Shown: positions 1 through 64,000 of the stretch, piece by piece | How positions within the stretch are numbered: the stretch's first letter is position 1 | Layout of the letters: each line of letters begins with the position of its first letter | Assembly (NCBI GenBank): GCA_004791255.1 | Contig: SRUQ01000005.1 | Span: 258,710-322,709, forward strand | Length of the DNA: 64,000 bases | Direction: 5' to 3' | Origin: a bacterium M00.F.Ca.ET.205.01.1.1 | GTDB taxonomy: Bacteria; Pseudomonadota; Alphaproteobacteria; Rhizobiales; Rhizobiaceae | Position numbers and translations under genes: made by a program | Notes under the pieces: generated by a model | Databases searched by the model: none | Told to the model about the DNA's origin: nothing | Seen by the model: only the letters and a program-made list of their open reading frames with translations

Positions 1-1
1 C

Positions 2-295
2 GTCGTCCTGCTGCTCGAGGACCACGCTTACGGGATGATCCGCTGGAAGCAGGCGGTCGACGAATTTCCGGATTTCGGCATGACTTTCGGCAATCCGGAC
101 TTCGTCAGATATGCCGAAGCCTATGGGGCCAAAGGGACCAGGGTTGGCGCGATTGCCGACTTGCGGCCGGCGCTGGAACAAGCCTTCATCGGCGGCGGCG
201 TGCATCTCGTCGTCGTGCCGATCGACTATTCCGAAAACTCCAGGGTGCTGGTCGATGAACTGCGCGAGCGGCTGCCGGCGCCAACGGCGACCTGA
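2..295 (+). CDS. Acetolactate synthase-like TPP enzyme, C-terminal fragment (5' end outside window)
   Basis: Only the last 97 codons are present; the gene enters from the left edge in frame. The residues match the C-terminal part of the TPP-binding domain of catabolic acetolactate synthases (AlsS type): a GMIRWKQ stretch, FGNPDFVRYAEAYGAKG, and VPIDYSEN near the end. The family condenses two pyruvates to acetolactate with loss of CO2 in the cytoplasm. The aminotransferase gene follows after 105 bp on the same strand, so the two may be co-transcribed. The substrate cannot be fixed from this fragment; another pyruvate-type TPP decarboxylase or synthase is possible. Confidence 0.75.
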   Translation, partial: VVLLLEDHAYGMIRWKQAVDEFPDFGMTFGNPDFVRYAEAYGAKGTRVGAIADLRPALEQAFIGGGVHLVVVPIDYSENSRVLVDELRERLPAPTAT

Positions 296-400
296 CGGCA
301 GCGACGCGGCGGACAGCAGATGCGCGTGTCGACATGCTGGGATGGTCTGTCACCCGGCGATGTCCGCCGCTATTTTCTCGACCATTCGAATCCGGAGTAA

Positions 401-1705
401 ATGCCCGTGTCCCAATCCTCTGCAAATGCCTCCGCCGACGCTTCGGCAAAGGAGCGCGCGCTGCTCGAACGCCGCGCCAGGCTGCTCGGGCCGACATACC
501 GCGCCTTCTACCGCAACCCGATCCATCTGGTGCGCGGCAGCGGCGTCTGGCTCTACGACGCGCAGGGGCGGAAATTCCTCGATGCCTACAACAATGTCGC
601 CTCGGTCGGGCATTGCCATCCACGCGTCGTCGAGGCGCTGTCGGGGCAGGCCGCCACGCTCAACACCCACACGCGCTATCTCAGCGAGATCATCCTCGAC
701 TATGCGGAAAAACTGCTCGGCACCGTTCCTTCCCATCTCGGCCACGCCATGTTCACCTGCACCGGCAGCGAGGCCAATGATCTCGCCATCCGCATTGCCC
801 AGCATTCCACGGGCAATACCGGGGTGATCGTCACCGACTTCGCCTATCACGGCGCCACGATCTCCACCGCGCAGCTGTCGCCGGCGGCCGTCGGCGCCAA
901 GGGCGTTCCGGCGCACCACAGGACGGTGGCGGCGCCGGACACGTTTCGCGACCATGGCCGCGCCGCGAAGGACTTCGCCAGGAATGTCGTCGCCGCCGTC
1001 GAGGATATGCGCGCGCATGGCATCCGCCCTGCGGCGCTGCTTGTCGACTCGGCCTTTTCCAGCGATGGTATTTTCTTCCCAGATGCGGCGGTGCTGCGCG
1101 AAGCTGCAGACCACGTCAGGAAGGCAGGCGGCATCGTCATTGCCGACGAGGTCCAGTCCGGCTTCGGCCGGCTTGGCCAGGGCATGTGGGGCTTCGCCAG
1201 CTACGGCCTCGAGCCAGACATCGTCACCATGGGCAAGCCGATCGGCGACGGTCATCCGATGGGCGCTGTCCTTGTGCGGCCGAAGCTTGTCAGCTCGTTC
1301 GGCTCGAACACCGGCTACTTCAACACCTTTGGTGGCAACCCTGTCGCGGCCGCCGTCGGCATCGCCGTGCTTGATGTAATCGAGGGCGAGGGTTTGATCG
1401 AGAATGCGCGGCTGGTTGGCGCCTATACGGCCGAGCTGTTGCGTGCCTTGCAGACCCGCCACGGCATGGTCGCCGACATCAGGCACAACGGCCTCTATTT
1501 CGGTGTCGAACTGACGGCGCAGGATGAGGCAACCGCCACCGCCAAGACATCCGCAATCGTCGAAGCCATGCGTGAGGACGGCGTGCTGATTTCGTCCTGC
1601 GGTCCGCGCCGCAATGTGCTGAAGATCAGGCCGCCGCTGCCGTTCGCCAGGGACAATGCCGAGCAATTGGCCGAGACTCTCGATCGCGCCCTGTCGAACT
1701 GGTGA
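401..1705 (+). CDS. Class III PLP-dependent aminotransferase
   Basis: 434 residues, the usual length for class III (omega) aminotransferases, which move an amino group from an amine or omega-amino acid to a 2-oxo acid. The family signature DEVQSGFGRLG begins at residue 249, and the PLP Schiff-base lysine is Lys279 in MGKPIGDGHPMGA. Acetolactate-synthase-like and FAD oxidoreductase genes flank it, and a branched-chain-type ABC importer lies downstream on the other strand, so breakdown of an imported amine or amino acid is a reasonable inference. It converges on the FAD oxidoreductase with 56 bp between stops. The exact substrate cannot be read from the sequence. Confidence 0.85.
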   Translation: MPVSQSSANASADASAKERALLERRARLLGPTYRAFYRNPIHLVRGSGVWLYDAQGRKFLDAYNNVASVGHCHPRVVEALSGQAATLNTHTRYLSEIILDYAEKLLGTVPSHLGHAMFTCTGSEANDLAIRIAQHSTGNTGVIVTDFAYHGATISTAQLSPAAVGAKGVPAHHRTVAAPDTFRDHGRAAKDFARNVVAAVEDMRAHGIRPAALLVDSAFSSDGIFFPDAAVLREAADHVRKAGGIVIADEVQSGFGRLGQGMWGFASYGLEPDIVTMGKPIGDGHPMGAVLVRPKLVSSFGSNTGYFNTFGGNPVAAAVGIAVLDVIEGEGLIENARLVGAYTAELLRALQTRHGMVADIRHNGLYFGVELTAQDEATATAKTSAIVEAMREDGVLISSCGPRRNVLKIRPPLPFARDNAEQLAETLDRALSNW

Positions 1706-1761
1706 TCCGGGCGCGCGCAATCCGCCCGCCGTCGGCTGGGCGCTGGCCACGCACGATCGGC

Positions 1762-3048
1762 CTATGCGGCTTCCAGCCGGTCGCGCAGAATGCTCCACGG
1801 CAGCAGCATGTTCGGGGCGTAGCGTAGCAGGCCATGGAACGGGATTTGCGCGGGTGGCGCGAATGGCAGCGACAGGTCGCGAGCTTCTGTCCCATCGGCC
1901 CAGTCGGCCAGCACCTTGCCCATCGCGGTGGTCATGGCGATGCCGCGGCCATTGCAGGCACGCGCCGCGATCAGGCCCGGGCCGAGATCGATCAGATGCG
2001 GCAGGAAATCCGGTTCGACGGCGGCGATCCCCGACCAGCTGTAGTCGAGCGGCGGCAGGTCACGCAGCTCGAGGCGTTTCGAAAGCCGCCGCCGGATTGC
2101 CTGCGGCACCCGCCTGTCGGCGCCAGCGCTGATCACATGCATGCCGCCGCTGATCAGCCGGTTCTGGGCATCGAAGCGGAAGGTGATGAGATTGCGCCTG
2201 GTGTCGGAAAAACCCTGGCCACCGGGCAGCAGGCGCTCGCGCGTCTTTGACGGCAACGGCGCCGTCGCGATCTGGAAAACTTTCAGCGGGAAATAGGTGC
2301 GTTGCAGTGTCGGGTTGAGTGCTCCGCCATAGGCGTTGGTGGCGACCAGTACCTTGCCGGCGCGCAGCGAACCCGATGGGGTGTTCAGCGTCCAGCCGTC
2401 GGATGAGCGGTCGATCGATATGACACGCGTATGCTCGATAATCCGCGCCCCGGCTTTCTCGGCCGCATCGGCCAAACCTTGCGCGAACTCGACCGGATTG
2501 AGCACGCCGCCCGATCTGTCCATCCAGCCGCCGGCATAGAAGCGCGCGCCGGTCAGCGCCTCGGTCTGCTGCCGATCCAGCGTCACCGCCGGCCTGCCGC
2601 GCTCCGCCCACTGCCTTGCGCGGGACCGGACCTTCTGGAGAGCAGCCTCGGAGTGCGCCGCCTGTATCCAGCCATTCTGCTCGGCGTCGCAGGCGATGCC
2701 GTGCTGCTCGATCAGGCCGAAGACGAGGTCGGCGCTGCCAGCGGCAAACTCGATCAGCCGCTCGCCCCGTTCGGGCCCGAGATGCGCGGATATGGCGTCC
2801 GGATCCATCTTGGCGAAGTTCGGCACGACGAAGCCGGCGTTGCGGCCGGTCGCGCCCCAGGCGATGATTTCTGCTTCGAGGACAGCGACCGAAAGACCTT
2901 TCGCAGCGGCATGAAGGGCCGTCGAAAGGCCGGTAAAGCCGCCGCCGACGATGGCGAGGTCGACATCGAGCACACCCTCCAGCGCCGGCCGGGGGTGGCG
3001 ATCGCGGCTGACCGCGTGCCACAGTGAAAGCGCCTCCTGCTTCGCCAT
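1762..3048 (-). CDS. FAD-dependent amine oxidoreductase (DAO family, PuuB/OrdL-like)
   Basis: 428 residues. An N-terminal Rossmann FAD site reads VDLAIVGGGFTGLSTA with the glycine cluster at residues 35-40, followed by the RNAGFV segment typical of DAO-family enzymes such as gamma-glutamylputrescine oxidase. These flavoenzymes oxidise C-N bonds to an imine or aldehyde, ammonia or amine, and H2O2. The start is an ATG at 3048, and only 4 bp separate it from the stop of livM, so it is probably the last gene of the livGFHM operon. This ties the oxidase to the imported substrate. A glycine, sarcosine or polyamine-derivative oxidase are all possible. Confidence 0.85.
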   Translation of the reverse strand: MAKQEALSLWHAVSRDRHPRPALEGVLDVDLAIVGGGFTGLSTALHAAAKGLSVAVLEAEIIAWGATGRNAGFVVPNFAKMDPDAISAHLGPERGERLIEFAAGSADLVFGLIEQHGIACDAEQNGWIQAAHSEAALQKVRSRARQWAERGRPAVTLDRQQTEALTGARFYAGGWMDRSGGVLNPVEFAQGLADAAEKAGARIIEHTRVISIDRSSDGWTLNTPSGSLRAGKVLVATNAYGGALNPTLQRTYFPLKVFQIATAPLPSKTRERLLPGGQGFSDTRRNLITFRFDAQNRLISGGMHVISAGADRRVPQAIRRRLSKRLELRDLPPLDYSWSGIAAVEPDFLPHLIDLGPGLIAARACNGRGIAMTTAMGKVLADWADGTEARDLSLPFAPPAQIPFHGLLRYAPNMLLPWSILRDRLEAA

Positions 3049-3052
3049 TCGT

Positions 3053-4030
3053 TCAGGACCCGCTCTCGCTGGCGGTGGCCTTCGCCCGTTTGCCGAAGCG
3101 CATCCGCCGTGGCCGTTCGCCGAACAGGCCGTTCGGCCGGACCAGCAGTATGACGCAGAGCATAACGCCGATGGCGACGATCTGCAGCGAGGCGGCGCGC
3201 GCCTGCTGCTCGGGCGAGAACAGGATGCTGGTCAGTGTGCCCGATCCTGCCCAGATCGCCCACACCAGGACGCTGCCGACGACAGCGCCGACATCGCTGC
3301 CGGAGCCGCCGACGATCAGCATCACCCAGACCTGGAAGGTCAGGATCGGCAGGTAATTGTCGGGCGCGATGAAGCCGGTGAAATGCGCCTGCAGCGCACC
3401 GGCCAGCGCCATGATGGCGCCGCCGACGGCGAAGGCCTGCACGCGGTAGAAGCGCGCGCTCTTGCCAAGTGAGATCGCCGCGCGTTCATCCTCGCGCAGC
3501 GCCTTCAGCACGCGCCCCCACGGGCTGCGCGACAGGTGCTCCAGGGCGAGATAGACAATCAACGTCACCACGCAGACGACGGCGAGGTTGGAGAGGTTGA
3601 ACAGCAGCGGCGTCTCGGCAAGGCGGCCGAAGGGCCGCGGAATGAAGCCGATGCCGAACGGACCGCCGGTGAGCTTCTGCGCGTTGAGCGCGACCAGTTG
3701 CACCACGACTGCGACGCCGAATGTGGTAATCGCCAGATAGTCAGACCGAAGGCGCAGCGTGGCCATGCCGGTCAGCGCGGCGGCAATGCCGCCGACGATC
3801 ATGGCGCCCAGCCAGCCGACCAGGATAGGCAGGCCGAAGCCGCCCAGCCGTGCCGCGTCATCCGGGGTGGTCAGCAAAGCCGAGGTGTAGGCGCCGATGG
3901 CGACGAAGCCGGCGAGGCCGACATTGAACAGGCCGGTCAGCCCCCATTGCAGGTTGAGCCCGAGCGTCACCAGCGAGAAGATCAGCGCGGTGGTCAGGAA
4001 GAAGGCGCCGTAGCCAATGAGGTCGATCAT
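3053..4030 (-). CDS. Branched-chain-type ABC transporter permease (LivM family)
   Basis: 325 residues with about 8-9 hydrophobic segments. It starts MIDLIGYGAFFLTTALIFSL and carries LivM landmarks GLTGLFNVG, the EAA-like loop ALREDERAAISLG and the late VMLIVGGSGSDVGAVVGS stretch. The frame stays open further upstream, but the ATG at 4030 overlaps the livH stop as ATGA, which fixes the start. It pairs with LivH to form the inner-membrane channel of a HAAT-family importer for amino acids or related compounds. The C-terminal tail is basic, as is usual. The substrate is unknown. Confidence 0.88.
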   Translation of the reverse strand: MIDLIGYGAFFLTTALIFSLVTLGLNLQWGLTGLFNVGLAGFVAIGAYTSALLTTPDDAARLGGFGLPILVGWLGAMIVGGIAAALTGMATLRLRSDYLAITTFGVAVVVQLVALNAQKLTGGPFGIGFIPRPFGRLAETPLLFNLSNLAVVCVVTLIVYLALEHLSRSPWGRVLKALREDERAAISLGKSARFYRVQAFAVGGAIMALAGALQAHFTGFIAPDNYLPILTFQVWVMLIVGGSGSDVGAVVGSVLVWAIWAGSGTLTSILFSPEQQARAASLQIVAIGVMLCVILLVRPNGLFGERPRRMRFGKRAKATASESGS

Positions 4031-4935
4031 CTCTCTCGAACTCCGAAAAGGCCGATCGGCCGCACGAACAGCACGGCCATCAGAATGATGAAGGACACGG
4101 CGGCGCGCCATTCCGCGCCGATCAGCTGCACCGCGCCGGCTTCGGCGATCCCGATAATCAGGCCACCGAGCACCGCACCGGGGATGCTGCCGATACCGCC
4201 GAGGATGGCTGCGGCAAACATCGGCAGCAGCATGTCGAAGCCCATGAAGGGGCGTATCTGCACCAGAATGCCGATCATCACACCGGCCACACAGGCCAAT
4301 GCCGCGCCGAGGATCCAGGTGACGCGCACCACGCCGGCAACGTCGATGCCGACGATGCGGGCAAGCGCCGCATTCTGGCTGAGCGCCTGCATGGAGCGTC
4401 CTATCTGCGTGCGCGTCATCAGCAGATGCACGCCAAGCACCAGCAAGGCGGTCAGCAACAGCAAGGCGATCTGGTCGGGTGTGATGCGAATGCCGAAGCC
4501 GACCGGCATGGCGATCTGGATCGCCCGGCTGAAATAGGTCGGCCGCGAGGTGAAGCTGAATTCCAGCAGGCTGCGCAGCGCCATCGAGGCGCCGAAGCTC
4601 GCCATCACCACGATGATCGCCTGGCCCTGTGCGCGCAGCCGCGAAAACAGCACCTTGTCGAGGAGGAGCGCCAGCAGGGCGGTGAAGGCCATGCCGACGA
4701 CCAGTGCGACCAGCAGCGGCCAGCCGAAGGACAGCGGTGCGATCGGCGCCACCTTGCCGAACGTTGCGCCAATGGCGCTGACCACGGCGAGCGTCGCATA
4801 AGTGCCCCAGGCCATGAAATCGCCATGGGCGAAGTTGGAGAAGCGCAGGATGGAGTAGGTCAGCGTCACGCCGATGGCGCCGAGGCCGATCATCGAACCG
4901 GTCAGCAACCCGTCGACGACAAATTGCAGGCTCAT
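4027..4935 (-). CDS. Branched-chain-type ABC transporter permease (LivH family)
   Basis: 302 residues, strongly hydrophobic. It starts MSLQFVVDGLLTGSMIGLGA and contains LivH hallmarks: YSILRFSNFAHGDFMAWGTY near residue 30 and the coupling loop GRSMQALSQNAALARIVGID. The frame is open 30 codons further upstream, but the ATG at 4935 overlaps the livF stop by 4 bp and gives the family-typical N-terminus. It forms the membrane channel with LivM. The gene is the third of livGFHM, all joined by ATGA-type overlaps, which indicates translational coupling. Confidence 0.88.
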   Translation of the reverse strand: MSLQFVVDGLLTGSMIGLGAIGVTLTYSILRFSNFAHGDFMAWGTYATLAVVSAIGATFGKVAPIAPLSFGWPLLVALVVGMAFTALLALLLDKVLFSRLRAQGQAIIVVMASFGASMALRSLLEFSFTSRPTYFSRAIQIAMPVGFGIRITPDQIALLLLTALLVLGVHLLMTRTQIGRSMQALSQNAALARIVGIDVAGVVRVTWILGAALACVAGVMIGILVQIRPFMGFDMLLPMFAAAILGGIGSIPGAVLGGLIIGIAEAGAVQLIGAEWRAAVSFIILMAVLFVRPIGLFGVRER

Positions 4936-5699
4936 GCCGCGCCTCCCTTCTCGGCATGCCCCGTCTTCTCTGCGCTGAGAGGGCGCTGGCCGAGGTAGAG
5001 TTCGGCGACGACAGGATCGTTCCACAGTTCGGAGGCGACGCCCTCGTGGCTGTCCTTGCCCTCGACCAGCACATAGGCGCGGTCGCCGGTGGCGAGCGCT
5101 GCCTTGGCATTCTGTTCGACCAGCAGGATGGTGACTCCAGCCTTGCGGATGCCGGCCAGCATCTCGAACACCATCGACACGAATTTCGGCGACAGTCCGG
5201 CCGACGGTTCGTCGAGCACCAGCAGCTTGGGATGGACGATCAAGGCCCGCGCCACGGCCAGCATCTGCCGCTGTCCGCCGGAGAGGTTACCGGCCGCGGC
5301 CCGGCGCTGGCGCGCCAGGTCGGGGAACATCGCATACATCTCCTCGATCCGGGCCGGCGCCTCGCGCCGCTCCAGAATGCCGCAGGCAACCCTGAGATTG
5401 TCCTCGACCGACATCAGCGGGAAGATGTTCTCGGTCTGCGGCACGAAAGCGAGGCCAAGCCGCACCATGGTGTGGGCAGGCGCTGCGGTGATATCCTTGC
5501 CGTCCAGCAGCACCGTGCCGCGTGTGATCGGCACCAGGCCGGCAATGGCCTTGATGAAGCTCGACTTGCCGGCGCCATTGGGGCCCAGCACGACGACGAT
5601 CTCGCTTTTTCGGACGGTGATCGAGGCGCCGCGCACGATCGGCACACCGGGCTCGTAGCCGGCTTCGAGATCGCGAACATCGAGGACGGTTTCGCTCAT
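4932..5699 (-). CDS. Branched-chain-type ABC transporter ATPase (LivF family)
   Basis: 255 residues. Walker A GPNGAGKS lies at residues 39-46, the signature LSGGQ at 139-143 and Walker B LLVLDEP at 159-165, with a switch histidine replaced by the LLVEQN motif usual in LivF. It hydrolyses ATP on the cytoplasmic face to drive uptake through LivHM. The start codon overlaps the livG stop (ATGA). The last 20 residues (charged, Lys/Glu/Ala rich) extend slightly past the typical LivF end. Its expected periplasmic partner is the binding protein encoded at 9717-10976 in the divergent operon. Confidence 0.9.
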   Translation of the reverse strand: MSETVLDVRDLEAGYEPGVPIVRGASITVRKSEIVVVLGPNGAGKSSFIKAIAGLVPITRGTVLLDGKDITAAPAHTMVRLGLAFVPQTENIFPLMSVEDNLRVACGILERREAPARIEEMYAMFPDLARQRRAAAGNLSGGQRQMLAVARALIVHPKLLVLDEPSAGLSPKFVSMVFEMLAGIRKAGVTILLVEQNAKAALATGDRAYVLVEGKDSHEGVASELWNDPVVAELYLGQRPLSAEKTGHAEKGGAA

Positions 5700-6490
5700 G
5701 CCGTGCCTCCGAGATAGGCCTCGATGACGCGCGGATCACGGGCCACTTCCTGTGCCGTGCCTTCGCTCAGCAACTGGCCGCTGGCCATTACCAGCACGCG
5801 ATGGCAAAGCCGCGTCACCATATCGATGTTATGTTCGATCAGGAGGAAGGTGATGCCGCGCTCGTTGATGTCGCGGATGCGGTCGATGATGACTTCCAGG
5901 AGTGTCGCGTTGACGCCGGCAGCCGGTTCGTCGAGCAGGATGATCGCCGGGTCGGCCATCATGACGCGGGCGAGTTCCAGAAGCTTGCGCTGCCCGCCCG
6001 AAAGCACGCGCGCCGGCTCATGCGCGAGGCGCGCAAGCGAGACCAGTTCGAGCAACTCCATCGCTTTCTTCTGGCCGGCGCGCTCCTGAGCCGCAACCCG
6101 CCCTGGCGACAGGAAATTGGCGAGCAGGCTTTCTCCGGCCTGTCCCTGCGCGGCCAGCATGATGTTCTCGATCAGTGTCAGATTGGGCAGCGGCCGCGGG
6201 ATCTGGAAGGTGCGGCCGAGGCCGCGGCCGATGCGGCGGTGCGCCGCTTCTCCCGACACTTGGACACCATTCAGCACGATGTCGCCGCTGGTAGGCAGCA
6301 CGCTGCCGGCGAGCAGGTCGAACATCGTCGTCTTTCCGGCCCCGTTCGGGCCGATCAGGCCGAGGATTTCGCCTGCATGAACGTCGAAGGAGACATCGTT
6401 GACGGCAATGAGGCCGCCGAACCGCTTGACGACATTCTGTGCCGTCAGAACGGGCGCACGAGCATCGGGCGCGCTTTGTCTATCGATCAT
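5696..6490 (-). CDS. Branched-chain-type ABC transporter ATPase (LivG family)
   Basis: 264 residues from the ATG at 6490; a TTG one codon upstream is a poorer start. Walker A GPNGAGKT is at residues 47-54, the signature LSGGQ at 163-167, and Walker B ILLDEPAAGVN follows near 184. The ending EVARDPRVIEAYLGG is typical of LivG. It is the first gene of the minus-strand livGFHM plus FAD oxidoreductase operon. It is divergent from a GntR-family gene across a 126-bp intergenic region that carries a perfect palindrome, so that regulator probably controls it. Confidence 0.9.
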   Translation of the reverse strand: MIDRQSAPDARAPVLTAQNVVKRFGGLIAVNDVSFDVHAGEILGLIGPNGAGKTTMFDLLAGSVLPTSGDIVLNGVQVSGEAAHRRIGRGLGRTFQIPRPLPNLTLIENIMLAAQGQAGESLLANFLSPGRVAAQERAGQKKAMELLELVSLARLAHEPARVLSGGQRKLLELARVMMADPAIILLDEPAAGVNATLLEVIIDRIRDINERGITFLLIEHNIDMVTRLCHRVLVMASGQLLSEGTAQEVARDPRVIEAYLGGTA

Positions 6491-6539
6491 CAATCCCTCT
6501 GGCCGGAAGCGATAACAGCCGTTTCCTAATTTTTTGATA

Positions 6540-6549
6540 TGTGATCACA
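6540..6549. promoter_or_regulatory. Candidate GntR operator (perfect 10-bp palindrome)
   Basis: TGTGATCACA is a perfect palindrome and fits the loose GntR-family pattern GT-N4-AC. A second TGATCAC lies 16 bp further on at 6558-6564. Both sit in the AT-rich gap between livG (minus) and the GntR-family gene (plus), where a local autoregulator would be expected to bind. The assignment is inferred from position and symmetry only. Confidence 0.45.
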
Positions 6550-6616
6550 CTTGCTTTGATCACGCTATTCGGCTTTAATTCCTTCCGCAAGTCCAAAACG
6601 CGTTGACGGAAGACCG

Positions 6617-7348
6617 ATGCAGAAGGCCGCCATCGAAAGGAACAATGAGGCAATCGCCGCTCAGCTTGCGCCGGTCGGTCGCGAGACGGTGCAGGATCGT
6701 GTCTATTCGGAACTACGCCGCGCGCTGATCGGCGGCCTGTTCGAACCGAGCCAGGTTCTCACCATTCGCGGGCTCGCCGATGCGCTGGTCACCTCGACCA
6801 TGCCGGTGCGCGAGGCGCTCGGGCGGCTGATCACCGAAAAGGCGCTTGAGGCACTACCCAACCGCTCGGTTCGCGTGCCGCCGATCACGCTGGATCGCCT
6901 CGACGATCTCTTGCGGGCCCGCATCCTCATCGAAGGCGAGGCGATTGCGCTGGCCGCCGCCCGCATGGGGCCGCGCCAGATCGCTACCATCGAGACCATT
7001 CTGGGCGAATGGGACGAAATGCGCGCGCTCAAGCACAAGAAGGATGTCGATCGCGAGGTGACGCTCAACCAGAGCTTTCATTTCGAGATCTACCGGTCCT
7101 GTGGCTCGGCGGTGCTGATCCCGATGATCGAGAGCCTGTGGCTGCAATCGGGGCCATGCATCCGCGTCGCCATCTATGCCTTCTCGGAAGCCGGCGAGGT
7201 CGATACCGCCCAGTATCACCGCCGTATCGTCACGGCGCTGGCCACGCAGGATGCGCAAGCCGCGCGCGAGGCACTTGTCGCCGACATCAGCCGGCCCTTC
7301 ACCTTCCTGCGCCACAAGCTGCAATCGGCAGCGAAAGACCAGACATGA
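6617..7348 (+). CDS. GntR-family transcriptional regulator, FCD (FadR-like) subfamily
   Basis: 243 residues. An N-terminal winged helix-turn-helix (about residues 20-85, with YSELRRALIGG and LADALVTSTMPVREALGRL) is followed by an all-helical FCD ligand domain (about 95-225). FCD regulators bind carboxylate-containing metabolites, often through a metal, and usually repress the catabolic genes beside them. The gene opens a plus-strand operon whose next gene starts in its stop codon, and it is divergent from livGFHM. A palindrome, TGTGATCACA, lies about 70 bp upstream of the start. The effector is probably the imported compound or its product. Confidence 0.88.
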   Translation: MQKAAIERNNEAIAAQLAPVGRETVQDRVYSELRRALIGGLFEPSQVLTIRGLADALVTSTMPVREALGRLITEKALEALPNRSVRVPPITLDRLDDLLRARILIEGEAIALAAARMGPRQIATIETILGEWDEMRALKHKKDVDREVTLNQSFHFEIYRSCGSAVLIPMIESLWLQSGPCIRVAIYAFSEAGEVDTAQYHRRIVTALATQDAQAAREALVADISRPFTFLRHKLQSAAKDQT

Positions 7349-7827
7349 CCTCCATCAGCATCACCGAGCCGCGCTCGAAGCTTTCTGTGACGGCACTGCT
7401 GCTGCCGGAGAAAGCGCCGGAAAACGTCGCTTTTCTCCGCGCCTATCTCGGCACGCCGCGCATCGTCCCCGGCATCCATGCGATGTGGACCGGGCCCGAG
7501 ATTTCCTGTCCGGTTCCCGCTGCCGATCTCGCCGGGCAGGCCTATGCCGGCCCTCTACCGGCGGAGAACGCGACCCTGACGCCGCAGCCCGGCGACATCG
7601 TGCTGTCCTATGTGCCGCCGCGCGTCTGGGGCGGCGGTCCGAATGCGATCTTCGACATCGGCCTGTTCTACGGCCAGGGTGCGCGCCTGTTCTTTCCGAT
7701 CGGCTGGCTCGCCGGCAGCGTGGTGGCGCAGGTGCTGCCGCAGGATCACGAGCAGCTGGCGGCGGCCTGCGGCGTCATCCGCCGCAACGGCGCCTGCGAC
7801 ATCACCTTTAGCCTGATGGAGGCCTGA
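7345..7827 (+). CDS. DUF3830 family protein (cyclophilin-like fold expected)
   Basis: 160 residues from the ATG at 7345, which overlaps the regulator stop as ATGA; an open frame further upstream is not used. The sequence has no signal peptide or membrane segment. Features such as GDIVLSYVPPRVWGGGPNAIFDIGLFYGQGARLFFPIGW fit the DUF3830 family, small beta-rich proteins thought to adopt a cyclophilin-like fold, with no known activity. It is translationally coupled to a GntR regulator and followed directly by a TIGR04076-like protein and an aldo/keto reductase, so it probably acts in the same catabolic or binding step. No function is assigned. Confidence 0.7.
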   Translation: MTSISITEPRSKLSVTALLLPEKAPENVAFLRAYLGTPRIVPGIHAMWTGPEISCPVPAADLAGQAYAGPLPAENATLTPQPGDIVLSYVPPRVWGGGPNAIFDIGLFYGQGARLFFPIGWLAGSVVAQVLPQDHEQLAAACGVIRRNGACDITFSLMEA

Positions 7828-8181
7828 ATGGCCGACGACAGTTTCGAGCTCTTCGACCTCCGCGTCGAGGCGGTCATTCCTGAGGGCAAGCCGATCTATT
7901 GTGGCGCCAAGGCCGGCGACCATTTCGAGCTCAAGGGCGAGATGCTGTCGATGCCGGCGGGGCAGGGCTTTTCGATCTATTCCATCGCGGCCGTGCTGCC
8001 GTTGCTGGCCGCCAAGCAGCGGCCGACGCATGCCAATGATTGGATGACATCGGACGCCGAGATCGCCTGTCCCGATCCGAACTGCGCCAGCCGACTGCGC
8101 ATCGTCAGGACCGGCAAGCGGCGCTTCAGCCATGCCGAAACGACGGCGGTGCCGCTGCCGGGGGAGACGCAAGACAAATGA
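7828..8181 (+). CDS. Small TIGR04076-like protein
   Basis: 117 residues beginning at the ATG directly after the preceding stop. The core SIYSIAAVLPLLAAKQRP, then NDWMTSD, then CPDPNC and a short final strand RLRIVRTG resembles the TIGR04076 family: small cytoplasmic proteins of unknown role with a conserved CPDP-type motif. Two cysteines within CPDPNC could bind a metal; this is inference. It overlaps the following aldo/keto reductase by 4 bp. The operon context links it to the same unknown catabolic pathway as the DUF3830 protein. Confidence 0.65.
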   Translation: MADDSFELFDLRVEAVIPEGKPIYCGAKAGDHFELKGEMLSMPAGQGFSIYSIAAVLPLLAAKQRPTHANDWMTSDAEIACPDPNCASRLRIVRTGKRRFSHAETTAVPLPGETQDK

Positions 8182-9233
8182 CCGCCAAGACCTTCGAACT
8201 CGCCCCTGGTTACACCATCTCGCGCGTCATTCGCGGCGGCTGGCAGCTGGCCGGCGGCCATGGCGCGATCGATCGCGAGCAGGCGGTGGCCGATTTGATC
8301 GCCACCTTCGATGCCGGCATCTGGACCTATGATTGCGCCGATATCTACACCGGCGTCGAGGAACTGATCGGCGCCGCGCGCCTGCGGCTGGCAGGCGAGC
8401 GCGGTCTCGACGCCGCCGCCAGGATGAAGGTGCACACCAAGCTGGTGCCCGACCTCGAACGGTTGGCCACCATCAGCCGCGACTATATCAGGGGCATCGT
8501 CGACCAGTCGCTGCGCAGGCTGAAGACCGAGCGCATCGACCTCGTCCAGTTCCACTGGTGGGACTATGCTCAGCCGCGCTATGTCGACGCGATGGGCTGG
8601 CTCGACGAGTTACGGCGCGAGGGCAAGGTGCGCAATCTCGGCACCACCAATTTCGACACGCCGCGGCTCGCCGAAATCCTCGCCGCCGGCATTCCGCTGG
8701 TCAGCCAGCAATTGCAATATTCGGTGCTCGACCAGCGGCCGGCCGGCAGCCTTGCCGCACTCGCGGCGAAGAACGGCGTCAGCTTCCTCTGCTACGGCTC
8801 GGTCGCCGGCGGCTTCCTCAGCGATCGATGGCTGGGAGCTGCCGAACCGGCGACGCCGCTCGAAAACCGCTCGCTGGTCAAATACAAGCTGATCATCGAC
8901 GATTTCGGCGGCTGGGACCTGTTCCAGCAATTGCTGCGGGCGCTGAAAGCCGTCGGCGATCGCCATGGCGTCGACATCGCCACCATCGCCAGCGCCTGGG
9001 TGCTGACGCAGCCGCACGTCGCCGCCGTCATCGTCGGCGCGCGCAACCAGGCGCATGCGCTGGCCAACGCGAAAATCATGGATGTCGCGCTGAGCGCCGA
9101 CGACAAGGCGGCGATCGGCGCGGTGATCGCCAGGGGTCACGGACTGGAAGGCGACGTCTACACGCTCGAGCGCGACCGCCATGGCCGCCACGGTTCGATC
9201 ATGCACTACAATCTGAATGCAGGCCGGACATGA
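8178..9233 (+). CDS. Aldo/keto reductase
   Basis: 351 residues from the ATG at 8178, which overlaps the preceding stop as ATGA; the frame is open further upstream but those codons lie in the preceding gene. The AKR catalytic tetrad is visible: Asp52 and Tyr57 (TYDCADIYTG), Lys88 (VHTKLVP) and His126 (LVQFHWWDY). A (beta/alpha)8 NAD(P)H-dependent oxidoreductase acting on an aldehyde, ketone or sugar alcohol is expected. The unusual HWWDY after the histidine and a long C-terminal extension with RHGRHGS set it apart from classical aldose reductases. Substrate unknown. Confidence 0.85.
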   Translation: MTAKTFELAPGYTISRVIRGGWQLAGGHGAIDREQAVADLIATFDAGIWTYDCADIYTGVEELIGAARLRLAGERGLDAAARMKVHTKLVPDLERLATISRDYIRGIVDQSLRRLKTERIDLVQFHWWDYAQPRYVDAMGWLDELRREGKVRNLGTTNFDTPRLAEILAAGIPLVSQQLQYSVLDQRPAGSLAALAAKNGVSFLCYGSVAGGFLSDRWLGAAEPATPLENRSLVKYKLIIDDFGGWDLFQQLLRALKAVGDRHGVDIATIASAWVLTQPHVAAVIVGARNQAHALANAKIMDVALSADDKAAIGAVIARGHGLEGDVYTLERDRHGRHGSIMHYNLNAGRT

Positions 9234-9667
9234 GCGCCATGAACCGAGAGGCCTCGCTGTTTTCCCGCGCCAGCGCGGAAGTCGTCGATCTGCATCGCTT
9301 CTTCGTCGACTGGTTCGTCACCGCGCGCGCCGACACGGTCGATTTCGGCCGTTTCGAGGCCGTCATGGGCGAGGGCTTGACCATGGTCGCGCCGGGTGGA
9401 GCGATCCTCGATCGCGATGCGGTCGTCGACCATGTCAGGCAAAGCCGCGCGACTTGCGATGACGGCTTTGCCATCTCGATCGAGGACATCCGGCCCGGCT
9501 GGCAAACCGACGACATGATCGTCGTCCTCTACATCGAGGCGCAACTCCGTGGCGGCAAGCACAGCCGCCGTCAGTCGAGCGCCGTCTTCACCACCAGTTC
9601 ATCGGCGCCCAACGGCGTCGAATGGCGGCATCTGCATGAGACCTGGCTGCAGGTGCCGGAACGCTGA
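9230..9667 (+). CDS. SnoaL/DUF4440-like small protein
   Basis: 145 residues from the ATG at 9230, overlapping the aldo/keto reductase stop. The layout (N-terminal helix EVVDLHRFFVDWFVTARAD, a mid region GAILDRDAVVDHVRQS, and C-terminal strands ending SSSAPNGVEWRHLHETWLQV) matches the cone-shaped alpha+beta NTF2/SnoaL-like fold. Such proteins are cyclases, isomerases or non-enzymatic binders. No diagnostic catalytic pair can be claimed. It is the last small gene before the ABC binding protein, 49 bp downstream. Confidence 0.6.
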   Translation: MSAMNREASLFSRASAEVVDLHRFFVDWFVTARADTVDFGRFEAVMGEGLTMVAPGGAILDRDAVVDHVRQSRATCDDGFAISIEDIRPGWQTDDMIVVLYIEAQLRGGKHSRRQSSAVFTTSSSAPNGVEWRHLHETWLQVPER

Positions 9668-9716
9668 ACAGGCTCCAGAGATCAAACGACAGTCTGACAA
9701 CTCAAGGGGAACAACA

Positions 9717-10976
9717 ATGAGAAACACGATACTCCAACTCACCACCGCGCTCGCTCTCGTCACGATGGCCGGTGCGGCCCAGGCCGCCGATTGCAAGATC
9801 ACCGTCGGTCTCGTCATGGAACTGACCGGCCCGGCCGGCGAATACGGCCAGGCCGGGGCCAAGTCGGTCGAAATGGCCTTCCGCGACATCAATGCCGCCG
9901 GCGGCGTGCGCGGCTGCGACCTCGTCACCGATACGCGTGACAGCCAGAGCCAGGGCAACATCGCCGTCGATGCCGCGACCCAGCTTGTCCAGGTCAAGAA
10001 GGTGCCGGTCATCATCGGCGGCATCATCTCGTCCGTCTCGATCCCGATCCTCACCTCGGTCACCGCGCCGGCCAAGATCGTCCAGGTGTCGCCCGCCTCG
10101 TCCTCGCCGACGCTGACCGCGCTCGGCCGTGACGGCAAGACCAACGGCATCTTCTTCCGCACCATCACTTCGGATGCGCTGCAAGGTGTCGCCGCCGCCA
10201 AATACGCCATCGACAAGGGCTTCAAGAAGCTGTCGATCATCCACGTCAACAACGACTTCGGCGTCAACATGGTGGCCGAATTCTCGCGCGCCTACAAAGC
10301 GCTCGGCGGGACCATCGTCTCCGATACGCCCTACAACGAAAAGCAGTCGAGCTATGCCTCGGAAGTTACGGCGGCAATGGCCGGCGAGCCGGACGGCCTC
10401 TATCTCGTCAGCACGCCGGTCGATGGCGCCACCGTCGCCCGCACCTGGATATCGCAGGGCGGCGTGCAGAAATTCCTGCTCAATGACGGCATGAACAGCC
10501 CCGACTTCATCGACTCCGTCGGCGCCGATTATCTCAAGGACGCCTATGGCACATCGTCGGGCACCAGCCCGACGGCCTCCACCGACTATTTCACCAAGAA
10601 CTACAAGGAATTCTCCGGCATCGAACCGTCCAATCCGGCGGCCGATCGTTCCTATGATGCCGGCGCCATCGTCGGCCTGGCCATCGCCATTGCCGGCTCC
10701 GAGGATCCGGCCAAGATCAAGGATGCCATGTACAAGGCGGTCGATCCCGCCGGCACGCCGATCTTTGCCGGCAAGGAAGAGTTCGCCAAGGCGCTCGGCC
10801 TGATCAAGGACGGCAAGCCGATCCGCTATGAAGGCGTCATCGGTCCGGTTGCCTTCGACAAGTTTGGCGACATCACCGGCCCCTTCCGCCTGTGGAAGAT
10901 CGTCGACGGCAAGGTGACGACCGACGGTGAAATGACCACCGACGACGTCAACGCCCTGCAGGCCAAGCTGCAGTAA
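9717..10976 (+). CDS. Branched-chain-type ABC transporter periplasmic binding protein (LivK family)
   Basis: 419 residues. A classical signal peptide occupies residues 1-23, with the predicted cut after AQA before ADCKITVG. It starts at an ATG preceded by an AAGGGGA ribosome site; upstream in-frame codons belong to the previous gene. The mature protein is a type I periplasmic binding fold (ELTGPAGEYGQAGAKSVEMAFRDINAAGGV). It should deliver the substrate to LivHM/LivGF encoded at 3053-6490, which lack their own binding protein gene. A strong hairpin follows the stop. Confidence 0.88.
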   Translation: MRNTILQLTTALALVTMAGAAQAADCKITVGLVMELTGPAGEYGQAGAKSVEMAFRDINAAGGVRGCDLVTDTRDSQSQGNIAVDAATQLVQVKKVPVIIGGIISSVSIPILTSVTAPAKIVQVSPASSSPTLTALGRDGKTNGIFFRTITSDALQGVAAAKYAIDKGFKKLSIIHVNNDFGVNMVAEFSRAYKALGGTIVSDTPYNEKQSSYASEVTAAMAGEPDGLYLVSTPVDGATVARTWISQGGVQKFLLNDGMNSPDFIDSVGADYLKDAYGTSSGTSPTASTDYFTKNYKEFSGIEPSNPAADRSYDAGAIVGLAIAIAGSEDPAKIKDAMYKAVDPAGTPIFAGKEEFAKALGLIKDGKPIRYEGVIGPVAFDKFGDITGPFRLWKIVDGKVTTDGEMTTDDVNALQAKLQ

Positions 10977-10989
10977 TCCGCGACCCTTG

Positions 10990-11021
10990 CCCGGCATCGA
11001 TCCCCTGGATTCGATGCCGGG
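10990..11021. terminator. Perfect 11-bp hairpin between convergent genes
   Basis: CCCGGCATCGA and TCGATGCCGGG form a perfect 11-bp stem around a 10-nt loop, 14 bp after the binding-protein stop and just before the convergent sulfatase stop. The T-run after it is short (AACTTTAC), so it may act as a weak bidirectional terminator or as an mRNA 3'-end stabiliser. Confidence 0.6.
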
Positions 11022-11026
11022 TAACT

Positions 11027-12688
11027 TTACTCCCTGGGCTGGCGCGACAGCCAGAGCCGTCGAGCCTCGTGCTGCTCGGCAAGTTCGGCCTCGTCCCAGT
11101 AACCGATCAGCACGCCGGGACCGATCAGCGGATCGAAGTGGCGCATCTTGTCGTCGTTCTCCGTCAGCCATTCCTCGGCAACAGTGATGCGGTTGTTCGG
11201 CGTCGCCATCCAGTGGAACAGCGCCTGCCGCAGGCGGTCGATCTCGCCGGCGGCCGATGCGTCGGTGCCGAGATCGCAGAGTTCGCCGGGGTCGCCGCCG
11301 AGATCGAAGAGCATCGGCGCCAATCCTTCGCCATGGATCAGTTTGAAGCGGCCGTCGGTGATCATGTAGAGCTTGCAGTCGGACACCGGCATGGCGAGCT
11401 TCAGCCGCGCGGCATCGCCGCCATAGTCGTATTCGCTGATCGCGTAGCGGCGCCAGGTCACGCCTTCGCTTGCGAGCAGCGGCGACAGGGAACGGCCTTC
11501 GAGGATATGCGGCTTTGCCTTGCCGCCGAAATAGTCGAGGAAGGTGGGCGCGAGGTCGATCATTTCCACCAGCGCATCCGATGTCGTGCCGCGCGTCGCA
11601 TCGGCCTCGCGGCGCGGATCGTAGACGATCATAGGCACCTTGGCCGCGACATCGTGGAACAGATATTTTTCGCCAAGCCAATGGTCGCCGAGATAGTCGC
11701 CATGGTCCGACGTGAACACCACCATGGTGCTGTCGAACAGGCGGCGCTCCGCCATGAATTCGAACAGCTTTCCAAGCTGGTCGTCGACCTGCCTGATCAG
11801 GCCCATATAGCAGGGGATGACCCGCTCGCGGACCTCGTCGCGGGAGAAGTTCCGGGAGTAGCGCTCCTGCTGGAAGGCCTCGTAGATCGGGTTGGGCGAG
11901 ACGCGCTCGGCCTCATCGCGCAGCGGCGGCTGGATATCGGCCTTGCCGTAAATGTCGTGATAGGGCGCCGGCACGATGTAGGGCCAGTGCGGCTTGATGA
12001 AGGACAGATGCGCGCACCAGGTTTCGCCCTTGGCCTCGGCCTCCTCGATAAAGCGCATGGCGCGGCGCGTCATGTAGGGTGTCTCGGAATGCTCTTCGGG
12101 AATCCGGGCCGGCTTGTCGGCATGGACGAGCAGCCAGCCGTTGAAGTTTTCGCCATCCTCGCCTTCGCCGGAATTCGCCCAGTGCTCCCACGGATTGTCG
12201 GCATCGAAGCCGTGCGCGCGCAGATAGCTGTCATAGGCCGGATCGGGATCGTAGGCGGATGAAGGGTGAAGCCCGTCATCACGTTCGAACGGCTCGAAGC
12301 CGCATTCGGCGACACGCACGCCGATGATGGAGCTCCTGTCGATGCCGAGGCGCTGCATGCCTTCCTCGTCCGCCCGCATATGCGTCTTGCCGATCAGCGC
12401 GCAGCGCACGCCGACCTCGCGCAGATGATCGCCAAGCGTCGGCTCGCCGACCCTCAGCGGCACGCCATTCTGAGTGGACCCATGCGAGCGGACATAGCGC
12501 CCGGTATAGGCGCTCATGCGCGAGGGGCCGCACACGGTCGACTGGACATAGGCATTGGTGAAGCGCACGCCCCGGCTCGCCAGCCGGTCGATGTTCGGTG
12601 TCTTCAGGCTCTTGTGCCCGGCGCAGCCCAGATAGTCGAAGCGGAGCTGGTCGCACATGATGAAAAGCACGTTACGGCGGTCGGTCAT
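11027..12688 (-). CDS. Sulfatase / phosphonate monoester hydrolase family enzyme (Cys-type, formylglycine)
   Basis: 553 residues of the alkaline-phosphatase superfamily. The N-terminal metal site reads NVLFIMCDQLRFDYLG (Asp13). The formylglycine motif C-x-P-x-R is present as CGPSR, Cys53 to Arg57, and needs activation by a formylglycine-generating enzyme. Further metal ligands are in FTSDHGDYLGDH. There is no signal peptide, so it is cytoplasmic, like rhizobial phosphonate monoester hydrolases and choline sulfatase. The gene follows the aldehyde dehydrogenase by 65 bp on the same strand and may be the tail of the PcaQ-linked operon, hydrolysing a sulfate or phosphate ester of the imported compound. 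Specificity cannot be told. Confidence 0.82.
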   Translation of the reverse strand: MTDRRNVLFIMCDQLRFDYLGCAGHKSLKTPNIDRLASRGVRFTNAYVQSTVCGPSRMSAYTGRYVRSHGSTQNGVPLRVGEPTLGDHLREVGVRCALIGKTHMRADEEGMQRLGIDRSSIIGVRVAECGFEPFERDDGLHPSSAYDPDPAYDSYLRAHGFDADNPWEHWANSGEGEDGENFNGWLLVHADKPARIPEEHSETPYMTRRAMRFIEEAEAKGETWCAHLSFIKPHWPYIVPAPYHDIYGKADIQPPLRDEAERVSPNPIYEAFQQERYSRNFSRDEVRERVIPCYMGLIRQVDDQLGKLFEFMAERRLFDSTMVVFTSDHGDYLGDHWLGEKYLFHDVAAKVPMIVYDPRREADATRGTTSDALVEMIDLAPTFLDYFGGKAKPHILEGRSLSPLLASEGVTWRRYAISEYDYGGDAARLKLAMPVSDCKLYMITDGRFKLIHGEGLAPMLFDLGGDPGELCDLGTDASAAGEIDRLRQALFHWMATPNNRITVAEEWLTENDDKMRHFDPLIGPGVLIGYWDEAELAEQHEARRLWLSRQPRE

Positions 12689-12753
12689 GGCATGACCGTA
12701 TAGCGGCTCTCCACCGACCGGTAGTGCCAGAACAGCCAGCGCTCTCCAGAGCG

Positions 12754-14199
12754 TCAGAATGGATAATGCTGGCCCGGATCCTCGATCGTCAGCCAGCGCA
12801 GATCGGTAAACTCGGCGATAGAGGCCTTGCCGCCGAAGCGGCCATAGCCCGAGCCTTTGACGCCGCCGAACGGCATCTGCGCCTCGTCGCCGACCGTTGG
12901 TCCGTTGATGTGGCAGATGCCGGACTGGATGCGGGCGGCGATCGCCATGGCGCGGCGGATGTCGCGGCTGAAGACGGCGGACGACAGGCCGTATTCGGTA
13001 TCGTTGGCGACACGCACCGCCTCGTCCTCGCCCTTGACGCGGATCACCGGCTTCACCGGGCCGAAGGATTCTTCGGCATAGACGCGCATGGCCGGCGTGA
13101 CATGGTCGAGCAGCGTCGCCTCCACCACCGTGCCGCTGCGCTTGCCGCCGGCGACGAGCCTGGCGCCCTTGGCGACCGCGTCAGTGACGAGTTCCTCCAT
13201 CTTGTCGGCGGCCTGGCTGCTGATCAGTGATCCGAGCACGACATGACCGCGTGGATCGCCGGCCGGCAGTTGCGAGGCGCGGGCGGCGAGTTTGGCGACG
13301 AATTCATCGGCGACCGTTTCATCGACGATCAATCGCTCGGTCGACATGCAGATCTGGCCCTGATGCATGAAAGCGCCGAAGGTCGCCGCGTTGACCGCCG
13401 CATCGATGTCGGCATCGTCAAGCACAATGAGCGGCGCCTTGCCGCCGAGCTCCAGCAGCGCCGGCTTGAGGTGCCGGCCGGCAAGCTGGGCGATGATCCG
13501 GCCGACCTTGGTCGAGCCGGTGAAATTGACGCGCTTGACCGCGGGATGCGCGACAAGCGTTTCGACAATGCCGGCAGCGTCCCTCGGATCATTGGTGACG
13601 ACATTGATGACGCCCTTCGGCAGGCCGGCCTCGACCAGCACCTGGCCGATCAGCCGGTGCGTGCCCGGGCACATTTCGGAGGCCTTCAGCACCACGGTGT
13701 TGCCGCAGGCGAGCGGCATCGCCACGGCACGGGTGCCGAGAATGACCGGCGCGTTCCACGGCGCGATGCCGAGGCAGACGCCGGCCGGCTGGCGGATCGC
13801 CATGGCCAGCGTGCCCGGCTTGTCGGACGGAATGACCTCACCCGAAATCTGCGTCGTCATGGCGGCCGCTTCACGCAACATGTTGGCTGCCAGCATGACG
13901 TTGAAGCCGGCCCAGGGGCCGGTGGCGCCGGTTTCTTCCATCATAAGCCTGGTGAAGTCGCCGACCTTGGAGGCCATGACATCAGCCGCCTTCAACAGCA
14001 GCGTGCGGCGCTCGCCGGGTCCGGTCTTCGACCAGGTCGCAAAGGCAGCTGCGGCGGCTTCGACGGCGGCGTTGGCGTCGGCGATGCTGGCTGCGGCAGC
14101 GCGCGTTGCGAGCTTGCCGGTGAAAGGGTCGAGCCGCTCGTAGGAAGCCTTGCCGGTGGCCGCCCTTTCGTCGCCGTCGATCAGAAGTCCGATGTCCAT
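12754..14199 (-). CDS. NAD(P)-dependent aldehyde dehydrogenase, aromatic-aldehyde type
   Basis: 481 residues from the ATG at 14199. ALDH landmarks: Asn149 in IAPWNAP, Lys172, Glu250 in LLELGGKAP and catalytic Cys284 in GQICMST. The ending GVKGSGYGRFGGKASIAEFTDLRWLTIED resembles vanillin, salicylaldehyde and coniferyl-aldehyde dehydrogenases. It follows a coniferyl-alcohol-dehydrogenase-like SDR by 41 bp and an aromatic-type ABC importer under a PcaQ box. Oxidation of a lignin-derived aldehyde (coniferaldehyde, vanillin or 4-hydroxybenzaldehyde) to the acid is therefore the preferred reading; the exact aldehyde is inference. Confidence 0.85.
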   Translation of the reverse strand: MDIGLLIDGDERAATGKASYERLDPFTGKLATRAAAASIADANAAVEAAAAAFATWSKTGPGERRTLLLKAADVMASKVGDFTRLMMEETGATGPWAGFNVMLAANMLREAAAMTTQISGEVIPSDKPGTLAMAIRQPAGVCLGIAPWNAPVILGTRAVAMPLACGNTVVLKASEMCPGTHRLIGQVLVEAGLPKGVINVVTNDPRDAAGIVETLVAHPAVKRVNFTGSTKVGRIIAQLAGRHLKPALLELGGKAPLIVLDDADIDAAVNAATFGAFMHQGQICMSTERLIVDETVADEFVAKLAARASQLPAGDPRGHVVLGSLISSQAADKMEELVTDAVAKGARLVAGGKRSGTVVEATLLDHVTPAMRVYAEESFGPVKPVIRVKGEDEAVRVANDTEYGLSSAVFSRDIRRAMAIAARIQSGICHINGPTVGDEAQMPFGGVKGSGYGRFGGKASIAEFTDLRWLTIEDPGQHYPF

Positions 14200-14240
14200 T
14201 GTTCTTTCCTTCGCTCTCGATGGATACGCACAGATTGGAA

Positions 14241-15032
14241 TTAGAAGCCGAGCACTTCGGCGTTGATGGATGCCTCGAGGCCGCCGTCGACCGGTACGTT
14301 GGCGCCGTTGACCCAGCGCGCGCCATCCGAGCACAGGAACAGCACGACCGGCGCGATGTCGCCCGAGGTGCCGGCGCGCCCGACACGGTCGATGTCGCTG
14401 TCGACGCGGGCGTCGCCAAGCACGCTGCGGAACTGTTTCAGGATCGGCGTCTCGACCGGGCCGGGGCTGACGGCATTGACGCGGATGCCGCGGCTCCTGA
14501 ACAGCTCCTGATGCGCGGCGCGCAAGGTCCACAACACCAGCAGTTCCTTGGAGACTGGATAGCTTTCCTCGTTCTTCACCTGGTGGTCGGCGACCACTTT
14601 GGCGACGTCGGGAAAGCCCTCGATGCCGGCCATCGAGGCGGCGCGGTTGATGTTGGCGCGCCAGCCATAGCCGGCGATCGAGGCGACGTTGACGATGGCG
14701 CCGCCTTCCCGAAGTCTGGGTGCGACCGCTTCGGAAAGCGCCCGCAGCCCGAAGAAATTGACGGCGAGCGTCGCCACCGCACCGGTGTTGCCGGAGAGCC
14801 CGGCGACATTGCAAAGCGCGTCGAAGCGCTGGGGCAGGCGCGCGACCAACTCATCGACGCCGGCCTTCGACGAGATGTCGGCGTTGACGAAACTGCCAAC
14901 CGGGGCCGCCGGCTCGCGCATGTCGACGCCGATGACATCGGCGCCGAGCTGCCCGGCCAGTTCGGCGGTGCGCGCGCCGATGCCGGAGGCGACACCGGTG
15001 ATGAGGATCGTCTTGCCAAAAAGCATGGTCAT
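14241..15032 (-). CDS. SDR-family oxidoreductase, coniferyl-alcohol dehydrogenase / 3-alpha-HSD-like
   Basis: 263 residues. The ATG at 15032 overlaps the livM stop as ATGA. The NAD site GVASGIG is at residues 13-19 and the catalytic triad is Ser118 (NVASIAG), Tyr158 and Lys162 (YPVSK). A long insertion before the catalytic tyrosine (about residues 125-157) and the ending PVDGGLEASIN are typical of the group containing 3-alpha-hydroxysteroid dehydrogenase and coniferyl-alcohol dehydrogenase. The adjacent aldehyde dehydrogenase would finish a two-step alcohol to acid oxidation. Coniferyl alcohol is the favoured substrate from context; other aryl or steroid alcohols are possible. Confidence 0.8.
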   Translation of the reverse strand: MTMLFGKTILITGVASGIGARTAELAGQLGADVIGVDMREPAAPVGSFVNADISSKAGVDELVARLPQRFDALCNVAGLSGNTGAVATLAVNFFGLRALSEAVAPRLREGGAIVNVASIAGYGWRANINRAASMAGIEGFPDVAKVVADHQVKNEESYPVSKELLVLWTLRAAHQELFRSRGIRVNAVSPGPVETPILKQFRSVLGDARVDSDIDRVGRAGTSGDIAPVVLFLCSDGARWVNGANVPVDGGLEASINAEVLGF

Positions 15033-16090
15033 GCCGTCTCCCGATCTGTCGTTGTGTGCTGCGGCTGCGTGTCGTTGCCGGCCGGATCCACCACATCTGT
15101 GGCAAGCCGCACGCGGTAGCCGACCGGCAGCAGGCGTAACCCGAACCGTTCCTCGATCGTGCCCCACAGGCCGCGCGGCAGGAACAGCGAGAACAGCACG
15201 GCAGTGGCGCCGAGGCCGACGAGGTACCAGACGCCGGCGCCGCCAAACCAGGTCTCGATGAGAAAGAACACCACCGCGCCCAGAATGGCGCCCTCGAAGG
15301 TGCCGATGCCGCCGACCAGCACCATGAAGATCATGTAGGCGGTCCACTGTACGTTGAAGTAGGTCTTCGGCTGGAAGGTGATCGACGTCGCCAGCCACAG
15401 CGCGCCGGCAATGCCGATGCCGAAGGCGGCAAGCACGAACAACAGCCGCTTGGTGCCGGTGACGCGCACGCCGACCGAGGCGGCGGCATCCTCATTGTCT
15501 CTGATGGCGCGGATGGCGGCGCCCGTGCTGCCGCGTAGCAGTCCGAACAGGATGGCGAGCAGGGCGGTCATCGAGGCCAGCGCCAGCCAGTAGATCGTCA
15601 GCCTGCGCGCCGATGCATCGTAGACGTTGAGCGAGATCAGCGACGTGCCGGTCTCGCCCTGCACCAGCCGGTCGAGATTGACCAGCAGATGCGTCAGCGC
15701 CGCGATCACCCACATGCCGATGGCGAACTCGCCATTCCTGAGCCGCAGCATGATCAGCGACAGCGGCCAGGAGACCGCGCCGACGATGATGCCCGAGGCA
15801 AAGAGCGCCAGGAACGGGTTGAGGCCGGCATCGGCAAGGCGGATGGCGAAATAGGCGCCGAGCCCGAAAAACACCTGCTGCCCAACCGAGACCAGGCCGC
15901 CGAAGCCGGCCAGCGCATTCCACATCGCCGCCAGGATCACATAGATGAACAGCGCCGTCATGCGGTCGACGGCGCCGGCCGAGAGGAACTGCGGAGCGAA
16001 GGCGAGCAGCGCGATGATGACGGCGACAGCGACCCCCGCAATGCGCGAGGTCGCGGTGCCGCGCTCGATGACGGGCGAAGCGGCGCTCAT
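15029..16090 (-). CDS. Branched-chain-type ABC permease (LivM), PcaQ-linked aromatic importer
   Basis: 353 residues from the ATG at 16090; the longer open frame runs through livH and is not used. It has about 9-10 hydrophobic segments, the LivM motif AGFGGLVSVGQQVFFGLGAY, the coupling loop AAIRAIRDNEDAAASVGV and VLVGGIGTFEGAILGA. The C-terminal extension of about 35 residues is hydrophilic. It overlaps both neighbours by 4 bp. Together with LivJ, G, F and H it should form a HAAT importer; in Sinorhizobium meliloti a transporter of this family under PcaQ takes up protocatechuate. Confidence 0.88.
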   Translation of the reverse strand: MSAASPVIERGTATSRIAGVAVAVIIALLAFAPQFLSAGAVDRMTALFIYVILAAMWNALAGFGGLVSVGQQVFFGLGAYFAIRLADAGLNPFLALFASGIIVGAVSWPLSLIMLRLRNGEFAIGMWVIAALTHLLVNLDRLVQGETGTSLISLNVYDASARRLTIYWLALASMTALLAILFGLLRGSTGAAIRAIRDNEDAAASVGVRVTGTKRLLFVLAAFGIGIAGALWLATSITFQPKTYFNVQWTAYMIFMVLVGGIGTFEGAILGAVVFFLIETWFGGAGVWYLVGLGATAVLFSLFLPRGLWGTIEERFGLRLLPVGYRVRLATDVVDPAGNDTQPQHTTTDRETA

Positions 16091-16983
16091 GACGCGCTCC
16101 GCGACGGCGGGTTGAACAGGCTGCGCAGGCTGAGGCCGGCCATGGAAAGCCGCACGAACAGCACGATGAGGAACACGGCGTGGCCGCCGATGAGAAAACC
16201 CTGCGGATGCACCTGTGCGCCGAGCGTCTGGGCGAGTGCCAGCACGATGCCGCCGATCAGCGTGCCCCACAGCGAACCGGCGCCACCGATGACGGCGGCC
16301 TCGAAGGCGAACAGCAATTGCGGTGTGCCGGCATAGGGATCGAAGGTGGCGCGCATGCCGAGGAAGGCGCCGGCGAGGCCGACCGTCACCAAGGCGATTG
16401 CCGCGGCAACAGCATTGGCACGGCGCGCATCGACGCCGACCAGCCCGGCCGTGTCGGGATCTTCCGAGGTGGCACGGATCGCGCGGCCGAGCCCGGTGCG
16501 GCTGAGGAAGAGCTGCAAGCCGCCAAGCAACACCACGGCGGCGAAGAACATGATCACCGCCAGCTTGCCGACATAGATGCTGCCCGGCCATTCCCAGGAA
16601 TCGTAGGACAGGCTGCCGATGAACGGCGCCAGCGAGCGCGTGTCGGCGCCGAACTGCTCGAACAGCATGTTGTCGATGACGATGGCGAGGCCGAAGGTGG
16701 TGAGGATCGGCAGCAGCGCCCCGCCGCGCGCGCTGCGCTCGAGCAGGAAGCGCTGCAGCGCCCAGCCGATGACAGCCATCAGCGGCAGCACGATGAGCAG
16801 GCCGGCAAACGGCGGTATATGGAAGCGCGAGGCGAGCCACCACAGCGCATAGGCCGAGAGCACTGCCAGGCTGCCATGGGCGAGGTTGATGATGCGCATC
16901 ACCGAAAACATGAAGGACAGGCCGCAAGCGATGAGCGCGTAGTAGCCGCCGAGCAGCACGCCCTGGATGATCTGGTTGCTCAT
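16087..16983 (-). CDS. Branched-chain-type ABC permease (LivH), PcaQ-linked aromatic importer
   Basis: 298 residues. It shows LivH features: LIACGLSFMFSVMRIINLAHGSL at the N-terminus and the coupling loop GRAIRATSEDPDTAGLVGVD. About eight membrane spans are likely. The start overlaps the livF stop and the stop overlaps the livM start, so the permease and ATPase genes are translationally coupled. It differs clearly from the LivH at 4027-4935, so the two transporters in this window are paralogous systems and not a recent duplication. Confidence 0.88.
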   Translation of the reverse strand: MSNQIIQGVLLGGYYALIACGLSFMFSVMRIINLAHGSLAVLSAYALWWLASRFHIPPFAGLLIVLPLMAVIGWALQRFLLERSARGGALLPILTTFGLAIVIDNMLFEQFGADTRSLAPFIGSLSYDSWEWPGSIYVGKLAVIMFFAAVVLLGGLQLFLSRTGLGRAIRATSEDPDTAGLVGVDARRANAVAAAIALVTVGLAGAFLGMRATFDPYAGTPQLLFAFEAAVIGGAGSLWGTLIGGIVLALAQTLGAQVHPQGFLIGGHAVFLIVLFVRLSMAGLSLRSLFNPPSRSAS

Positions 16984-17702
16984 GCCGGCTCGGCCTTCTG
17001 CTTGTGCAGGCCGAAATAGGCTTTTGTCACCTCGTCGCGCGAAACGCTCTTGCTGTCCGCCGTTAGCGCGATGCGTCCTTCCAGCATGCAGATGACCTTG
17101 TCGGAAACCGACAGTGCCCGGTTGAGATCCTGCTCGACCAGGATGATCGTGGTTCCCGAGCGGATGAGGCCTTGCAGCGCGGCATAGACGCGGTCGACGA
17201 TCAATGGCGACAGGCCAAGCGACACCTCGTCGAGCAGGAGTACGTCAGGATTGCTCATCAGCGCCCGGCCGATCGCCGTCGCCTGCTGCTCGCCGCCGGA
17301 GAGATGGCCAGTCTTGGTGTGCCGGCGCGGCTTCAGGTTGGGAAACATCTCCAGCACCTTGTCGACGCTCCAGTCGCCCGGCCGCCCGGCGGTCCTGCCG
17401 AGCAAAAGGTTCTCCTCGACGCTCATGCGCACGAACAGCTTTCGCCCTTCCGGCACCAGCGCGATGCCCATACCGACACGCCGGTGCGACGGCACGCTGG
17501 TGAGATCGGCATCGCCCAGAAGCACGCGGCCGGCCGCCGGCTGGTGCGCGCCGGCGATTGCTCTGAGCAACGTCGTCTTGCCCGCGCCATTGGCGCCGAC
17601 CAGCGCCAGCGTTTCGCCGCGCTCGACGCCGAATGTCACGCCGCGCACCGCTTGCAGCAGGCCATGCCTGACGACCAGGTTCTCGACCGCCATGAAACTC
17701 AT
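16980..17702 (-). CDS. Branched-chain-type ABC ATPase (LivF), PcaQ-linked aromatic importer
   Basis: 240 residues from the ATG at 17702, which overlaps the livG stop as ATGA (a second ATG at 17693 is also possible). Walker A GANGAGKT is at residues 36-43, the signature LSGGE at 134-138, followed by VLLLDEVSLGLSP as Walker B and the LivF-type ILVEQD. It supplies energy for the LivHM channel. The open frame extends further upstream into livG but has no ribosome site. Confidence 0.88.
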   Translation of the reverse strand: MSFMAVENLVVRHGLLQAVRGVTFGVERGETLALVGANGAGKTTLLRAIAGAHQPAAGRVLLGDADLTSVPSHRRVGMGIALVPEGRKLFVRMSVEENLLLGRTAGRPGDWSVDKVLEMFPNLKPRRHTKTGHLSGGEQQATAIGRALMSNPDVLLLDEVSLGLSPLIVDRVYAALQGLIRSGTTIILVEQDLNRALSVSDKVICMLEGRIALTADSKSVSRDEVTKAYFGLHKQKAEPA

Positions 17703-18439
17703 TTGGGGCCTCCGCCGAGATAGGCGCGGATCACCTCCGGATCGGCCATGACGGCTTGCGGCTCGCCGTCGGCGATGATCTTCCCCGCATCCATGCAGAT
17801 CAGCCGCTCGGCCACCTGCAGCAGGATGTGGACGATGTGTTCGATCCAGACGATGCCGATCTTGCGGCGGCGCAATTCCTTGATGGTGCCCACGAGTTCG
17901 CCGGCCTCGCCGTCGGTCAGGCCGCCGCCGATCTCGTCCAGCAATAGCAGCGTCGGCCGCGCCGCGAGCGCTCGCGCCAGCTCCAGACGCTTGCGGTCGA
18001 GCAGGCCGAGCGTCTCGGCGCGCCGGTTGGCGACGCCAAGCATGCCGCACAGTCTCAACGAGCCGAGCGCCTCCTCATAGGCCTCGTCGCGCTGAAGCCC
18101 GGCGCCATGCGATGCCGCCACGAAGACGTTCTCGAAAGTGGTCATGCCGGCGAACGGCTTCGGCACCTGATGCGTGCGCACCAGGCCAAGCCGGCAACGC
18201 CGCGTCGCCGGCAGCAGCGTCACGTCGCTACCCTTGAAGCTGACCGTGCCGCTGCTCGGCGGGAAGGCGCCCGAAAGCACGCTGAGCAGCGTGGTCTTGC
18301 CGGCGCCGTTCGGGCCGACGATGCCGACCGCCTCGCCCGCGCCCATGGCGAAGTCGACATCGTCCAGCACCACAAGCGCGCCGAAGTGCTTGTGGATGCC
18401 GGCGGCGCTGAGGATCGCGGCGTCTGGTGGGCTGGTCAC
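17699..18439 (-). CDS. Branched-chain-type ABC ATPase (LivG) with degenerate signature motif
   Basis: 246 residues from a GTG at 18439, preceded by GGGG and 24 bp after the livJ stop. Walker A GPNGAGKT is at residues 42-49 and Walker B LLLLDEIGGGL near 164. The usual LSGGQ signature is replaced by LGLLDRKRLELARAL at about 143, so the C-loop is non-canonical; one composite ATP site is probably built mainly from the LivF signature. The remaining LivG landmarks (QVPKPFAGMTTFENVFVA, VIRAYLGGG at the end) are intact, so this is probably a family variant and not a pseudogene. Confidence 0.85.
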   Translation of the reverse strand: MTSPPDAAILSAAGIHKHFGALVVLDDVDFAMGAGEAVGIVGPNGAGKTTLLSVLSGAFPPSSGTVSFKGSDVTLLPATRRCRLGLVRTHQVPKPFAGMTTFENVFVAASHGAGLQRDEAYEEALGSLRLCGMLGVANRRAETLGLLDRKRLELARALAARPTLLLLDEIGGGLTDGEAGELVGTIKELRRRKIGIVWIEHIVHILLQVAERLICMDAGKIIADGEPQAVMADPEVIRAYLGGGPK

Positions 18440-18463
18440 GGTGCGATCCCCGTCTGCGGTCGG

Positions 18464-19777
18464 TCAGCCGTTATACGGCTGGAGCTTGGCCTCGACCGGC
18501 ACTTTCGGGTCGGTGGCGTTCTCGGTCACGACATAGTCGAGCGGGAACTTGGAACCCTCCTTGGCGGCGACCCATTGCGTGCCGATGATCGGGCCGGGCG
18601 ACACATTGGCCACCGGCCCGCTGGTGAAGTCGACTTTGCCGACCATGGTCTCGGTCTTGAGCGTGCTCAGCGCCTTGGCCACCGCCGCCTTGTCCTTGGC
18701 GTCGGTGCTCGCCTTCAGCGCTTCGAAGCCCGCGTCGAGCAGCGACATCGAGGCGCCGAGCTGCTGCGTCCACTGCTTGCCGCTCGCCGCCTCATAGCCG
18801 TCGGCGAGTTCGGTTCCCGATACGCCGGTCAGCGGCGACTTGTAGGGGAACGCCTTGTGCCAGTAGGCGGCGCTCGAAATCTTCATGCCGAGGTCGCCGA
18901 GCGCCTCGATGTCGGACGGGAACAGGCCGGTCTTGGCGACCTGCGCGATCTTGATCTGCTTGGTCAGGCCCTGCTGCGCCGCCTGGCGCCAGAAGGCGGC
19001 GAAGTCGGGCGGGATCGGGAAGGAGTTGAAAATCTCGACGCCTTCCTGCTTGAACAGCGCGATCTGCGAGGAATAGTCCGTCGTGCCGGTCTCATAGGCG
19101 CCGGGATCGACAATGGTAAAACCCTGCTTGGCCAGCAACGGCGCCAGATGGGCGCGGATGGCGTTGCCGTCGGCGTCGTTGGGATACATGACACCGACCT
19201 TCTTGTTGGTCTCGATCAGGTTCCATTGCGAGACATAGGCCTTGAAGAATTCTTCGACGCCGAACCCGAAATGATAGGTCCATTTGAACGGCGAGGGCGC
19301 GCCGGGCTTGGCGCCGCGGCCGAAATACCAGGCCTCCCACGGCATCACCGTCGACAGGCAAGGCACACCGGCGGCTTCGCAAGCGTCGGCGACCGGGTTG
19401 ATCACCTCTGGCGTGGAGACGGCCAGCATCAGGTCGATAGCCTGGTTGTTAATCAGGTCCTTGGCGAGTTGGCCCGCGCGGGAGGGGTCCGATTGCGTAT
19501 CCTGATCGAGGATTTCCACGCTGTATTTCTTGCCGCCGAGTTCGATGCCGCTGGCAAGTGCCTTGCGGGCAAGATCGAGCACGTAGCCGTCGGTCTCGCC
19601 GAAACCGGCCAGCGGTCCGGTGCGCGGGCTGACAAAGCCGACCTTGAGCGTATCACCTGCGGCGAAAGCCTTGCGGCCGCCGAGCGCAAGGGCCGTGCCG
19701 CCGGCGATCGACGTGGCAATGAACTGGCGCCGTGAAATGCCTGATATGACGGATTTGCTGCCGATGCTGTGGGTCAT
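18464..19777 (-). CDS. Branched-chain-type ABC binding protein with Tat-like signal, PcaQ-linked
   Basis: 437 residues from the ATG at 19777, preceded by a strong GAGGGAGGAA ribosome site. The N-terminus has a twin-arginine motif SRRQFIAT (Arg16-Arg17) and a hydrophobic stretch, with likely cleavage after AFA near residue 39, so Tat export is expected. The mature part is a type I periplasmic binding fold (VGFVSPRTGPLAGFGETDGY). It is the first gene of the minus-strand operon livJGFHM-SDR-ALDH and has a perfect PcaQ box 137-152 bp upstream. By analogy with the PcaQ-controlled S. meliloti importer it probably binds protocatechuate or a related phenolic. Confidence 0.85.
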   Translation of the reverse strand: MTHSIGSKSVISGISRRQFIATSIAGGTALALGGRKAFAAGDTLKVGFVSPRTGPLAGFGETDGYVLDLARKALASGIELGGKKYSVEILDQDTQSDPSRAGQLAKDLINNQAIDLMLAVSTPEVINPVADACEAAGVPCLSTVMPWEAWYFGRGAKPGAPSPFKWTYHFGFGVEEFFKAYVSQWNLIETNKKVGVMYPNDADGNAIRAHLAPLLAKQGFTIVDPGAYETGTTDYSSQIALFKQEGVEIFNSFPIPPDFAAFWRQAAQQGLTKQIKIAQVAKTGLFPSDIEALGDLGMKISSAAYWHKAFPYKSPLTGVSGTELADGYEAASGKQWTQQLGASMSLLDAGFEALKASTDAKDKAAVAKALSTLKTETMVGKVDFTSGPVANVSPGPIIGTQWVAAKEGSKFPLDYVVTENATDPKVPVEAKLQPYNG

Positions 19778-19878
19778 GTGTTCCTCCCTCTGTGGCGGCG
19801 CCAACCTTGGCCATCGATTGATCGATGGCTGGGAAATGGCACGATTTCAGATCCTCCATCCGCACATTGCCCTAGGGA

Positions 19879-19929
19879 TTTGGTTCGGTAAAATGATATT
19901 TTGCGGTGTTTCATTAACCCTGGGGTTAT
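19879..19929. repeat. 51-bp promoter duplicate, copy 1 (livJ side), inverted relative to copy 2
   Basis: This 51-bp block matches the reverse complement of 20905-20955 at 47 of 51 positions (4 substitutions, no gaps). Each copy has the PcaQ box at its distal end and runs toward its own operon (livJ here, pcaD in the other), so the same promoter module exists twice, pointing outward on either side of pcaQ. It contains a conserved TATCAT (minus strand, 19898-19893) suited to a -10 element. Confidence 0.9.
19914..19929 (-). promoter_or_regulatory. PcaQ box upstream of livJ (perfect consensus)
   Basis: On the minus strand it reads ATAACC-CCAG-GGTTAA, an exact match to the ATAACC-N4-GGTTAA PcaQ binding motif known from Sinorhizobium meliloti. 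It is oriented toward livJ and overlaps the position expected for a -35 element, as for an activator-dependent LysR promoter. Confidence 0.85.
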
Positions 19930-19979
19930 GAAATTTCGAGCCGTACCCAACTGGACCGGCTTAGAAGGGGATGAAATTC

Positions 19980-20897
19980 TCAGGCCCTTGGGCGTGCCGC
20001 TTCGCGGATGGTCTGCAGCAGGATTGAGAAGGCCGGTGACGGCGCCGTGTCCGTGCGCATTGTCAGGCCGACCGGCCCCTTGGTCTCCTCAGTGTCGACG
20101 GGCAGGGCGACAAAGGCGCCGCTGCCGAGTTCGTTGGCAACGACGCCCGCGGAAATGATCCAGACAGCATCGCTCTGCCGCAGGAAGGCGCGGCCGAAGG
20201 AATCCGACACGGTCTCGATCTCGGTTGCCGGCGCAGTCATGCCGTTGGTGATGAACAGGCGGTCGACAAAGGGACGGATGACCGATTCCCGCGTCGGCAT
20301 CAGCACCGGGAATGCGTCGAGCCGTGCGAAGATGTCCGCCCCCAGCTCCAGCAGCGGATGCCCCGAGCGCACCACGAACAGCACCTGCTCCGAATAGAGG
20401 TGCTCGAAGAAGAAGCCGGTCATGTTCTCCGGCGCCGCCAGCCGGCCGACGACAAGGTCGAGCGCGCCGGTGCGCAACTGCTCGAGCAGCACGGCGTTCT
20501 CGCCGGTGACGATCTTGATCGCCGCGCTGGTGTTCTCCTTGAGGAACAGGCTCATGGCATGCGGCATCACCTTGGCCGAGACGGTCGGCAGCGCGCCGAT
20601 GCGGATCGGGTAGCGGTTGATCGCGCCATCCTGCCTGACGGAATCTACGCCTTGTCTGAGCGCGGTGATCGCCGTGCCGGCATGGCGAAGGAAGATTTCG
20701 CCGATGCGCGTCACCCGGATGCCGCGGCCGTCGCGTTCGACGACGGCGACGCCGAGCGCCTCTTCCAGTTCGCGCAAGGTCTTGGTCACCGCCGGCGGGC
20801 TGACATGCAGGAAGTCCGCCGCCTTGGCCACGCTGCGCTGGCGCGCGACTTCGAGGAAGGCTTGCAGGTGGCGAAACCGGATACGGCTTTCGGACAC
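19980..20897 (-). CDS. pcaQ: LysR-type activator of protocatechuate catabolism
   Basis: 305 residues if started at GTG 20897, giving SESRIRFRHLQAFLEVARQRSV after the initiator, the family-typical PcaQ N-terminus. A TTG at 20933 would place the operator inside the gene and is less likely. An N-terminal winged HTH (about residues 5-65, KAADFLHVSPPAVTKTLRELEEALGV) is followed by a LysR substrate domain. PcaQ activates pcaDCHGB in response to beta-carboxy-cis,cis-muconate or gamma-carboxymuconolactone-type intermediates. The gene is divergent from pcaD and its start lies beside the PcaQ box, so autoregulation is likely. Confidence 0.9.
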   Translation of the reverse strand: MSESRIRFRHLQAFLEVARQRSVAKAADFLHVSPPAVTKTLRELEEALGVAVVERDGRGIRVTRIGEIFLRHAGTAITALRQGVDSVRQDGAINRYPIRIGALPTVSAKVMPHAMSLFLKENTSAAIKIVTGENAVLLEQLRTGALDLVVGRLAAPENMTGFFFEHLYSEQVLFVVRSGHPLLELGADIFARLDAFPVLMPTRESVIRPFVDRLFITNGMTAPATEIETVSDSFGRAFLRQSDAVWIISAGVVANELGSGAFVALPVDTEETKGPVGLTMRTDTAPSPAFSILLQTIREAARPRA

Positions 20898-20904
20898 GAT
20901 TTTA

Positions 20905-20920
20905 ATAACCCCTGAGTTAA
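20905..20920 (+). promoter_or_regulatory. PcaQ box upstream of pcaD (one mismatch)
   Basis: It reads ATAACC-CCTG-AGTTAA and differs from the ATAACC-N4-GGTTAA consensus only at the first base of the second half. It lies between the pcaQ start (20897) and the pcaD start (20990), so one site can serve both activation of pcaD and control of pcaQ. Confidence 0.85.
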
Positions 20921-20955
20921 TGAAACGGCGCAAAATATCATTTTACCGAACCAAA
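20905..20955. repeat. 51-bp promoter duplicate, copy 2 (pcaD side)
   Basis: Inverted partner of 19879-19929 (47/51 identical). It includes the PcaQ box and a TATCAT at 20936-20941, 17 bp from a weak -35-like TGAGTT that overlaps the box. Transcription would begin near 20948, about 40 bp before the pcaD GTG. Confidence 0.9.
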
Positions 20956-20989
20956 CGCCTTGTGCAATGTGGAGATGGAGGATCAAACC

Positions 20990-21796
20990 GTGCCATTCGT
21001 CACCCTTGGCGGCATCACGCTGCACCACCGATATGTCGAGGCGAACGGCAAGACGCCTGCGGTCGTGTTCATCAATTCGCTCGGCACCGATTTCCGCATC
21101 TGGGACCAACTCCTGTCCGAGCTCGATGGTGAAATGCCGCTGCTGGTCTATGACAAGCGCGGCCACGGGCTGTCCGACATCGGCGACATCAGGTCGATCG
21201 ACGATCATGTCGACGACCTCATCGGTCTCATCGATCATTTCGGCCTGGACCGCCTCGTGCTGTGCGGCCTGTCGGTCGGCGGCATGATCGCGCAAGGCCT
21301 CTATGCCAGGCGACCTGAGATCGTCGCAGCGATGATCCTGTGCGACACTGCGCACAAGATCGGCACTGCCGAGAGCTGGAATGCGCGCATCGCCACCGTA
21401 CAGGCCAACGGCATCCGGGCTGTCGCGGATGCCGTGCTCAAAGTCTGGTTCACGCCGCCCTTCCATTCGGAGCGCCAGCCCGAACTTGACGGTTACTGGA
21501 ACATGCTGACCCGGCAAGCGCTGCCCGGTTACATCGGAACCTGCATGGCGGTCCGTGACGCGGACTTCACCGAGACCGCGCGCCGCATCGCGGTGCCGAC
21601 GCTCTGTGTCGTCGGCGACCAGGATGGCTCCACGCCTCCCGATCTCGTCCGTTCGCTGGCCGATCTCATCCCCGGCGCGCGCTTCGAGATCATCAGCGAC
21701 GCCGGGCATATTCCTTGCGTCGAACATCCCGCGGCGCTGGTGGCGCTGATTCGCGATTTTGTCGCCTCGCTTCCTTCCGGAGAAACCCATGGATGA
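20990..21796 (+). CDS. pcaD: 3-oxoadipate enol-lactonase
   Basis: 268 residues from GTG 20990, which has an ideal GGAGG 8 bp upstream and gives the N-terminus PFVTLGGITLHHRY after the initiator; TTG, GTG and ATG codons further upstream (20960-20975) lack a well-spaced ribosome site. It has the alpha/beta-hydrolase fold with nucleophile Ser95 in GLSVGGM, a late acid near DQDG and His in GHIPCVEHP. It hydrolyses 3-oxoadipate enol-lactone to 3-oxoadipate in the beta-ketoadipate pathway. First gene of pcaDCHGB-pobA; it overlaps pcaC by 8 bp. Confidence 0.92.
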   Translation: MPFVTLGGITLHHRYVEANGKTPAVVFINSLGTDFRIWDQLLSELDGEMPLLVYDKRGHGLSDIGDIRSIDDHVDDLIGLIDHFGLDRLVLCGLSVGGMIAQGLYARRPEIVAAMILCDTAHKIGTAESWNARIATVQANGIRAVADAVLKVWFTPPFHSERQPELDGYWNMLTRQALPGYIGTCMAVRDADFTETARRIAVPTLCVVGDQDGSTPPDLVRSLADLIPGARFEIISDAGHIPCVEHPAALVALIRDFVASLPSGETHG

Positions 21797-22202
21797 CGTC
21801 CCCGGCAACGCAGCCAGATACCGCACCGGCCTCGCGGTGCGGCGCTCCGTGCTCGGCGACCCGCATGTCGACCGGGCCGAGATTGCCGCCACCGATTTCG
21901 ACCAGCCGTTCCAGGAACTGATCACCGAGGCCGCCTGGGGAACCGTGTGGGCGCGGCCGGGCTTCAGCAAGCGCGAGCGCTCGATCGTCACGCTGGCGCT
22001 GCTGGCGGCCCTTGGCCATGACGAGGAGGTGGCCATGCATGTGCGCGCCACCGCCAACACCGGCGCCTCGCGCAGCGATATCTGCGAGGCGTTCCTGCAT
22101 GTCGCCATCTATGCCGGCGTGCCGGCGGCCAACCGCGCCTTCAAGATCGCCAAGGAGGTGTTTTCGGAAATGGACGGAGGCAAGGCTGTCCATGCCCGCT
22201 GA
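21789..22202 (+). CDS. pcaC: 4-carboxymuconolactone decarboxylase
   Basis: 137 residues from the ATG at 21789 (GGAG 6 bp upstream). It is an all-helical CMD-family protein with [50 protein letters not shown] and the late [19 protein letters not shown]. It decarboxylates gamma-carboxymuconolactone to 3-oxoadipate enol-lactone, the step before PcaD. It overlaps both pcaD and pcaH, consistent with a tightly coupled operon. Here PcaC and PcaD are separate proteins; in some actinobacteria they are fused. Confidence 0.93.
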
Positions 22203-22947
22203 TCCCGGTTCCAACCTGACGCCGGAGACCGGCGCCTTCTTCCAGCGCGACCGGACATGGCATCCGCCGGCGCTGACGCCGAACTACAAGAGTTCCGTGC
22301 TGCGCTCGCCGCAGAAGGCGCTTCTCTCCTTCGACAACACGCTGTCGGAGATAGCGGGCCCGGTGTTCGGCCACGCCATGCTCGGCGAACTCGACGCCGA
22401 CCTGATCCACAATTTCGCCCGGCCCGGCGAGAGCGCCATCGGCGAGCGCATCATCGTCCATGGACGGGTGCTCGACGAGCGTGGCGTTGGCGTGCCCGGC
22501 GTGCTGATCGAATTCTGGCAGGCCAATGCCGGCGGCCGCTACCGCCACAAGAAGGACGGCTATCTGGCGCCGCTCGACCCGAATTTCGGCGGCTGCGGCC
22601 GCACCATCACGGGCGAGGACGGCTTCTATGCCTTCCGCACCGTGAAACCCGGCCCCTATCCCTGGCCGAACGGGCCCAATGACTGGCGTCCGGCGCATAT
22701 CCACTTCTCGGTTTTCGGCCACGGCTTTGCCCAGCGGCTGATCACGCAGATGTATTTCGAGGGCGATCCGCTGATCTGGAAGTGCCCGATCGTGCGCGGC
22801 ATCGCCGACAGGGCGGCCATCGAGGCGCTGACGGCCCTTCTCGACACGCAGGCGACGATCCCGATGGATGCGCTTGCCTACAAGTTCGACATCGTGCTGC
22901 GCGGGCGCCGCTCCTCGCTGTTCGAAAACCGGCTGGAGGGCAATTGA
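22192..22947 (+). CDS. pcaH: Protocatechuate 3,4-dioxygenase beta subunit
   Basis: 251 residues from the ATG at 22192, overlapping the pcaC stop by 11 bp. The Fe(III) ligands of intradiol dioxygenases can be recognised: a tyrosine in [11 protein letters not shown], a tyrosine in [10 protein letters not shown], and the two histidines of [12 protein letters not shown]. With PcaG it cleaves the ring of protocatechuate between the hydroxyls to beta-carboxy-cis,cis-muconate. The stop overlaps the pcaG start (TGATG), so the subunits should be made in equal amounts. Confidence 0.95.
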
Positions 22948-23561
22948 TGGCCCAGTCGCTCGACCGTCTAAAGGAGAGCCCGTCGCAGACCGCCGGGCCT
23001 TACGTGCATATCGGGCTGACGCCCAATTTCTGCGGCATCGCTGGCGTCTACGCGAGCGATCTGGGCGCCGCCATGGTCAACGACAAGACCAAGGGCGAGC
23101 GCATCGGCTTGCGCGTCCGTGTCCTCGACGGCACCGGCACGCCGCTCAAGGATGCGCTGGTCGAGATATGGCAGGCCGACGCGGCCGGGCTTTACAATTC
23201 ACCCGCCGAAATGCGCGGCGCCGCCGATCCGAATTTCCTCGGCTGGGGCCGCTGCCCGACCGACATGGAAACTGGCCTCTGTGCATTCGAGACCATCAAG
23301 CCCGGCCGCGTGCCGTTCAGGGATGGCCGCCTGATGGCGCCGCACATCACGCTGTGGATCGTCGCGCGCGGCATCAACCTCGGCCTGCACACTAGGCTCT
23401 ATTTCTCCGACGAGGAAAAGGCCAATGCCGAGGATCCGATCCTGGCGCGCATCGAGCACCGCGTTCGCGTGCCGACGCTGATCGCCGAACGCCAGAGCGA
23501 CACCTACGTCTTCGACGTCCATCTCCAGGGGGAGAAGGAAACGGTCTTCTTCGACAGCTGA
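22947..23561 (+). CDS. pcaG: Protocatechuate 3,4-dioxygenase alpha subunit
   Basis: 204 residues from the ATG at 22947, sharing one base with the pcaH stop. It is an intradiol dioxygenase fold protein that starts with PSQTAGPYVHIGL and includes VRVLDGTGTPLKDALVEIWQADAAG and APHITLWIVARGIN. The alpha subunit lacks the full iron ligand set and completes the active site and oligomer. Length is normal for PcaG. Confidence 0.95.
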   Translation: MAQSLDRLKESPSQTAGPYVHIGLTPNFCGIAGVYASDLGAAMVNDKTKGERIGLRVRVLDGTGTPLKDALVEIWQADAAGLYNSPAEMRGAADPNFLGWGRCPTDMETGLCAFETIKPGRVPFRDGRLMAPHITLWIVARGINLGLHTRLYFSDEEKANAEDPILARIEHRVRVPTLIAERQSDTYVFDVHLQGEKETVFFDS

Positions 23562-23580
23562 TGGAGAGGTGAAGCAGGAC

Positions 23581-25805
<2,225 letters not shown>

Positions 25806-25874
25806 GGGCGTCCCCGACCGCTTGGCCATCTCCTTGAAATCCGGGCCTCCACCTTGGAAGCGTCAATAAATAAT

Positions 25875-25887
25875 TTGACGCGCGTAA
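25875..25887. promoter_or_regulatory. Candidate LacI-type operator, copy 1
   Basis: TTGACGCGCGTAA, nearly palindromic around CGCG as LacI-family operators often are, lies 116 bp upstream of the regulator start. The same 13 bp recur exactly at 29229-29241 before the Gfo/Idh dehydrogenase. Here it also forms a perfect 7-bp inverted repeat (GCGTCAA/TTGACGC) with 25860-25866. Confidence 0.6.
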
Positions 25888-26003
25888 TGCTCATGCGTTG
25901 TATTGAGAACCGAGAAATTTGACTGGATAAGTTCGGTCAAGCATTGCCGCTCGCTGATAAGGGCGACATGACTGGTGAGCGGGGCAAAGGGCAGGAAAAA
26001 TCG

Positions 26004-27032
26004 ATGGCGGAGAAGACGCACCGCACGATGGATGATTTCGCCCGGGCGTCCGGCGTGTCCCGGCCGACCCTGTCGAAATACTTTGACGATCCGCTGAGCG
26101 TGAAGGCCGCGACGCGGACGCGCATCGAGGCGGCACTTCGCTCGTCTGACTATCAGCCGAATGTGTTCGCCCGCAATCTCAACCGCAAGCGCACCCGCAA
26201 TGTCGGCATCGTCGTGCCGGCGATCACCGATCCGTTCTATGCTGAGATGGTCAGTCGCATCGAATTGCGCTGCCGCGACGAGGGCTTTTGGCCGATCGTC
26301 ATCTCCTCGCACGGTTCACCCAAGCTGGAAGCGGAATCGGTCCGCACCCTGATGTCGCTGAAGGTCGCGGGCGCCATCGTCGCTCCGCTGGGGTCGGTCT
26401 CCGAACCGGGCGTCTTCGAACGGATGGGCGAGAACATCCCGATCGTCTATTTCGACACCTATATCGAGGGCGACACGCCTTTCGTCGGCAACAACAACCA
26501 CCAGAGCACGTCGATCATGGTCGACTATCTCTGCCGGTCGGGCGAGCCGCCCATCTATATCGACATTCCGCACGTCAACCACAATTCGGGCGAGCGGCTG
26601 CAAAGCTATATGGAATCCATGCGGGCCGCCGGTCAGGAGGCGGTCGTCATCGACGCCGGCCGCGATTACGCCTGGGATTTCGAGCGCATCGGCCATGAGT
26701 GGATGGAACGGACGCTCGACAGTCGCGGCCTGCCGGGGCGCACCCTCCTGTGCGCCAACGATCGTCTCGCCTTCGGCGTCATGTCCGCCGCCTTCTCGCG
26801 CGGCCTGAAGATCGGCCGCAGGCCCGATTGCGACTTCCGCGTCGCCGCCCATGACGATCATCCGCTGAGCCGCTACACCTGTCCGGCGCTGACCACCATG
26901 GCGCAGGATTTCGCCGCCATGGCCGGGCGCAGCGTCGAGATCCTGCTGGCCTTGCTGGACGAGGCCGACGCGCAGGACGTGGCGCGGAACGTCAAGCTCG
27001 GTGCGACCCTGGTAATGCGTCAGTCGGCCTGA
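26004..27032 (+). CDS. LacI-family transcriptional regulator
   Basis: 342 residues from the ATG at 26004 (AGGA 7 bp upstream). ATG 25968 and TTG 25944 are in frame but add an unusual charged leader. The N-terminal HTH reads TMDDFARASGVSRPTLSKYFDDPLSVKAATR, with the hinge helix near NLNRKRTRNVGIV, then a periplasmic-binding-protein-like sensor domain. The recognition helix differs from the common VSxxTVSRVLN form. It is convergent with the alpha/beta hydrolase gene, overlapping by 13 bp. The shared operator motif suggests it controls itself and the hydrolase/dehydrogenase pair. Confidence 0.88.
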   Translation: MAEKTHRTMDDFARASGVSRPTLSKYFDDPLSVKAATRTRIEAALRSSDYQPNVFARNLNRKRTRNVGIVVPAITDPFYAEMVSRIELRCRDEGFWPIVISSHGSPKLEAESVRTLMSLKVAGAIVAPLGSVSEPGVFERMGENIPIVYFDTYIEGDTPFVGNNNHQSTSIMVDYLCRSGEPPIYIDIPHVNHNSGERLQSYMESMRAAGQEAVVIDAGRDYAWDFERIGHEWMERTLDSRGLPGRTLLCANDRLAFGVMSAAFSRGLKIGRRPDCDFRVAAHDDHPLSRYTCPALTTMAQDFAAMAGRSVEILLALLDEADAQDVARNVKLGATLVMRQSA

Positions 27033-27976
27033 GTGCGCGTCTGCGTCTGGAGCCAGGCCGCAGCCTCGCTCACCGCCTGCCGCGCGGCCAGGATATGGCG
27101 GCCCATCGAGACGAAGCCGTGGATCTGCCCCGGCCAGTGCCGCAGCACCACCGGCACGCCCTCGATCCGCAGGCGCTCCGCATAGGCCGTGCCTTCGTCG
27201 GTTAGGATGTCATGCCCGGCGATGACGACGAAGGCCGGCGCCGCACCGGCATGGCTTGATGCGAGCAACGGCGAAACACGCCAGTCCGTCATGTCGCCTG
27301 ATGTGCGCAGATAATGGTCGCGAAACCACGCCATGGTAGCGGCGGTGAGCCCGAAGCCGGTGCCGAAACGCCGGTAGCTGTCCGCCGTCTGCCGGGCATC
27401 GGTGTTGGGATAGATCAGGATTTGCGCGGCAAGCGGTGGCGCCAGCCCGTCGCGTGACAGCAGCGCCAGCACCGCGGCAAGATTGCCGCCGGCGCTGTCG
27501 CCGGCAACGGCGATGCGGGCAGGGTCGATGCCGAGTTCCCCCGCATTCTCCGCCATGAAGCGTAGCGCCGCGGTGCAATCGTCGAGCCCGGCGGGAAACT
27601 TGTGCTCGGGCGCCAGGCGATAGTCGGGGCAGACGACGACCGCATTGCCGAGATTGGCGAGCCAGCGGCAGATCTCGTCATGCGAGGAGAGATTGCCTAT
27701 CACCCAACCGCCACCATGCAGATAGAGGAGCGCACGCGCCCCGGCTGGCGGGGCCCCGATGCCGCGATGGATGCGGATCCTCACCGGGCCGTTTGGTCCG
27801 TCGATCTGCCGTTCGGCGGTGGCCACGACCGGCTCATGCTCGCCTTGCTGTGTCGGGAACGAAGCGTTGTAGGCGGCCCGCGCCGCCGCCACGCTGCCGT
27901 TCTCGAACGGTTCGCCACCGGCTTCACGGCCGATTTCAAGTGCGCGCAGCGCATCCGGGTCGAGCGTCATCACCAT
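27020..27976 (-). CDS. Alpha/beta hydrolase, hormone-sensitive-lipase family esterase
   Basis: 318 residues from the ATG at 27976, which has GGAGG 6 bp upstream; an ATG at 27982 sits directly on the ribosome site. The oxyanion motif HGGGW is at residues 87-91, the nucleophile elbow GDSAGG at 159-164 (Ser161), with the acid in GHDILTDEG and histidine in GQIHGF. No signal peptide. It follows the Gfo/Idh dehydrogenase by 12 bp and likely forms a two-gene operon; de-esterification or opening of a lactone made by that dehydrogenase is a plausible role. The substrate is unknown. Confidence 0.85.
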   Translation of the reverse strand: MVMTLDPDALRALEIGREAGGEPFENGSVAAARAAYNASFPTQQGEHEPVVATAERQIDGPNGPVRIRIHRGIGAPPAGARALLYLHGGGWVIGNLSSHDEICRWLANLGNAVVVCPDYRLAPEHKFPAGLDDCTAALRFMAENAGELGIDPARIAVAGDSAGGNLAAVLALLSRDGLAPPLAAQILIYPNTDARQTADSYRRFGTGFGLTAATMAWFRDHYLRTSGDMTDWRVSPLLASSHAGAAPAFVVIAGHDILTDEGTAYAERLRIEGVPVVLRHWPGQIHGFVSMGRHILAARQAVSEAAAWLQTQTRTQAD

Positions 27977-27988
27977 CGCCATCCTCCG

Positions 27989-29137
27989 CTAGGCAAGCAG
28001 GGTGCGCGCCTCGTCCTCGGTGAGCAAGGCCGGCTGGGCGACATCGCCGGCAATGGCGACCGGGCTCTTGGTTTCGCCCGAGCGCAGGGTCGCCTCCATG
28101 ATCTCCAGCACATGCAGCGCCAGATTGCCGGACGCGCGCGGTGCTGCTCCCGTCTCCAGGGAACGCACGAGGTCGGCGACGCCGAGCATGCGGTAGTTGG
28201 CGCGGTCGGGCGCCGCATAGGGCCAGTTGCGGGCGCCGTAGAGTTCGCTTTCGCTGGCGAAATCCTGCCAGTCGCCGCCGCGCTCGGATAGCGAGACGGT
28301 GCCGCCGAACGTGTCCGGATCGGGCAGGCGCAGCGAGCCTTCCGTGCCGTGCAGTTCGATCGGATGGTTGGAATGCTTGAAGACGTCCCACGAAGCACCG
28401 AAGGTGACGGTGGCGCCGGAGCGGAATTCGAGCAGCGACAGCACATTGGTCGGCGTGCCGACCTTGAAAGTCGTGTTCTTGAACGGCCCCTCGGCCGTGA
28501 TCAGCCGCTCCTCCTGTCCCTTGGTCGCCATCGCCATCACGCGCCCGACCGGGCCGAGCAGGTTGACCAGCATGGTCAGGTAGTAGGGTCCCATGTCGAA
28601 CACCGGGCCGCCGCCGGGCTGGTAGTAGAATTGCGGATTGGGGTGCCAATGCTCCATGCCGCGGCCCATCATGAACGCGGTGCCGGTGACGGCGCGGCCG
28701 ATCGCGCCTTCATCCATCAGGCGGCGAGCCCGCCTGCCGGCCGCGCCAAGGAAGGTGTCGGGGGCCGAGCCGAGCCGCAGCCCGCGCTCTGCCGCTTCGG
28801 CCACCAGGCGGCGGCCGTCGCTGGCCGAGGTCGCCAGCGGCTTTTCGGTGAAGACGTGCTTGCCGGCCGAAAGTGCTGAAAACGAAACGTCGAAATGCGC
28901 CGCCGGAATGGTCAGGTTGAGGACGAGGTCGATCTCGGGATCGGCCAGCAGCGCATCGACGCCAAGCGCCCGGATGCCATATTCCTTCGCCCGCAGCGCC
29001 GCCATGTCGGCCGAGATGTCGGCGCAGGCGCGCAGTTCGAGCCCGCCAAACAGCGCGGCGTTGCGCAGATAGGTCATCGAGATATTGCCGCATCCGACGA
29101 CGCCGATACCGAGCTTCGCCTGTGATTTTGTCTGCAT
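27989..29137 (-). CDS. Gfo/Idh/MocA-family oxidoreductase
   Basis: 382 residues from the ATG at 29137, with GGGAGG 10 bp upstream; an ATG at 29164 lacks a ribosome site. The Rossmann motif GIGVVGCGNIS is at residues 10-20, EKP at 98-100, and the C-terminal substrate domain contains GGGPVFDMGPYYLTMLVNLLGPV. Members oxidise or reduce sugars, inositols and their derivatives with NAD(P). The upstream region carries the LacI-type operator motif at 29229-29241. It heads a two-gene operon with the esterase. Confidence 0.85.
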   Translation of the reverse strand: MQTKSQAKLGIGVVGCGNISMTYLRNAALFGGLELRACADISADMAALRAKEYGIRALGVDALLADPEIDLVLNLTIPAAHFDVSFSALSAGKHVFTEKPLATSASDGRRLVAEAAERGLRLGSAPDTFLGAAGRRARRLMDEGAIGRAVTGTAFMMGRGMEHWHPNPQFYYQPGGGPVFDMGPYYLTMLVNLLGPVGRVMAMATKGQEERLITAEGPFKNTTFKVGTPTNVLSLLEFRSGATVTFGASWDVFKHSNHPIELHGTEGSLRLPDPDTFGGTVSLSERGGDWQDFASESELYGARNWPYAAPDRANYRMLGVADLVRSLETGAAPRASGNLALHVLEIMEATLRSGETKSPVAIAGDVAQPALLTEDEARTLLA

Positions 29138-29228
29138 TTCTGTCGTGCCTCCCAATGCGGCCATGGTCTGTCGAATCCGCCGCCAAGCTACGGATCGCTT
29201 TCGAAAGCGCTATACAACATTTTAAATA

Positions 29229-29241
29229 TTGACGCGCGTAA
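29229..29241. promoter_or_regulatory. Candidate LacI-type operator, copy 2
   Basis: An exact copy of TTGACGCGCGTAA from 25875-25887, placed 92 bp upstream of the Gfo/Idh dehydrogenase start in an AT-rich stretch. It also sits 67 bp before a strong ribosome site on the plus strand, so it may once have served two divergent units. Confidence 0.6.
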
Positions 29242-29307
29242 AATTTTTATAGAACATGCGGAAATGCTGGCGCGAGATCGGGAGGCTGCCAGCCTTGGGA
29301 GGAGAAG

Positions 29308-29391
29308 ATGACAGGCATGAAAGATCGGCCCGGCGCCGACGTGAATCCCGTGGGGCCGCACCACCAGGGGTCGCGACGGGTTCAGGCATAG
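29308..29391 (+). pseudogene. 27-codon ORF with strong ribosome site, possible gene remnant
   Basis: A GGGAGGAG ribosome site sits a few bases before the ATG at 29308; the frame ends at TAG 29389-29391 after 27 codons (begins MTGMKDRPGADVNP). It lies downstream of the LacI-type operator and runs into the 3' end of the deoR-type gene on the other strand. This arrangement looks like the first codons of a lost divergent gene, cut at the junction with the DeoR cluster. A genuine short leader peptide is the alternative. No homology can be claimed. Confidence 0.35.
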
Positions 29392-30143
29392 ATCACCTTG
29401 GCCACGGTCCTATCGAGCTGGCTGCGTATCGGGCCGGACAGGCCATCATCGGTGATCACCACATCGACGCTCGACAGCGAAAATGCCTTGGAGGTCCCGC
29501 TGACGCCCCATTTGCTCGAATCCGCAAGCAGGACAACGCGCCGGGCCATGCGCACGAGGTTTCGCTTCGTTCGCGCCATGTCTTCGTTCACGTCGACCAC
29601 ATCCAGTGAGGAGTCGATCGCGTGCGCTCCGACAAACACCTGATGCGCCACCAAGCCGCCGAGAGCCGTGTCGGCATCGGTGATCAGCGTGCTCACCGTG
29701 TCTGGATAGACCCGGCCACCGATCATGTGAACGTCGAGCCCGGGCCGATGCATCAGATGCTGCACGATATTCATCGCCGTGGCCGCGACCACGACATTGC
29801 TGAGCGGCGGTAACTGCATGGCAACCTGCATCAATGTCGAGCCGCCGTCGAAGATGACCGATTGGTTGTCCTCGAACAGCTCTACCGCTGCCCGGGCGAT
29901 GCGTTTCTTTGCATCGAGGTTCGTTTGCATCCGCCGGGCGAACGCGGCCGTGGTCGAATCCGTGGTCCGGGTCACCGCCCCTCCGCGGGTCTTGGTCAGC
30001 AGTCCCTTGCGGTCCAGTATCTCGAGGTCGGAGCGCACCGTGACTTCCGACACGCCAAAATCGTCCGACAGGTCCTTGATGCGTACCTGTCCGCTGCGTT
30101 GCACCTCGCCCAGGATCGATTGGCGTCTCTGCTCTGACAACAT
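29382..30143 (-). CDS. DeoR-family transcriptional regulator
   Basis: 253 residues from the ATG at 30143. N-terminal winged HTH: EQRRQSILGEVQRSGQVRIKDLSDDFGVSEVTVRSDLEILDRKGLLTKTRGGAV; then the DeoR sensor domain, which folds like sugar-phosphate isomerases (IFDGGSTLMQVA, VGAHAIDSS, LLADSSKWG). DeoR proteins usually sense a phosphorylated sugar and repress a neighbouring sugar operon. It is divergent from the 12-gene carbohydrate operon starting at 30306, with TTTCGAAA-type repeats in between. Confidence 0.9.
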   Translation of the reverse strand: MLSEQRRQSILGEVQRSGQVRIKDLSDDFGVSEVTVRSDLEILDRKGLLTKTRGGAVTRTTDSTTAAFARRMQTNLDAKKRIARAAVELFEDNQSVIFDGGSTLMQVAMQLPPLSNVVVAATAMNIVQHLMHRPGLDVHMIGGRVYPDTVSTLITDADTALGGLVAHQVFVGAHAIDSSLDVVDVNEDMARTKRNLVRMARRVVLLADSSKWGVSGTSKAFSLSSVDVVITDDGLSGPIRSQLDRTVAKVIYA

Positions 30144-30212
30144 TGCCCTGTCCTTGCCTCCATGCGCCAGGCGATCGCGCTGGCCTCGGTTCATTATACC
30201 AAAAATACGCGT

Positions 30213-30257
30213 TTTCGAAAGATTTCGAAAGATTGCTTTTGTGGTTTCTTTCGCAAA
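30213..30257. promoter_or_regulatory. Repeated TTTCGAAA half-sites, candidate DeoR operator
   Basis: TTTCGAAA occurs at 30213-30220 and 30223-30230, exactly 10 bp apart (one helical turn), and a related TTTCGCAAA at 30249-30257. Repeated short sites of this kind are typical of DeoR-family operators. They lie between the divergent regulator (start 30143) and aldolase (start 30306). Confidence 0.5.
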
Positions 30258-30305
30258 CACTAGGTCCAGCATTTTGAAATCAATCGATTGGAGATTTTTG
30301 GACTC

Positions 30306-31106
30306 ATGAGCCTCGGAACCAAGGTGCGCCTTGCGCGCCTCTTCTCACATCCATCGGGGAACCTTTTCGGCGGCGCGGTCGACCACTTTGTCGGCTATGG
30401 CGACGTGCGCAAAGGCGGTCTTGCAGACCTGCCGGGGGCGCTTGCTCGCGTCATGGTGGGCAAACCCGACTACGTCAGCATCCAGCCTGGCACCGCGCGC
30501 CATCTGTGGCCGCAATATGCGGGCAAGGCTTCCCTGGTGATCCAGGCCGGCTGCTTCACCCCGGACGATCGCATCAGTGAGCTGATTGCAACGCCCGAAG
30601 ATGCGGTGCGCGCCGGCGCCGATGCATTGGCCGTGGCCATTCCGGTGCGCGGCGCGACCGAGGGCAAATACATACGTTGGCTGACCGATTCGGTGAATGC
30701 CGCGGCCCGCTATGGCATGCCGGTGGTGGCGCATATCTACCCTCGCGATTTCACCGATGGGGCAAAAATCGTCTTCACCCCCGACGAGATCGCCTATGCG
30801 GCGCGCATCGGCTACGAGTCCGGCGTCGACGTGATCAAGATCGGTTACACGGGCGATTTCGAGTCGTTTCGAGAGACCGTCCGGACCTGCCCGGTGCCGG
30901 TTGTGATCGCGGGTGGTCCCAAGACCGATACGCTGCTCGGCGCCCTTCAGCAGACGGCGGACGCCATCCGTGCGGGCGCGCGCGGCGCCGTGGTGGGCCG
31001 CAATCTCTGGGGGCATGGCGATCCTGAGAAGGCAGCGATTGCCTTCCGAGGCGTCATCCATGACGGCCTTTCGGCGCAGGACGCGCTGGCGAAGGCGGGT
31101 GCCTGA
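30306..31106 (+). CDS. Class I aldolase, FbaB/LsrF/DeoC-like
   Basis: 266 residues from the ATG at 30306. A (beta/alpha)8 fold with GGAVDHF near residue 22, the Schiff-base lysine candidate Lys178 in GVDVIKIGYTGDF, and the phosphate-binding VVIAGGPKTD and AVVGRNLWG. The family forms or cleaves C-C bonds of phosphorylated sugars (fructose-1,6-bisphosphate, or the phospho-AI-2 product in LsrF). First gene of the operon; the PfkB kinase starts 3 bp after its stop, so the kinase product is probably its substrate. Confidence 0.8.
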   Translation: MSLGTKVRLARLFSHPSGNLFGGAVDHFVGYGDVRKGGLADLPGALARVMVGKPDYVSIQPGTARHLWPQYAGKASLVIQAGCFTPDDRISELIATPEDAVRAGADALAVAIPVRGATEGKYIRWLTDSVNAAARYGMPVVAHIYPRDFTDGAKIVFTPDEIAYAARIGYESGVDVIKIGYTGDFESFRETVRTCPVPVVIAGGPKTDTLLGALQQTADAIRAGARGAVVGRNLWGHGDPEKAAIAFRGVIHDGLSAQDALAKAGA

Positions 31107-31109
31107 ACG

Positions 31110-32063
31110 ATGCCCACCGTCCCTTCAATCCTCGGCTTCGGAGCCATTTCGATCGACGACATCGTCTATGTCGATCAGCCGTTGTCGGCGGGCAAGGGGA
31201 AGGTTCTGCAAAGCACCCGGGCTTTCGGTGGAAATGTCGCGACGGCGCTTGCCGCCGTCGCGCGGCTCGGCGGAAGCGCCGGGTTCATCGGATGGCTGGG
31301 CAGTGCCGCCGACGACGCCGTGCTATGCGATCTCGTTGCGAGCGGCGTCGAAACCGCATTCGCGCCGCGCCACTCCGAGGCGCGCCCGGTGCGCTCGCGG
31401 ATCACCGTCGGCTCGGATGGGGAACGATTCATCGCCTATGACGACGAAGCGATGCTGGGCACCGCGCCGGACTTTCCGGACGAGGTCCTCAGCCGCGCGA
31501 CCGTTCTGATCGTCGATAGTTACGCGATCCGGTCGCTGGATGTCGTGGCTCGGGCTCGCGATCTCGGCCTTGCAATCCTCGGCGACATCGAATGGAGCAG
31601 CGGTCCAGCCACCGAGAGACTGATCGCGCTCTGCGACCATCTCATTCTTCCGCTCGGTTTTGCACGGACTGCCACGGGCCGCCGATCGCCAGCCGAGATG
31701 CTCGATGCGTTGTGGTTGCCGTCGCGGTCCGCCGTGGTTCTGACGGATGGCGGCAGGGGCGTCTATTATCGCGGACGCGACGAGACAGGGCTCTGGCACC
31801 TGCCTCCGCACCGGGTTGCCGTCGTCGACTCGACCGGCGCCGGCGACTGCTTTCATGGCGCCTATGCCCATGCATTGACGCGCGGGGCCGACACTGCGGG
31901 TCGGGTCGCATTCGCGGCCGCGGCGGCGGCCTTTTCGATAACGGGGCGAGGCGGGCGTGAGGCGCTTCCGACCGATGACCAGGTCGCGGAACTCCTGGCA
32001 TCGACGAACGCGCCGTCGGCAGTCGAACTGAAATATGCGCAGCCGATACCGAAACGTAGCTGA
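31110..32063 (+). CDS. PfkB-family carbohydrate kinase
   Basis: 317 residues. N-terminal PfkB motif AFGGNVATALAAVARLGG and C-terminal signature DSTGAGDCFHGAY at residues 240-252, with Asp246 as catalytic base. It phosphorylates a sugar or sugar phosphate with ATP. It starts 3 bp after the aldolase and would prepare the imported sugar for cleavage. Ribokinase, ketohexokinase or phosphofructokinase-like activity cannot be told apart by eye. Confidence 0.88.
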   Translation: MPTVPSILGFGAISIDDIVYVDQPLSAGKGKVLQSTRAFGGNVATALAAVARLGGSAGFIGWLGSAADDAVLCDLVASGVETAFAPRHSEARPVRSRITVGSDGERFIAYDDEAMLGTAPDFPDEVLSRATVLIVDSYAIRSLDVVARARDLGLAILGDIEWSSGPATERLIALCDHLILPLGFARTATGRRSPAEMLDALWLPSRSAVVLTDGGRGVYYRGRDETGLWHLPPHRVAVVDSTGAGDCFHGAYAHALTRGADTAGRVAFAAAAAAFSITGRGGREALPTDDQVAELLASTNAPSAVELKYAQPIPKRS

Positions 32064-32146
32064 ACTATCCGAGGAATATTTCGCAGGCGAAAACAGGCCG
32101 AGAAGAACTATAAAAATCAGTGGCTTAGACTTGTGGAGGGAGGAAG

Positions 32147-33292
<1,146 letters not shown>

Positions 33293-33309
33293 AGACCTGC
33301 TGCAAGGCC

Positions 33310-33334
33310 CGCAGGCGAGGGCGAGGCGCCTGCG
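33310..33334. other. Intergenic hairpin between ATPase and binding-protein genes
   Basis: CGCAGGCG and CGCCTGCG form a perfect 8-bp stem around 9 nt in the 111-bp gap between malK-like and binding-protein genes. It has no T-run, so RNA stabilisation or processing is more likely than termination. Confidence 0.4.
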
Positions 33335-33403
33335 TAAGAAGACTTCTGAATAACCAGACGATCGTCCGCATTGTGCGACCGATCCCCAAAGAAGGAGGAG
33401 AAA

Positions 33404-34651
33404 ATGACGTTTCGTATTAAACCCGCGATGCTGAAAATAGCCGCGGCCGCATGGTTGCTTGGCGCAACCGGCGCCATGGCGGACACGACGCTGGAATTCA
33501 CCCAATGGTGGGAGCCCGAATTGCCGGCCGGCTCGCTCAGGTCAATCATGGATGAGTTCGAGGCCGCGAATCCCGGAATCAAGGTGACGCTGGTCAGCGG
33601 CCCCTATGCGACCACGCGCGACCAGATCTCGGTTGGTGCTGCAACCGGAACGCTCAGCGACGTCGTCGGTCTCGACGGCGCCTGGGTGAACAATCTGAAT
33701 GCGCAAAACGCACTCGCCGACATGAACCCGATGATGGATGCGAGCAAGTTCGACAAAGCCCAAGTCGCCGACATCATCAAGGTGGACGGCAAGGCGGTGA
33801 TGTTCCCGGTCGCCTCGTTCGTCTATCCGGTCTTCGTGAATTTGGACCTCGCCGCCCAGGCAGGCGTGACCAAGCTGCCGTCGACCCGCGCGGAGTTTCT
33901 CGAAGCCGCCAAGAAGATGACGCAGGCCGACAAGAACCAGTATGGCTGGGTGCTGCCCCTGTCGCTGCAAACGCCATCCGGTGTCCAGAACGACATGATG
34001 TCGTGGGTCTGGGCTTCGGGTCAGTCGATGATGGCGAGCGGCAAGCCCGCCCTCGAAGGCAAGCCGGTGGTGGATATGCTCTCCTTCGTCAAATCGCTCA
34101 ACGACGCCGGCACCATTTCGCCCGGCATCGCCACCAAGACCGAACAGGAAAAAGTCGAGGAATTCGTCAACGACCGCGTCGGGATGATGATCGACTCGCT
34201 CGCGCATGTGAACCTCATCCGCAAGCGCAATCCAAAGCTGAACTTCGACCTGATCCCAGTCCCGGTCGTCGAAGGCTACACCGGCAAACGCGGTCTTCCC
34301 TACGCCTCATGGGGCATCGGCATCTCCGCCGCTTCGAAGCATCAGGAAGAGGCCTGGAAACTCGTCCAGTATCTGATGAGTGAAAAGGTGAACGCCAAGC
34401 TCGTGTCGCTTGCCAACGCCTTCCCGGGCAACGTCAACGCCAAGCCCGATTTCGTGACCTCGGACAAGGCTTTCGGCAAGGCTTTCGAAATCTTCAAGAC
34501 CGGCTATCTCGCCAATGAGTTCACGGGCCTGCCGGTGGCTGAAGACCTGATGACCCAGTTCGACGTGCAAGCCCAGAAGATGCTCGCCGGCGAGCAGTCT
34601 CCGGAACAAGCAGCATCCACCGCTCAGAAGGGTTGGATGGCGAAATTCTGA
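33404..34651 (+). CDS. Carbohydrate ABC importer binding protein (CUT1 type)
   Basis: 415 residues from the ATG at 33404, with GGAGGAG upstream. A signal peptide ends near residue 26 (GAMA before DTTLEF). The mature protein is a type II extracellular solute-binding protein of the family with EFTQWWEPELPAGSLRSIMDEFEAANPGIKV near its start and NDRVGMMIDSLAH in the middle. It captures a sugar or polyol in the periplasm. It is followed by a strong hairpin that may raise its mRNA level above that of the permease genes. Confidence 0.9.
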   Translation: MTFRIKPAMLKIAAAAWLLGATGAMADTTLEFTQWWEPELPAGSLRSIMDEFEAANPGIKVTLVSGPYATTRDQISVGAATGTLSDVVGLDGAWVNNLNAQNALADMNPMMDASKFDKAQVADIIKVDGKAVMFPVASFVYPVFVNLDLAAQAGVTKLPSTRAEFLEAAKKMTQADKNQYGWVLPLSLQTPSGVQNDMMSWVWASGQSMMASGKPALEGKPVVDMLSFVKSLNDAGTISPGIATKTEQEKVEEFVNDRVGMMIDSLAHVNLIRKRNPKLNFDLIPVPVVEGYTGKRGLPYASWGIGISAASKHQEEAWKLVQYLMSEKVNAKLVSLANAFPGNVNAKPDFVTSDKAFGKAFEIFKTGYLANEFTGLPVAEDLMTQFDVQAQKMLAGEQSPEQAASTAQKGWMAKF

Positions 34652-34679
34652 CCGGCCTGTTCCTGTTTGCTATCTTCGA

Positions 34680-34711
34680 CCGGGTGGCCTGGCTTCGGGC
34701 AGGCCACCCGG
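34680..34711. terminator. Perfect 12-bp hairpin after the binding-protein gene
   Basis: CCGGGTGGCCTG and CAGGCCACCCGG pair perfectly around an 8-nt loop, 28 bp after the stop. It is followed by CAACAACGG and not by a T-run, and the operon continues, so it more likely protects the upstream mRNA or causes partial attenuation, a common arrangement after binding-protein genes. Confidence 0.6.
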
Positions 34712-34789
34712 CAACAACGGATCGGCAATTTGAGATGGACCTGTTTTTGAAGCTTACCTTCTCTTGAAGGCGTATCCCAAGGTTGGCAC

Positions 34790-35686
34790 ATGACCCGGCA
34801 AAAGCGTTCCCACCACAAGCTGAAACGAGCGGTCGCGCCCTACCTCTATCTGTCGCCCTCGCTGCTCATCATCGGCCTTCTGATGCTGCTGCCGATGGCG
34901 ACGGTGATTGCCTACTCGTTTCAGAACAGCGCGGTGCTGCGTCGTGACCCATCCTTTGCCGGACTGAAACACTACCAGGCGATCTTCGACGATCCGGTGT
35001 TCTGGGCCTCGCTGTGGCATACGCTCTACTTCACATGCATGAGTGTCGTTTTTCACATGACCATCGGCATGGTCTTCGCGCTCATGCTGAACAGCGACCG
35101 CATCAATCCGAGGCTGCGCAATGTCCTGCGCGTGCTCTACATACTGCCCTGGCTGTTCACCGCGGTGATTATCGCCGTGATCTGGCGCCTCCTCCTGGAG
35201 CCGAACGGTGTCGTGAACAGCATTCTCATGCAGATCGGCATCATCGGTTCGAAGGTCGAATGGTTTTCCTCGCCGCAGACCGCGCTGCACGCCGTCACCT
35301 TCGCCAATATCTGGGCGGGCTACCCGCTGTTCATGGTCAGCCTGCTCGCAGGCTTGCAGGGCATTCCCAAGGATTTCTACGAGGCCGCCGATATCGACGG
35401 GGCGAAGGCCTACCAGAAGCTGATCTTCATCACCATCCCGCAGCTGATGCCGATCATCATCAGCATCTCGCTGCTCGACTTCATCTGGACCATGCAGGTT
35501 TTCCCGTTGATCTGGATAACCACCGGCGGCGGCCCGATCTACTCGACCGAGGTCCTCAGCACCTACACCTACAAGCTGGCATTTTCGAGCTACAACCTGT
35601 CACAGGCGTCGGCGAGCGCCGTGGTCATCCTGCTGATCTCGCTCGGCCTGACGCTGTTTTACATCCGTTATCAGAAGGCTCGGTAG
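34790..35686 (+). CDS. Carbohydrate ABC importer permease (MalF/UgpA type)
   Basis: 298 residues with six likely membrane spans. The CUT1 permease coupling motif reads EAADIDGAKAYQKLIFITIPQLMP at about residue 197. The cytoplasmic N-terminus is short and basic. It forms the channel with the next gene product, 5 bp downstream. Confidence 0.9.
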   Translation: MTRQKRSHHKLKRAVAPYLYLSPSLLIIGLLMLLPMATVIAYSFQNSAVLRRDPSFAGLKHYQAIFDDPVFWASLWHTLYFTCMSVVFHMTIGMVFALMLNSDRINPRLRNVLRVLYILPWLFTAVIIAVIWRLLLEPNGVVNSILMQIGIIGSKVEWFSSPQTALHAVTFANIWAGYPLFMVSLLAGLQGIPKDFYEAADIDGAKAYQKLIFITIPQLMPIIISISLLDFIWTMQVFPLIWITTGGGPIYSTEVLSTYTYKLAFSSYNLSQASASAVVILLISLGLTLFYIRYQKAR

Positions 35687-35691
35687 TCACC

Positions 35692-36534
35692 ATGAGGAAA
35701 CGAAACTCTGGCAAAGACAGGCTGATCACCGTCGCGCTGCATGTTGCTCTTGCGGCAGGGCTGTTCTTCGCGGCCTTCCCGATCTACTGGATGCTGAGCA
35801 GCTCGTTCAAATCGAATACCGAAATCTTTGCCCTGCCGCCAACCATCCTGCCGAAGGCCTTCACGCTGGAAGCCTATGCAGCCATCCTTGGCGACCCGGT
35901 AAAGCTGCGCTTCTTCTTCAACAGCTACTTCGTGGCGGGCGCGGTGACCGTGCTGACGGTGCTGATCGCCTTGCTGGCGGCCTATGGGTTCAGCCGCTTC
36001 AACTTCCGCGGCAAGGGCAGCCTGAACACACTCATCATCAGCACGCAGACGATCCCGCCGATCACGCTTTTGATCCCTTTCTTCGGGCTTGTCGTCTCCT
36101 ACGGCATCTTCGACACCTACGTCGCGCTGATCCTGACTTACCTAGTGTTCACACTGCCCTACGCGATCCTGCTGATGACGGGATATCTGAACACCTTGCC
36201 CCGCGATCTCGATGAAGCGGTGGCTGTCGACGGCGGCAGCAGTTGGACAGCGCTTTGGCGGGTCATCGTCCCGATCTCACTGCCTGGTATCGTGGCGACG
36301 TCGGTCTACACCTTCCTGCTGTGCTGGAACGAATTTCTCTTTGCGCTGACGCTGACGAAGTCAACGTCCATGCGCACCGTCCCGATCGGCATCCAGCTGT
36401 TGATGGGACAGCACGCTTTCGAATGGAACCAGATGATGGCGATGAGCGTGCTCGGCTCGCTACCGCTCTTGCTCATCTACCTCGTTGCCCAGAGGTATTT
36501 CCTCGCCGGCATGACCGCGGGCTCGGTCAAGTAA
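35692..36534 (+). CDS. Carbohydrate ABC importer permease (MalG/UgpE type)
   Basis: 280 residues from the ATG at 35692, shortly after the preceding stop; the longer open frame runs through the upstream gene. Six spans are likely, with the coupling motif DEAVAVDGGSSWTALWRVIVPISLPG at about residue 176 and the MalG-type ending FLAGMTAGSVK. It pairs with the MalF-type permease. Confidence 0.9.
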   Translation: MRKRNSGKDRLITVALHVALAAGLFFAAFPIYWMLSSSFKSNTEIFALPPTILPKAFTLEAYAAILGDPVKLRFFFNSYFVAGAVTVLTVLIALLAAYGFSRFNFRGKGSLNTLIISTQTIPPITLLIPFFGLVVSYGIFDTYVALILTYLVFTLPYAILLMTGYLNTLPRDLDEAVAVDGGSSWTALWRVIVPISLPGIVATSVYTFLLCWNEFLFALTLTKSTSMRTVPIGIQLLMGQHAFEWNQMMAMSVLGSLPLLLIYLVAQRYFLAGMTAGSVK

Positions 36535-36628
36535 GATGTCCATTCCCAAGGAGAACTGACCTGCGTATTCCAGCGCCACATCATCGCGGGGCGACATCAA
36601 GGAATAGGCGGAATCAAGGAATGAAAGG

Positions 36629-37450
36629 ATGAATGTGAAAGACCTCAAAGTCGGCTGCCAGACCTTCACCTGGGAAATGCTGGGAGACCGGTTCACCGGC
36701 GGCCCCGATGATCTGCTGAAGGCGATCGGCGACGGCGGCTATGCCGGCATCGAGATCACCGACACCATGATCGGCCGCTATGCCGGCAAACCTGCCGAGT
36801 TCGCCGCCGCCCTGAAATCGTCCGGCCTGACGCTCGTTTCCTTCGCCTTCGGCTCGAACAGCGGCTTCACACTCAAGGATCAGATCGGCGCCGACCTCGA
36901 CACCGCCAGGCGCTGGATCGATTTCGCCGCTGCCTTTCCGGGCGCGCTTGTCTCGATGGGCTCGGCGACGGTCGTGTCCGACGGGCCACGCGACGACAAG
37001 TTCGCTATCGCCGCAGAGGTTTACAACAAGGCCGGCGAGCTGGGGCGCAAGGCCGGCGTGCAGGTGGCGGTGCATCCAAGCTCGCACCACAATACGCTGC
37101 TGTTCGACCGTCCCGACTATGACGCGATCTTCGCGCTGATCGACCCTGACCTAGTCGGCTGGGTGCCGGATACCGGCCACATCCTGCGCGGCCACAAGGA
37201 CATGGCCGATACGCTCACCACCTATCGCGACCGCATCCGCTACGTCCATCTGAAGGACGTCGACGCCAACGGCACCTGGGCGATGCTCGGCAAGGGTGTG
37301 TGCGATACATCAGCCGTCATCGAAATCGCCGGCAGCGCGCCGCATTTCAACGGCTGGCTGGTGCTCGAAGAAGAATCCGACACCGCCGCCGCCGATCCCG
37401 CCGGCGCGGTCAAGACCAACCGCCAGACAATGCGCAGTTACGGCGCCTGA
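36629..37450 (+). CDS. Sugar phosphate isomerase/epimerase family protein (IolE-like TIM barrel)
   Basis: 273 residues of the AP-endonuclease-2-like TIM-barrel family. Probable metal ligands lie in VAVHPSSHHN, WVPDTGHILRG, YVHLKD and WLVLEEESD. Relatives isomerise, epimerise or dehydrate sugars and keto-inositols. It is one of two such proteins in this operon (the other at 38538), flanking a Gfo/Idh dehydrogenase, an arrangement that suggests oxidation followed by isomerisation or elimination. The reaction is not known. Confidence 0.82.
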   Translation: MNVKDLKVGCQTFTWEMLGDRFTGGPDDLLKAIGDGGYAGIEITDTMIGRYAGKPAEFAAALKSSGLTLVSFAFGSNSGFTLKDQIGADLDTARRWIDFAAAFPGALVSMGSATVVSDGPRDDKFAIAAEVYNKAGELGRKAGVQVAVHPSSHHNTLLFDRPDYDAIFALIDPDLVGWVPDTGHILRGHKDMADTLTTYRDRIRYVHLKDVDANGTWAMLGKGVCDTSAVIEIAGSAPHFNGWLVLEEESDTAAADPAGAVKTNRQTMRSYGA

Positions 37451-37461
37451 AGAACGAGAAG

Positions 37462-38538
37462 ATGATCAAGAAACAAGACAGACGCCTCAGGGTCGGTGTG
37501 CTCGGCTGCGGCCCGATCGCCCAGTTCGCACATCTGGAATCCTGCGTTAAGGCAGGCAATGCCGATCTTTATGCCATCTGCGACGCGGCCCCCGACCTGC
37601 TCGCCCGCATGGGCGCCACCTACGAGCCGCGGAAAATGTATGCCGACTATGACGCCATGCTCGCCGACCCCGAACTGGAAGCGGTGATCGTCGCCACCTC
37701 GGACGCCTATCACGTGCCGATGTCGGTCAAGGCCCTCGACGCCGGCAAGCATGTTCTCTGCGAAAAGCCGATCGGCACTTCGGTCGAGGAAGGCGAGGCG
37801 CTGGCGGCGGCGGTCAAGCGCTCCGGCAAGGTGCTGCAGGTCGGGCACATGAAGCGCTTCGACCCGGCGCTGGAGGCGGCCCGCGACTTCGTTCGCGACG
37901 AGATGGGCGAGGTGCTGGCGCTGAAGGCCTGGTATTGCGATTCCACCCACCGCTACACCAATACCGATGCCGTGCAGCCGCTGCCCGTCGCCAGCAAGCT
38001 GGCGAGAAAGCCGGGCGGCAATCCCAAGGCTGATCTCAGGCAATATTTCATGTTGGCGCACGGCTCGCATCTGGTCGACACCGCCCGCTTCCTCTGCGGC
38101 GATATCGTCGCCGTGCGCGCTCGTCTCAACGAGCGCTTCGGCGCTTATTGCTGGTTCGTCGAAACCGAATTCGCCAGCGGCGCGCTCGGCCATCTCGATC
38201 TGACCGTCGCCGTGCGCATGGACTGGCACGAAGGCTTCCAGCTCTATGGCGAGAACGGCTCGGTGATCGCCAAGACATTCAACCCCTGGTACTTCCGCGC
38301 CAGCGAGGTCGATATTTTCCATGAGAAGGATGCGACCTCGCGCAAACCGCTCGGCGCTGACGGCCACTTCTTCCGCCGCCAGCTCGAAGGCCTCGCCGAC
38401 ACCGTGCTGGACGGCACGCCGATGCGCGGCGCCAATGTCGAGGACGGCATCGCCTCGATCCGCGCCATGGTGGCGATTGCTCGTTCCGTGGAAAGCGGCG
38501 AACGAGTCGAACTCGCCTCGGTTTCGGGTGCTGTCTGA
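37462..38538 (+). CDS. Gfo/Idh/MocA-family oxidoreductase
   Basis: 358 residues from the ATG at 37462, 11 bp after the preceding stop. NAD(P) motif VGVLGCGPIA is at residues 11-20 and EKP at 101-103; the substrate domain includes YFMLAHGSHLVDTARFLCGD. It should oxidise a hydroxyl of an imported sugar or polyol. The next gene starts within its stop codon. It is not closely similar by eye to the Gfo/Idh protein at 27989-29137. Confidence 0.85.
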   Translation: MIKKQDRRLRVGVLGCGPIAQFAHLESCVKAGNADLYAICDAAPDLLARMGATYEPRKMYADYDAMLADPELEAVIVATSDAYHVPMSVKALDAGKHVLCEKPIGTSVEEGEALAAAVKRSGKVLQVGHMKRFDPALEAARDFVRDEMGEVLALKAWYCDSTHRYTNTDAVQPLPVASKLARKPGGNPKADLRQYFMLAHGSHLVDTARFLCGDIVAVRARLNERFGAYCWFVETEFASGALGHLDLTVAVRMDWHEGFQLYGENGSVIAKTFNPWYFRASEVDIFHEKDATSRKPLGADGHFFRRQLEGLADTVLDGTPMRGANVEDGIASIRAMVAIARSVESGERVELASVSGAV

Positions 38539-39356
38539 TGCGCCTCGGCATCTTCGCCAAGACTTTTCCCGGCGCCGATCCGGCCGCCGTGCTGGCTGCG
38601 GTCAGGAAGGCCGGATACGAGACGACGCAGTTCAATCTCGCCTGCGCCGGCCTGCCGTCGATGCCGGATGTTGTGCCGGAGGAGGCTGTCGCTTCAATCC
38701 GCGCCGCCGCGCAATCATCAGGCGTTTCGCTCGCCGCGCTGTCAGGCACCTACAATATGGCGCATCCCGACAAGTTCGTGCGCGACGATGGGCTGAGGCG
38801 TCTGGCCGTCATTATCGAGACGGCCGCCGCCCTGGATATCCCGCTGGTCACGCTCTGTACCGGCTCGCGCAATATCGCCGATCAATGGGCGTACCACCCC
38901 GAAAATGCCACGCCTTCTGTCTGGTTCGACATGGCTGCCGAGATGGGGAAGGCGCTGGCGCTGGCCGAACGGGCCGGCGTCGATCTCGGCATCGAGCCCG
39001 AGCAGGCCAACATCGTCACCTCGGCCAGGGACGCGACACGTCTGATCGCCGACATGCGCTCCAGGCATCTCAAGATCGTGCTCGATCCGGCGAACCTGTT
39101 CGAGCACGCGACGGCGGACGAAGCGCGTGCCATCGTCGCTGCCGCGATCGATGAGGCCGCCGGCCACATCGCGATGGCGCACGCCAAGGACCGGCATGGT
39201 GACGGCCGCTTCGCCACCGCTGGACAAGGCATCGTCGACTTCCCGGATTTTATCGCACGGCTGAAAGCCGTGGGCTTCGGCGGCGCGCTCGTCACCCACG
39301 GGCTGTCCGCCGACGAGGCGCCGGGCGTCGCCACCTTCCTGCGGGGGCTTGTCTGA
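38538..39356 (+). CDS. Sugar phosphate isomerase/epimerase family protein (second IolE/IolH-like)
   Basis: 272 residues, TIM-barrel family of xylose isomerase/AP endonuclease type. Candidate metal ligands: Glu in LGIEPEQANIV, Asp in KIVLDPANLFEH, His in IAMAHAKDRHG. It starts at the ATG that shares a base with the previous stop. Paired with the protein at 36629, it may catalyse a separate isomerisation or dehydration in the same pathway. Confidence 0.82.
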   Translation: MRLGIFAKTFPGADPAAVLAAVRKAGYETTQFNLACAGLPSMPDVVPEEAVASIRAAAQSSGVSLAALSGTYNMAHPDKFVRDDGLRRLAVIIETAAALDIPLVTLCTGSRNIADQWAYHPENATPSVWFDMAAEMGKALALAERAGVDLGIEPEQANIVTSARDATRLIADMRSRHLKIVLDPANLFEHATADEARAIVAAAIDEAAGHIAMAHAKDRHGDGRFATAGQGIVDFPDFIARLKAVGFGGALVTHGLSADEAPGVATFLRGLV

Positions 39357-40201
39357 TGGCGCCGACGACCCTACTCCGCGACGATGCAACGCTACGTGTC
39401 TTCGATACCGGGCAAGGCAGGGACACCGGGCAGGGCAGGCTTGCCGCCGTTTTCCAGCATGGTCTCGGCGGCGATGCCGCCCAGGTGGCGCAGAACTTCC
39501 CTGACAGCCCGTCACGCCGCCGGCTGACCGTCGAATGCCGCGCACAAGGTGGCTCGGACGCCGGCAGCAGGCGTCCATTCTCGATCGCCATGTTCGCCGA
39601 CGATGTGCTGGCTGCCGCCGATGCGGCCGGCCTCGACCGCTTCGTTGCCGGCGGCATCTCGATGGGCGCCGCGATCGCGCTCCGCCTTGCGGCTGTTCAT
39701 CCCGATCGTGTCGCCGGCCTTGTGCTGGTGCGCCCGGCCTGGGCCTTCGATACGGCGCCGCAGAACATGCAGCCTTACGTCGAGGTGGCGGAACTCATCC
39801 GCAACCATCCGCTTGGCGAAGCCCGCGCGGCTTTCGCCGCTTCCGCGACCTCAGCCCGTTTTCGCAGCGAAGCGCCTGATAATCTCGCCTCGCTGCTCGG
39901 CTTTTTCGAACGCGGCAATGCGGCCGTCTTCGCCGAGGTGATGCAGGCGATCGCAGCCGACGGGCCTGGCGTCTCGCGCGCCGCGGCCGCCGAGCTTACC
40001 ATCCCGACGCTGGTCATCGGCAGCGGCGTCGATCTCGTCCATCCCCTGGCGACAGCCCGCGAACTTGCGACGACCATCCCCGAAGCTGCCTTCGTCGAAG
40101 TGACGCCGAAGGCCGCCGACAAGGACAGCCACTTCGCCGAAATCCGCGCCGCCATCGGCGGCTTTCTCGACAGCAATTTCAACAACCAGGACCAATCATG
40201 A
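39356..40201 (+). CDS. Alpha/beta hydrolase
   Basis: 281 residues. The oxyanion segment QHGLGGD and nucleophile elbow GISMGAA identify an alpha/beta hydrolase; a C-terminal His (DSHFAEI) is the likely base. A lactone or ester formed by the upstream dehydrogenase is a possible substrate. Residues 17-28 contain an 18-bp tandem duplication (39404-39421 and 39422-39439) giving DTGQGR twice, in a surface-loop position. Start and stop both overlap the neighbouring genes. Confidence 0.8.
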   Translation: MAPTTLLRDDATLRVFDTGQGRDTGQGRLAAVFQHGLGGDAAQVAQNFPDSPSRRRLTVECRAQGGSDAGSRRPFSIAMFADDVLAAADAAGLDRFVAGGISMGAAIALRLAAVHPDRVAGLVLVRPAWAFDTAPQNMQPYVEVAELIRNHPLGEARAAFAASATSARFRSEAPDNLASLLGFFERGNAAVFAEVMQAIAADGPGVSRAAAAELTIPTLVIGSGVDLVHPLATARELATTIPEAAFVEVTPKAADKDSHFAEIRAAIGGFLDSNFNNQDQS

Positions 40202-40920
40202 CCTCGAAAAACCTGTCAGGCCCAGCCGCCATCGCCGCATTGCCGCGCGATCGTCTGATTGCCGAATTCTCGCTCTGGTCGGCCAATCTCGCCAATTTCG
40301 AGAGTGACCTGAGGCGCATCGAGCCGCATGTCGATCTGCATCACATCGACGTGGCGGACGGCCACTTCGCGCCGTCCTTCCTGTTCTTCCCCGATCTCGT
40401 CGCCCGCATCGCCGCTCTGACGGCCAAGCCCATCCACGTTCACCTGATGGTCGATGCCGGTATCGTCGAGGCGCAGACACGCCAGTTCATCGAGGCCGGT
40501 GCCGACATGATCAGCGTCCATGCCGAGAACGGCGAAGCCGGATTGCGCGCCGTGCGGCTGGCGCGCGAACTTGGCGCCGAAGCCGGAATCGTGCTGCGGC
40601 TGGAGACGCCGGTCGAGGCGGTGAAGCCGTTCGTCTCCGAGGTCGCTTTCGTCACGCTGCTCGGTACCGCGATCGGCGTCAAGGGCCAGAGCCTGTCCGA
40701 GAAAGCCTGCGACAGGCTGGGCGCCGCCCGCGCCATCCTGCGGCAGGCCGGCCGCGAGGCGGCCGTCGTGCTCGCCGCCGACGGCGGCATCCGCCATGAA
40801 ACCGTGCCGCTGCTTCGCGCCGCCGGCGCCGAGACCGTGGTGCTCGGCTCGCTCGCCTTCGGCGACAAGGATCTCGCCGGCCGCATCGGCTGGCTGCATG
40901 GATTGAAGGTCGCGGCATGA
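40198..40920 (+). CDS. Ribulose-phosphate 3-epimerase family protein
   Basis: 240 residues, TIM barrel of the Rpe family. Metal and catalytic positions are visible in DLHHIDVADGHFAPSF, IHVHLMVD and the late AADGGIRHE. Family members interconvert D-ribulose-5-P and D-xylulose-5-P, or D-allulose-6-P and D-fructose-6-P (AlsE). The N-terminal FSLWSANLANFESDL differs from the usual PSILSADF of housekeeping Rpe, which favours an operon-specific substrate. It overlaps the hydrolase and ROK genes by 4 bp each. Confidence 0.83.
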   Translation: MTSKNLSGPAAIAALPRDRLIAEFSLWSANLANFESDLRRIEPHVDLHHIDVADGHFAPSFLFFPDLVARIAALTAKPIHVHLMVDAGIVEAQTRQFIEAGADMISVHAENGEAGLRAVRLARELGAEAGIVLRLETPVEAVKPFVSEVAFVTLLGTAIGVKGQSLSEKACDRLGAARAILRQAGREAAVVLAADGGIRHETVPLLRAAGAETVVLGSLAFGDKDLAGRIGWLHGLKVAA

Positions 40921-41942
40921 GCACGGAAGTCGCCCTCGCGATCGATCTTGGTGGCACCGAGCTTCGTGCCGCCCTGGTCGACCGTGAAGGCAAGATCCTG
41001 GCATTCGCGGCGGTGCCGACGCAGGCGCAGGCCGGCCCCGACGTGGTGATCGGCCAGATCGAGGCGCTGGCCGCGACCGTCCATGCCGAGGCGCCGTCGC
41101 TGGCCATTGTCGGTGTCGGCGTTGGCGCGCCGGGACCGCTCGATCCGCTGGCCGGCATCGCGGTCGGACCGCCGACGCTGGCCGGCTGGCAGGACGTGCC
41201 GCTGGCCGACATTCTCGAACGGCGGCTTGGCCTGCCGGTGCGGCTGGAGAACGACGCCAATGCGGCGGCGCTCGGCGAATGGCGCTTCGGCGCCGGCCAC
41301 GGCGCGCGCTCGCTGGTCTTCGTCACCGTTTCGACCGGTATCGGTGGCGGCGTCGTTGCCGATGGACGCATCCTGCACGGCCGCCGCGGCCTTGCCGCCG
41401 AGATCGGCCATATGACCATCACCAATGAAGGCGAGCGCTGCGTCTGCGGCGTCGTCGGCTGCTTCGAGGCCATTGCCTCGGGCACCGCGCTCGGCCGCCG
41501 CGCCAATGCCGCGACGTCGGCCTTCGATGGCTCGACGCTGCGGCGGCTGTCGGCCAATGAGGAGGTCACCGGCCGCCATGTCGTCGAGGCGGCACGACTG
41601 CAAGACGGTCTTGCTCTGGCCCTGCTCGAGGAAGAGGCGCGCTGGCTGGGCATAGGCTTCACCAACCTCTTGCATCTCTATTCGCCCGACGTGCTGGTCG
41701 TCGGCGGCGGCATCGCCAATGGGCTCGACCTGATGGCGCCCGTGATCGAGGCAACCATTCGGCAGCGCGCCATGCGCGCCTATCGCGACGTGCCGGTCGT
41801 CCAGGCACAACTCGGCCGCCACGCCGGACTGGTCGGCGCGGCCAGCCTTGTCCTGTTCGACGATGGCGGCATGCTGGCGGCCCGCAAGCCCATGGAGGGG
41901 CCGAGTATCTATTCGGAGGCGAGGAGGGGCTTCAATGGCTGA
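40917..41942 (+). CDS. ROK-family sugar kinase
   Basis: 341 residues. The ATP phosphate loop AIDLGGTELRAALVD is at residues 8-22; the sugar-binding ENDANAAALGEW and the ROK zinc motif CVCGVVGCFEAIASG are present. ROK kinases phosphorylate glucose, allose, N-acetylmannosamine and similar sugars. It is the last gene of the operon. The pairing of a ROK kinase with an Rpe-like epimerase is reminiscent of alsK/alsE of D-allose metabolism, but the permeases here are CUT1, so the substrate remains open. Confidence 0.87.
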   Translation: MSTEVALAIDLGGTELRAALVDREGKILAFAAVPTQAQAGPDVVIGQIEALAATVHAEAPSLAIVGVGVGAPGPLDPLAGIAVGPPTLAGWQDVPLADILERRLGLPVRLENDANAAALGEWRFGAGHGARSLVFVTVSTGIGGGVVADGRILHGRRGLAAEIGHMTITNEGERCVCGVVGCFEAIASGTALGRRANAATSAFDGSTLRRLSANEEVTGRHVVEAARLQDGLALALLEEEARWLGIGFTNLLHLYSPDVLVVGGGIANGLDLMAPVIEATIRQRAMRAYRDVPVVQAQLGRHAGLVGAASLVLFDDGGMLAARKPMEGPSIYSEARRGFNG

Positions 41943-42002
41943 GCCCAAGCAGCGCGGCGTGGGCACGGCGGAGCGCGCGCCGCCGGACACCGTCACCGCA
42001 TG

Positions 42003-42033
42003 AAAAAGGCCGGAGGCGGCGATGCCTCCGGCC
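42003..42033 (-). terminator. Rho-independent terminator of dctA
   Basis: Read on the minus strand, GGCCGGAGGC and GCCTCCGGCC pair perfectly (10 bp, 6-nt loop), followed directly by TTTTT. It lies 30 bp after the dctA stop. The hairpin could also stop transcription from the ROK kinase side, though without a good T-run. Confidence 0.85.
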
Positions 42034-42062
42034 AATTCTCTATCGTCGCAGTGTTGCGTGGA

Positions 42063-43391
42063 TCACTCGGCGGGAACGATGTCAGCCGGCAGGCTGTCGT
42101 CCGCCGTGCCGGCAAGCGCCCTTGCCAGCTTGGCTTCGTCGAGTTCACCTTCCCAGCGCGCCACGACCAGCGTCGCCACCGCATTGCCGACGAAGTTGGT
42201 CAGCGCCCGGCATTCCGACATGAAGCGGTCAACGCCGAGGATCAGCGCCATGCCGGCGACCGGCACGGCCGGGACCACCGACAGCGTTGCGGCCAGCGTG
42301 ATGAAGCCGGCGCCGGTGATGCCGGCCGCACCTTTCGAGGACAGCATCGCCACCAGGAGCAGCAGGATCTGGTCGGCAAAGGAGAGATGGATGTTCGTTG
42401 CCTGGGCGATGAACAGCGCCGCCAGCGTCATGTAGATGTTGGTGCCGTCGAGGTTGAAGGAATAGCCGGTCGGGATGACCAGTCCGACCACCGAGCGCTT
42501 GGCGCCGGCCTTCTCCATCTTTTCCATCAGCGAGGGGAGTGCTGCCTCCGACGAGGAGGTGCCCAGGACCAGCAGCAGCTCTTCCTTGATGTAGCGGATC
42601 AGGGAAAAGATGGAGAAGCCGTTGTAGCGGCAGACCGCGCCCAGCACGACGAAGACGAACAGGAAGGCTGTCACGTAGAAGGTGCCGACCAGCATGGCGA
42701 GGTTGATGACCGCGCCGATGCCGTATTTGCCGATGGTGAAGGCCATGGCGCCGAACGCACCGATCGGGGCGGCCTTCATCAGCACGCTGACCAGCTTGAA
42801 CATCGGAGCCATCAGCGCCTGCAGGAAGTTGAGCACCGGCGCGCCCTTGTCGCCGACCAGCGCCAGCGCGACGCCGAACAGCACCGAGAAGAACAGCACC
42901 TGCAGGATGTCGCCCTCGGCGAAGGCACCGACGATCGTCGACGGGATGATGTTCATCAGGAAGCCGGTGACCGACTGGTCATGCGCCTTGGCGGCGTATG
43001 TGCTGATGGTCGAGGCGTCGAGCGTTGCCGGGTCGATGTTGAAGCCGGCGCCCGGCTGCACGACATTGGCCACGATAAGGCCGATGATCAGAGCCAGCGT
43101 GGAGAAGGTGAGGAAGTAGAGCATCGCCTTGCCGGCGACGCGGCCGACCTTCTGCAGGTCGCTCATGCCGGCGATGCCGGTCGCTACCGTCAGGAAGATG
43201 ACCGGCGCGATGATCATCTTGACCAGCTTGATGAAGGCGTCGCCCAACGGCTTCATGCTCTCGCCGATCGACGGATAGTAATGGCCGAGCAAGATGCCGA
43301 CAGTGATCGCCACGAGCACCTGCACGTAGAGCTGGGCATAGATTGGCTTGCGCTGCGCGGCGGGCGCGCCTGATTGGTCTGCTATGTGCAT
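42063..43391 (-). CDS. dctA: C4-dicarboxylate/proton symporter
   Basis: 442 residues from the ATG at 43391, with GGGAGAG upstream. A DAACS-family protein: N-terminal [20 protein letters not shown], the reentrant-loop serine-rich [16 protein letters not shown], and [19 protein letters not shown]. It imports succinate, fumarate and malate across the inner membrane and is essential for nodule nitrogen fixation in rhizobia. A perfect sigma-54 promoter and two DctD-type sites lie upstream, and dctBD are divergent. Confidence 0.95.
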
Positions 43392-43485
43392 CGAACTCTC
43401 CCTTGCCGGAAGGGGCGGCTAGCGCGTCGCCCTGCAAGACTTCTCCCATCGCGGCGTTCCGGTCGCCCGCCGCTGTAAATGCGGT

Positions 43486-43501
43486 TGCAAGCGCCGTGCC
43501 A
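43486..43501 (-). promoter_or_regulatory. Sigma-54 promoter of dctA
   Basis: On the minus strand it reads TGGCACGGCGCTTGCA, an exact fit to the -24/-12 consensus TGGCACG-N4-TTGCW. Transcription would start near 43474, giving a leader of about 80 nt before the dctA ATG. Confidence 0.92.
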
Positions 43502-43563
43502 GATCGGGGAAAGGCCGGAATACTGGGATTTCAGCCATTCTCGCCTTGTTCTGGGAGGATGCC

Positions 43564-43581
43564 TGTGCGGATTTCCGCACA
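43564..43581. promoter_or_regulatory. DctD enhancer site 1 (perfect inverted repeat)
   Basis: TGTGCGGA-TT-TCCGCACA has two perfect 8-bp arms. Its centre is about 99 bp upstream of the predicted dctA start of transcription, the usual place for an enhancer-binding protein. Confidence 0.75.
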
Positions 43582-43594
43582 AGCCTTGTTTGCC

Positions 43595-43612
43595 GAGGCG
43601 GAATTTCGCATT
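43595..43612. promoter_or_regulatory. DctD enhancer site 2 (degenerate)
   Basis: This 18-bp stretch (core GCGGAATTTCGC) matches site 1 at 11 of 18 positions and is offset from it by exactly 31 bp, about three helical turns, so both sites face the same side of the DNA. Tandem DctD sites of unequal strength are known before rhizobial dctA. Confidence 0.6.
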
Positions 43613-43629
43613 ACACTGGCAGCAAAGCC

Positions 43630-45522
43630 GTGACGGAAGGGAGAGGGCCGACGCCGCAAGCACGCACCGATAGCGAATCAGCGGGGTTTGCCGGCCGTGA
43701 CCTGCTGCGCGAGGCGGTGGCCCGGCTGCGCGACGGCCGCTGGCTACTTGTCGTGGTTGCGCTCGCGGTGCTGGCCGGCGCGGTTGCCATTGCCGGGCGC
43801 ATCGCCGAGGGTCAGGCTGCCGGCGACCTGCGCGACGGGGCGCTGGCCGCCTTGCCGCTGGCAGCAGGAACCCTGACCGGCGAAATCGAAAAGCAGCGCC
43901 TGGTGCCGCTGGTGCTGGCCCGCGACGATGCGGTGCGTGGGGCGCTACGCCGTGCCGGGAAGATGCAGGAAGCGGCCCTCAACGATAAGCTCAAGGCGAT
44001 CGCCGGCGATGCCTCGGCGTCCGCCATCTACGTCATCGACACGGCGGGCATCGCGATATCGGCCAGCAATGCCGGCCAGCCGGACAGCTTTGTCGGTATC
44101 GACTACAATTTCCGCCACTATTTCCAGCAGGCGATGGCCAGCGGCGCCGCCAGTCAATATGGACTCGGCACCATCAGCGGCCGCCCGGGCCTCTACCTTG
44201 CCAGCCGTGTCGACGATGGCGGCAAGCCGCTTGGCGTCGCGGTGCTGAAGGTCGAACTCGGCGGTGTCGAAGCCAATTGGCGCTCGAGCGGCTTTCTGGT
44301 TTTCGTCACCGATGAACGCGGCGTCGTCCTGGCCACCAGCGAGCCCGACTGGCGGTTCCATGCCTTGGCGCCGCTCTCTGCCGCGGACACCGCCGCTGCC
44401 CATGAGCAGCTGCAATTGACGGGCGCCGCCTTCGAACCATTGCCGGTGCGGCGCGGCAATGGCGACGGTCTCACGACGATCGACGGCGCCGGAAAGTCGC
44501 GCCGCTTCGTCGAGGTGGTGCAGGACCTGCCGGGTGCGGTCCCAGGTTGGCGGCTGTGGCTGCTGACGCCGGCCGATGCGGCGCTGGCGTCCGCCGCCAA
44601 CACGGCGCGCCTGACCACGCTGCTCGGGCTGCTGCTGACCGGCCTGCTGGCCTTCGTGCTCACCCGTCGCCAGCGCACGCGCCGGCTGCGGCAGGAGGCG
44701 CTGGCACGCATGAATGCCGAGCTGGAAAGCCGGGTCAGCACGAGGACGGCCGAACTGACCCGGTCCAATACGGCGCTCGCCGGGGAAATCACCGAACGCG
44801 AAAATGCCGAGGCCAAGGTCCGCCGGCTGCGCGACGATCTCGCCCAGGCCAACCGGCTATCCATCCTCGGCCAGATCGCCGCCGGCGTGGCGCACGAGAT
44901 CAACCAGCCGGTCGCCGCCATCCGCACCTATGCCGAAAATGCCGGCCGTTTTCTCGAAGGCGGCAAGACCGAACCGGCGAGCGGCAATCTGACCTCGATC
45001 GTCTCGATGACCGAACGCATCGGTGCCATCACCAGCACGCTGCGCACCTTCGCCCGCCGGCCGGGCGTGGCGGCCTCGCCATTGCCGGTGCGCGAGGCGA
45101 TCGACGGCGCGCTGTCGCTTCTGTCCGGCCGCATCCGCGATTCCGGCGTCACCATCGTCAAGCCGCGCGGCAGCGCATCGCCGGTGGTGATGGCGAGCCG
45201 CATCCGGCTGGAGCAGATCCTGGTCAATCTGTTGCAGAACGCGCTCGACGCCATGAAGGACCGGCCCGATCCCCGCATCGAGATCGACCTCGCCGAGCGC
45301 GACGACAGGGTGCTGATTTCGGTGCGCGACAACGGTCCCGGCCTCGGTCCGGAAGCGGCCGGCAATCTGTTCATGCCGTTCCAGACCACCAAGGAGAAGG
45401 GGCTTGGGCTCGGGCTGGTGATCTCGCAGGAAATCGCCCAGGAGCTGGGCGGCACGCTGCGGCTCGACCCCGACTACGCCGGCGGCGCATCCTTCACCAT
45501 CGACTTGAGGCGGATCGAATGA
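43630..45522 (+). CDS. dctB: C4-dicarboxylate sensor histidine kinase
   Basis: 630 residues from GTG 43630. A TTG at 43546 gives a longer frame but would encode protein from the DctD enhancer sites, so it is rejected. Membrane segments near residues 39-58 and 326-345 flank a periplasmic double-PAS (dCache-like) sensor. The cytoplasmic part has a coiled-coil ([21 protein letters not shown] region), the phospho-acceptor His422 in GVAHEINQP and ATPase motifs [17 protein letters not shown] and GLGLGLVIS. It senses dicarboxylates and phosphorylates DctD; dctD overlaps its stop. Confidence 0.9.
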
Positions 45523-46910
45523 CGCAGGGATCAGCGCTGGTCGCGCTTGTCGATGACGACGCGGACCTGCTTCACGCCACGACGCAACTGCTCGAACTCG
45601 CCGGCTTCAGCGTGGTTGCGCTGGACGCTGCCGAGGCGGCGCTCGCCGTCGTCGACGAGAATTTTGAGGGCGTCGTGGTCAGCGATATCAGAATGCCTGG
45701 CATGAACGGCCTGCAACTGTTCGACCGCATCAAGGCTGTCGACGCCGACTTGCCGGTGATCCTGGTCACCGGGCATGGTGATGTCGATCTTGCGGTCGCT
45801 GCGCTCAAGGACGGCGCCTACGATTTCATCCCCAAACCCTATGCGGGGGAGCGCCTGGTCGAAGCGCTGACACGGGCAACGGAGAAGCGGCGGCTGGTGA
45901 TGGAGAACCGGCGGCTACGCGAAGCCGCCGCACTGGCTGCCGAAGGCATGCCGCTGATCGGCGAGGCGCTGGCCATCCGGCGGCTGCGCGACACCTTGCG
46001 GCAGATCGCCGACATGGATGTCGACGTGCTGGTGGAAGGCGAGACCGGAACCGGCAAGGAAGTGGTGGCCGACCTGCTGCACCGATGGGGCCGGCGCCGC
46101 GCAAAGCCCTTCGTGGCGCTGAATTGCGGTGCTCTGCCGGAAACCGTCATCGACAGCGAGCTTTTCGGCCACGAGGCGGGGGCGTTCACCGGTGCGCAGC
46201 GGCGGCGGATCGGGCGCGTCGAGCACTCCAGCGGCGGCACGCTGTTCCTTGACGAGATCGAGTCCATGCCGCCGGCCCTGCAGGTCAAGCTGCTTCGGGT
46301 GCTGGAGACGCGCAGCCTCACCCCGCTCGGCTCGAACGAGACAAGGCGTCTCGATCTCAGGGTCGTCGCGGCGACCAAGATCGATCTCGGCCGGCCGGAC
46401 CAGCGCGGCGACTTTCGCGAGGATCTCTATTTTCGCCTCAACGTGGTGACGCTGCGCATCCCGCCGCTGCGCGAACGGCGCGGCGACATCCCTATGCTGT
46501 TCGGGCATTTCCTCGGCAAGGCAGCGGAACGCTTCGGCCGGCCTGTGGCTGCGGTGAATGCCGCGGTGAGCGATTATCTGCAGTCGCATGACTGGCCGGG
46601 CAATGTGCGTGAACTTGCGCATTTCGCCGACCGCGTCGCACTCGGCCTCGGGCCTGAGGACGAAGCCAGGGCGACGACGGCGCATTCGCCGGAGCCCTCG
46701 GCCGCACTGCCCGAGCGCGTCGGCCAATACGAGGCGCAGCTCATCCGCGAGGCGCTGCGCGATCATGGCGGCGACGTGCGCGGCGCCATCGACGCGCTCG
46801 GCGTGCCGCGCAAGACGTTCTACGACAAGCTCAAGCGCTATGGCATCGCCGCATCCGAATTCCGGAATGGCGGCGATCCGGACACGCTGCCTGGTCGCGG
46901 ACAGACATAG
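45519..46910 (+). CDS. dctD: C4-dicarboxylate response regulator, sigma-54 activator
   Basis: 463 residues from the ATG at 45519, which overlaps the dctB stop. Receiver domain with phospho-acceptor Asp56 ([10 protein letters not shown]); AAA+ domain with Walker A GETGTGKE at 174-181 and the sigma-54 contact loop GAFTGA at 221-226; C-terminal Fis-type HTH ([31 protein letters not shown]). It activates the sigma-54 promoter of dctA from the sites at 43564-43612. Complete and of normal length. Confidence 0.95.
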
Positions 46911-46978
46911 AGGTTGCGCCCGGGCAGGGCGCTTCGTAACGCTGCATTTGCATCCACTTGCGCACTACCGGAAGAGCC

Positions 46979-47407
46979 ATGAACACCACGCTCGAAACCA
47001 CGGCAAATCCCTCGCCGGAAGAACTCGCCTTTCTCGGTGAGCGGCTGGCGGCGTTCAACGATAGCGATGTCGGCGCATCCGGACGAAAGGCGCTGGCGGT
47101 GTTCGTGCGCGACGAGGGCGGCGCGGTGGTTGCCGGCATTTCTGGCTACACCGCCTGGGGCTGGCTCTACGTGCAATGGCTGTGGGTCGATGAAAGGCTG
47201 CGTGGCCAGTATATGGCAGGCCGGATGCTGGACGCCGCCGAACAGGAAGCCATTGCGCGTGGCTGCCAAAACGCCTGGATCGACACCTTCAGTCCGGTTG
47301 CCGCCAGGGTCTATCAGCGGCAGGGCTATCAGCCCTTCGGCACGCTGGCCGATTTCCCGGTCGGCCGCAGCCGCATCTTCCTGCAGAAGAAGCTCTCGGC
47401 CGACTAA
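46979..47407 (+). CDS. GNAT-family N-acetyltransferase
   Basis: 142 residues from the ATG at 46979 (GGAAGAG upstream). GNAT core: [41 protein letters not shown] with the acetyl-CoA loop R-x-x-G-x-A variant RGQYMAGRM, then [13 protein letters not shown] as the motif B region. The acceptor is unknown. It stands after dctD with 68 bp between and is convergent with anmK, overlapping its stop by 4 bp. Confidence 0.82.
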
Positions 47408-48519
47408 CCAGCCAGCCGCCCGCCACGCATCGGCTGCGGCGCGCCGGTGGTGCTCGGGAAACTGATCGGAAGGCCGCGCAACACGCGAACCGCGAGGAAA
47501 GCAAAGCACTCCGCTTCGACCGCGTCGCCGCTCCAGCCGAGGCTCTCGGCCAGCAACACCTCGACACCGGCGCGGCTGGCGAGCATTGCCATCATCGTCG
47601 GGTTGTGGCGGCCGCCACCGCTGACCACCAGTCTCTTCGGCCGGCTTGGCAGGAGGTCGAGCGCCTTGCCGACGGCCGAAGCGGTGAAGGCGGTGAGCAG
47701 CGCGGCGCCCTCCTCGGCGTTAAGGCCATCGGCCATGGCGGCACCAAAGTCGAAACGGTCGAGCGACTTCGGATATGCCTTGGTCAAATAAGGATGCTGC
47801 AACAGCTTGGCGAGCCGGGCCTCGTCCACCTTGCCAGCACGGCCCAGCGCACCGTCGCGGTCCATTTCGCCGAGACCTTTTGACTTGATGAAGTCGTTGA
47901 GCGGCGCGTTGGCGGGGCCGGTATCAAAGGCAACGACATTGTCGGCGCCGTCCCACCAGGTGATGTTGGCGACGCCACCGAGATTGAGCACGGCCACCTC
48001 GCCACTGGCGCCGGCGCTGCGCATGAGCGCGGTGTGGTACACAGCGGCCAGCGGCGCGCCTTGCCCGCCGGCGCGCATGTCGGCCGAACGGAAATCATAG
48101 GCGACCTTGGTGCCGAGGATTTTGTGCATCAAATCGCCGTCGCCGAGCTGCCGGGTCTGGCCGAGCCGCCCGACCTGGGGCGCGCGATGCAGCACGGTCT
48201 GGCCGTGGAAGCCGACGACGCCGATATCGGCCATCGTCATGCCAGTGCTCTCGACCAATTCCCTGACCGCCGCCGACTGGGCGCGCGTCAGCGCTTCCTC
48301 AGCCGTCCGGAAGATCGCCGGTTCCGGTCCGGTGAAGTTCCAGCCCCTGGCCGCCGTCAACGTCTCTTCCAGCAAGGAACGGATCGATGAGGGATAAGGC
48401 ATCAGCCGGTAGGTGCCGAAATCCTCGATCCGCTCGCCGTCGGTCTTGATCAGCGCCACGTCGATGTTGCCATCAAGCACGGTGCCGGTCATCAGGCCGA
48501 CGGCCCAGATTGGTTCCAT
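47404..48519 (-). CDS. anmK: Anhydro-N-acetylmuramic acid kinase
   Basis: 371 residues from the ATG at 48519, with AGGGAC upstream; a longer frame would read into a palindromic repeat. ATP-binding loop [16 protein letters not shown] (GLMSGTSxDG in most homologues), catalytic Asp region, [23 protein letters not shown] and [12 protein letters not shown]. It cleaves the 1,6-anhydro ring of anhydro-MurNAc and phosphorylates it to MurNAc-6-P, the substrate of MurQ encoded at 54910. It ends the minus-strand murein-recycling array. Confidence 0.93.
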
Positions 48520-48535
48520 CGTAGAGTCCCTGTTG

Positions 48536-48582
48536 AGCATGATCTCGTCCGATACCTGGTTTCCACTTTTCGGGATCATGCT
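48536..48582. repeat. Palindromic intergenic repeat (rhizobial type)
   Basis: Outer arms AGCATGATC and GATCATGCT are perfect complements around about 29 nt that includes the CCACTTTTCGGGATCATGC-type core widely scattered in rhizobial genomes. It lies between the beta-lactamase-family gene and anmK and contributes the last codons and stop of the upstream gene. It can form an RNA hairpin at the 3' end of that gene. Confidence 0.7.
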
Positions 48583-49586
48583 TTAGCTCCATTCACGATA
48601 TCGCCGACTGCCCGCCGCAGCGAAACGATTCCGCTGTCGAAATGACGTGTCGGATGGATCCGGTTGGTGAGCAAGGTCCATGCCTTGCCCTTGTCGAAGT
48701 CGATCCACAGTCCGGTGCCGGTGAAGCCGGTGTGGCCGATGGTTCCCGGGCTGCACAGCGCGCCGCCGGACCAGCTCTCATAGGGGCGTTCCCAGCCATG
48801 GGTGCGGGTGGCCGACAAGGGCACGCGCATCAGCGCGATCGACTGTTCGGAGGCGCCGCTGCCGTCCAGCAGCCCCTGTGCGAAATCGAGCACCGAGGCG
48901 GCCGTGCCGAACAGGCCGGCATGACCGGCGCCCTGCAGCGCCGAGCAATTGTCGTCATGGACTTCGCCGCAGAGCACTCGATGGCGCCAGCTGCAGTCCT
49001 CGGTCGCGGCTGACGCATCGGGCTCCGCCGACCAGGCAAAGCCGGGACCGGCATCCATGTCCCTGATCGTCTTGCCCGACAGCCGCTCGAGCGCAAAGCC
49101 GAGCAGGATGAAGTTGATGTCGGAATAGACCGGATCGCCCGCCCGCCATTCGCGCTGCAGGATGAAGGCGCGCAAAAGGTCGGGGTCGCGCCCGTAGGTG
49201 TAGACCGGCTCGACCGCAGGGAAGGGCGTCTGGTGGCCGAGGCATTGGCGAAACGTCACCTTCCGCTCCCAGGCTGTCGCATCGTATTGGCGAAGGTCCG
49301 GCATGGCGGAAATCAGCTGTGCGTCGAGATCGGTGATGCCGTCTTCGGCAAGCGCCAGGATGCGCGGCGTGGTGAAGATGACCTTGGTTAGGGATGCCAG
49401 GTCGAACCAGGTTTCAACGCGCATCGGTCGCTGGTTCGGTACCAGTTGGGCAGAGCCGATTGCCTTGATGATGCGGTGGCCATTGCTGTCGACAATGCCG
49501 AGCACGCCGCCGGGAATGCGCTTGGCGGAAACCGCTGTTGCGAGTGGTTGGAACGCGCGGTCGAAGAGTTGGGCGAGGTCGTTCAA
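48576..49586 (-). CDS. Beta-lactamase/PBP-like serine hydrolase (class C/S12 family)
   Basis: 336 residues if started at TTG 49586, which has AGGAGG 7 bp upstream. An in-frame ATG at 49673 would overlap the upstream ATPase gene by 35 bp. Motifs: SLTK with Ser65 and Lys68, YSDINF as the second element, and HTGFTG in place of KTG. There is no signal peptide, so it is probably cytoplasmic. In E. coli the murQ operon contains yfeW of the same S12 family, and Bacillus mur operons also carry one, so a muropeptide amidase, esterase or carboxypeptidase role is inferred. Confidence 0.8.
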
Positions 49587-49638
49587 TGCCGGCCTCCTCT
49601 TGAAAGGCCGCGATCCTTCGCGCCCCAGGCACTGTACA

Positions 49639-51387
49639 TCACGCCTCAACCCTTGCCATATGATCTCTGCCAAATTGCTCCCAGCGCGCCGGCGCCGGTT
49701 CGAACCCCGGTGGCCTTACCAGCGAGGGGATCTGGCGCGTGTCGAGCTCGAAATGCTCACGCCGCCGGTCGATGGTCGGAACGGCGGCGATGAGCTTCTT
49801 CGTATAGGAATGCTTCGGCTTCGACAGCACCGAGGCCGCGTCGCCGATCTCGACGATCTGGCCGGCATAGATGACGGCGATACGGTGGGCGATCCGCTCG
49901 ACCACCGCCATATCGTGCGAGATGAACAGATAGGCGAGTCCAAATTCGCGCTGCAGGTCGACCAGCAGATCCAGCACCATGGCCTGGACCGAGACGTCGA
50001 GCGCGGACACCGCTTCATCGAGGACGACGACCGAAGGGTTGAGCATCAGCGCGCGGGCGATGCATAGCCTCTGCCGCTGGCCGCCGGAAAATTCATGCGG
50101 GTAGCGCGCTAGGCTGGTCCTGGGCAGGCCGACGCGTTCGAGCAGGCTCGCCATCCTGGCTTGCGTCTCGGCATTCACGCGGCCGCCGGTGGCGATCACC
50201 GGCTCGGCCAGGATGCTCTCGATCGTCAGCCTCGGGTTGAGTGAGGCATAGGGGTTCTGGAACACCATCTGCACCGGCCTGGCGCTGCGCGCGGCCGAAG
50301 CCGCCGCGGCGCCCACCGAGAAGCTGCCGCGTGTCGACCGCACCAGCCCCAGCACCGCTTTTGCCGTCGTCGACTTGCCCGAGCCGCTCTCGCCGACGAT
50401 GGCCAGCGTCTCGCCCGGCATCAGGTCGAAATCGACGCCGTCGACCGCGTGCACCGCCCCAGTGGCGTGGCTGAAGAAGCCGCTCTTGAGCGGAAACCGC
50501 ACCACGAGGCCATCGACCTCCAGGGCGGGCTTTGTGCCGGCGTCCTTGTCGCGCTGTCCGTCGGCGCGCGCCGCGCGGCCATTGGCGAAATGCGGCACGG
50601 CGTGCAGCAAATGCTGCGTGTAGGGATGACTGGGATGATCGAGGATCTGGTTCAGTTCGCCCTGTTCGACGGCCTGCCCGTTCTGCATCACCATCACTCT
50701 GTCGGCGATGCCGGCAACCAGGCCGATATCGTGGGTGATGAAGATGACAGACATGCCGGTCTCGCGCTTCAGCTCGGCCAGCAGCGCCATGATCTGCGCC
50801 TGCACGGTGACGTCGAGCGCCGTCGTCGGCTCGTCGGCGATCAGCAGGCGCGGGTTGCAGGCGAGCGCAATGGCGATCATCACCCGTTGCAGCATGCCGC
50901 CCGAGAGCTGGTTGGGCGTGTATTTCAGCCGCCGCGCGGCATCGGGGATGCGCACGCGGTCGAGCGCGTCCCTGGCCGCCGCCGTGGCTTGCCGGCCGGT
51001 CAGGCCGCGATGTAGCCGGAACGATTCCTCGATCTGGGTGCCGATGGTCAAGACCGGATTGAGCGAGGTCATTGGCTCCTGAAATATCATGCCGATCTCG
51101 GCGCCGCGAATGCCAGTTAGTTGCGGTTCGCGCGCGCTCGCCAGGTCGAGCACGGCCGCATTGGCGCGTTTCAGCGCAATGCTGCCGCCAGTGATGCGGC
51201 CGCCGCCGAAATCGATGAGACGGTTGATCGACAGCGCGGTGACGGATTTTCCCGAGCCGCTCTCGCCGACGATGGCCAGCGTCTCGCCATCCGCCAGGTC
51301 GAAGCTGACGCCGCGCACCACCTCATTGGCTCGGGGATCGCGGCCAAAGCCGACGCGCAGGTCGCGGACGGACAGAAGCGGGGTCAT
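49639..51387 (-). CDS. Fused double ATPase of a peptide-type ABC importer (DppD-DppF / YejF-like)
   Basis: 582 residues from the ATG at 51387, overlapping the permease stop as ATGA. Two complete ABC domains in one chain: Walker A GESGSGKS at 41-48 and 332-339, signatures LSGGM (161-165) and FSGGQ (433-437), each with an oligopeptide-type C-terminal segment (HPYTQHLL, KHSYTKKLIAAVP). Fused ATPases are typical of YejF, whose transporter family imports muropeptides in Agrobacterium. Here the gene sits inside a murein-recycling array. Confidence 0.9.
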   Translation of the reverse strand: MTPLLSVRDLRVGFGRDPRANEVVRGVSFDLADGETLAIVGESGSGKSVTALSINRLIDFGGGRITGGSIALKRANAAVLDLASAREPQLTGIRGAEIGMIFQEPMTSLNPVLTIGTQIEESFRLHRGLTGRQATAAARDALDRVRIPDAARRLKYTPNQLSGGMLQRVMIAIALACNPRLLIADEPTTALDVTVQAQIMALLAELKRETGMSVIFITHDIGLVAGIADRVMVMQNGQAVEQGELNQILDHPSHPYTQHLLHAVPHFANGRAARADGQRDKDAGTKPALEVDGLVVRFPLKSGFFSHATGAVHAVDGVDFDLMPGETLAIVGESGSGKSTTAKAVLGLVRSTRGSFSVGAAAASAARSARPVQMVFQNPYASLNPRLTIESILAEPVIATGGRVNAETQARMASLLERVGLPRTSLARYPHEFSGGQRQRLCIARALMLNPSVVVLDEAVSALDVSVQAMVLDLLVDLQREFGLAYLFISHDMAVVERIAHRIAVIYAGQIVEIGDAASVLSKPKHSYTKKLIAAVPTIDRRREHFELDTRQIPSLVRPPGFEPAPARWEQFGRDHMARVEA

Positions 51388-52226
51388 GCCAACGCTCTCC
51401 GCGTCTTCGGATCGAGTATGTCGCGCAAGGCGTCGCCCAACAGGTTGAAGCCAAGAATGCTGATCATGATCGCCAGGCCGGGGAAGATCATCAGCCATGG
51501 CGCGGTTTCCATGAGGTTGCGGCTATCGCTCAGCATCAGGCCGAGCGAGGCCGCGGGCGGCTGCGTGCCGAGCCCAAGGAAGCTCAGGCCGGCCTCGGTC
51601 AGCAGCGCCCAGGCCAATGCCAGCGTCACCTGCACGGTCAACGGCGCCACCAGATTGAGCAACAGGTGGCGTGTCACGATATAGCTCGGGCTGCTGCCGA
51701 AGGTGCGCGCGGCGTCGACGAATTCGCGTGCTTTCAGCGACAAAGCAGGGCCGCGCACGACGCGGGTGAAGATCGGCGTGTAGACGATCCCGATGGCAAC
51801 GACGCTGGTCCAGGTGCCCGGTCCGGCAACGGTGACGATGAGCAGCGCCAGAAGGATGGCCGGGAAAGCCAGAAGCACATCCATGATGCGCATCACAATG
51901 CCGTCCCAGCGCCGCCCGAGCCAGGCGGCGGCAAGCCCCATTACCGTACCGGCAAGCGTGGCGAAGGCGACCGAGAAGAAGGCGACCGTGAAGGATTGGC
52001 CGATGCCCGCCATCAGCCGGCTGGCGACGTCGCGGCCGAACAAATCGGTGCCCATCCAGTAGGCGGCGCTGGGCGCATGCAGCCGGTCGATACGGTATTG
52101 CGTGATCGGATTGTGCGGCGTCAGCCCCAGCAGGCCGAGGAGCGCGAGCAGCAGGTAAACGCCGACGATGACGCCGCCGATGCGGCCGCTGCCATGGCCA
52201 AAGATGGCGCGCAGGATGCGCTTCAT
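51384..52226 (-). CDS. Peptide-type ABC importer permease (DppC family)
   Basis: 280 residues, about six spans. DppC-type features: N-terminal HNPITQYRIDRLHAPSAAYWMGTDLFGRDVASRL and the coupling loop EFVDAARTFGSSPSYIVTRHLLLN, with GLGTQPPAASLGLML late. It forms the channel with the DppB-type protein. Start and stop overlap both neighbours by 4 bp. Confidence 0.9.
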   Translation of the reverse strand: MKRILRAIFGHGSGRIGGVIVGVYLLLALLGLLGLTPHNPITQYRIDRLHAPSAAYWMGTDLFGRDVASRLMAGIGQSFTVAFFSVAFATLAGTVMGLAAAWLGRRWDGIVMRIMDVLLAFPAILLALLIVTVAGPGTWTSVVAIGIVYTPIFTRVVRGPALSLKAREFVDAARTFGSSPSYIVTRHLLLNLVAPLTVQVTLALAWALLTEAGLSFLGLGTQPPAASLGLMLSDSRNLMETAPWLMIFPGLAIMISILGFNLLGDALRDILDPKTRRALA

Positions 52227-53182
52227 TGCTCCCCCAGCCGGATGCGCGGATCGAGCGCGACATAGGCGAGGTCGACCAGGAGATTGACGATCATGAAGTT
52301 GAAGGCGATGAACAGCACGGCTCCCTGCACCAGCGCGTAGTCGCGCTGCAGGATGGCGTCCAGCACCATGCGTCCAAGGCCGGGCAGGGCGTAAATCTGC
52401 TCGACGATGACGGCGCCGCCCAGCAGGTAGCCGAACTCGATACCACCAAGCGTTACCACCGGGATCAGCGCATTGGGCAGAGCGTGCCGCCAGATGACGC
52501 TGCGCGCCGATGCGCCCTTGCTGCGTGCCGTGCGCACATAGTCGTCGCTCAAAACGTCGAGCATGGCCGAACGTGCTATGCGGGTGACCGAGGCGGCGAA
52601 AGCAAAGCCGAGCGTGATCGCCGGCAGGATCAACTGGCTGAGATTGCGCAGCGGATCCTGCCAGAGCGGCGCGAACTCACCCATCGCCGGCAGCACGCCG
52701 AAACCGGCCGACAGCGTGTAGATGATCAACAGGCCAAGCACGAAGCTCGGCGTCGACTGGCCGATCATGGCGACGATGCGGACCCCGAGGTCGGACGGTT
52801 TTTCGCTATGCGTGGCGGCGTAGATGCCCGCCGGCAGGCCGACCGCCAGGGCGATGATCATCGACAGGATGGCCAGCTCCAGCGTCAGCGGGAAACGCTC
52901 GAGGATGACGTCGAGAACCGGCCTGCCATAGGTGACGGAGATGCCGAAATTGCCGTGCAGGATGCCGCCGATCCAGCGCCAGTACTGGACGAACCAGGGT
53001 TGGTCGATGCCGAAATAGGCGGCAAGCGCATCCCGCTGCGCCGGCGTCAGCAGGCCGGCCTCTGTGCCGAGCATCGCCGTGATCGAATCGCCCGGCACCA
53101 TCCGGATCGCGACGAAGACCAGGATGGACACGCCAAGCAGGACGAGAGGAAACGTCGCCAGCCGTCGCAAGAGATAGTTCAC
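52223..53182 (-). CDS. Peptide-type ABC importer permease (DppB family)
   Basis: 319 residues from GTG 53182 with GAGAGG upstream. DppB family: MNYLLRRLATFPLVLLGVSILVF at the N-terminus, the large periplasmic loop after residue 30, and the coupling loop SDDYVRTARSKGASARSVIWRHALPNALIPVV. It follows the binding-protein gene by 37 bp. Confidence 0.9.
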   Translation of the reverse strand: MNYLLRRLATFPLVLLGVSILVFVAIRMVPGDSITAMLGTEAGLLTPAQRDALAAYFGIDQPWFVQYWRWIGGILHGNFGISVTYGRPVLDVILERFPLTLELAILSMIIALAVGLPAGIYAATHSEKPSDLGVRIVAMIGQSTPSFVLGLLIIYTLSAGFGVLPAMGEFAPLWQDPLRNLSQLILPAITLGFAFAASVTRIARSAMLDVLSDDYVRTARSKGASARSVIWRHALPNALIPVVTLGGIEFGYLLGGAVIVEQIYALPGLGRMVLDAILQRDYALVQGAVLFIAFNFMIVNLLVDLAYVALDPRIRLGEQ

Positions 53183-53219
53183 GCGCAGAAGACCTCTCGT
53201 CCCGTTGCCGAAGCCGACG

Positions 53220-54737
53220 CTACTGGATCGTCACCTTGCTCAGGCTGAACAGCGTGCCTGTCGGCGTCGGCACGAACCCGGCGATGTTCTTCTGCTGCGC
53301 CGTATAGCTGTAGGAAGTGTAGAGCCAGATCCAGGGCGACATTTCGGCGAGATGCTTCTCGAACTCGGCGAAGATCGCCTTGCGTTTTGCCGGGTCGGTC
53401 TCGGCGCGTCCCTTCTGCATCAGGCTGTCCAGCGTGTCGTCGATGTAGTTCGCCACCTTCTGCAGATTGCCTGCCTTGGTCCAGTAGCGGTTGTACATGG
53501 TGTAGGGGTCGGCGCGGCCGCCATTCAGCGCGACCGCCATGTCGAAATTGCCCTTCAGCCAGGCGTCGACATAGACGTTGAGCTCCATCATCTTGATGTC
53601 GAGCTTGACGCCGATTTCGGCCAGCTGCGACTGGATCACCTGGGCCTCCGCCGCCGCCGTCGGCGGCTCGCCGGTGGCGCCGATCACGGTCGCCGAAAAG
53701 CCGTCGGCAAAGCCGGCCTCGGCCATCAGCTTCTTGGCCTTCTCGACATCGCGCTTGTAGCAGAACAGCTCGCTTGGATCGGTTGCCAGCGCCGGGATGG
53801 TCAGCGGTCCGGTGACCTTGCCTTCGCCGAGCGAAGCGGTGTCCAGCACGTCTTGCCGGTCGATGGCGCAGGAGATCGCCTGCCGCACCTTGAGCTCCGT
53901 CATCGGCTTGCGCGACGGATTGAGCTGCAGCACGTGATAGGCAAGCACCGGCACGCGGTTAAGCTGCAGGCTGGCTTCCTTCGGCACCAGCGTGGCGACC
54001 AGCGGGTCGTTGAGCAGCGCGAAATCGATCTGCTTGGTGCGCATTGCGGCCAGGATCGCCGCCTCGTCGGGCAGCACGCTGATCTCGATGCTGTCGACGC
54101 CGGTCGGGCCGCCGGCCCAGTCCTTGTTGGCGCTCAAGACTTCCTTGGCATTGGGGTCCCATTTGTCGAGCTTGAACGGACCCGAACCAACCGCCTTTGT
54201 GCCGATCGAGCCGGCCTTGACTTCAGCCGCCGGCACGATGGCGGCGTTGACGTCGCTCATCGCCGTCAGGATCGGCACGTCGGGCTGCGACAGATGAAAC
54301 ACGACGGTGCCAGCATCCGGCGTGTCGATGCTGGCGATCGACAGGAAGTTGGCGCGCGCTGCAGCGCTCGTCTTTTCGTCGAGGATGCGTTCGAACGAGG
54401 CCTTGACGTCGGCCGAGGTCACGGCCGCGCCGTCCTGGAACTTCGCCTTGGGATCGAGCTTGAAGGTCAGCTCCTTGCCGTCCTTGGAAAACTCCCAGGA
54501 CGTGGCGATGGCGGGCACGATCTGCAGGCTGGCATCGACGCGCACCAGCGGCTCGTAGATCAGCTCCAGCAGCCGCAGCGAGGAAAAAGCGGTCTGCTTG
54601 TGCGGGTCAAGCCCGGTGGCGTCCTGCGACCAGGCCATGTGCAGCGTCGCGGCACTCGCCTGCGTCGAAACCGCTTCCACGCCAAGCATCGCGGCAAAGG
54701 TGATGCCCGACAGCAGCCTGCTTGTAAGATGAACCAT
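53220..54737 (-). CDS. Peptide-type ABC importer binding protein (SBP_bac_5 family)
   Basis: 505 residues from the ATG at 54737 with GGGAG upstream. The signal peptide ends near residue 29 (QASA before ATLHMAW). The mature protein is a DppA/OppA-type cluster C binding protein (IYEPLVRVDASLQIVPAIATSWEFSKDGKELTFKL). It would bind the imported ligand, proposed here to be a muropeptide or anhydro-muropeptide because murQ lies immediately upstream and anmK downstream. Dipeptide or other ligands cannot be excluded. Confidence 0.88.
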   Translation of the reverse strand: MVHLTSRLLSGITFAAMLGVEAVSTQASAATLHMAWSQDATGLDPHKQTAFSSLRLLELIYEPLVRVDASLQIVPAIATSWEFSKDGKELTFKLDPKAKFQDGAAVTSADVKASFERILDEKTSAAARANFLSIASIDTPDAGTVVFHLSQPDVPILTAMSDVNAAIVPAAEVKAGSIGTKAVGSGPFKLDKWDPNAKEVLSANKDWAGGPTGVDSIEISVLPDEAAILAAMRTKQIDFALLNDPLVATLVPKEASLQLNRVPVLAYHVLQLNPSRKPMTELKVRQAISCAIDRQDVLDTASLGEGKVTGPLTIPALATDPSELFCYKRDVEKAKKLMAEAGFADGFSATVIGATGEPPTAAAEAQVIQSQLAEIGVKLDIKMMELNVYVDAWLKGNFDMAVALNGGRADPYTMYNRYWTKAGNLQKVANYIDDTLDSLMQKGRAETDPAKRKAIFAEFEKHLAEMSPWIWLYTSYSYTAQQKNIAGFVPTPTGTLFSLSKVTIQ

Positions 54738-54827
54738 TCTCGTCTCCCATTCTTTGAACATGATGCCTTGCAGTTTCCGCGGACCGCTTCCAAGGCACAC
54801 ATGCTTTGGACTATCGGCCCAGTCTAA

Positions 54828-54929
54828 GCGGCTTCACGCCGTCTTGTCCCATCCGGCCTCCGGCCGTGTTGTCTTCAAGCGGCCCCAGGCCGTCTTGTCC
54901 CTTGCGGCTTCAGGCCGGCCTGTCGCCGA
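54828..54929. repeat. Four imperfect tandem copies of a 25-26 bp hairpin-forming unit
   Basis: Copies start at 54828, 54853, 54879 and 54904. Each has a short inverted repeat such as CGGCCTCCGGCCG or CGGCCCCAGGCCG followed by TCTTGTCCC or a variant. The fourth copy supplies the final codons and stop of murQ. The other three fill the gap between murQ and the binding-protein gene. Confidence 0.75.
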
Positions 54930-55833
54930 TTGCCTTTCTCAGAAATCCTCCGGCTCTGCCGAGGGCGGCGCGCGCCGCCTCGACGTCGAGACCGGTGGTG
55001 GTCATCAGGATCGACAGCTTCACGTCATTGCCGGTGCGCTCGAGCGCCTGTCGCGCCTGCGCTGCTGTACAGCCGGTCGTCTGCATGACGATCCTGATTG
55101 CTCTCGCGACCAGCTTCCTGTTCGACGGGTTCAGGTCGACCATCAGGTTCTGGTAGCTCTTGCCGATGCGGATCATCGAGGCCGTGCTCAGCATGTTCAG
55201 CACCAGCTTCTGCGCGGTTCCCGATTTCAGCCGGGTCGAGCCGGTGAGCACTTCCGGGCCGACGACAGGCGAGATGGCGATATCGGCGATGCCGGCAATG
55301 GTCGATGCCGGATTGCACGACAGGGCGACCGTGGTGGCGCCGACCTGTTTTGCATAGGTCAGTCCGCCGATGACATAGGGCGTGCGCCCGCTGACAGCGA
55401 TGCCGACGATCACATCGTCCGGCGTGAGCCCGATCTCCTGCAATGCCTTGGCGCCCATTTTCGGGTCATCCTCGGCGCCTTCAAGGGACCGCACCAGCGC
55501 GTCGGAACCGCCGGCGATCAGCCCGACGACCATGCCTTCCGGCACGCCGAAGGTCGGCGGGCATTCCGATGCGTCGAGCACACCCAGCCGGCCGCTGGTG
55601 CCGGCGCCCATATAGATCAGCCGGGCGCCTTTCTGGAAGGCGCGCACGATCCGGTCGACAGCGGCGGCGATCTCCGGCACGACCTTCTCGACGGCGGCCG
55701 GAACGATCCGGTCCTCGTCATTGATCCTGCGCAGCACGTCGATGGTCGCCAGCAGGTCGATATCCATTGTCCGCGGATTGCGGCCTTCGGAAACCAGCCG
55801 GTCCAGTTCGGACATCAAACCTTGCTCGGTCAT
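54910..55833 (-). CDS. murQ: N-acetylmuramic acid 6-phosphate etherase
   Basis: 307 residues of normal length. SIS domain with [31 protein letters not shown] and the C-terminal helical part. MurQ splits the lactyl ether of MurNAc-6-P to GlcNAc-6-P and D-lactate in the cytoplasm. Its substrate would come from AnmK or the adjacent kinase. A 15-bp palindrome shared with the rpiR/murA region lies 75 bp upstream of its start, so it likely begins its own transcript running through the ABC genes to anmK. Its stop lies in a tandem repeat. Confidence 0.95.
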
Positions 55834-55875
55834 TCCAGTGCTTTCAGCGCGCCGCCATTCTTCGTTAACTTTTTA

Positions 55876-55888
55876 GAATTGGATATTC
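55876..55888. promoter_or_regulatory. Degenerate second RpiR-type site before murQ
   Basis: GAATTGGATATTC keeps the GAAT/ATTC arms and matches the core of the main palindrome at 10 of 13 positions. Its centre is 33 bp from that palindrome, about three helical turns, so two regulator dimers could bind the same face. Confidence 0.4.
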
Positions 55889-55907
55889 GAATGGTCAACA
55901 AAAAGTT

Positions 55908-55922
55908 GGAATAAAATATTCC
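55908..55922. promoter_or_regulatory. RpiR/MurR operator candidate before murQ
   Basis: GGAATA-AAA-TATTCC, two perfect 6-bp arms. Its reverse complement is exactly the 15-mer at 58153-58167 in the murA/rpiR intergenic region. An exact match of a symmetric 15-mer at two promoters of one pathway is strong evidence for a shared regulator. Confidence 0.8.
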
Positions 55923-55936
55923 TACCCCGATCGGAG

Positions 55937-56815
55937 CTAACCTCCGGCGAGCGACCGCCTGGCGAGAATAATTGCCCCCGACACGGCGTCACCGTCGGCC
56001 GGTTTCAGGCGCCGCCGCACATCGGGGGAAAGCCAGGGTTCGAGCGGGCTGGAAAGGCCACCGAGCAAGGTCACGCGCGGCGCGCCTTTTTCGAACAGCA
56101 CCCGCACCAGCGTGTCGATCTGTTCGGCGGCACCTTGCACGATGCGGCGTCCGGCGGGATCGCCCTGGTCGGCATGGCGCATCACCATTGGCGCCAGTGC
56201 CGCATAGTCGGTGGCGCTGGCGCGGTCCATCCAGGCAACCGCTTCCATCGGGTCGTCCTGGAAGCGCTGCATCACTTCGCTCAGCAGCGCCGTGCGCTCG
56301 TGGCGGTCGTCATGCGCGCGCAGCGCCAGTTGCACGGCCTTCAGGCCTAGGTCGGCGCCGCTGCCTTCATCTGAGATCGGAAAGCCGTAGCCGCCGGCGC
56401 GCAGGTCGCGGCCCTCGACGAAGCCGAGGCCGATCGAGCCCGTGCCGGCAATGACGATGGCGCCATCCCTACCGGAATGCGCGCCAAGGCAGGCTCCGAT
56501 GCCGTCGCTGACGAAGCCGATGCTGGCGAAGGGATGCGCGATCGCTCTCAGCGCTTCCAGCGCGCCCTTGCGGCCGATCCCGGCAAGGCCGATGCCGGCA
56601 TGAATGCGGGCAATCTCGGCGGCTCCAAATCCTGCCTCCTCGATCGCCGCACCAAACGCCTTCGCAACCGAGGCCCAGGCCGCCTCGATGCCGAGCCGCG
56701 TCGAAGCCGGACCGGACAGGCCTTGTCCGAGCACGACGCCTTGCGCATCCTCGATGCGTGCCCGGCAGCCGGTGCCGCCGCCGTCGACACCGAGAAAATA
56801 GGGCTCGCCGCTCAT
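55937..56815 (-). CDS. BadF/BadG/BcrA/BcrD-family amino-sugar kinase (GlcNAc/MurNAc kinase-like)
   Basis: 292 residues. ASKHA-type ATPase with phosphate 1 loop DGGGTGCR at residues 11-18, IVIAGTGSIG as phosphate 2, and ISDEGSGADLG. This family includes mammalian and bacterial GlcNAc kinases and the clostridial MurK that phosphorylates MurNAc and GlcNAc. The gene lies between murA and murQ, overlapping murA by 4 bp, so it most likely makes GlcNAc-6-P or MurNAc-6-P from salvaged murein sugars. Confidence 0.85.
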   Translation of the reverse strand: MSGEPYFLGVDGGGTGCRARIEDAQGVVLGQGLSGPASTRLGIEAAWASVAKAFGAAIEEAGFGAAEIARIHAGIGLAGIGRKGALEALRAIAHPFASIGFVSDGIGACLGAHSGRDGAIVIAGTGSIGLGFVEGRDLRAGGYGFPISDEGSGADLGLKAVQLALRAHDDRHERTALLSEVMQRFQDDPMEAVAWMDRASATDYAALAPMVMRHADQGDPAGRRIVQGAAEQIDTLVRVLFEKGAPRVTLLGGLSSPLEPWLSPDVRRRLKPADGDAVSGAIILARRSLAGG

Positions 56816-58068
56816 GCGCTCAGCCGCTCGATATCGGCGCCGCAGAGGCGCAGCTTGCGGTCGAGTTGTTCATAGCCGCGGTCGAGATGGTAGACGCGGT
56901 TGATCATCGTCTCGCCTTCCGACACCAGCGCCGCCAGCACCAGCGAGACCGAGGCGCGCAGATCCGTCGCCATCACCTGCGCCCCGTGCAACCGCTCGCC
57001 GCCGCGCACCAGCGCCATTGTGCCCTGCAGCTTGATGTTGGCACCGAGCCGCATCAGCTCGGGCACATGCATGAAGCGGTTCTCGAAGATGGTTTCGCGC
57101 AGCAGCGACGCGCCTTCGGCGCAGCACATCAGCGCCATGAACTGCGCCTGGAGATCGGTGGGAAACCCCGGATAGGGTTCGGTCGTGACATCGGCGGCCT
57201 TGAGCGGCCGGTCGCGTGACACGATGAGCCCGCGGTCGCCGGGCCAGACGCTGACGCCGGTGGCCTCCAGCGACTGCACCACCGAGGCCATGTGTTCGAG
57301 CCGAGCGTGGGTGAGTTCCAACTGGCCGCCGGTGATGGCCGCGGCGATGGCATAGGTGCCGGCCTCGATCCGGTCAGGGATGATGTCGTGCCTGGCCGGG
57401 CGCCAGCTTGTGTCGCCGGCGATCAGAATGCGGTGCGTGCCGGCACCCTCGATGCGCGCGCCCATGGCGTTGAGGCAAGCGGCGAGGTCGGCCACTTCAG
57501 GCTCGCGCGCCGCGTTGAGGATCTCGGTTTCGCCCTTGGCCATGGTTGCCGCCATCATGGCGGTTTCCGTCGCCCCGACTGATGGCGAGCTGAGCACGAT
57601 GCGCGTGCCGGTCAGCCCGTTCGGCGTCGAGGCGACGATCAGGCCGCTCTCGATGGCAATCCTGGCGCCGAGTGCGGCGAGTGCGGCGACATGCATGTCG
57701 ACCGGCCGCGCGCCGATCGCGCAGCCGCCCGGCAACGAAACCCGCGCATGGCCGAAGCGCGCCAGCAACGGCGCCAGCACCAGCACCGTCGCCCGCATCT
57801 TTCTCACCGTGTCGTAGGAAGTCTCCTTGGAGACCGCTCCACTGGTGTCGATCGTCGCGCCATGCGCCGACCGCGTCACTTCGGCGCCATGCAGCCGCAC
57901 CACGCCGAGCATGTTTTCCACGTCGGTCACATCAGGCAGGTTGGCAAGTTCGAGCGGGTAGGGGCTGAGCAGGGCGGCCGCGATCTGCGGCAAGGCCGCA
58001 TTCTTGGCGCCGGAGATCGTCACCGCGCCTTCCAGCCTGCGTCCGCCGACAATGCGCAATCTGTCCAT
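56812..58068 (-). CDS. murA: UDP-N-acetylglucosamine 1-carboxyvinyltransferase (paralogue in recycling operon)
   Basis: 418 residues from the ATG at 58068 (GGAG 8 bp upstream, N-terminus MDRLRIVGG); an ATG two codons earlier is too close to the ribosome site. Lys22-Asn23 in ISGAKNAALP and catalytic Cys116 in PGGCAIGA are present, so it should be active and fosfomycin-sensitive. MurA adds enolpyruvate to UDP-GlcNAc, the first committed murein precursor step. Its place at the head of a recycling operon under an RpiR regulator suggests a second, inducible MurA; whether a housekeeping copy exists lies outside the window. Confidence 0.9.
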   Translation of the reverse strand: MDRLRIVGGRRLEGAVTISGAKNAALPQIAAALLSPYPLELANLPDVTDVENMLGVVRLHGAEVTRSAHGATIDTSGAVSKETSYDTVRKMRATVLVLAPLLARFGHARVSLPGGCAIGARPVDMHVAALAALGARIAIESGLIVASTPNGLTGTRIVLSSPSVGATETAMMAATMAKGETEILNAAREPEVADLAACLNAMGARIEGAGTHRILIAGDTSWRPARHDIIPDRIEAGTYAIAAAITGGQLELTHARLEHMASVVQSLEATGVSVWPGDRGLIVSRDRPLKAADVTTEPYPGFPTDLQAQFMALMCCAEGASLLRETIFENRFMHVPELMRLGANIKLQGTMALVRGGERLHGAQVMATDLRASVSLVLAALVSEGETMINRVYHLDRGYEQLDRKLRLCGADIERLSA

Positions 58069-58152
58069 CACCATGGCTCCGCCACGACTGCCGGCCTAGG
58101 GCCGGCTCACGTCGAGAATTAATTCAGCGTTCTTGGCTGTCAATGAAATCTG

Positions 58153-58167
58153 GAATATTTTATTCCT
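58153..58167. promoter_or_regulatory. RpiR/MurR operator candidate in the murA/rpiR divergent promoter
   Basis: GGAATA-TTT-TATTCC, the exact reverse complement of the 15-mer at 55908-55922. It lies 35 bp before the rpiR start and 85 bp before the murA start, so one bound dimer could repress both. A further perfect palindrome GAATTAATTC is at 58116-58125. Confidence 0.8.
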
Positions 58168-58201
58168 CTGTTGTGGAGCACCGAAGCGCTCAAGAGGGTT
58201 C

Positions 58202-59062
58202 ATGTCCGTTCTGAAGAAGATCACTGCGAAGCTCGACGGCATGGCGGCCGGCGATCGCGAGATCGGCCAGTACATCGTCGACAATCCCGACCAGATGCTG
58301 CGCCTGTCTACGGCCGCCCTTGCGGCCGAGATCGGGCGCAGCCAGTCGAGCGTGGTCAAGTTCAGCCAGAAGCTCGGCTATGCCAGCTATCAGGAGCTCA
58401 AGCTCGCCATCAGCGAGGCCAAGTCGCGGGACTGGCAAATGCCGGCCGGCGTCATCCACGGTTCGATCGAGGTCGGCGACGGTTTTCCCGTCATCCTGAA
58501 GAAGCTGATCGGCAGCAAGCTTCTGTCGATGCAGCAGACTGTCGCCGCCAACAGCGACCGCATCCTCTCCCGGACGCTGGAATTGCTCGACGGCGCGCGC
58601 CGCATCCATCTGGTCGGCGTCGGCGCTTCCTCGCTGGTGGCGCGCGATTTCTCCTACAAGCTGATGAAGCTCGGCCGCAATGTCCTGCATGACAGCGACA
58701 GCCACATCCAGATGGCCAATGCCTCGACGCTGGGGCCCGACGACGTGCTGTTTGCGCTTTCCTATTCCGGCGCCAGCATCGAAACCTTGCGCATCGCCGA
58801 GCTTGCCAGCAAGCGCGGCGCAATGGTGATCGCCGTCACCGGCCTGCACGACAATCCGTTGAGCCGTGTCGCCGACATCCGCCTCTACACCATCGCCGAC
58901 GAGGAGCGGGCGCGCTCTTCGTCCATCACGGCGCGCGACGCGCAACTGACGCTGACCGACCTGCTGTTCATTCTGCTGGTGCAGAGGCAGCCGGACGCCA
59001 ACGACTATGTCCACAACAGCGAGGTGGCCGTTTCGGTGTTGAAGGCAGAGCGGTCCTCATAG
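58202..59062 (+). CDS. RpiR-family regulator, MurR-like
   Basis: 286 residues from the ATG at 58202. N-terminal RpiR HTH (about 1-78: DREIGQYIVDNPDQMLRLSTAALAAEIGRSQSSVVKFSQKLGYASYQELKLAI) and a C-terminal SIS sugar-phosphate-binding domain (about 125-260: GVGASSLVARDFSYKLMKLG, LSYSGASIETLRIA). E. coli MurR of this family represses murQP and responds to MurNAc-6-P. Divergence from murA and the shared palindromes make it the likely controller of the whole murein-recycling array. Confidence 0.88.
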   Translation: MSVLKKITAKLDGMAAGDREIGQYIVDNPDQMLRLSTAALAAEIGRSQSSVVKFSQKLGYASYQELKLAISEAKSRDWQMPAGVIHGSIEVGDGFPVILKKLIGSKLLSMQQTVAANSDRILSRTLELLDGARRIHLVGVGASSLVARDFSYKLMKLGRNVLHDSDSHIQMANASTLGPDDVLFALSYSGASIETLRIAELASKRGAMVIAVTGLHDNPLSRVADIRLYTIADEERARSSSITARDAQLTLTDLLFILLVQRQPDANDYVHNSEVAVSVLKAERSS

Positions 59063-59104
59063 GGTTGCTATCCCGCGAGGATCGCACACAGTTTCATCGC
59101 GATC

Positions 59105-60460
59105 TCAGACGCTTTCCAGATAGGTCTCGAGCTCGAAGTCGCTGACGTTGAGCGCGAAGGTGTTCAACTCCTGGCGCTTGCAGGCGATGAAGGATTGGCG
59201 CAAGGCGGCCGGGAATATCTCCGCCACGTTGGGCCCGCTTTCGAAGCTGGCGATGGCCGAGGCCCAGTCCGGCGGCAGCTTGGCCGGCGGCTGTCCCTGT
59301 CCCTCGCTGCCGGCCGGATCACCAGGCGAAAGCTGCTTTTCGATGCCCATCAGCGCCGCGCCGAGGATCGCCGCCAGCACTAGGTAAGGATTGGCGTCGG
59401 CGCCGGACACGCGATGCTCGATGCGGCGCGCCGCCGACGGTCCGCCGGGGATGCGGATCGCCACCATGCGGTTCTCGTAGCCCCAGGCGACCGCCGTCGG
59501 TGCGTAGGACCGTGGCCTCAGCCTGCGGTAGGAATTGAAATGCGGGGCAAACACCAGCGTGCTCTCGGCCATCGCCGCCAGCAGGCCGCCGACCGCATGG
59601 CGCATCGTCTCCGAACCCTGGTCGCTGCCATTGTCGAAAATGTTGCGGCCGTCGGCGTCGACCAGGCTGAAATGGACATGAAAACCGTTGCCGGCACGGT
59701 CGCCATAGGGCTTGGCCATGAAGCAGGCGGCAAAGCCGTGCTTGCGGGCAATGCCCTTGACCGTGCGCTTGAACAGCACCGCGTCGTCGGCGGCGCGCAA
59801 GGCATCGGCGACATGGTTGAGGTTGATCTCGAACTGGCCGACGCCGTTCTCGGCGATCGCGGTATCGACCGGAATGCCTTGCATGCGGCAGGCTTCGTAG
59901 ACGTCGTGGATGAAGGCCTCGAAATCATCGATCTCGTCGATCGACAGCGCCGCGTCGGAATCGAGGCGGCGCCCGGTGACCGGCGAAACCGGCCCGATCG
60001 GCCGCTGCGACTGCGGGTCGACAAGATAGAATTCGAGTTCGGTCGCCGCGACCGGCGTCAGGCCCAGCGCCTTGTAGCGGTCGAGAATGCGGGCTAGCGC
60101 CCGCCGCGGGTCGCCCAGGAACGGCGCGCCGTTCTCATCGGCGAGCCACAGCGGGATCAGCGCTGTCGGATGCGCGATCCAGTCCACCGGAAGAATGCCG
60201 CGCCCCGTCCACTGGCAGAGGCCATCGGCGTCGCCGGTGCTGAACACCAAGGAGTCGCCTTCGATGTCCTCGCCCCAGACATCGAGGCCGATCAGCGAGT
60301 AGGGCATGCGCAGCTTGCCCTCCAGCGCCTTGCGCGCCTGCTCGACCGGGATGCGCTTTCCGCGCATGATGCCGTTGAGATCGCACACCGCGGCCCGCAG
60401 GCTCTGGATGTCGTTTCGGCTTTCGAGCCAGTTCAGAACGTCCGCAACTGCATCGCTCAA
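59105..60460 (-). CDS. Glutamine synthetase family protein, PuuA-like (gamma-glutamyl-amine ligase)
   Basis: 451 residues from TTG 60460 with AGAGG upstream; no ATG occurs until residue 32. GS catalytic domain features: ATELEFYLVD, AENGVGQFEINLNH, FMAKPYGDRAGNGFHVHFSL, and RIPGGPSAARRIEHRVSGADANPYLV. The shortened N-terminal domain and these motifs fit gamma-glutamylputrescine synthetase-like enzymes and not nitrogen-assimilating GlnA. It joins glutamate to an amine using ATP. An FCD regulator lies upstream on the same strand. Polyamine or other amine catabolism is inferred. Confidence 0.85.
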   Translation of the reverse strand: MSDAVADVLNWLESRNDIQSLRAAVCDLNGIMRGKRIPVEQARKALEGKLRMPYSLIGLDVWGEDIEGDSLVFSTGDADGLCQWTGRGILPVDWIAHPTALIPLWLADENGAPFLGDPRRALARILDRYKALGLTPVAATELEFYLVDPQSQRPIGPVSPVTGRRLDSDAALSIDEIDDFEAFIHDVYEACRMQGIPVDTAIAENGVGQFEINLNHVADALRAADDAVLFKRTVKGIARKHGFAACFMAKPYGDRAGNGFHVHFSLVDADGRNIFDNGSDQGSETMRHAVGGLLAAMAESTLVFAPHFNSYRRLRPRSYAPTAVAWGYENRMVAIRIPGGPSAARRIEHRVSGADANPYLVLAAILGAALMGIEKQLSPGDPAGSEGQGQPPAKLPPDWASAIASFESGPNVAEIFPAALRQSFIACKRQELNTFALNVSDFELETYLESV

Positions 60461-60709
60461 TTTCCGTTACCTCTGGTTCCCTGCGGTGCCGCGCCTGAGG
60501 CGGCAACCCTATTCCTGACAAAGACAGCTTATGAGTTTATGAGGGCTCCTCCGGCGTTCGCCAGAAGAATTTCCGTCATTTTTTCAAATCATTAGCCGGG
60601 ATGTCGGGAGGCATTTCAGGAACCAATTGCGCGATTTGCGATCGCAACATAGCGACAAGGCAAGGGAAAGCCAAGGGGGTATCTGGCGACGGATGCAGGA
60701 GACACCGGT

Positions 60710-61408
60710 CTAGCTCCGTGCTTCCGGAAATCTGACCTGGCGCAGTATGTGCGCAGCGCCTTCCTCGATGTCGCGCACGATGGCATCGCGGGCGCGGGCG
60801 CTGTCCTGCGCCTCGATCGCCGCGACGGCCTCCTCGTGGTGGTCGATGTCGAGGATCGCCGCGAGGCCGTCCTCGAAGCCCATGCCGAGGTTTCGCAGGA
60901 AGGGGCCGATCTGCATCCAGACCGTCTCGATCAGGAAGATCATCTGCTCATTGCCGCAGTGACGGTAGATGGAGAATTTGAATGCATAGTTCTTGCGCAG
61001 GTAGTCGCCGATGTCGCCCTTGCGCGCCGCCTTCGTCAGCTCGTCGCAATGGCGGCGGATGGCACGCAGATTGTTGCCGTTGATCAGCTTGGCGGCCAGT
61101 TCGGTTGCCGTGCCTTCCAGCACCGTTCGCACCGCCGTCAGTTGCGAAAAGCGTTCGGCCGAAATGACCGGCACCTCGACGCTGCCGTTCGGCATCGGGC
61201 TCAGCGCGCGCAGCGCCTGCAGCCGCATGAAGGCGGAGCGCACCGGCATGTCGCTGGTGCCAAGCTCCTTGGCGAGCTTGCGCGAGGTCAGCTTCTGGCC
61301 CGGCGCGAACTGGCCAGACATCAGCGCCCGCACCAGTTCCAGATAGACCTTTTCATGCAGGGGTACGGTGTCGACCGCGGTCAACCCGAAATGTGTCTTG
61401 TCGGCCAT
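60710..61408 (-). CDS. GntR-family regulator, FCD subfamily
   Basis: 232 residues. Winged HTH (about 15-80: HEKVYLELVRALMSGQFAPGQKLTSRKLAKELGTSDMPVRSAFMRL) and FCD effector domain with IYRHCGNEQMIFLIETVWMQIGPFLR. It resembles the FCD regulator at 6617-7348 in layout. The glutamine-synthetase-family gene lies 249 bp downstream on the same strand, so it probably controls polyamine-type genes. No convincing operator palindrome was found nearby. Confidence 0.87.
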   Translation of the reverse strand: MADKTHFGLTAVDTVPLHEKVYLELVRALMSGQFAPGQKLTSRKLAKELGTSDMPVRSAFMRLQALRALSPMPNGSVEVPVISAERFSQLTAVRTVLEGTATELAAKLINGNNLRAIRRHCDELTKAARKGDIGDYLRKNYAFKFSIYRHCGNEQMIFLIETVWMQIGPFLRNLGMGFEDGLAAILDIDHHEEAVAAIEAQDSARARDAIVRDIEEGAAHILRQVRFPEARS

Positions 61409-61792
61409 TGGCGGGCGCTACTTCATTGGTTCTGAAATCTGCCCTGACGACACACGCCGCAGACAATCAGGGACATGATAGACGCTTCGATCGTTGCACG
61501 GCAAGAAGGCGTCATCCTCCAGGCGGTTCTTCGGGCGAACCTTTCCAATCGCCATGGGCCTGGTTGCCCAGCTCATGCTTTCGCATCGGGCGTCCGGCGG
61601 CTCCGCCGCACCATGAATTGGCGTCTTACAAATCTTGACCTTTCCCGCACTTGCACGCGCCGCCGCTCTCTGGCTTTTTGAGACACCCATCCGGGCGGAC
61701 TGATTCGCGTCAGGTCGCCTTGCGGCGATCGTGGTTTTCCCGCTGCGATCAGGATGGGCGTGAAGCGCGAGCGGTTGGCGAAGGAGAAGAGC
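61409..61792. other. 384-bp intergenic region, no gene recognised
   Basis: It separates the GntR-family gene (minus) from ftsZ2 (plus) and must hold both promoters. Short frames exist on both strands, but none has a ribosome site with family-like content. It contains a small GGCGGC/GCCGCC hairpin near 61600 and a weak GGAG site at its right end that serves ftsZ2. I see no RNA gene or repeat. Confidence 0.5.
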
Positions 61793-62830
61793 ATGGCCGA
61801 GTTCAAGAAGCCCGAGATCTCCGAGATGAGACCAAAGATCACCGTTATCGGCGTCGGCGGCGGTGGTGGCAACGCCATCAACAACATGATCACCGAACAG
61901 CTTCAAGGCACTGAATTCATTGCCGCCAACACCGATGCCCAGGCGTTGACCATGTCGAAAGCGACGCGGCTGATCCAGCTTGGCGCCCACGTCACCGAGG
62001 GGCTCGGCGCGGGATCGCTGCCCGAGATCGGCCGGGCCGCGGCCGAGGAATCGCTGGACGAGATCATGGACCATTTGGCCGGCACGCATATGTGCTTCGT
62101 CACCGCCGGAATGGGCGGCGGCACCGGGACCGGGGCCGCCCCGATCATCGCCCAGGCGGCACGCAAGGCCGGCATCCTGACGGTCGGCGTCGTCACCAAG
62201 CCGTTCACCTTCGAGGGCCGGCGCCGCATGCAGATGGCCGAGGAAGGCATCGAGCGGCTGCGCGAAAGCGCCGACACGGTGATCGTCATCCCCAACCAGA
62301 ACCTGTTCCGGATCGCCGACGCCAAGACCACCTTCGCCGACGCCTTCGTCATCGCCGACCGGGTCCTTTTTGCCGGCGTCAGCTGCATCACCGACCTCAT
62401 CGTCAAGGAGGGCCTGATCAATCTCGACTTCGCCGACGTCAAATCGGTGATGCGCGGCATGGGCCGCGCGATGATGGGAACCGGCGAGGCATCGGGCGAG
62501 AGCCGGGCAATGAAGGCGGCGGAAGCCGCGATCGCCAACCCGTTGCTCGACGAAATGTCGATGAAGGGCGCCAAGGGCGTCCTGGTCTCGATCTCCGGCG
62601 GCCGGGACATGACCCTGTTCGAAGTCGACGAGGCCGCCACCCGCATCCGCGAAGAGGTCTATGAGGAGGCCGACATCATCGTCGGCGCCATCTTCGACAA
62701 GAGCATGGAAGGCCGCTTCAGAGTCTCGGTGGTGGCGACAGGGCTCGATCGTGCAGTCGGTGCGGAGGCCGCCGAGGCCGGCATCGCGCATGACCGCGCC
62801 GGCCAGTCGCCATTGCGGACGCTGCAGTAA
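61793..62830 (+). CDS. ftsZ2: FtsZ2-type tubulin-like GTPase lacking the C-terminal tail
   Basis: 345 residues from the ATG at 61793 (GGAG 8 bp upstream). GTP-binding site: [19 protein letters not shown], tubulin signature GGGTGTG at 108-114, and T7 synergy loop NLDFADV at 210-216, all intact. It ends shortly after the globular domain ([10 protein letters not shown]), with no linker and no conserved FtsA/ZipA-binding C-terminal peptide. Such a short second FtsZ is known in Sinorhizobium and related genera, where it is dispensable. No ftsA/ftsQ neighbours are present, so this is not the dcw copy. Confidence 0.9.
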
Positions 62831-63030
62831 GGCGTATCCACTCACGTTCCTGCCGGGAGACATTTCTCAGGGAGAGCATCGCCGACAGCTTCATATTGCC
62901 GGGGGATCGGATTGGTTCACGCGATCATCGCGGTCCGTTGTAACGATCTCTGTGCAACTGCTACAAGATTCCGTCATGGACGGCCATCTATACTGGCAAC
63001 CCGTATCGTTCGAGTGACGAGAGGCGCGGC

Positions 63031-64000
63031 TTGGAATTTGACTTGAAAACCATCGAAACGCTCGCGCCCGATCAGGCGTCGTTGAGCTCGGCTTCCAAGT
63101 TGACTAAGCAATCGAACTGGCCCCGCCTGGAAAAGAACGAACAACTGGCGCTCATCTGGGGCGAATGCCAGGGCTCCGGCTCCAACCCTTATCGCGTGGT
63201 CGTCGACACCGGCGACCACGGCTACAAATGCACCTGTCCGTCGCGGAAATTCCCCTGCAAGCACACTTTGGCGCTGATGTGGATCGCCGCCACCACACCA
63301 GCCAGTTTCACCGCCGCAGGCTCGACGCCGGAATGGGTGAATGATTGGCTGGGCCGTCGCCGGAAAACCACCTCGCAGTCGGCCCCGTCGGCGCCCGGCG
63401 CTGAAAGCAAGAACATCGGTGAGGCTTCGCGCGACGACGAAAGCGCTGCTGTCGAGGATGCAGCCGCGATCGAGCGCCGCGAAACCGCGCAGCGCAAACG
63501 CGCCCAGGAGACGCGCTCCTCGATCTCGGTGGCTTTGGACGAACTCGATCAATGGATAGCGGATCAATTGCGGCTGGGCCTTGCCGGGTTTGTCGACAAC
63601 AGCGGCGATCGCTGCCGCCGCATTGCGGCACGGCTGGTCGACATGAAGGCGACAGCGCTTGCCGGCCGCATCGACGAGATTCCGTCACGGCTGATGGGGC
63701 TGCGCAGCGAGGAGCGCCCCGACGCGGCGATCCGCGAACTGGGCAAGCTCGTACTGTTGGCCAAGGCCTGGCGACAGGCGCCTGACGATGCCGAACTGAG
63801 GCGTCTTGTATCGACTTCGGAAAGCCGGGAGCAGGTTCTGGCCAATCCGGATGCGATCCAGGTCGAAAGCGTCTGGGAGGTGCTCGGCGAGAGGATCGAG
63901 TCGCGCCGTGACGGCCTTGTCAGCCATTCGACCTGGCTGCTCGATCAGAACAGCGTCATTCCGCGATTTGCCCAGTTGCTCGATTATTTCCCGGCCTCTG
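63031..64000 (+). CDS. SWIM zinc-finger domain protein (3' end outside window)
   Basis: The frame is open from TTG 63031, with GAGAGG 6 bp upstream, to the right edge (323 codons). The SWIM motif C-x-C-x6-C-x-H is present as Cys67, Cys69, Cys76 and His78 in YKCTCPSRKFPCKHTLAL. A Glu/Ala/Arg-rich, coiled-coil-prone stretch follows (about residues 130-175), then a helical region. SWIM domains bind zinc and mediate DNA or protein contacts. In related genomes such genes often precede MoxR-type AAA and VWA genes; that cannot be seen here. Confidence 0.8.
   Translation, partial: MEFDLKTIETLAPDQASLSSASKLTKQSNWPRLEKNEQLALIWGECQGSGSNPYRVVVDTGDHGYKCTCPSRKFPCKHTLALMWIAATTPASFTAAGSTPEWVNDWLGRRRKTTSQSAPSAPGAESKNIGEASRDDESAAVEDAAAIERRETAQRKRAQETRSSISVALDELDQWIADQLRLGLAGFVDNSGDRCRRIAARLVDMKATALAGRIDEIPSRLMGLRSEERPDAAIRELGKLVLLAKAWRQAPDDAELRRLVSTSESREQVLANPDAIQVESVWEVLGERIESRRDGLVSHSTWLLDQNSVIPRFAQLLDYFPAS

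Follow-up and report, generated by a model that had tools for sequence, protein, structure and literature searches.

How MurNAc-containing material crosses the inner membrane of bacteria without the MurP phosphotransferase system (PTS) is a question raised for several organisms. In the passages of PMC5061867 that treat it, S. coelicolor recycles MurNAc yet has no MurP ortholog, and the corresponding passage of a preprint on mycobacteria (PMC13041923) speaks of an 'unknown transporter' for MurNAc; as these passages have it, S. coelicolor and M. smegmatis both possess MurQ (M. smegmatis also AnmK and MurK) with no identified MurNAc importer. Does the ten-gene block at 47404..59062 of our window (the whole 64,000-nucleotide stretch analysed, from a Mesorhizobium-like genome) encode such an importer? 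For MurNAc uptake in bacteria without MurP, it offers a concrete candidate together with a regulator, an operator and downstream enzymes.

Gene content of the block

The rpiR gene is divergent and the nine others share one orientation, with these features in and beside the block:

58202..59062, + strand: rpiR-family regulator (HTH_6 plus SIS), likely start ATG 58202
58152..58166, no strand assigned: predicted operator 1, GGAATATTTTATTCC (GGAATA-N3-TATTCC), between rpiR and murA; TTGACA follows on the murA strand
56812..58074, - strand: second MurA (UDP-GlcNAc enolpyruvyl transferase), profile match; presumed active-site Cys retained
55937..56815, - strand: BadF-type amino-sugar kinase (NagK/MurK-like), profile matches
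55908..55922, no strand assigned: predicted operator 2, exact palindrome copy ~75 nt before murQ, then TTGAC
54910..55833, - strand: MurQ (MurNAc-6-phosphate etherase), profile match
53220..54737, - strand: family-5 solute-binding protein (SBP), profile match; signal peptide by eye
52223..53182, - strand: ABC permease B (Opp2B/DppB-like), profile match
51384..52226, - strand: ABC permease C (DppC/NikC-like), profile match
49639..51387, - strand: GsiA-like ABC ATPase, two ATPase units fused; coupled start 51387 within an ORF listed to 51498
48576..49586, - strand: serine hydrolase of the S12 (beta-lactamase) family; motifs SLTK, YSD and HTG; ORF listed to 49673
47404..48579, - strand: AnmK (anhydro-MurNAc kinase), profile match; sole copy in the genome
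46958..47407, + strand: GNAT acetyltransferase, whose gene converges on anmK and overlaps it

Spacing within the block runs from 4-base overlaps up to ~170 bases, the largest gap separating murQ from the SBP gene. The span 47404-59062 given in an earlier, sequence-only reading stands overall, and four gene starts within it are moved: SBP to ~54737, ATPase to 51387, S12 probably to 49586 (since GAGGAGG precedes it) and rpiR to 58202. TTG 58133, from which the rpiR frame is open, was discarded as a start because operator 1 falls inside that extension. Rfam and tRNA scans of the whole window gave no match.

Genes were identified by NCBIfam and Pfam profile scans, comparing bit scores with model cut-offs, and the scans of the ten genes bear out the content and order that had been read from the sequence. 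AnmK (486 bits, NCBIfam cut-off 352), MurQ (TIGR00274, 417 against 302) and the second MurA (TIGR01072, 536 against 393) all score above their cut-offs; the last is 54% identical to the genome's other MurA and keeps the conserved Cys that we take to be its active site. The BadF-type kinase falls nearest to NagK_SO3507, at 261 bits below that model's cut-off of 370. No NagZ, known-type amidase or LD-carboxypeptidase was found in the window's block.

The E. coli MurR-MurQ-MurP-YfeW (PBP4B) divergon, as outlined in part of PMC5061867, likewise sets a divergent RpiR-type regulator against an operon holding MurQ and a PBP4B/S12-type hydrolase gene. The present block differs in having a family-5 ABC importer rather than the MurP PTS (NCBIfam and Pfam found neither a PTS gene nor AmpG among its ten genes) and in adding AnmK, a separate kinase and a second MurA. 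Its regulator and hydrolase also stand apart: the rpiR product, with HTH_6 and SIS domains, belongs to the RpiR family by Pfam and reaches 180 bits of the 408 set for the MurR equivalog (NF012026), and the S12 hydrolase (PF00144, 103 bits) has PBP4B as its best NCBIfam model, yet at 55.9 bits against a cut-off of 385.

Family of the importer and its binding protein

The transport genes have the make-up of a PepT-type ABC importer: the SBP matches PF00496 (SBP_bac_5) at 285 bits, the permeases match PF00528 (BPD_transp_1) at 104 and 147 bits, and the fused ATPase contains two ABC_tran and two oligo_HPY stretches (PF00005, 198 bits; PF08352, 62 bits). E. coli MppA-OppBCDF, which imports murein tripeptide, similarly combines a family-5 SBP with Dpp/Opp-type permeases. 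It differs from the block, whose SBP scores 81 bits against murein-peptide-binding chains and falls outside the MppA family, whose ATPase misses the OppF equivalog (458 bits, cut-off 540), and whose linkage is to amino-sugar and not only peptide genes.

A parallel from the same order is the Agrobacterium YejBEF-YepA system, a murein-fragment ABC importer with a peptide-type SBP (described in part of PMC9790009). The description of our importer as 'YejF-type' had to be abandoned: the permease reaches 111.6 bits against a YejB cut-off of 445 and the ATPase 540 against a YejF cut-off of 834, and a true YejB (543 bits) is encoded elsewhere in the same genome. The importer is GsiA/Dpp-like, not Yej-type; it also differs from YejBEF-YepA in being linked to murQ and sharing a predicted operator with it.

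Family-5 binding proteins serve many kinds of ligand, including peptides, opines, nickel and heme. The closest solved relative of our SBP is AgaA (187 bits), whose ligand we take to be of the opine kind. Where DppA has WTGDNGDP, the SBP carries Asn405-Gly406-Gly407-Arg408-x-Asp410-Pro411, so that the position which in Dpp/Opp proteins presumably holds the peptide N-terminus through an Asp is not Asp here. Asn-(Gly/Ala)-Gly recurs at 405-407 in seven of eight murein-linked SBPs compared from outside the Alphaproteobacterial main family, the exception being L179, the NagZ-linked SBP of genome G583, and in none of three Deinococcus SBPs. The predicted SBP structure (mean pLDDT 52.7) is too poor for a view of the pocket.

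Linkage to murQ and the shared predicted operator

A gene-neighbourhood search, which the sequence-only reading had proposed as a check, found the ABC genes still in synteny with murQ and anmK in SBP-bearing relatives. From the best 80 of 92 relatives we assembled 78 loci by close SBP similarity, counting for each gene those loci whose contig extends far enough. Among these, murQ is present in 77/78, both permeases in 76/76, the ATPase in 73/74, the S12 gene in 68/70 and anmK in 69/70, and the GNAT gene is a conserved anmK neighbour in 56/69. S12 and anmK are both missing from locus L024, no ATPase match adjoins the SBP in L082, and L080, whose contig ends past the SBP, gives no linkage information. 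The 78 loci are not independent: close similarity of the SBP was the criterion by which they were collected, and Mesorhizobium appears in the titles of 44. From the side of MurQ, 16 contexts were read in the class sample, all among the stronger matches and several cut by contig ends; 15 have no SBP match, and murQ, anmK, ABC ATPases and a family-5 SBP occur together only in L115. Judged by the 77/78 count, together with the operator counts and the reordered gene sets given below, the murQ-importer linkage is more than chance.

The palindrome GGAATA-N3-TATTCC precedes both murA and murQ in the window. Across the 78 loci (again from the best 80 of 92 relatives), all 134 sites with at most one mismatch lie at those two places, and TTGAC follows 6-9 nt after the operator in 130 of them. 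Loci with an orthologous RpiR have the murQ copy in 66/66 cases and the murA copy in 62/66; those with a divergent RpiR have the operator in 0/3. By this pattern the shared, conserved predicted operator before rpiR/murA and murQ tracks regulator ancestry, and the placing of the importer inside an RpiR-linked murQ regulon is upheld by the 77/78 linkage and by the operator that it shares with murQ. No operator copy precedes the GNAT gene. Operator matches elsewhere in the genome include C188:501953 and C199:136046, and three more that were inspected and rejected: C221:92954, which has a GC-rich spacer and lies between CpsA-like and IbpB-like genes; C11:210069, at the 3' end of an ORF; and C188:723952, within an ORF.

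Much the same gene set, reordered, occurs on two Actinomycetota contigs, from Nonomuraea and Embleya, where SBP identity is 41-42%, and on one from Chloroflexota (Anaerolineae, 54%), with the linkage kept among the three phyla while AnmK subfamilies and gene orders differ. The Actinomycetota S12 partners score 93 and 86 bits against PBP4B. A second, GntR-linked SBP subfamily (31-36% identical) is found with murQ/nagA/kinase/murA in Chelatococcus, with murQ/nagA in Terrarubrum and with anmK/S12/DgcA racemase in Mariluticola, whose importer is of the other subfamily even though its anmK and S12 share 76% and 73% identity with those of the window.

These comparisons bear on whether the system is a conventional peptide importer for nutrition, placed next to murQ by chance or through shared regulation only. 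Every subunit does belong to a general Dpp/Opp/Nik/Gsi family, and the three related Deinococcus SBP loci (~33%) include none that is murein-linked and two beside peptidases. Linkage kept in three phyla with differing gene orders and AnmK subfamilies, an operator common to importer and murQ, and their joint absence at the G590 site described below make that explanation very improbable. We regard the ABC system as likely to be a murein-fragment importer. Among the literature matches listed, none describes a family-5 ABC importer linked to murQ. We see an even chance that these loci define a previously undescribed ABC importer class for MurNAc or muropeptides across Alphaproteobacteria, Actinomycetota and Chloroflexota, RpiR- and GntR-linked, with Asn-(Gly/Ala)-Gly in most members where DppA has Trp-Thr-Gly-Asp; such a class would supply the missing inner-membrane MurNAc uptake in MurQ/AnmK bacteria without MurP or AmpG, its cytosolic S12 hydrolase serving as a MurNAc-peptide amidase.

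Distribution and probable role

The block's SBP occurs in 10 of 297 genomes of an order-level sample, and the block itself in four of eight genomes of the genus, being missing from the other four: it is accessory. At the block-less site of G590, importer and murQ are both absent, and anmK persists in relatives without the block, a pattern by which the block appears as a unit gained or lost beside a resident anmK. Other steps are encoded at a distance, with NagZ, AmpD-like, NagA and NagB-II genes elsewhere in the genome, as are adjoining MurU-like and TsaE-APH (AmgK-like) genes. The MurU-like gene scores 158 bits against a cut-off of 250, which is not decisive, because our Caulobacter control, from an organism reported to have MurU (in parts of PMC13046382 and PMC11980594), misses it too.

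The locus had been described as a 'complete' array and a 'single dedicated system'. Neither description survives the genes lying outside the block, nor the fact that the genome has no AnmK beyond this one and that anmK is kept where the block is absent. Could the block instead be this lineage's substitute for AmpG or YejBEF-YepA in recycling its own wall? In favour, anhydro-MurNAc arises from the cell's own wall, and the operon includes AnmK; AmpG is lacking at order level according to a passage of PMC9790009, which also has Agrobacterium using AnmK-MupP-AmgK-MurU. Against this stand the true YejB, the MurU-like, AmgK-like, AmpD-like and NagZ genes elsewhere, and the block's restriction to 10/297 and 4/8 genomes. 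Own-wall recycling, which the earlier reading made the main role, is thus unlikely; the MurU-like and AmgK-like genes and the absence of the block from half the genus favour scavenging and catabolism.

The block is therefore probably best seen, as far as genome comparison can tell, as an inducible operon pair for scavenging murein fragments, either MurNAc-peptides or MurNAc. The secreted SBP would capture a fragment that contains MurNAc (a MurNAc- or anhydroMurNAc-peptide being likeliest, a free amino sugar possible), and the permease pair with the fused ATPase would bring it in. The S12 hydrolase might then trim or remove the peptide in the cytosol. AnmK (for the anhydro sugar) or the BadF-type kinase (for MurNAc/GlcNAc) would phosphorylate the sugar, MurQ would convert MurNAc-6-P to GlcNAc-6-P and D-lactate, and NagA and NagB-II could complete the breakdown. 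RpiR would bind GGAATA-N3-TATTCC before murA-kinase and before murQ-importer-S12, its repression probably relieved by MurNAc-6-P, as with E. coli MurR; the second MurA perhaps maintains precursor flow during high etherase activity.

No signal peptide was found on the S12 hydrolase, and it therefore presumably acts on something inside the cell. Its predicted structure (pLDDT 78.6) matches DD-peptidase R61, esterases, D-amino acid amidase and class C enzymes (12-20% identity in the rows listed), a resemblance to many S12-type folds that selects no activity. AmiE is an S12-type protein, and a role like that MurNAc-L-Ala amidase is a guess here. The B. subtilis murQRP-amiE-nagZ-ybbC operon, in the section of PMC5061867 describing it, likewise joins MurQ to a regulator, a transporter and the MurNAc-L-Ala amidase gene, and differs in its PTS transporter, its extracellular degradation and, as described there, an operon without AnmK.

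The importer might instead take free amino sugars (MurNAc, anhydroMurNAc, GlcNAc or GlcNAc-MurNAc), with peptides removed outside and the S12 hydrolase doing something else. MurQ, AnmK and the MurK/NagK-like kinase all use peptide-free sugars, and both the non-Asp residue at the Dpp alpha-amino-binding position and the kinship with AgaA fit such ligands. The intracellular S12 substrate argues otherwise, as does the recurrence of epimerase or DgcA-type genes beside the block in some lineages (epimerase/racemase-type genes adjoin it in 6/110 loci searched, plus Embleya and Mariluticola), though such neighbours are few. Free-sugar import is a serious contender, somewhat short of an even chance. 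If the scavenging reading is true, rhizobia would separate recycling of their own wall (Yej, AmgK-MurU) from inducible feeding on the walls of others in soil or nodules.

In two of the ten genomes with the SBP, this murQ is missing from the neighbourhood: the 28 kb read in G535, where the SBP block is present, contain no murQ, and G583 has only a different MurQ-like gene ~6 kb from its SBP block; the sole exact operator in G583 fronts rpiR on one side and a NagZ-like gene with an Opp-type ABC system on the other.

Composition of the block

All ten genes of the block (window 47404–59062) were assigned with NCBIfam and Pfam models, bearing out the gene content and divergent rpiR layout described in the sequence-only reading. 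The block and its neighbours comprise:

43546–46910, plus strand: sensor kinase/NtrC-type response regulator pair, adjoining the GNAT gene
46958–47407, plus strand: GNAT acetyltransferase, convergent with anmK
Within the block, minus strand: murA, BadF-type kinase, murQ, family-5 solute-binding protein (SBP), permeases B and C, fused double ATPase, S12 hydrolase, anmK
58202–59062, plus strand: rpiR
61754–62830, plus strand: gene of the FtsZ family, third past rpiR (410 bits, cut-off 295)

The SBP shares 92–96% identity with many Mesorhizobium loci in a scan of species genomes, and the window is assigned as Mesorhizobium-like. The SBP approaches none of the listed NCBIfam equivalog cut-offs (all far off); its nearest solved relatives are SBPs of peptide/opine type, led by AgaA (187 bits). 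The kinase is NagK-like, with weaker likeness to a solved MurNAc/GlcNAc kinase (83 bits). The second MurA looks a normal enzyme, retaining the active-site Cys and 54% identity to the genome's other MurA. Outside the block, the sensor kinase has PgtB as best model, scoring far below cut-off, and G+C dips to 0.59–0.60 at window 32001–36000, against about 0.65 elsewhere.

Linkage of murQ and the importer

A single SBP scan of species genomes gave 78 distinct loci from the best 80 of 92 relatives; linkage was counted at identity thresholds of 30–50%, ignoring orientation, over loci with a long enough contig. The SBP gene is adjoined by murQ in 77/78 loci and lies with both permeases in 76/76, the ATPase in 73/74, S12 in 68/70 (the L082 gene is below the identity threshold, yet detected by Pfam), anmK in 69/70, rpiR in 69/74, murA and the kinase in 65/75 each, and the convergent GNAT gene in 56/69. 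One locus (L024) lacks both S12 and anmK. Because all 78 were picked by close SBP similarity and 44 are titled Mesorhizobium, we give most weight to distant loci. Devosia- and Rhodobacteraceae-titled loci retain the order murQ-SBP-perm-perm-ATPase-S12-anmK where the contig permits, several (L047, L065, L068, L070) missing murA and kinase. An Anaerolineae contig, from a MAG in which misbinning is possible, reads SBP-perm-perm-S12-anmK-murQ with no adjoining ATPase match. The order is rpiR / SBP-perm-perm-murQ-anmK-S12-ATPase in Nonomuraea and epimerase-anmK-S12 / SBP-perm-perm-ATPase-ATPase-rpiR-murQ in Embleya. As AnmK from these two matches a different subfamily model, we infer repeated assembly or reshuffling of the gene set around this one importer.

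In a plasmid collection, SBP relatives are separated by a similarity gap, with 17 records at 41–82% identity and then 9 at 31–36%. murQ is present in all eight records inspected from the closer group. Of six inspected from the distant group, three from Alphaproteobacteria (Chelatococcus, Mariluticola, Terrarubrum) are murein-linked, with GntR-family genes, and three from Deinococcus are not; two of the latter adjoin peptidases and DUF1028 genes, one of these with a MurR/RpiR-family gene. The Mariluticola stretch inspected holds anmK, S12 and DgcA, and no murQ was found in it. The proposed synteny of murQ and importer holds in nearly all close loci and in the reordered distant sets, but not in two relatives: G535 has the SBP block with no murQ within the 28 kb inspected, and in G583 the block's only MurQ-like neighbour, some 6 kb off, is a different gene (287 bits, cut-off 302). 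Among other MurQ contexts inspected in the class, 15/16 gave no match to this SBP.

An accessory unit and its putative operator

At E ≤1e-120, the SBP occurs in 10/297 genomes sampled from the order and 4/8 of the genus (own genome counted). G590 provides a block-less site: rpiR through S12 are absent, and the flanks (response regulator, GNAT, anmK, glnA, gntR and FtsZ-family gene) are 85–95% identical to the window. AnmK, single-copy in the own genome, is present in 16/17 relatives. Of seven SBP-less relatives, G487, G590 and G610 retain this AnmK (82–91%) and the GNAT gene; the other four carry a different AnmK (38–40%). On this evidence we take the unit gained or lost as rpiR-murA-kinase-murQ-SBP-permeases-ATPase-S12, set next to a resident anmK-GNAT pair. 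The GNAT gene stays beside anmK in most loci, the three block-less ones included, and lies near it in Mariluticola. The FtsZ-family gene past rpiR is likewise retained at the G590 site.

The palindrome GGAATA-N3-TATTCC is present in the rpiR/murA divergent region and in the gap before murQ, both window copies being exact (shuffles yield 0.49 sites at ≤2 mismatches). Across the 78 loci, all 134 sites at ≤1 mismatch fall at these two places. Where the RpiR is at least 55% identical, the murQ site is present in 66/66 loci and the murA site also in 62/66; where it is 31–35% identical, either site is found in 0/3. Of nine loci without an rpiR match, six have the murQ site and three have neither. 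TTGAC follows 6–9 nt after the operator in 130/134 sites, pointing to one promoter layout common to both operons. The own genome has three exact copies, two of them in the block. Nine SBP-bearing relatives have ten, nine at this system and one elsewhere in G583 (no exact copy was found in G535); the seven SBP-less relatives have one altogether. The G583 copy precedes an RpiR gene (59%); the divergent genes there encode a NagZ-like protein (205 bits, cut-off 207) and an ABC importer of Opp type. G391 has both parts side by side (rpiR / murQ-NagZ-like-ABC-epimerase-rpiR / SBP block). Given these two arrangements, the putative RpiR operator is tied to murein metabolism outside the window too. The units with a NagZ-like hydrolase span L179 1640–9172 (G583) and L171 1058–10931 (G391); their second Opp-type importer is possibly for GlcNAc-MurNAc disaccharides.

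Candidate ligand and role

From MurQ, AnmK and the kinase, the sugar is predicted to be MurNAc or anhydroMurNAc. S12 retains SLTK, YSD and HTG in 18/20 loci (exceptions L005, sequence incomplete, and L064, missing the first of the three). As it has no signal peptide at its start, it would act within the cell. Epimerase/DgcA-type genes adjoin the block in 6/110 loci searched (L069, L070, L082, L171–L173; only L172 shown above the DgcA cut-off), and also in Embleya and Mariluticola. Together, a cytosolic S12 and these neighbours suggest that peptide enters with the sugar. SBP residues 405–411 read NGGRxDP in 8/8 aligned sequences, among them L080 and L082. Beyond the Alphaproteobacterial main family, this segment is NGG or NAG in 7/8 murein-linked SBPs compared (L082, L115, L186, L187, L189, L190, L193), the exception being the NagZ-linked SBP of G583 (L179), with neither; this position reads WIG or ESG in three Deinococcus SBPs and WTGDNGDP in DppA. 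The acidic residue lost is the one that in Dpp-type SBPs holds the peptide's free amino end, an end that a MurNAc-peptide does not have. The segment is a lead to the ligand, short of proof.

Known murein-fragment importers are of MFS (AmpG), PTS (MurP) and ABC (Yej-YepA, Opp-MppA) type. On the diagnostic tests applied here, the block's importer does not qualify as a Yej, Opp-MppA or MurP system. A YejF-type identity is not supported: the ATPase scores under the NCBIfam YejF cut-off, GsiA is the nearest model (681 of 1077 bits), and a true YejB is encoded elsewhere in the genome. We found no published description of a murQ-linked family-5 ABC importer in open-licence full text, a body with most subscription papers outside it. 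A recent mycobacterial preprint (PMC13041923) leaves MurNAc uptake to an unknown transporter, a step for which this importer is a candidate.

Elsewhere, the own genome encodes adjacent MurU-like and TsaE-APH (AmgK-like) genes, an AmpD-like gene, NagZ, and a second MurQ-like gene at a nagK-gntR-nagB-nagA locus. Since Agrobacterium own-wall recycling is assigned, in PMC9790009, to YejBEF-YepA and AnmK-MupP-AmgK-MurU, we read the block as a putative additional, inducible, catabolic route. At L096 (G000:C110:246000–262000), a separate amino-sugar locus, kinase-gntR-nagB-II-nagA runs divergently from the second MurQ-like gene (PRK05441, 329 bits), and the SBP of a sugar ABC system lies close by. 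One in-frame TGA interrupts a YejB-like permease frame (G000:C110:157257–158075), which is probably a broken paralog.
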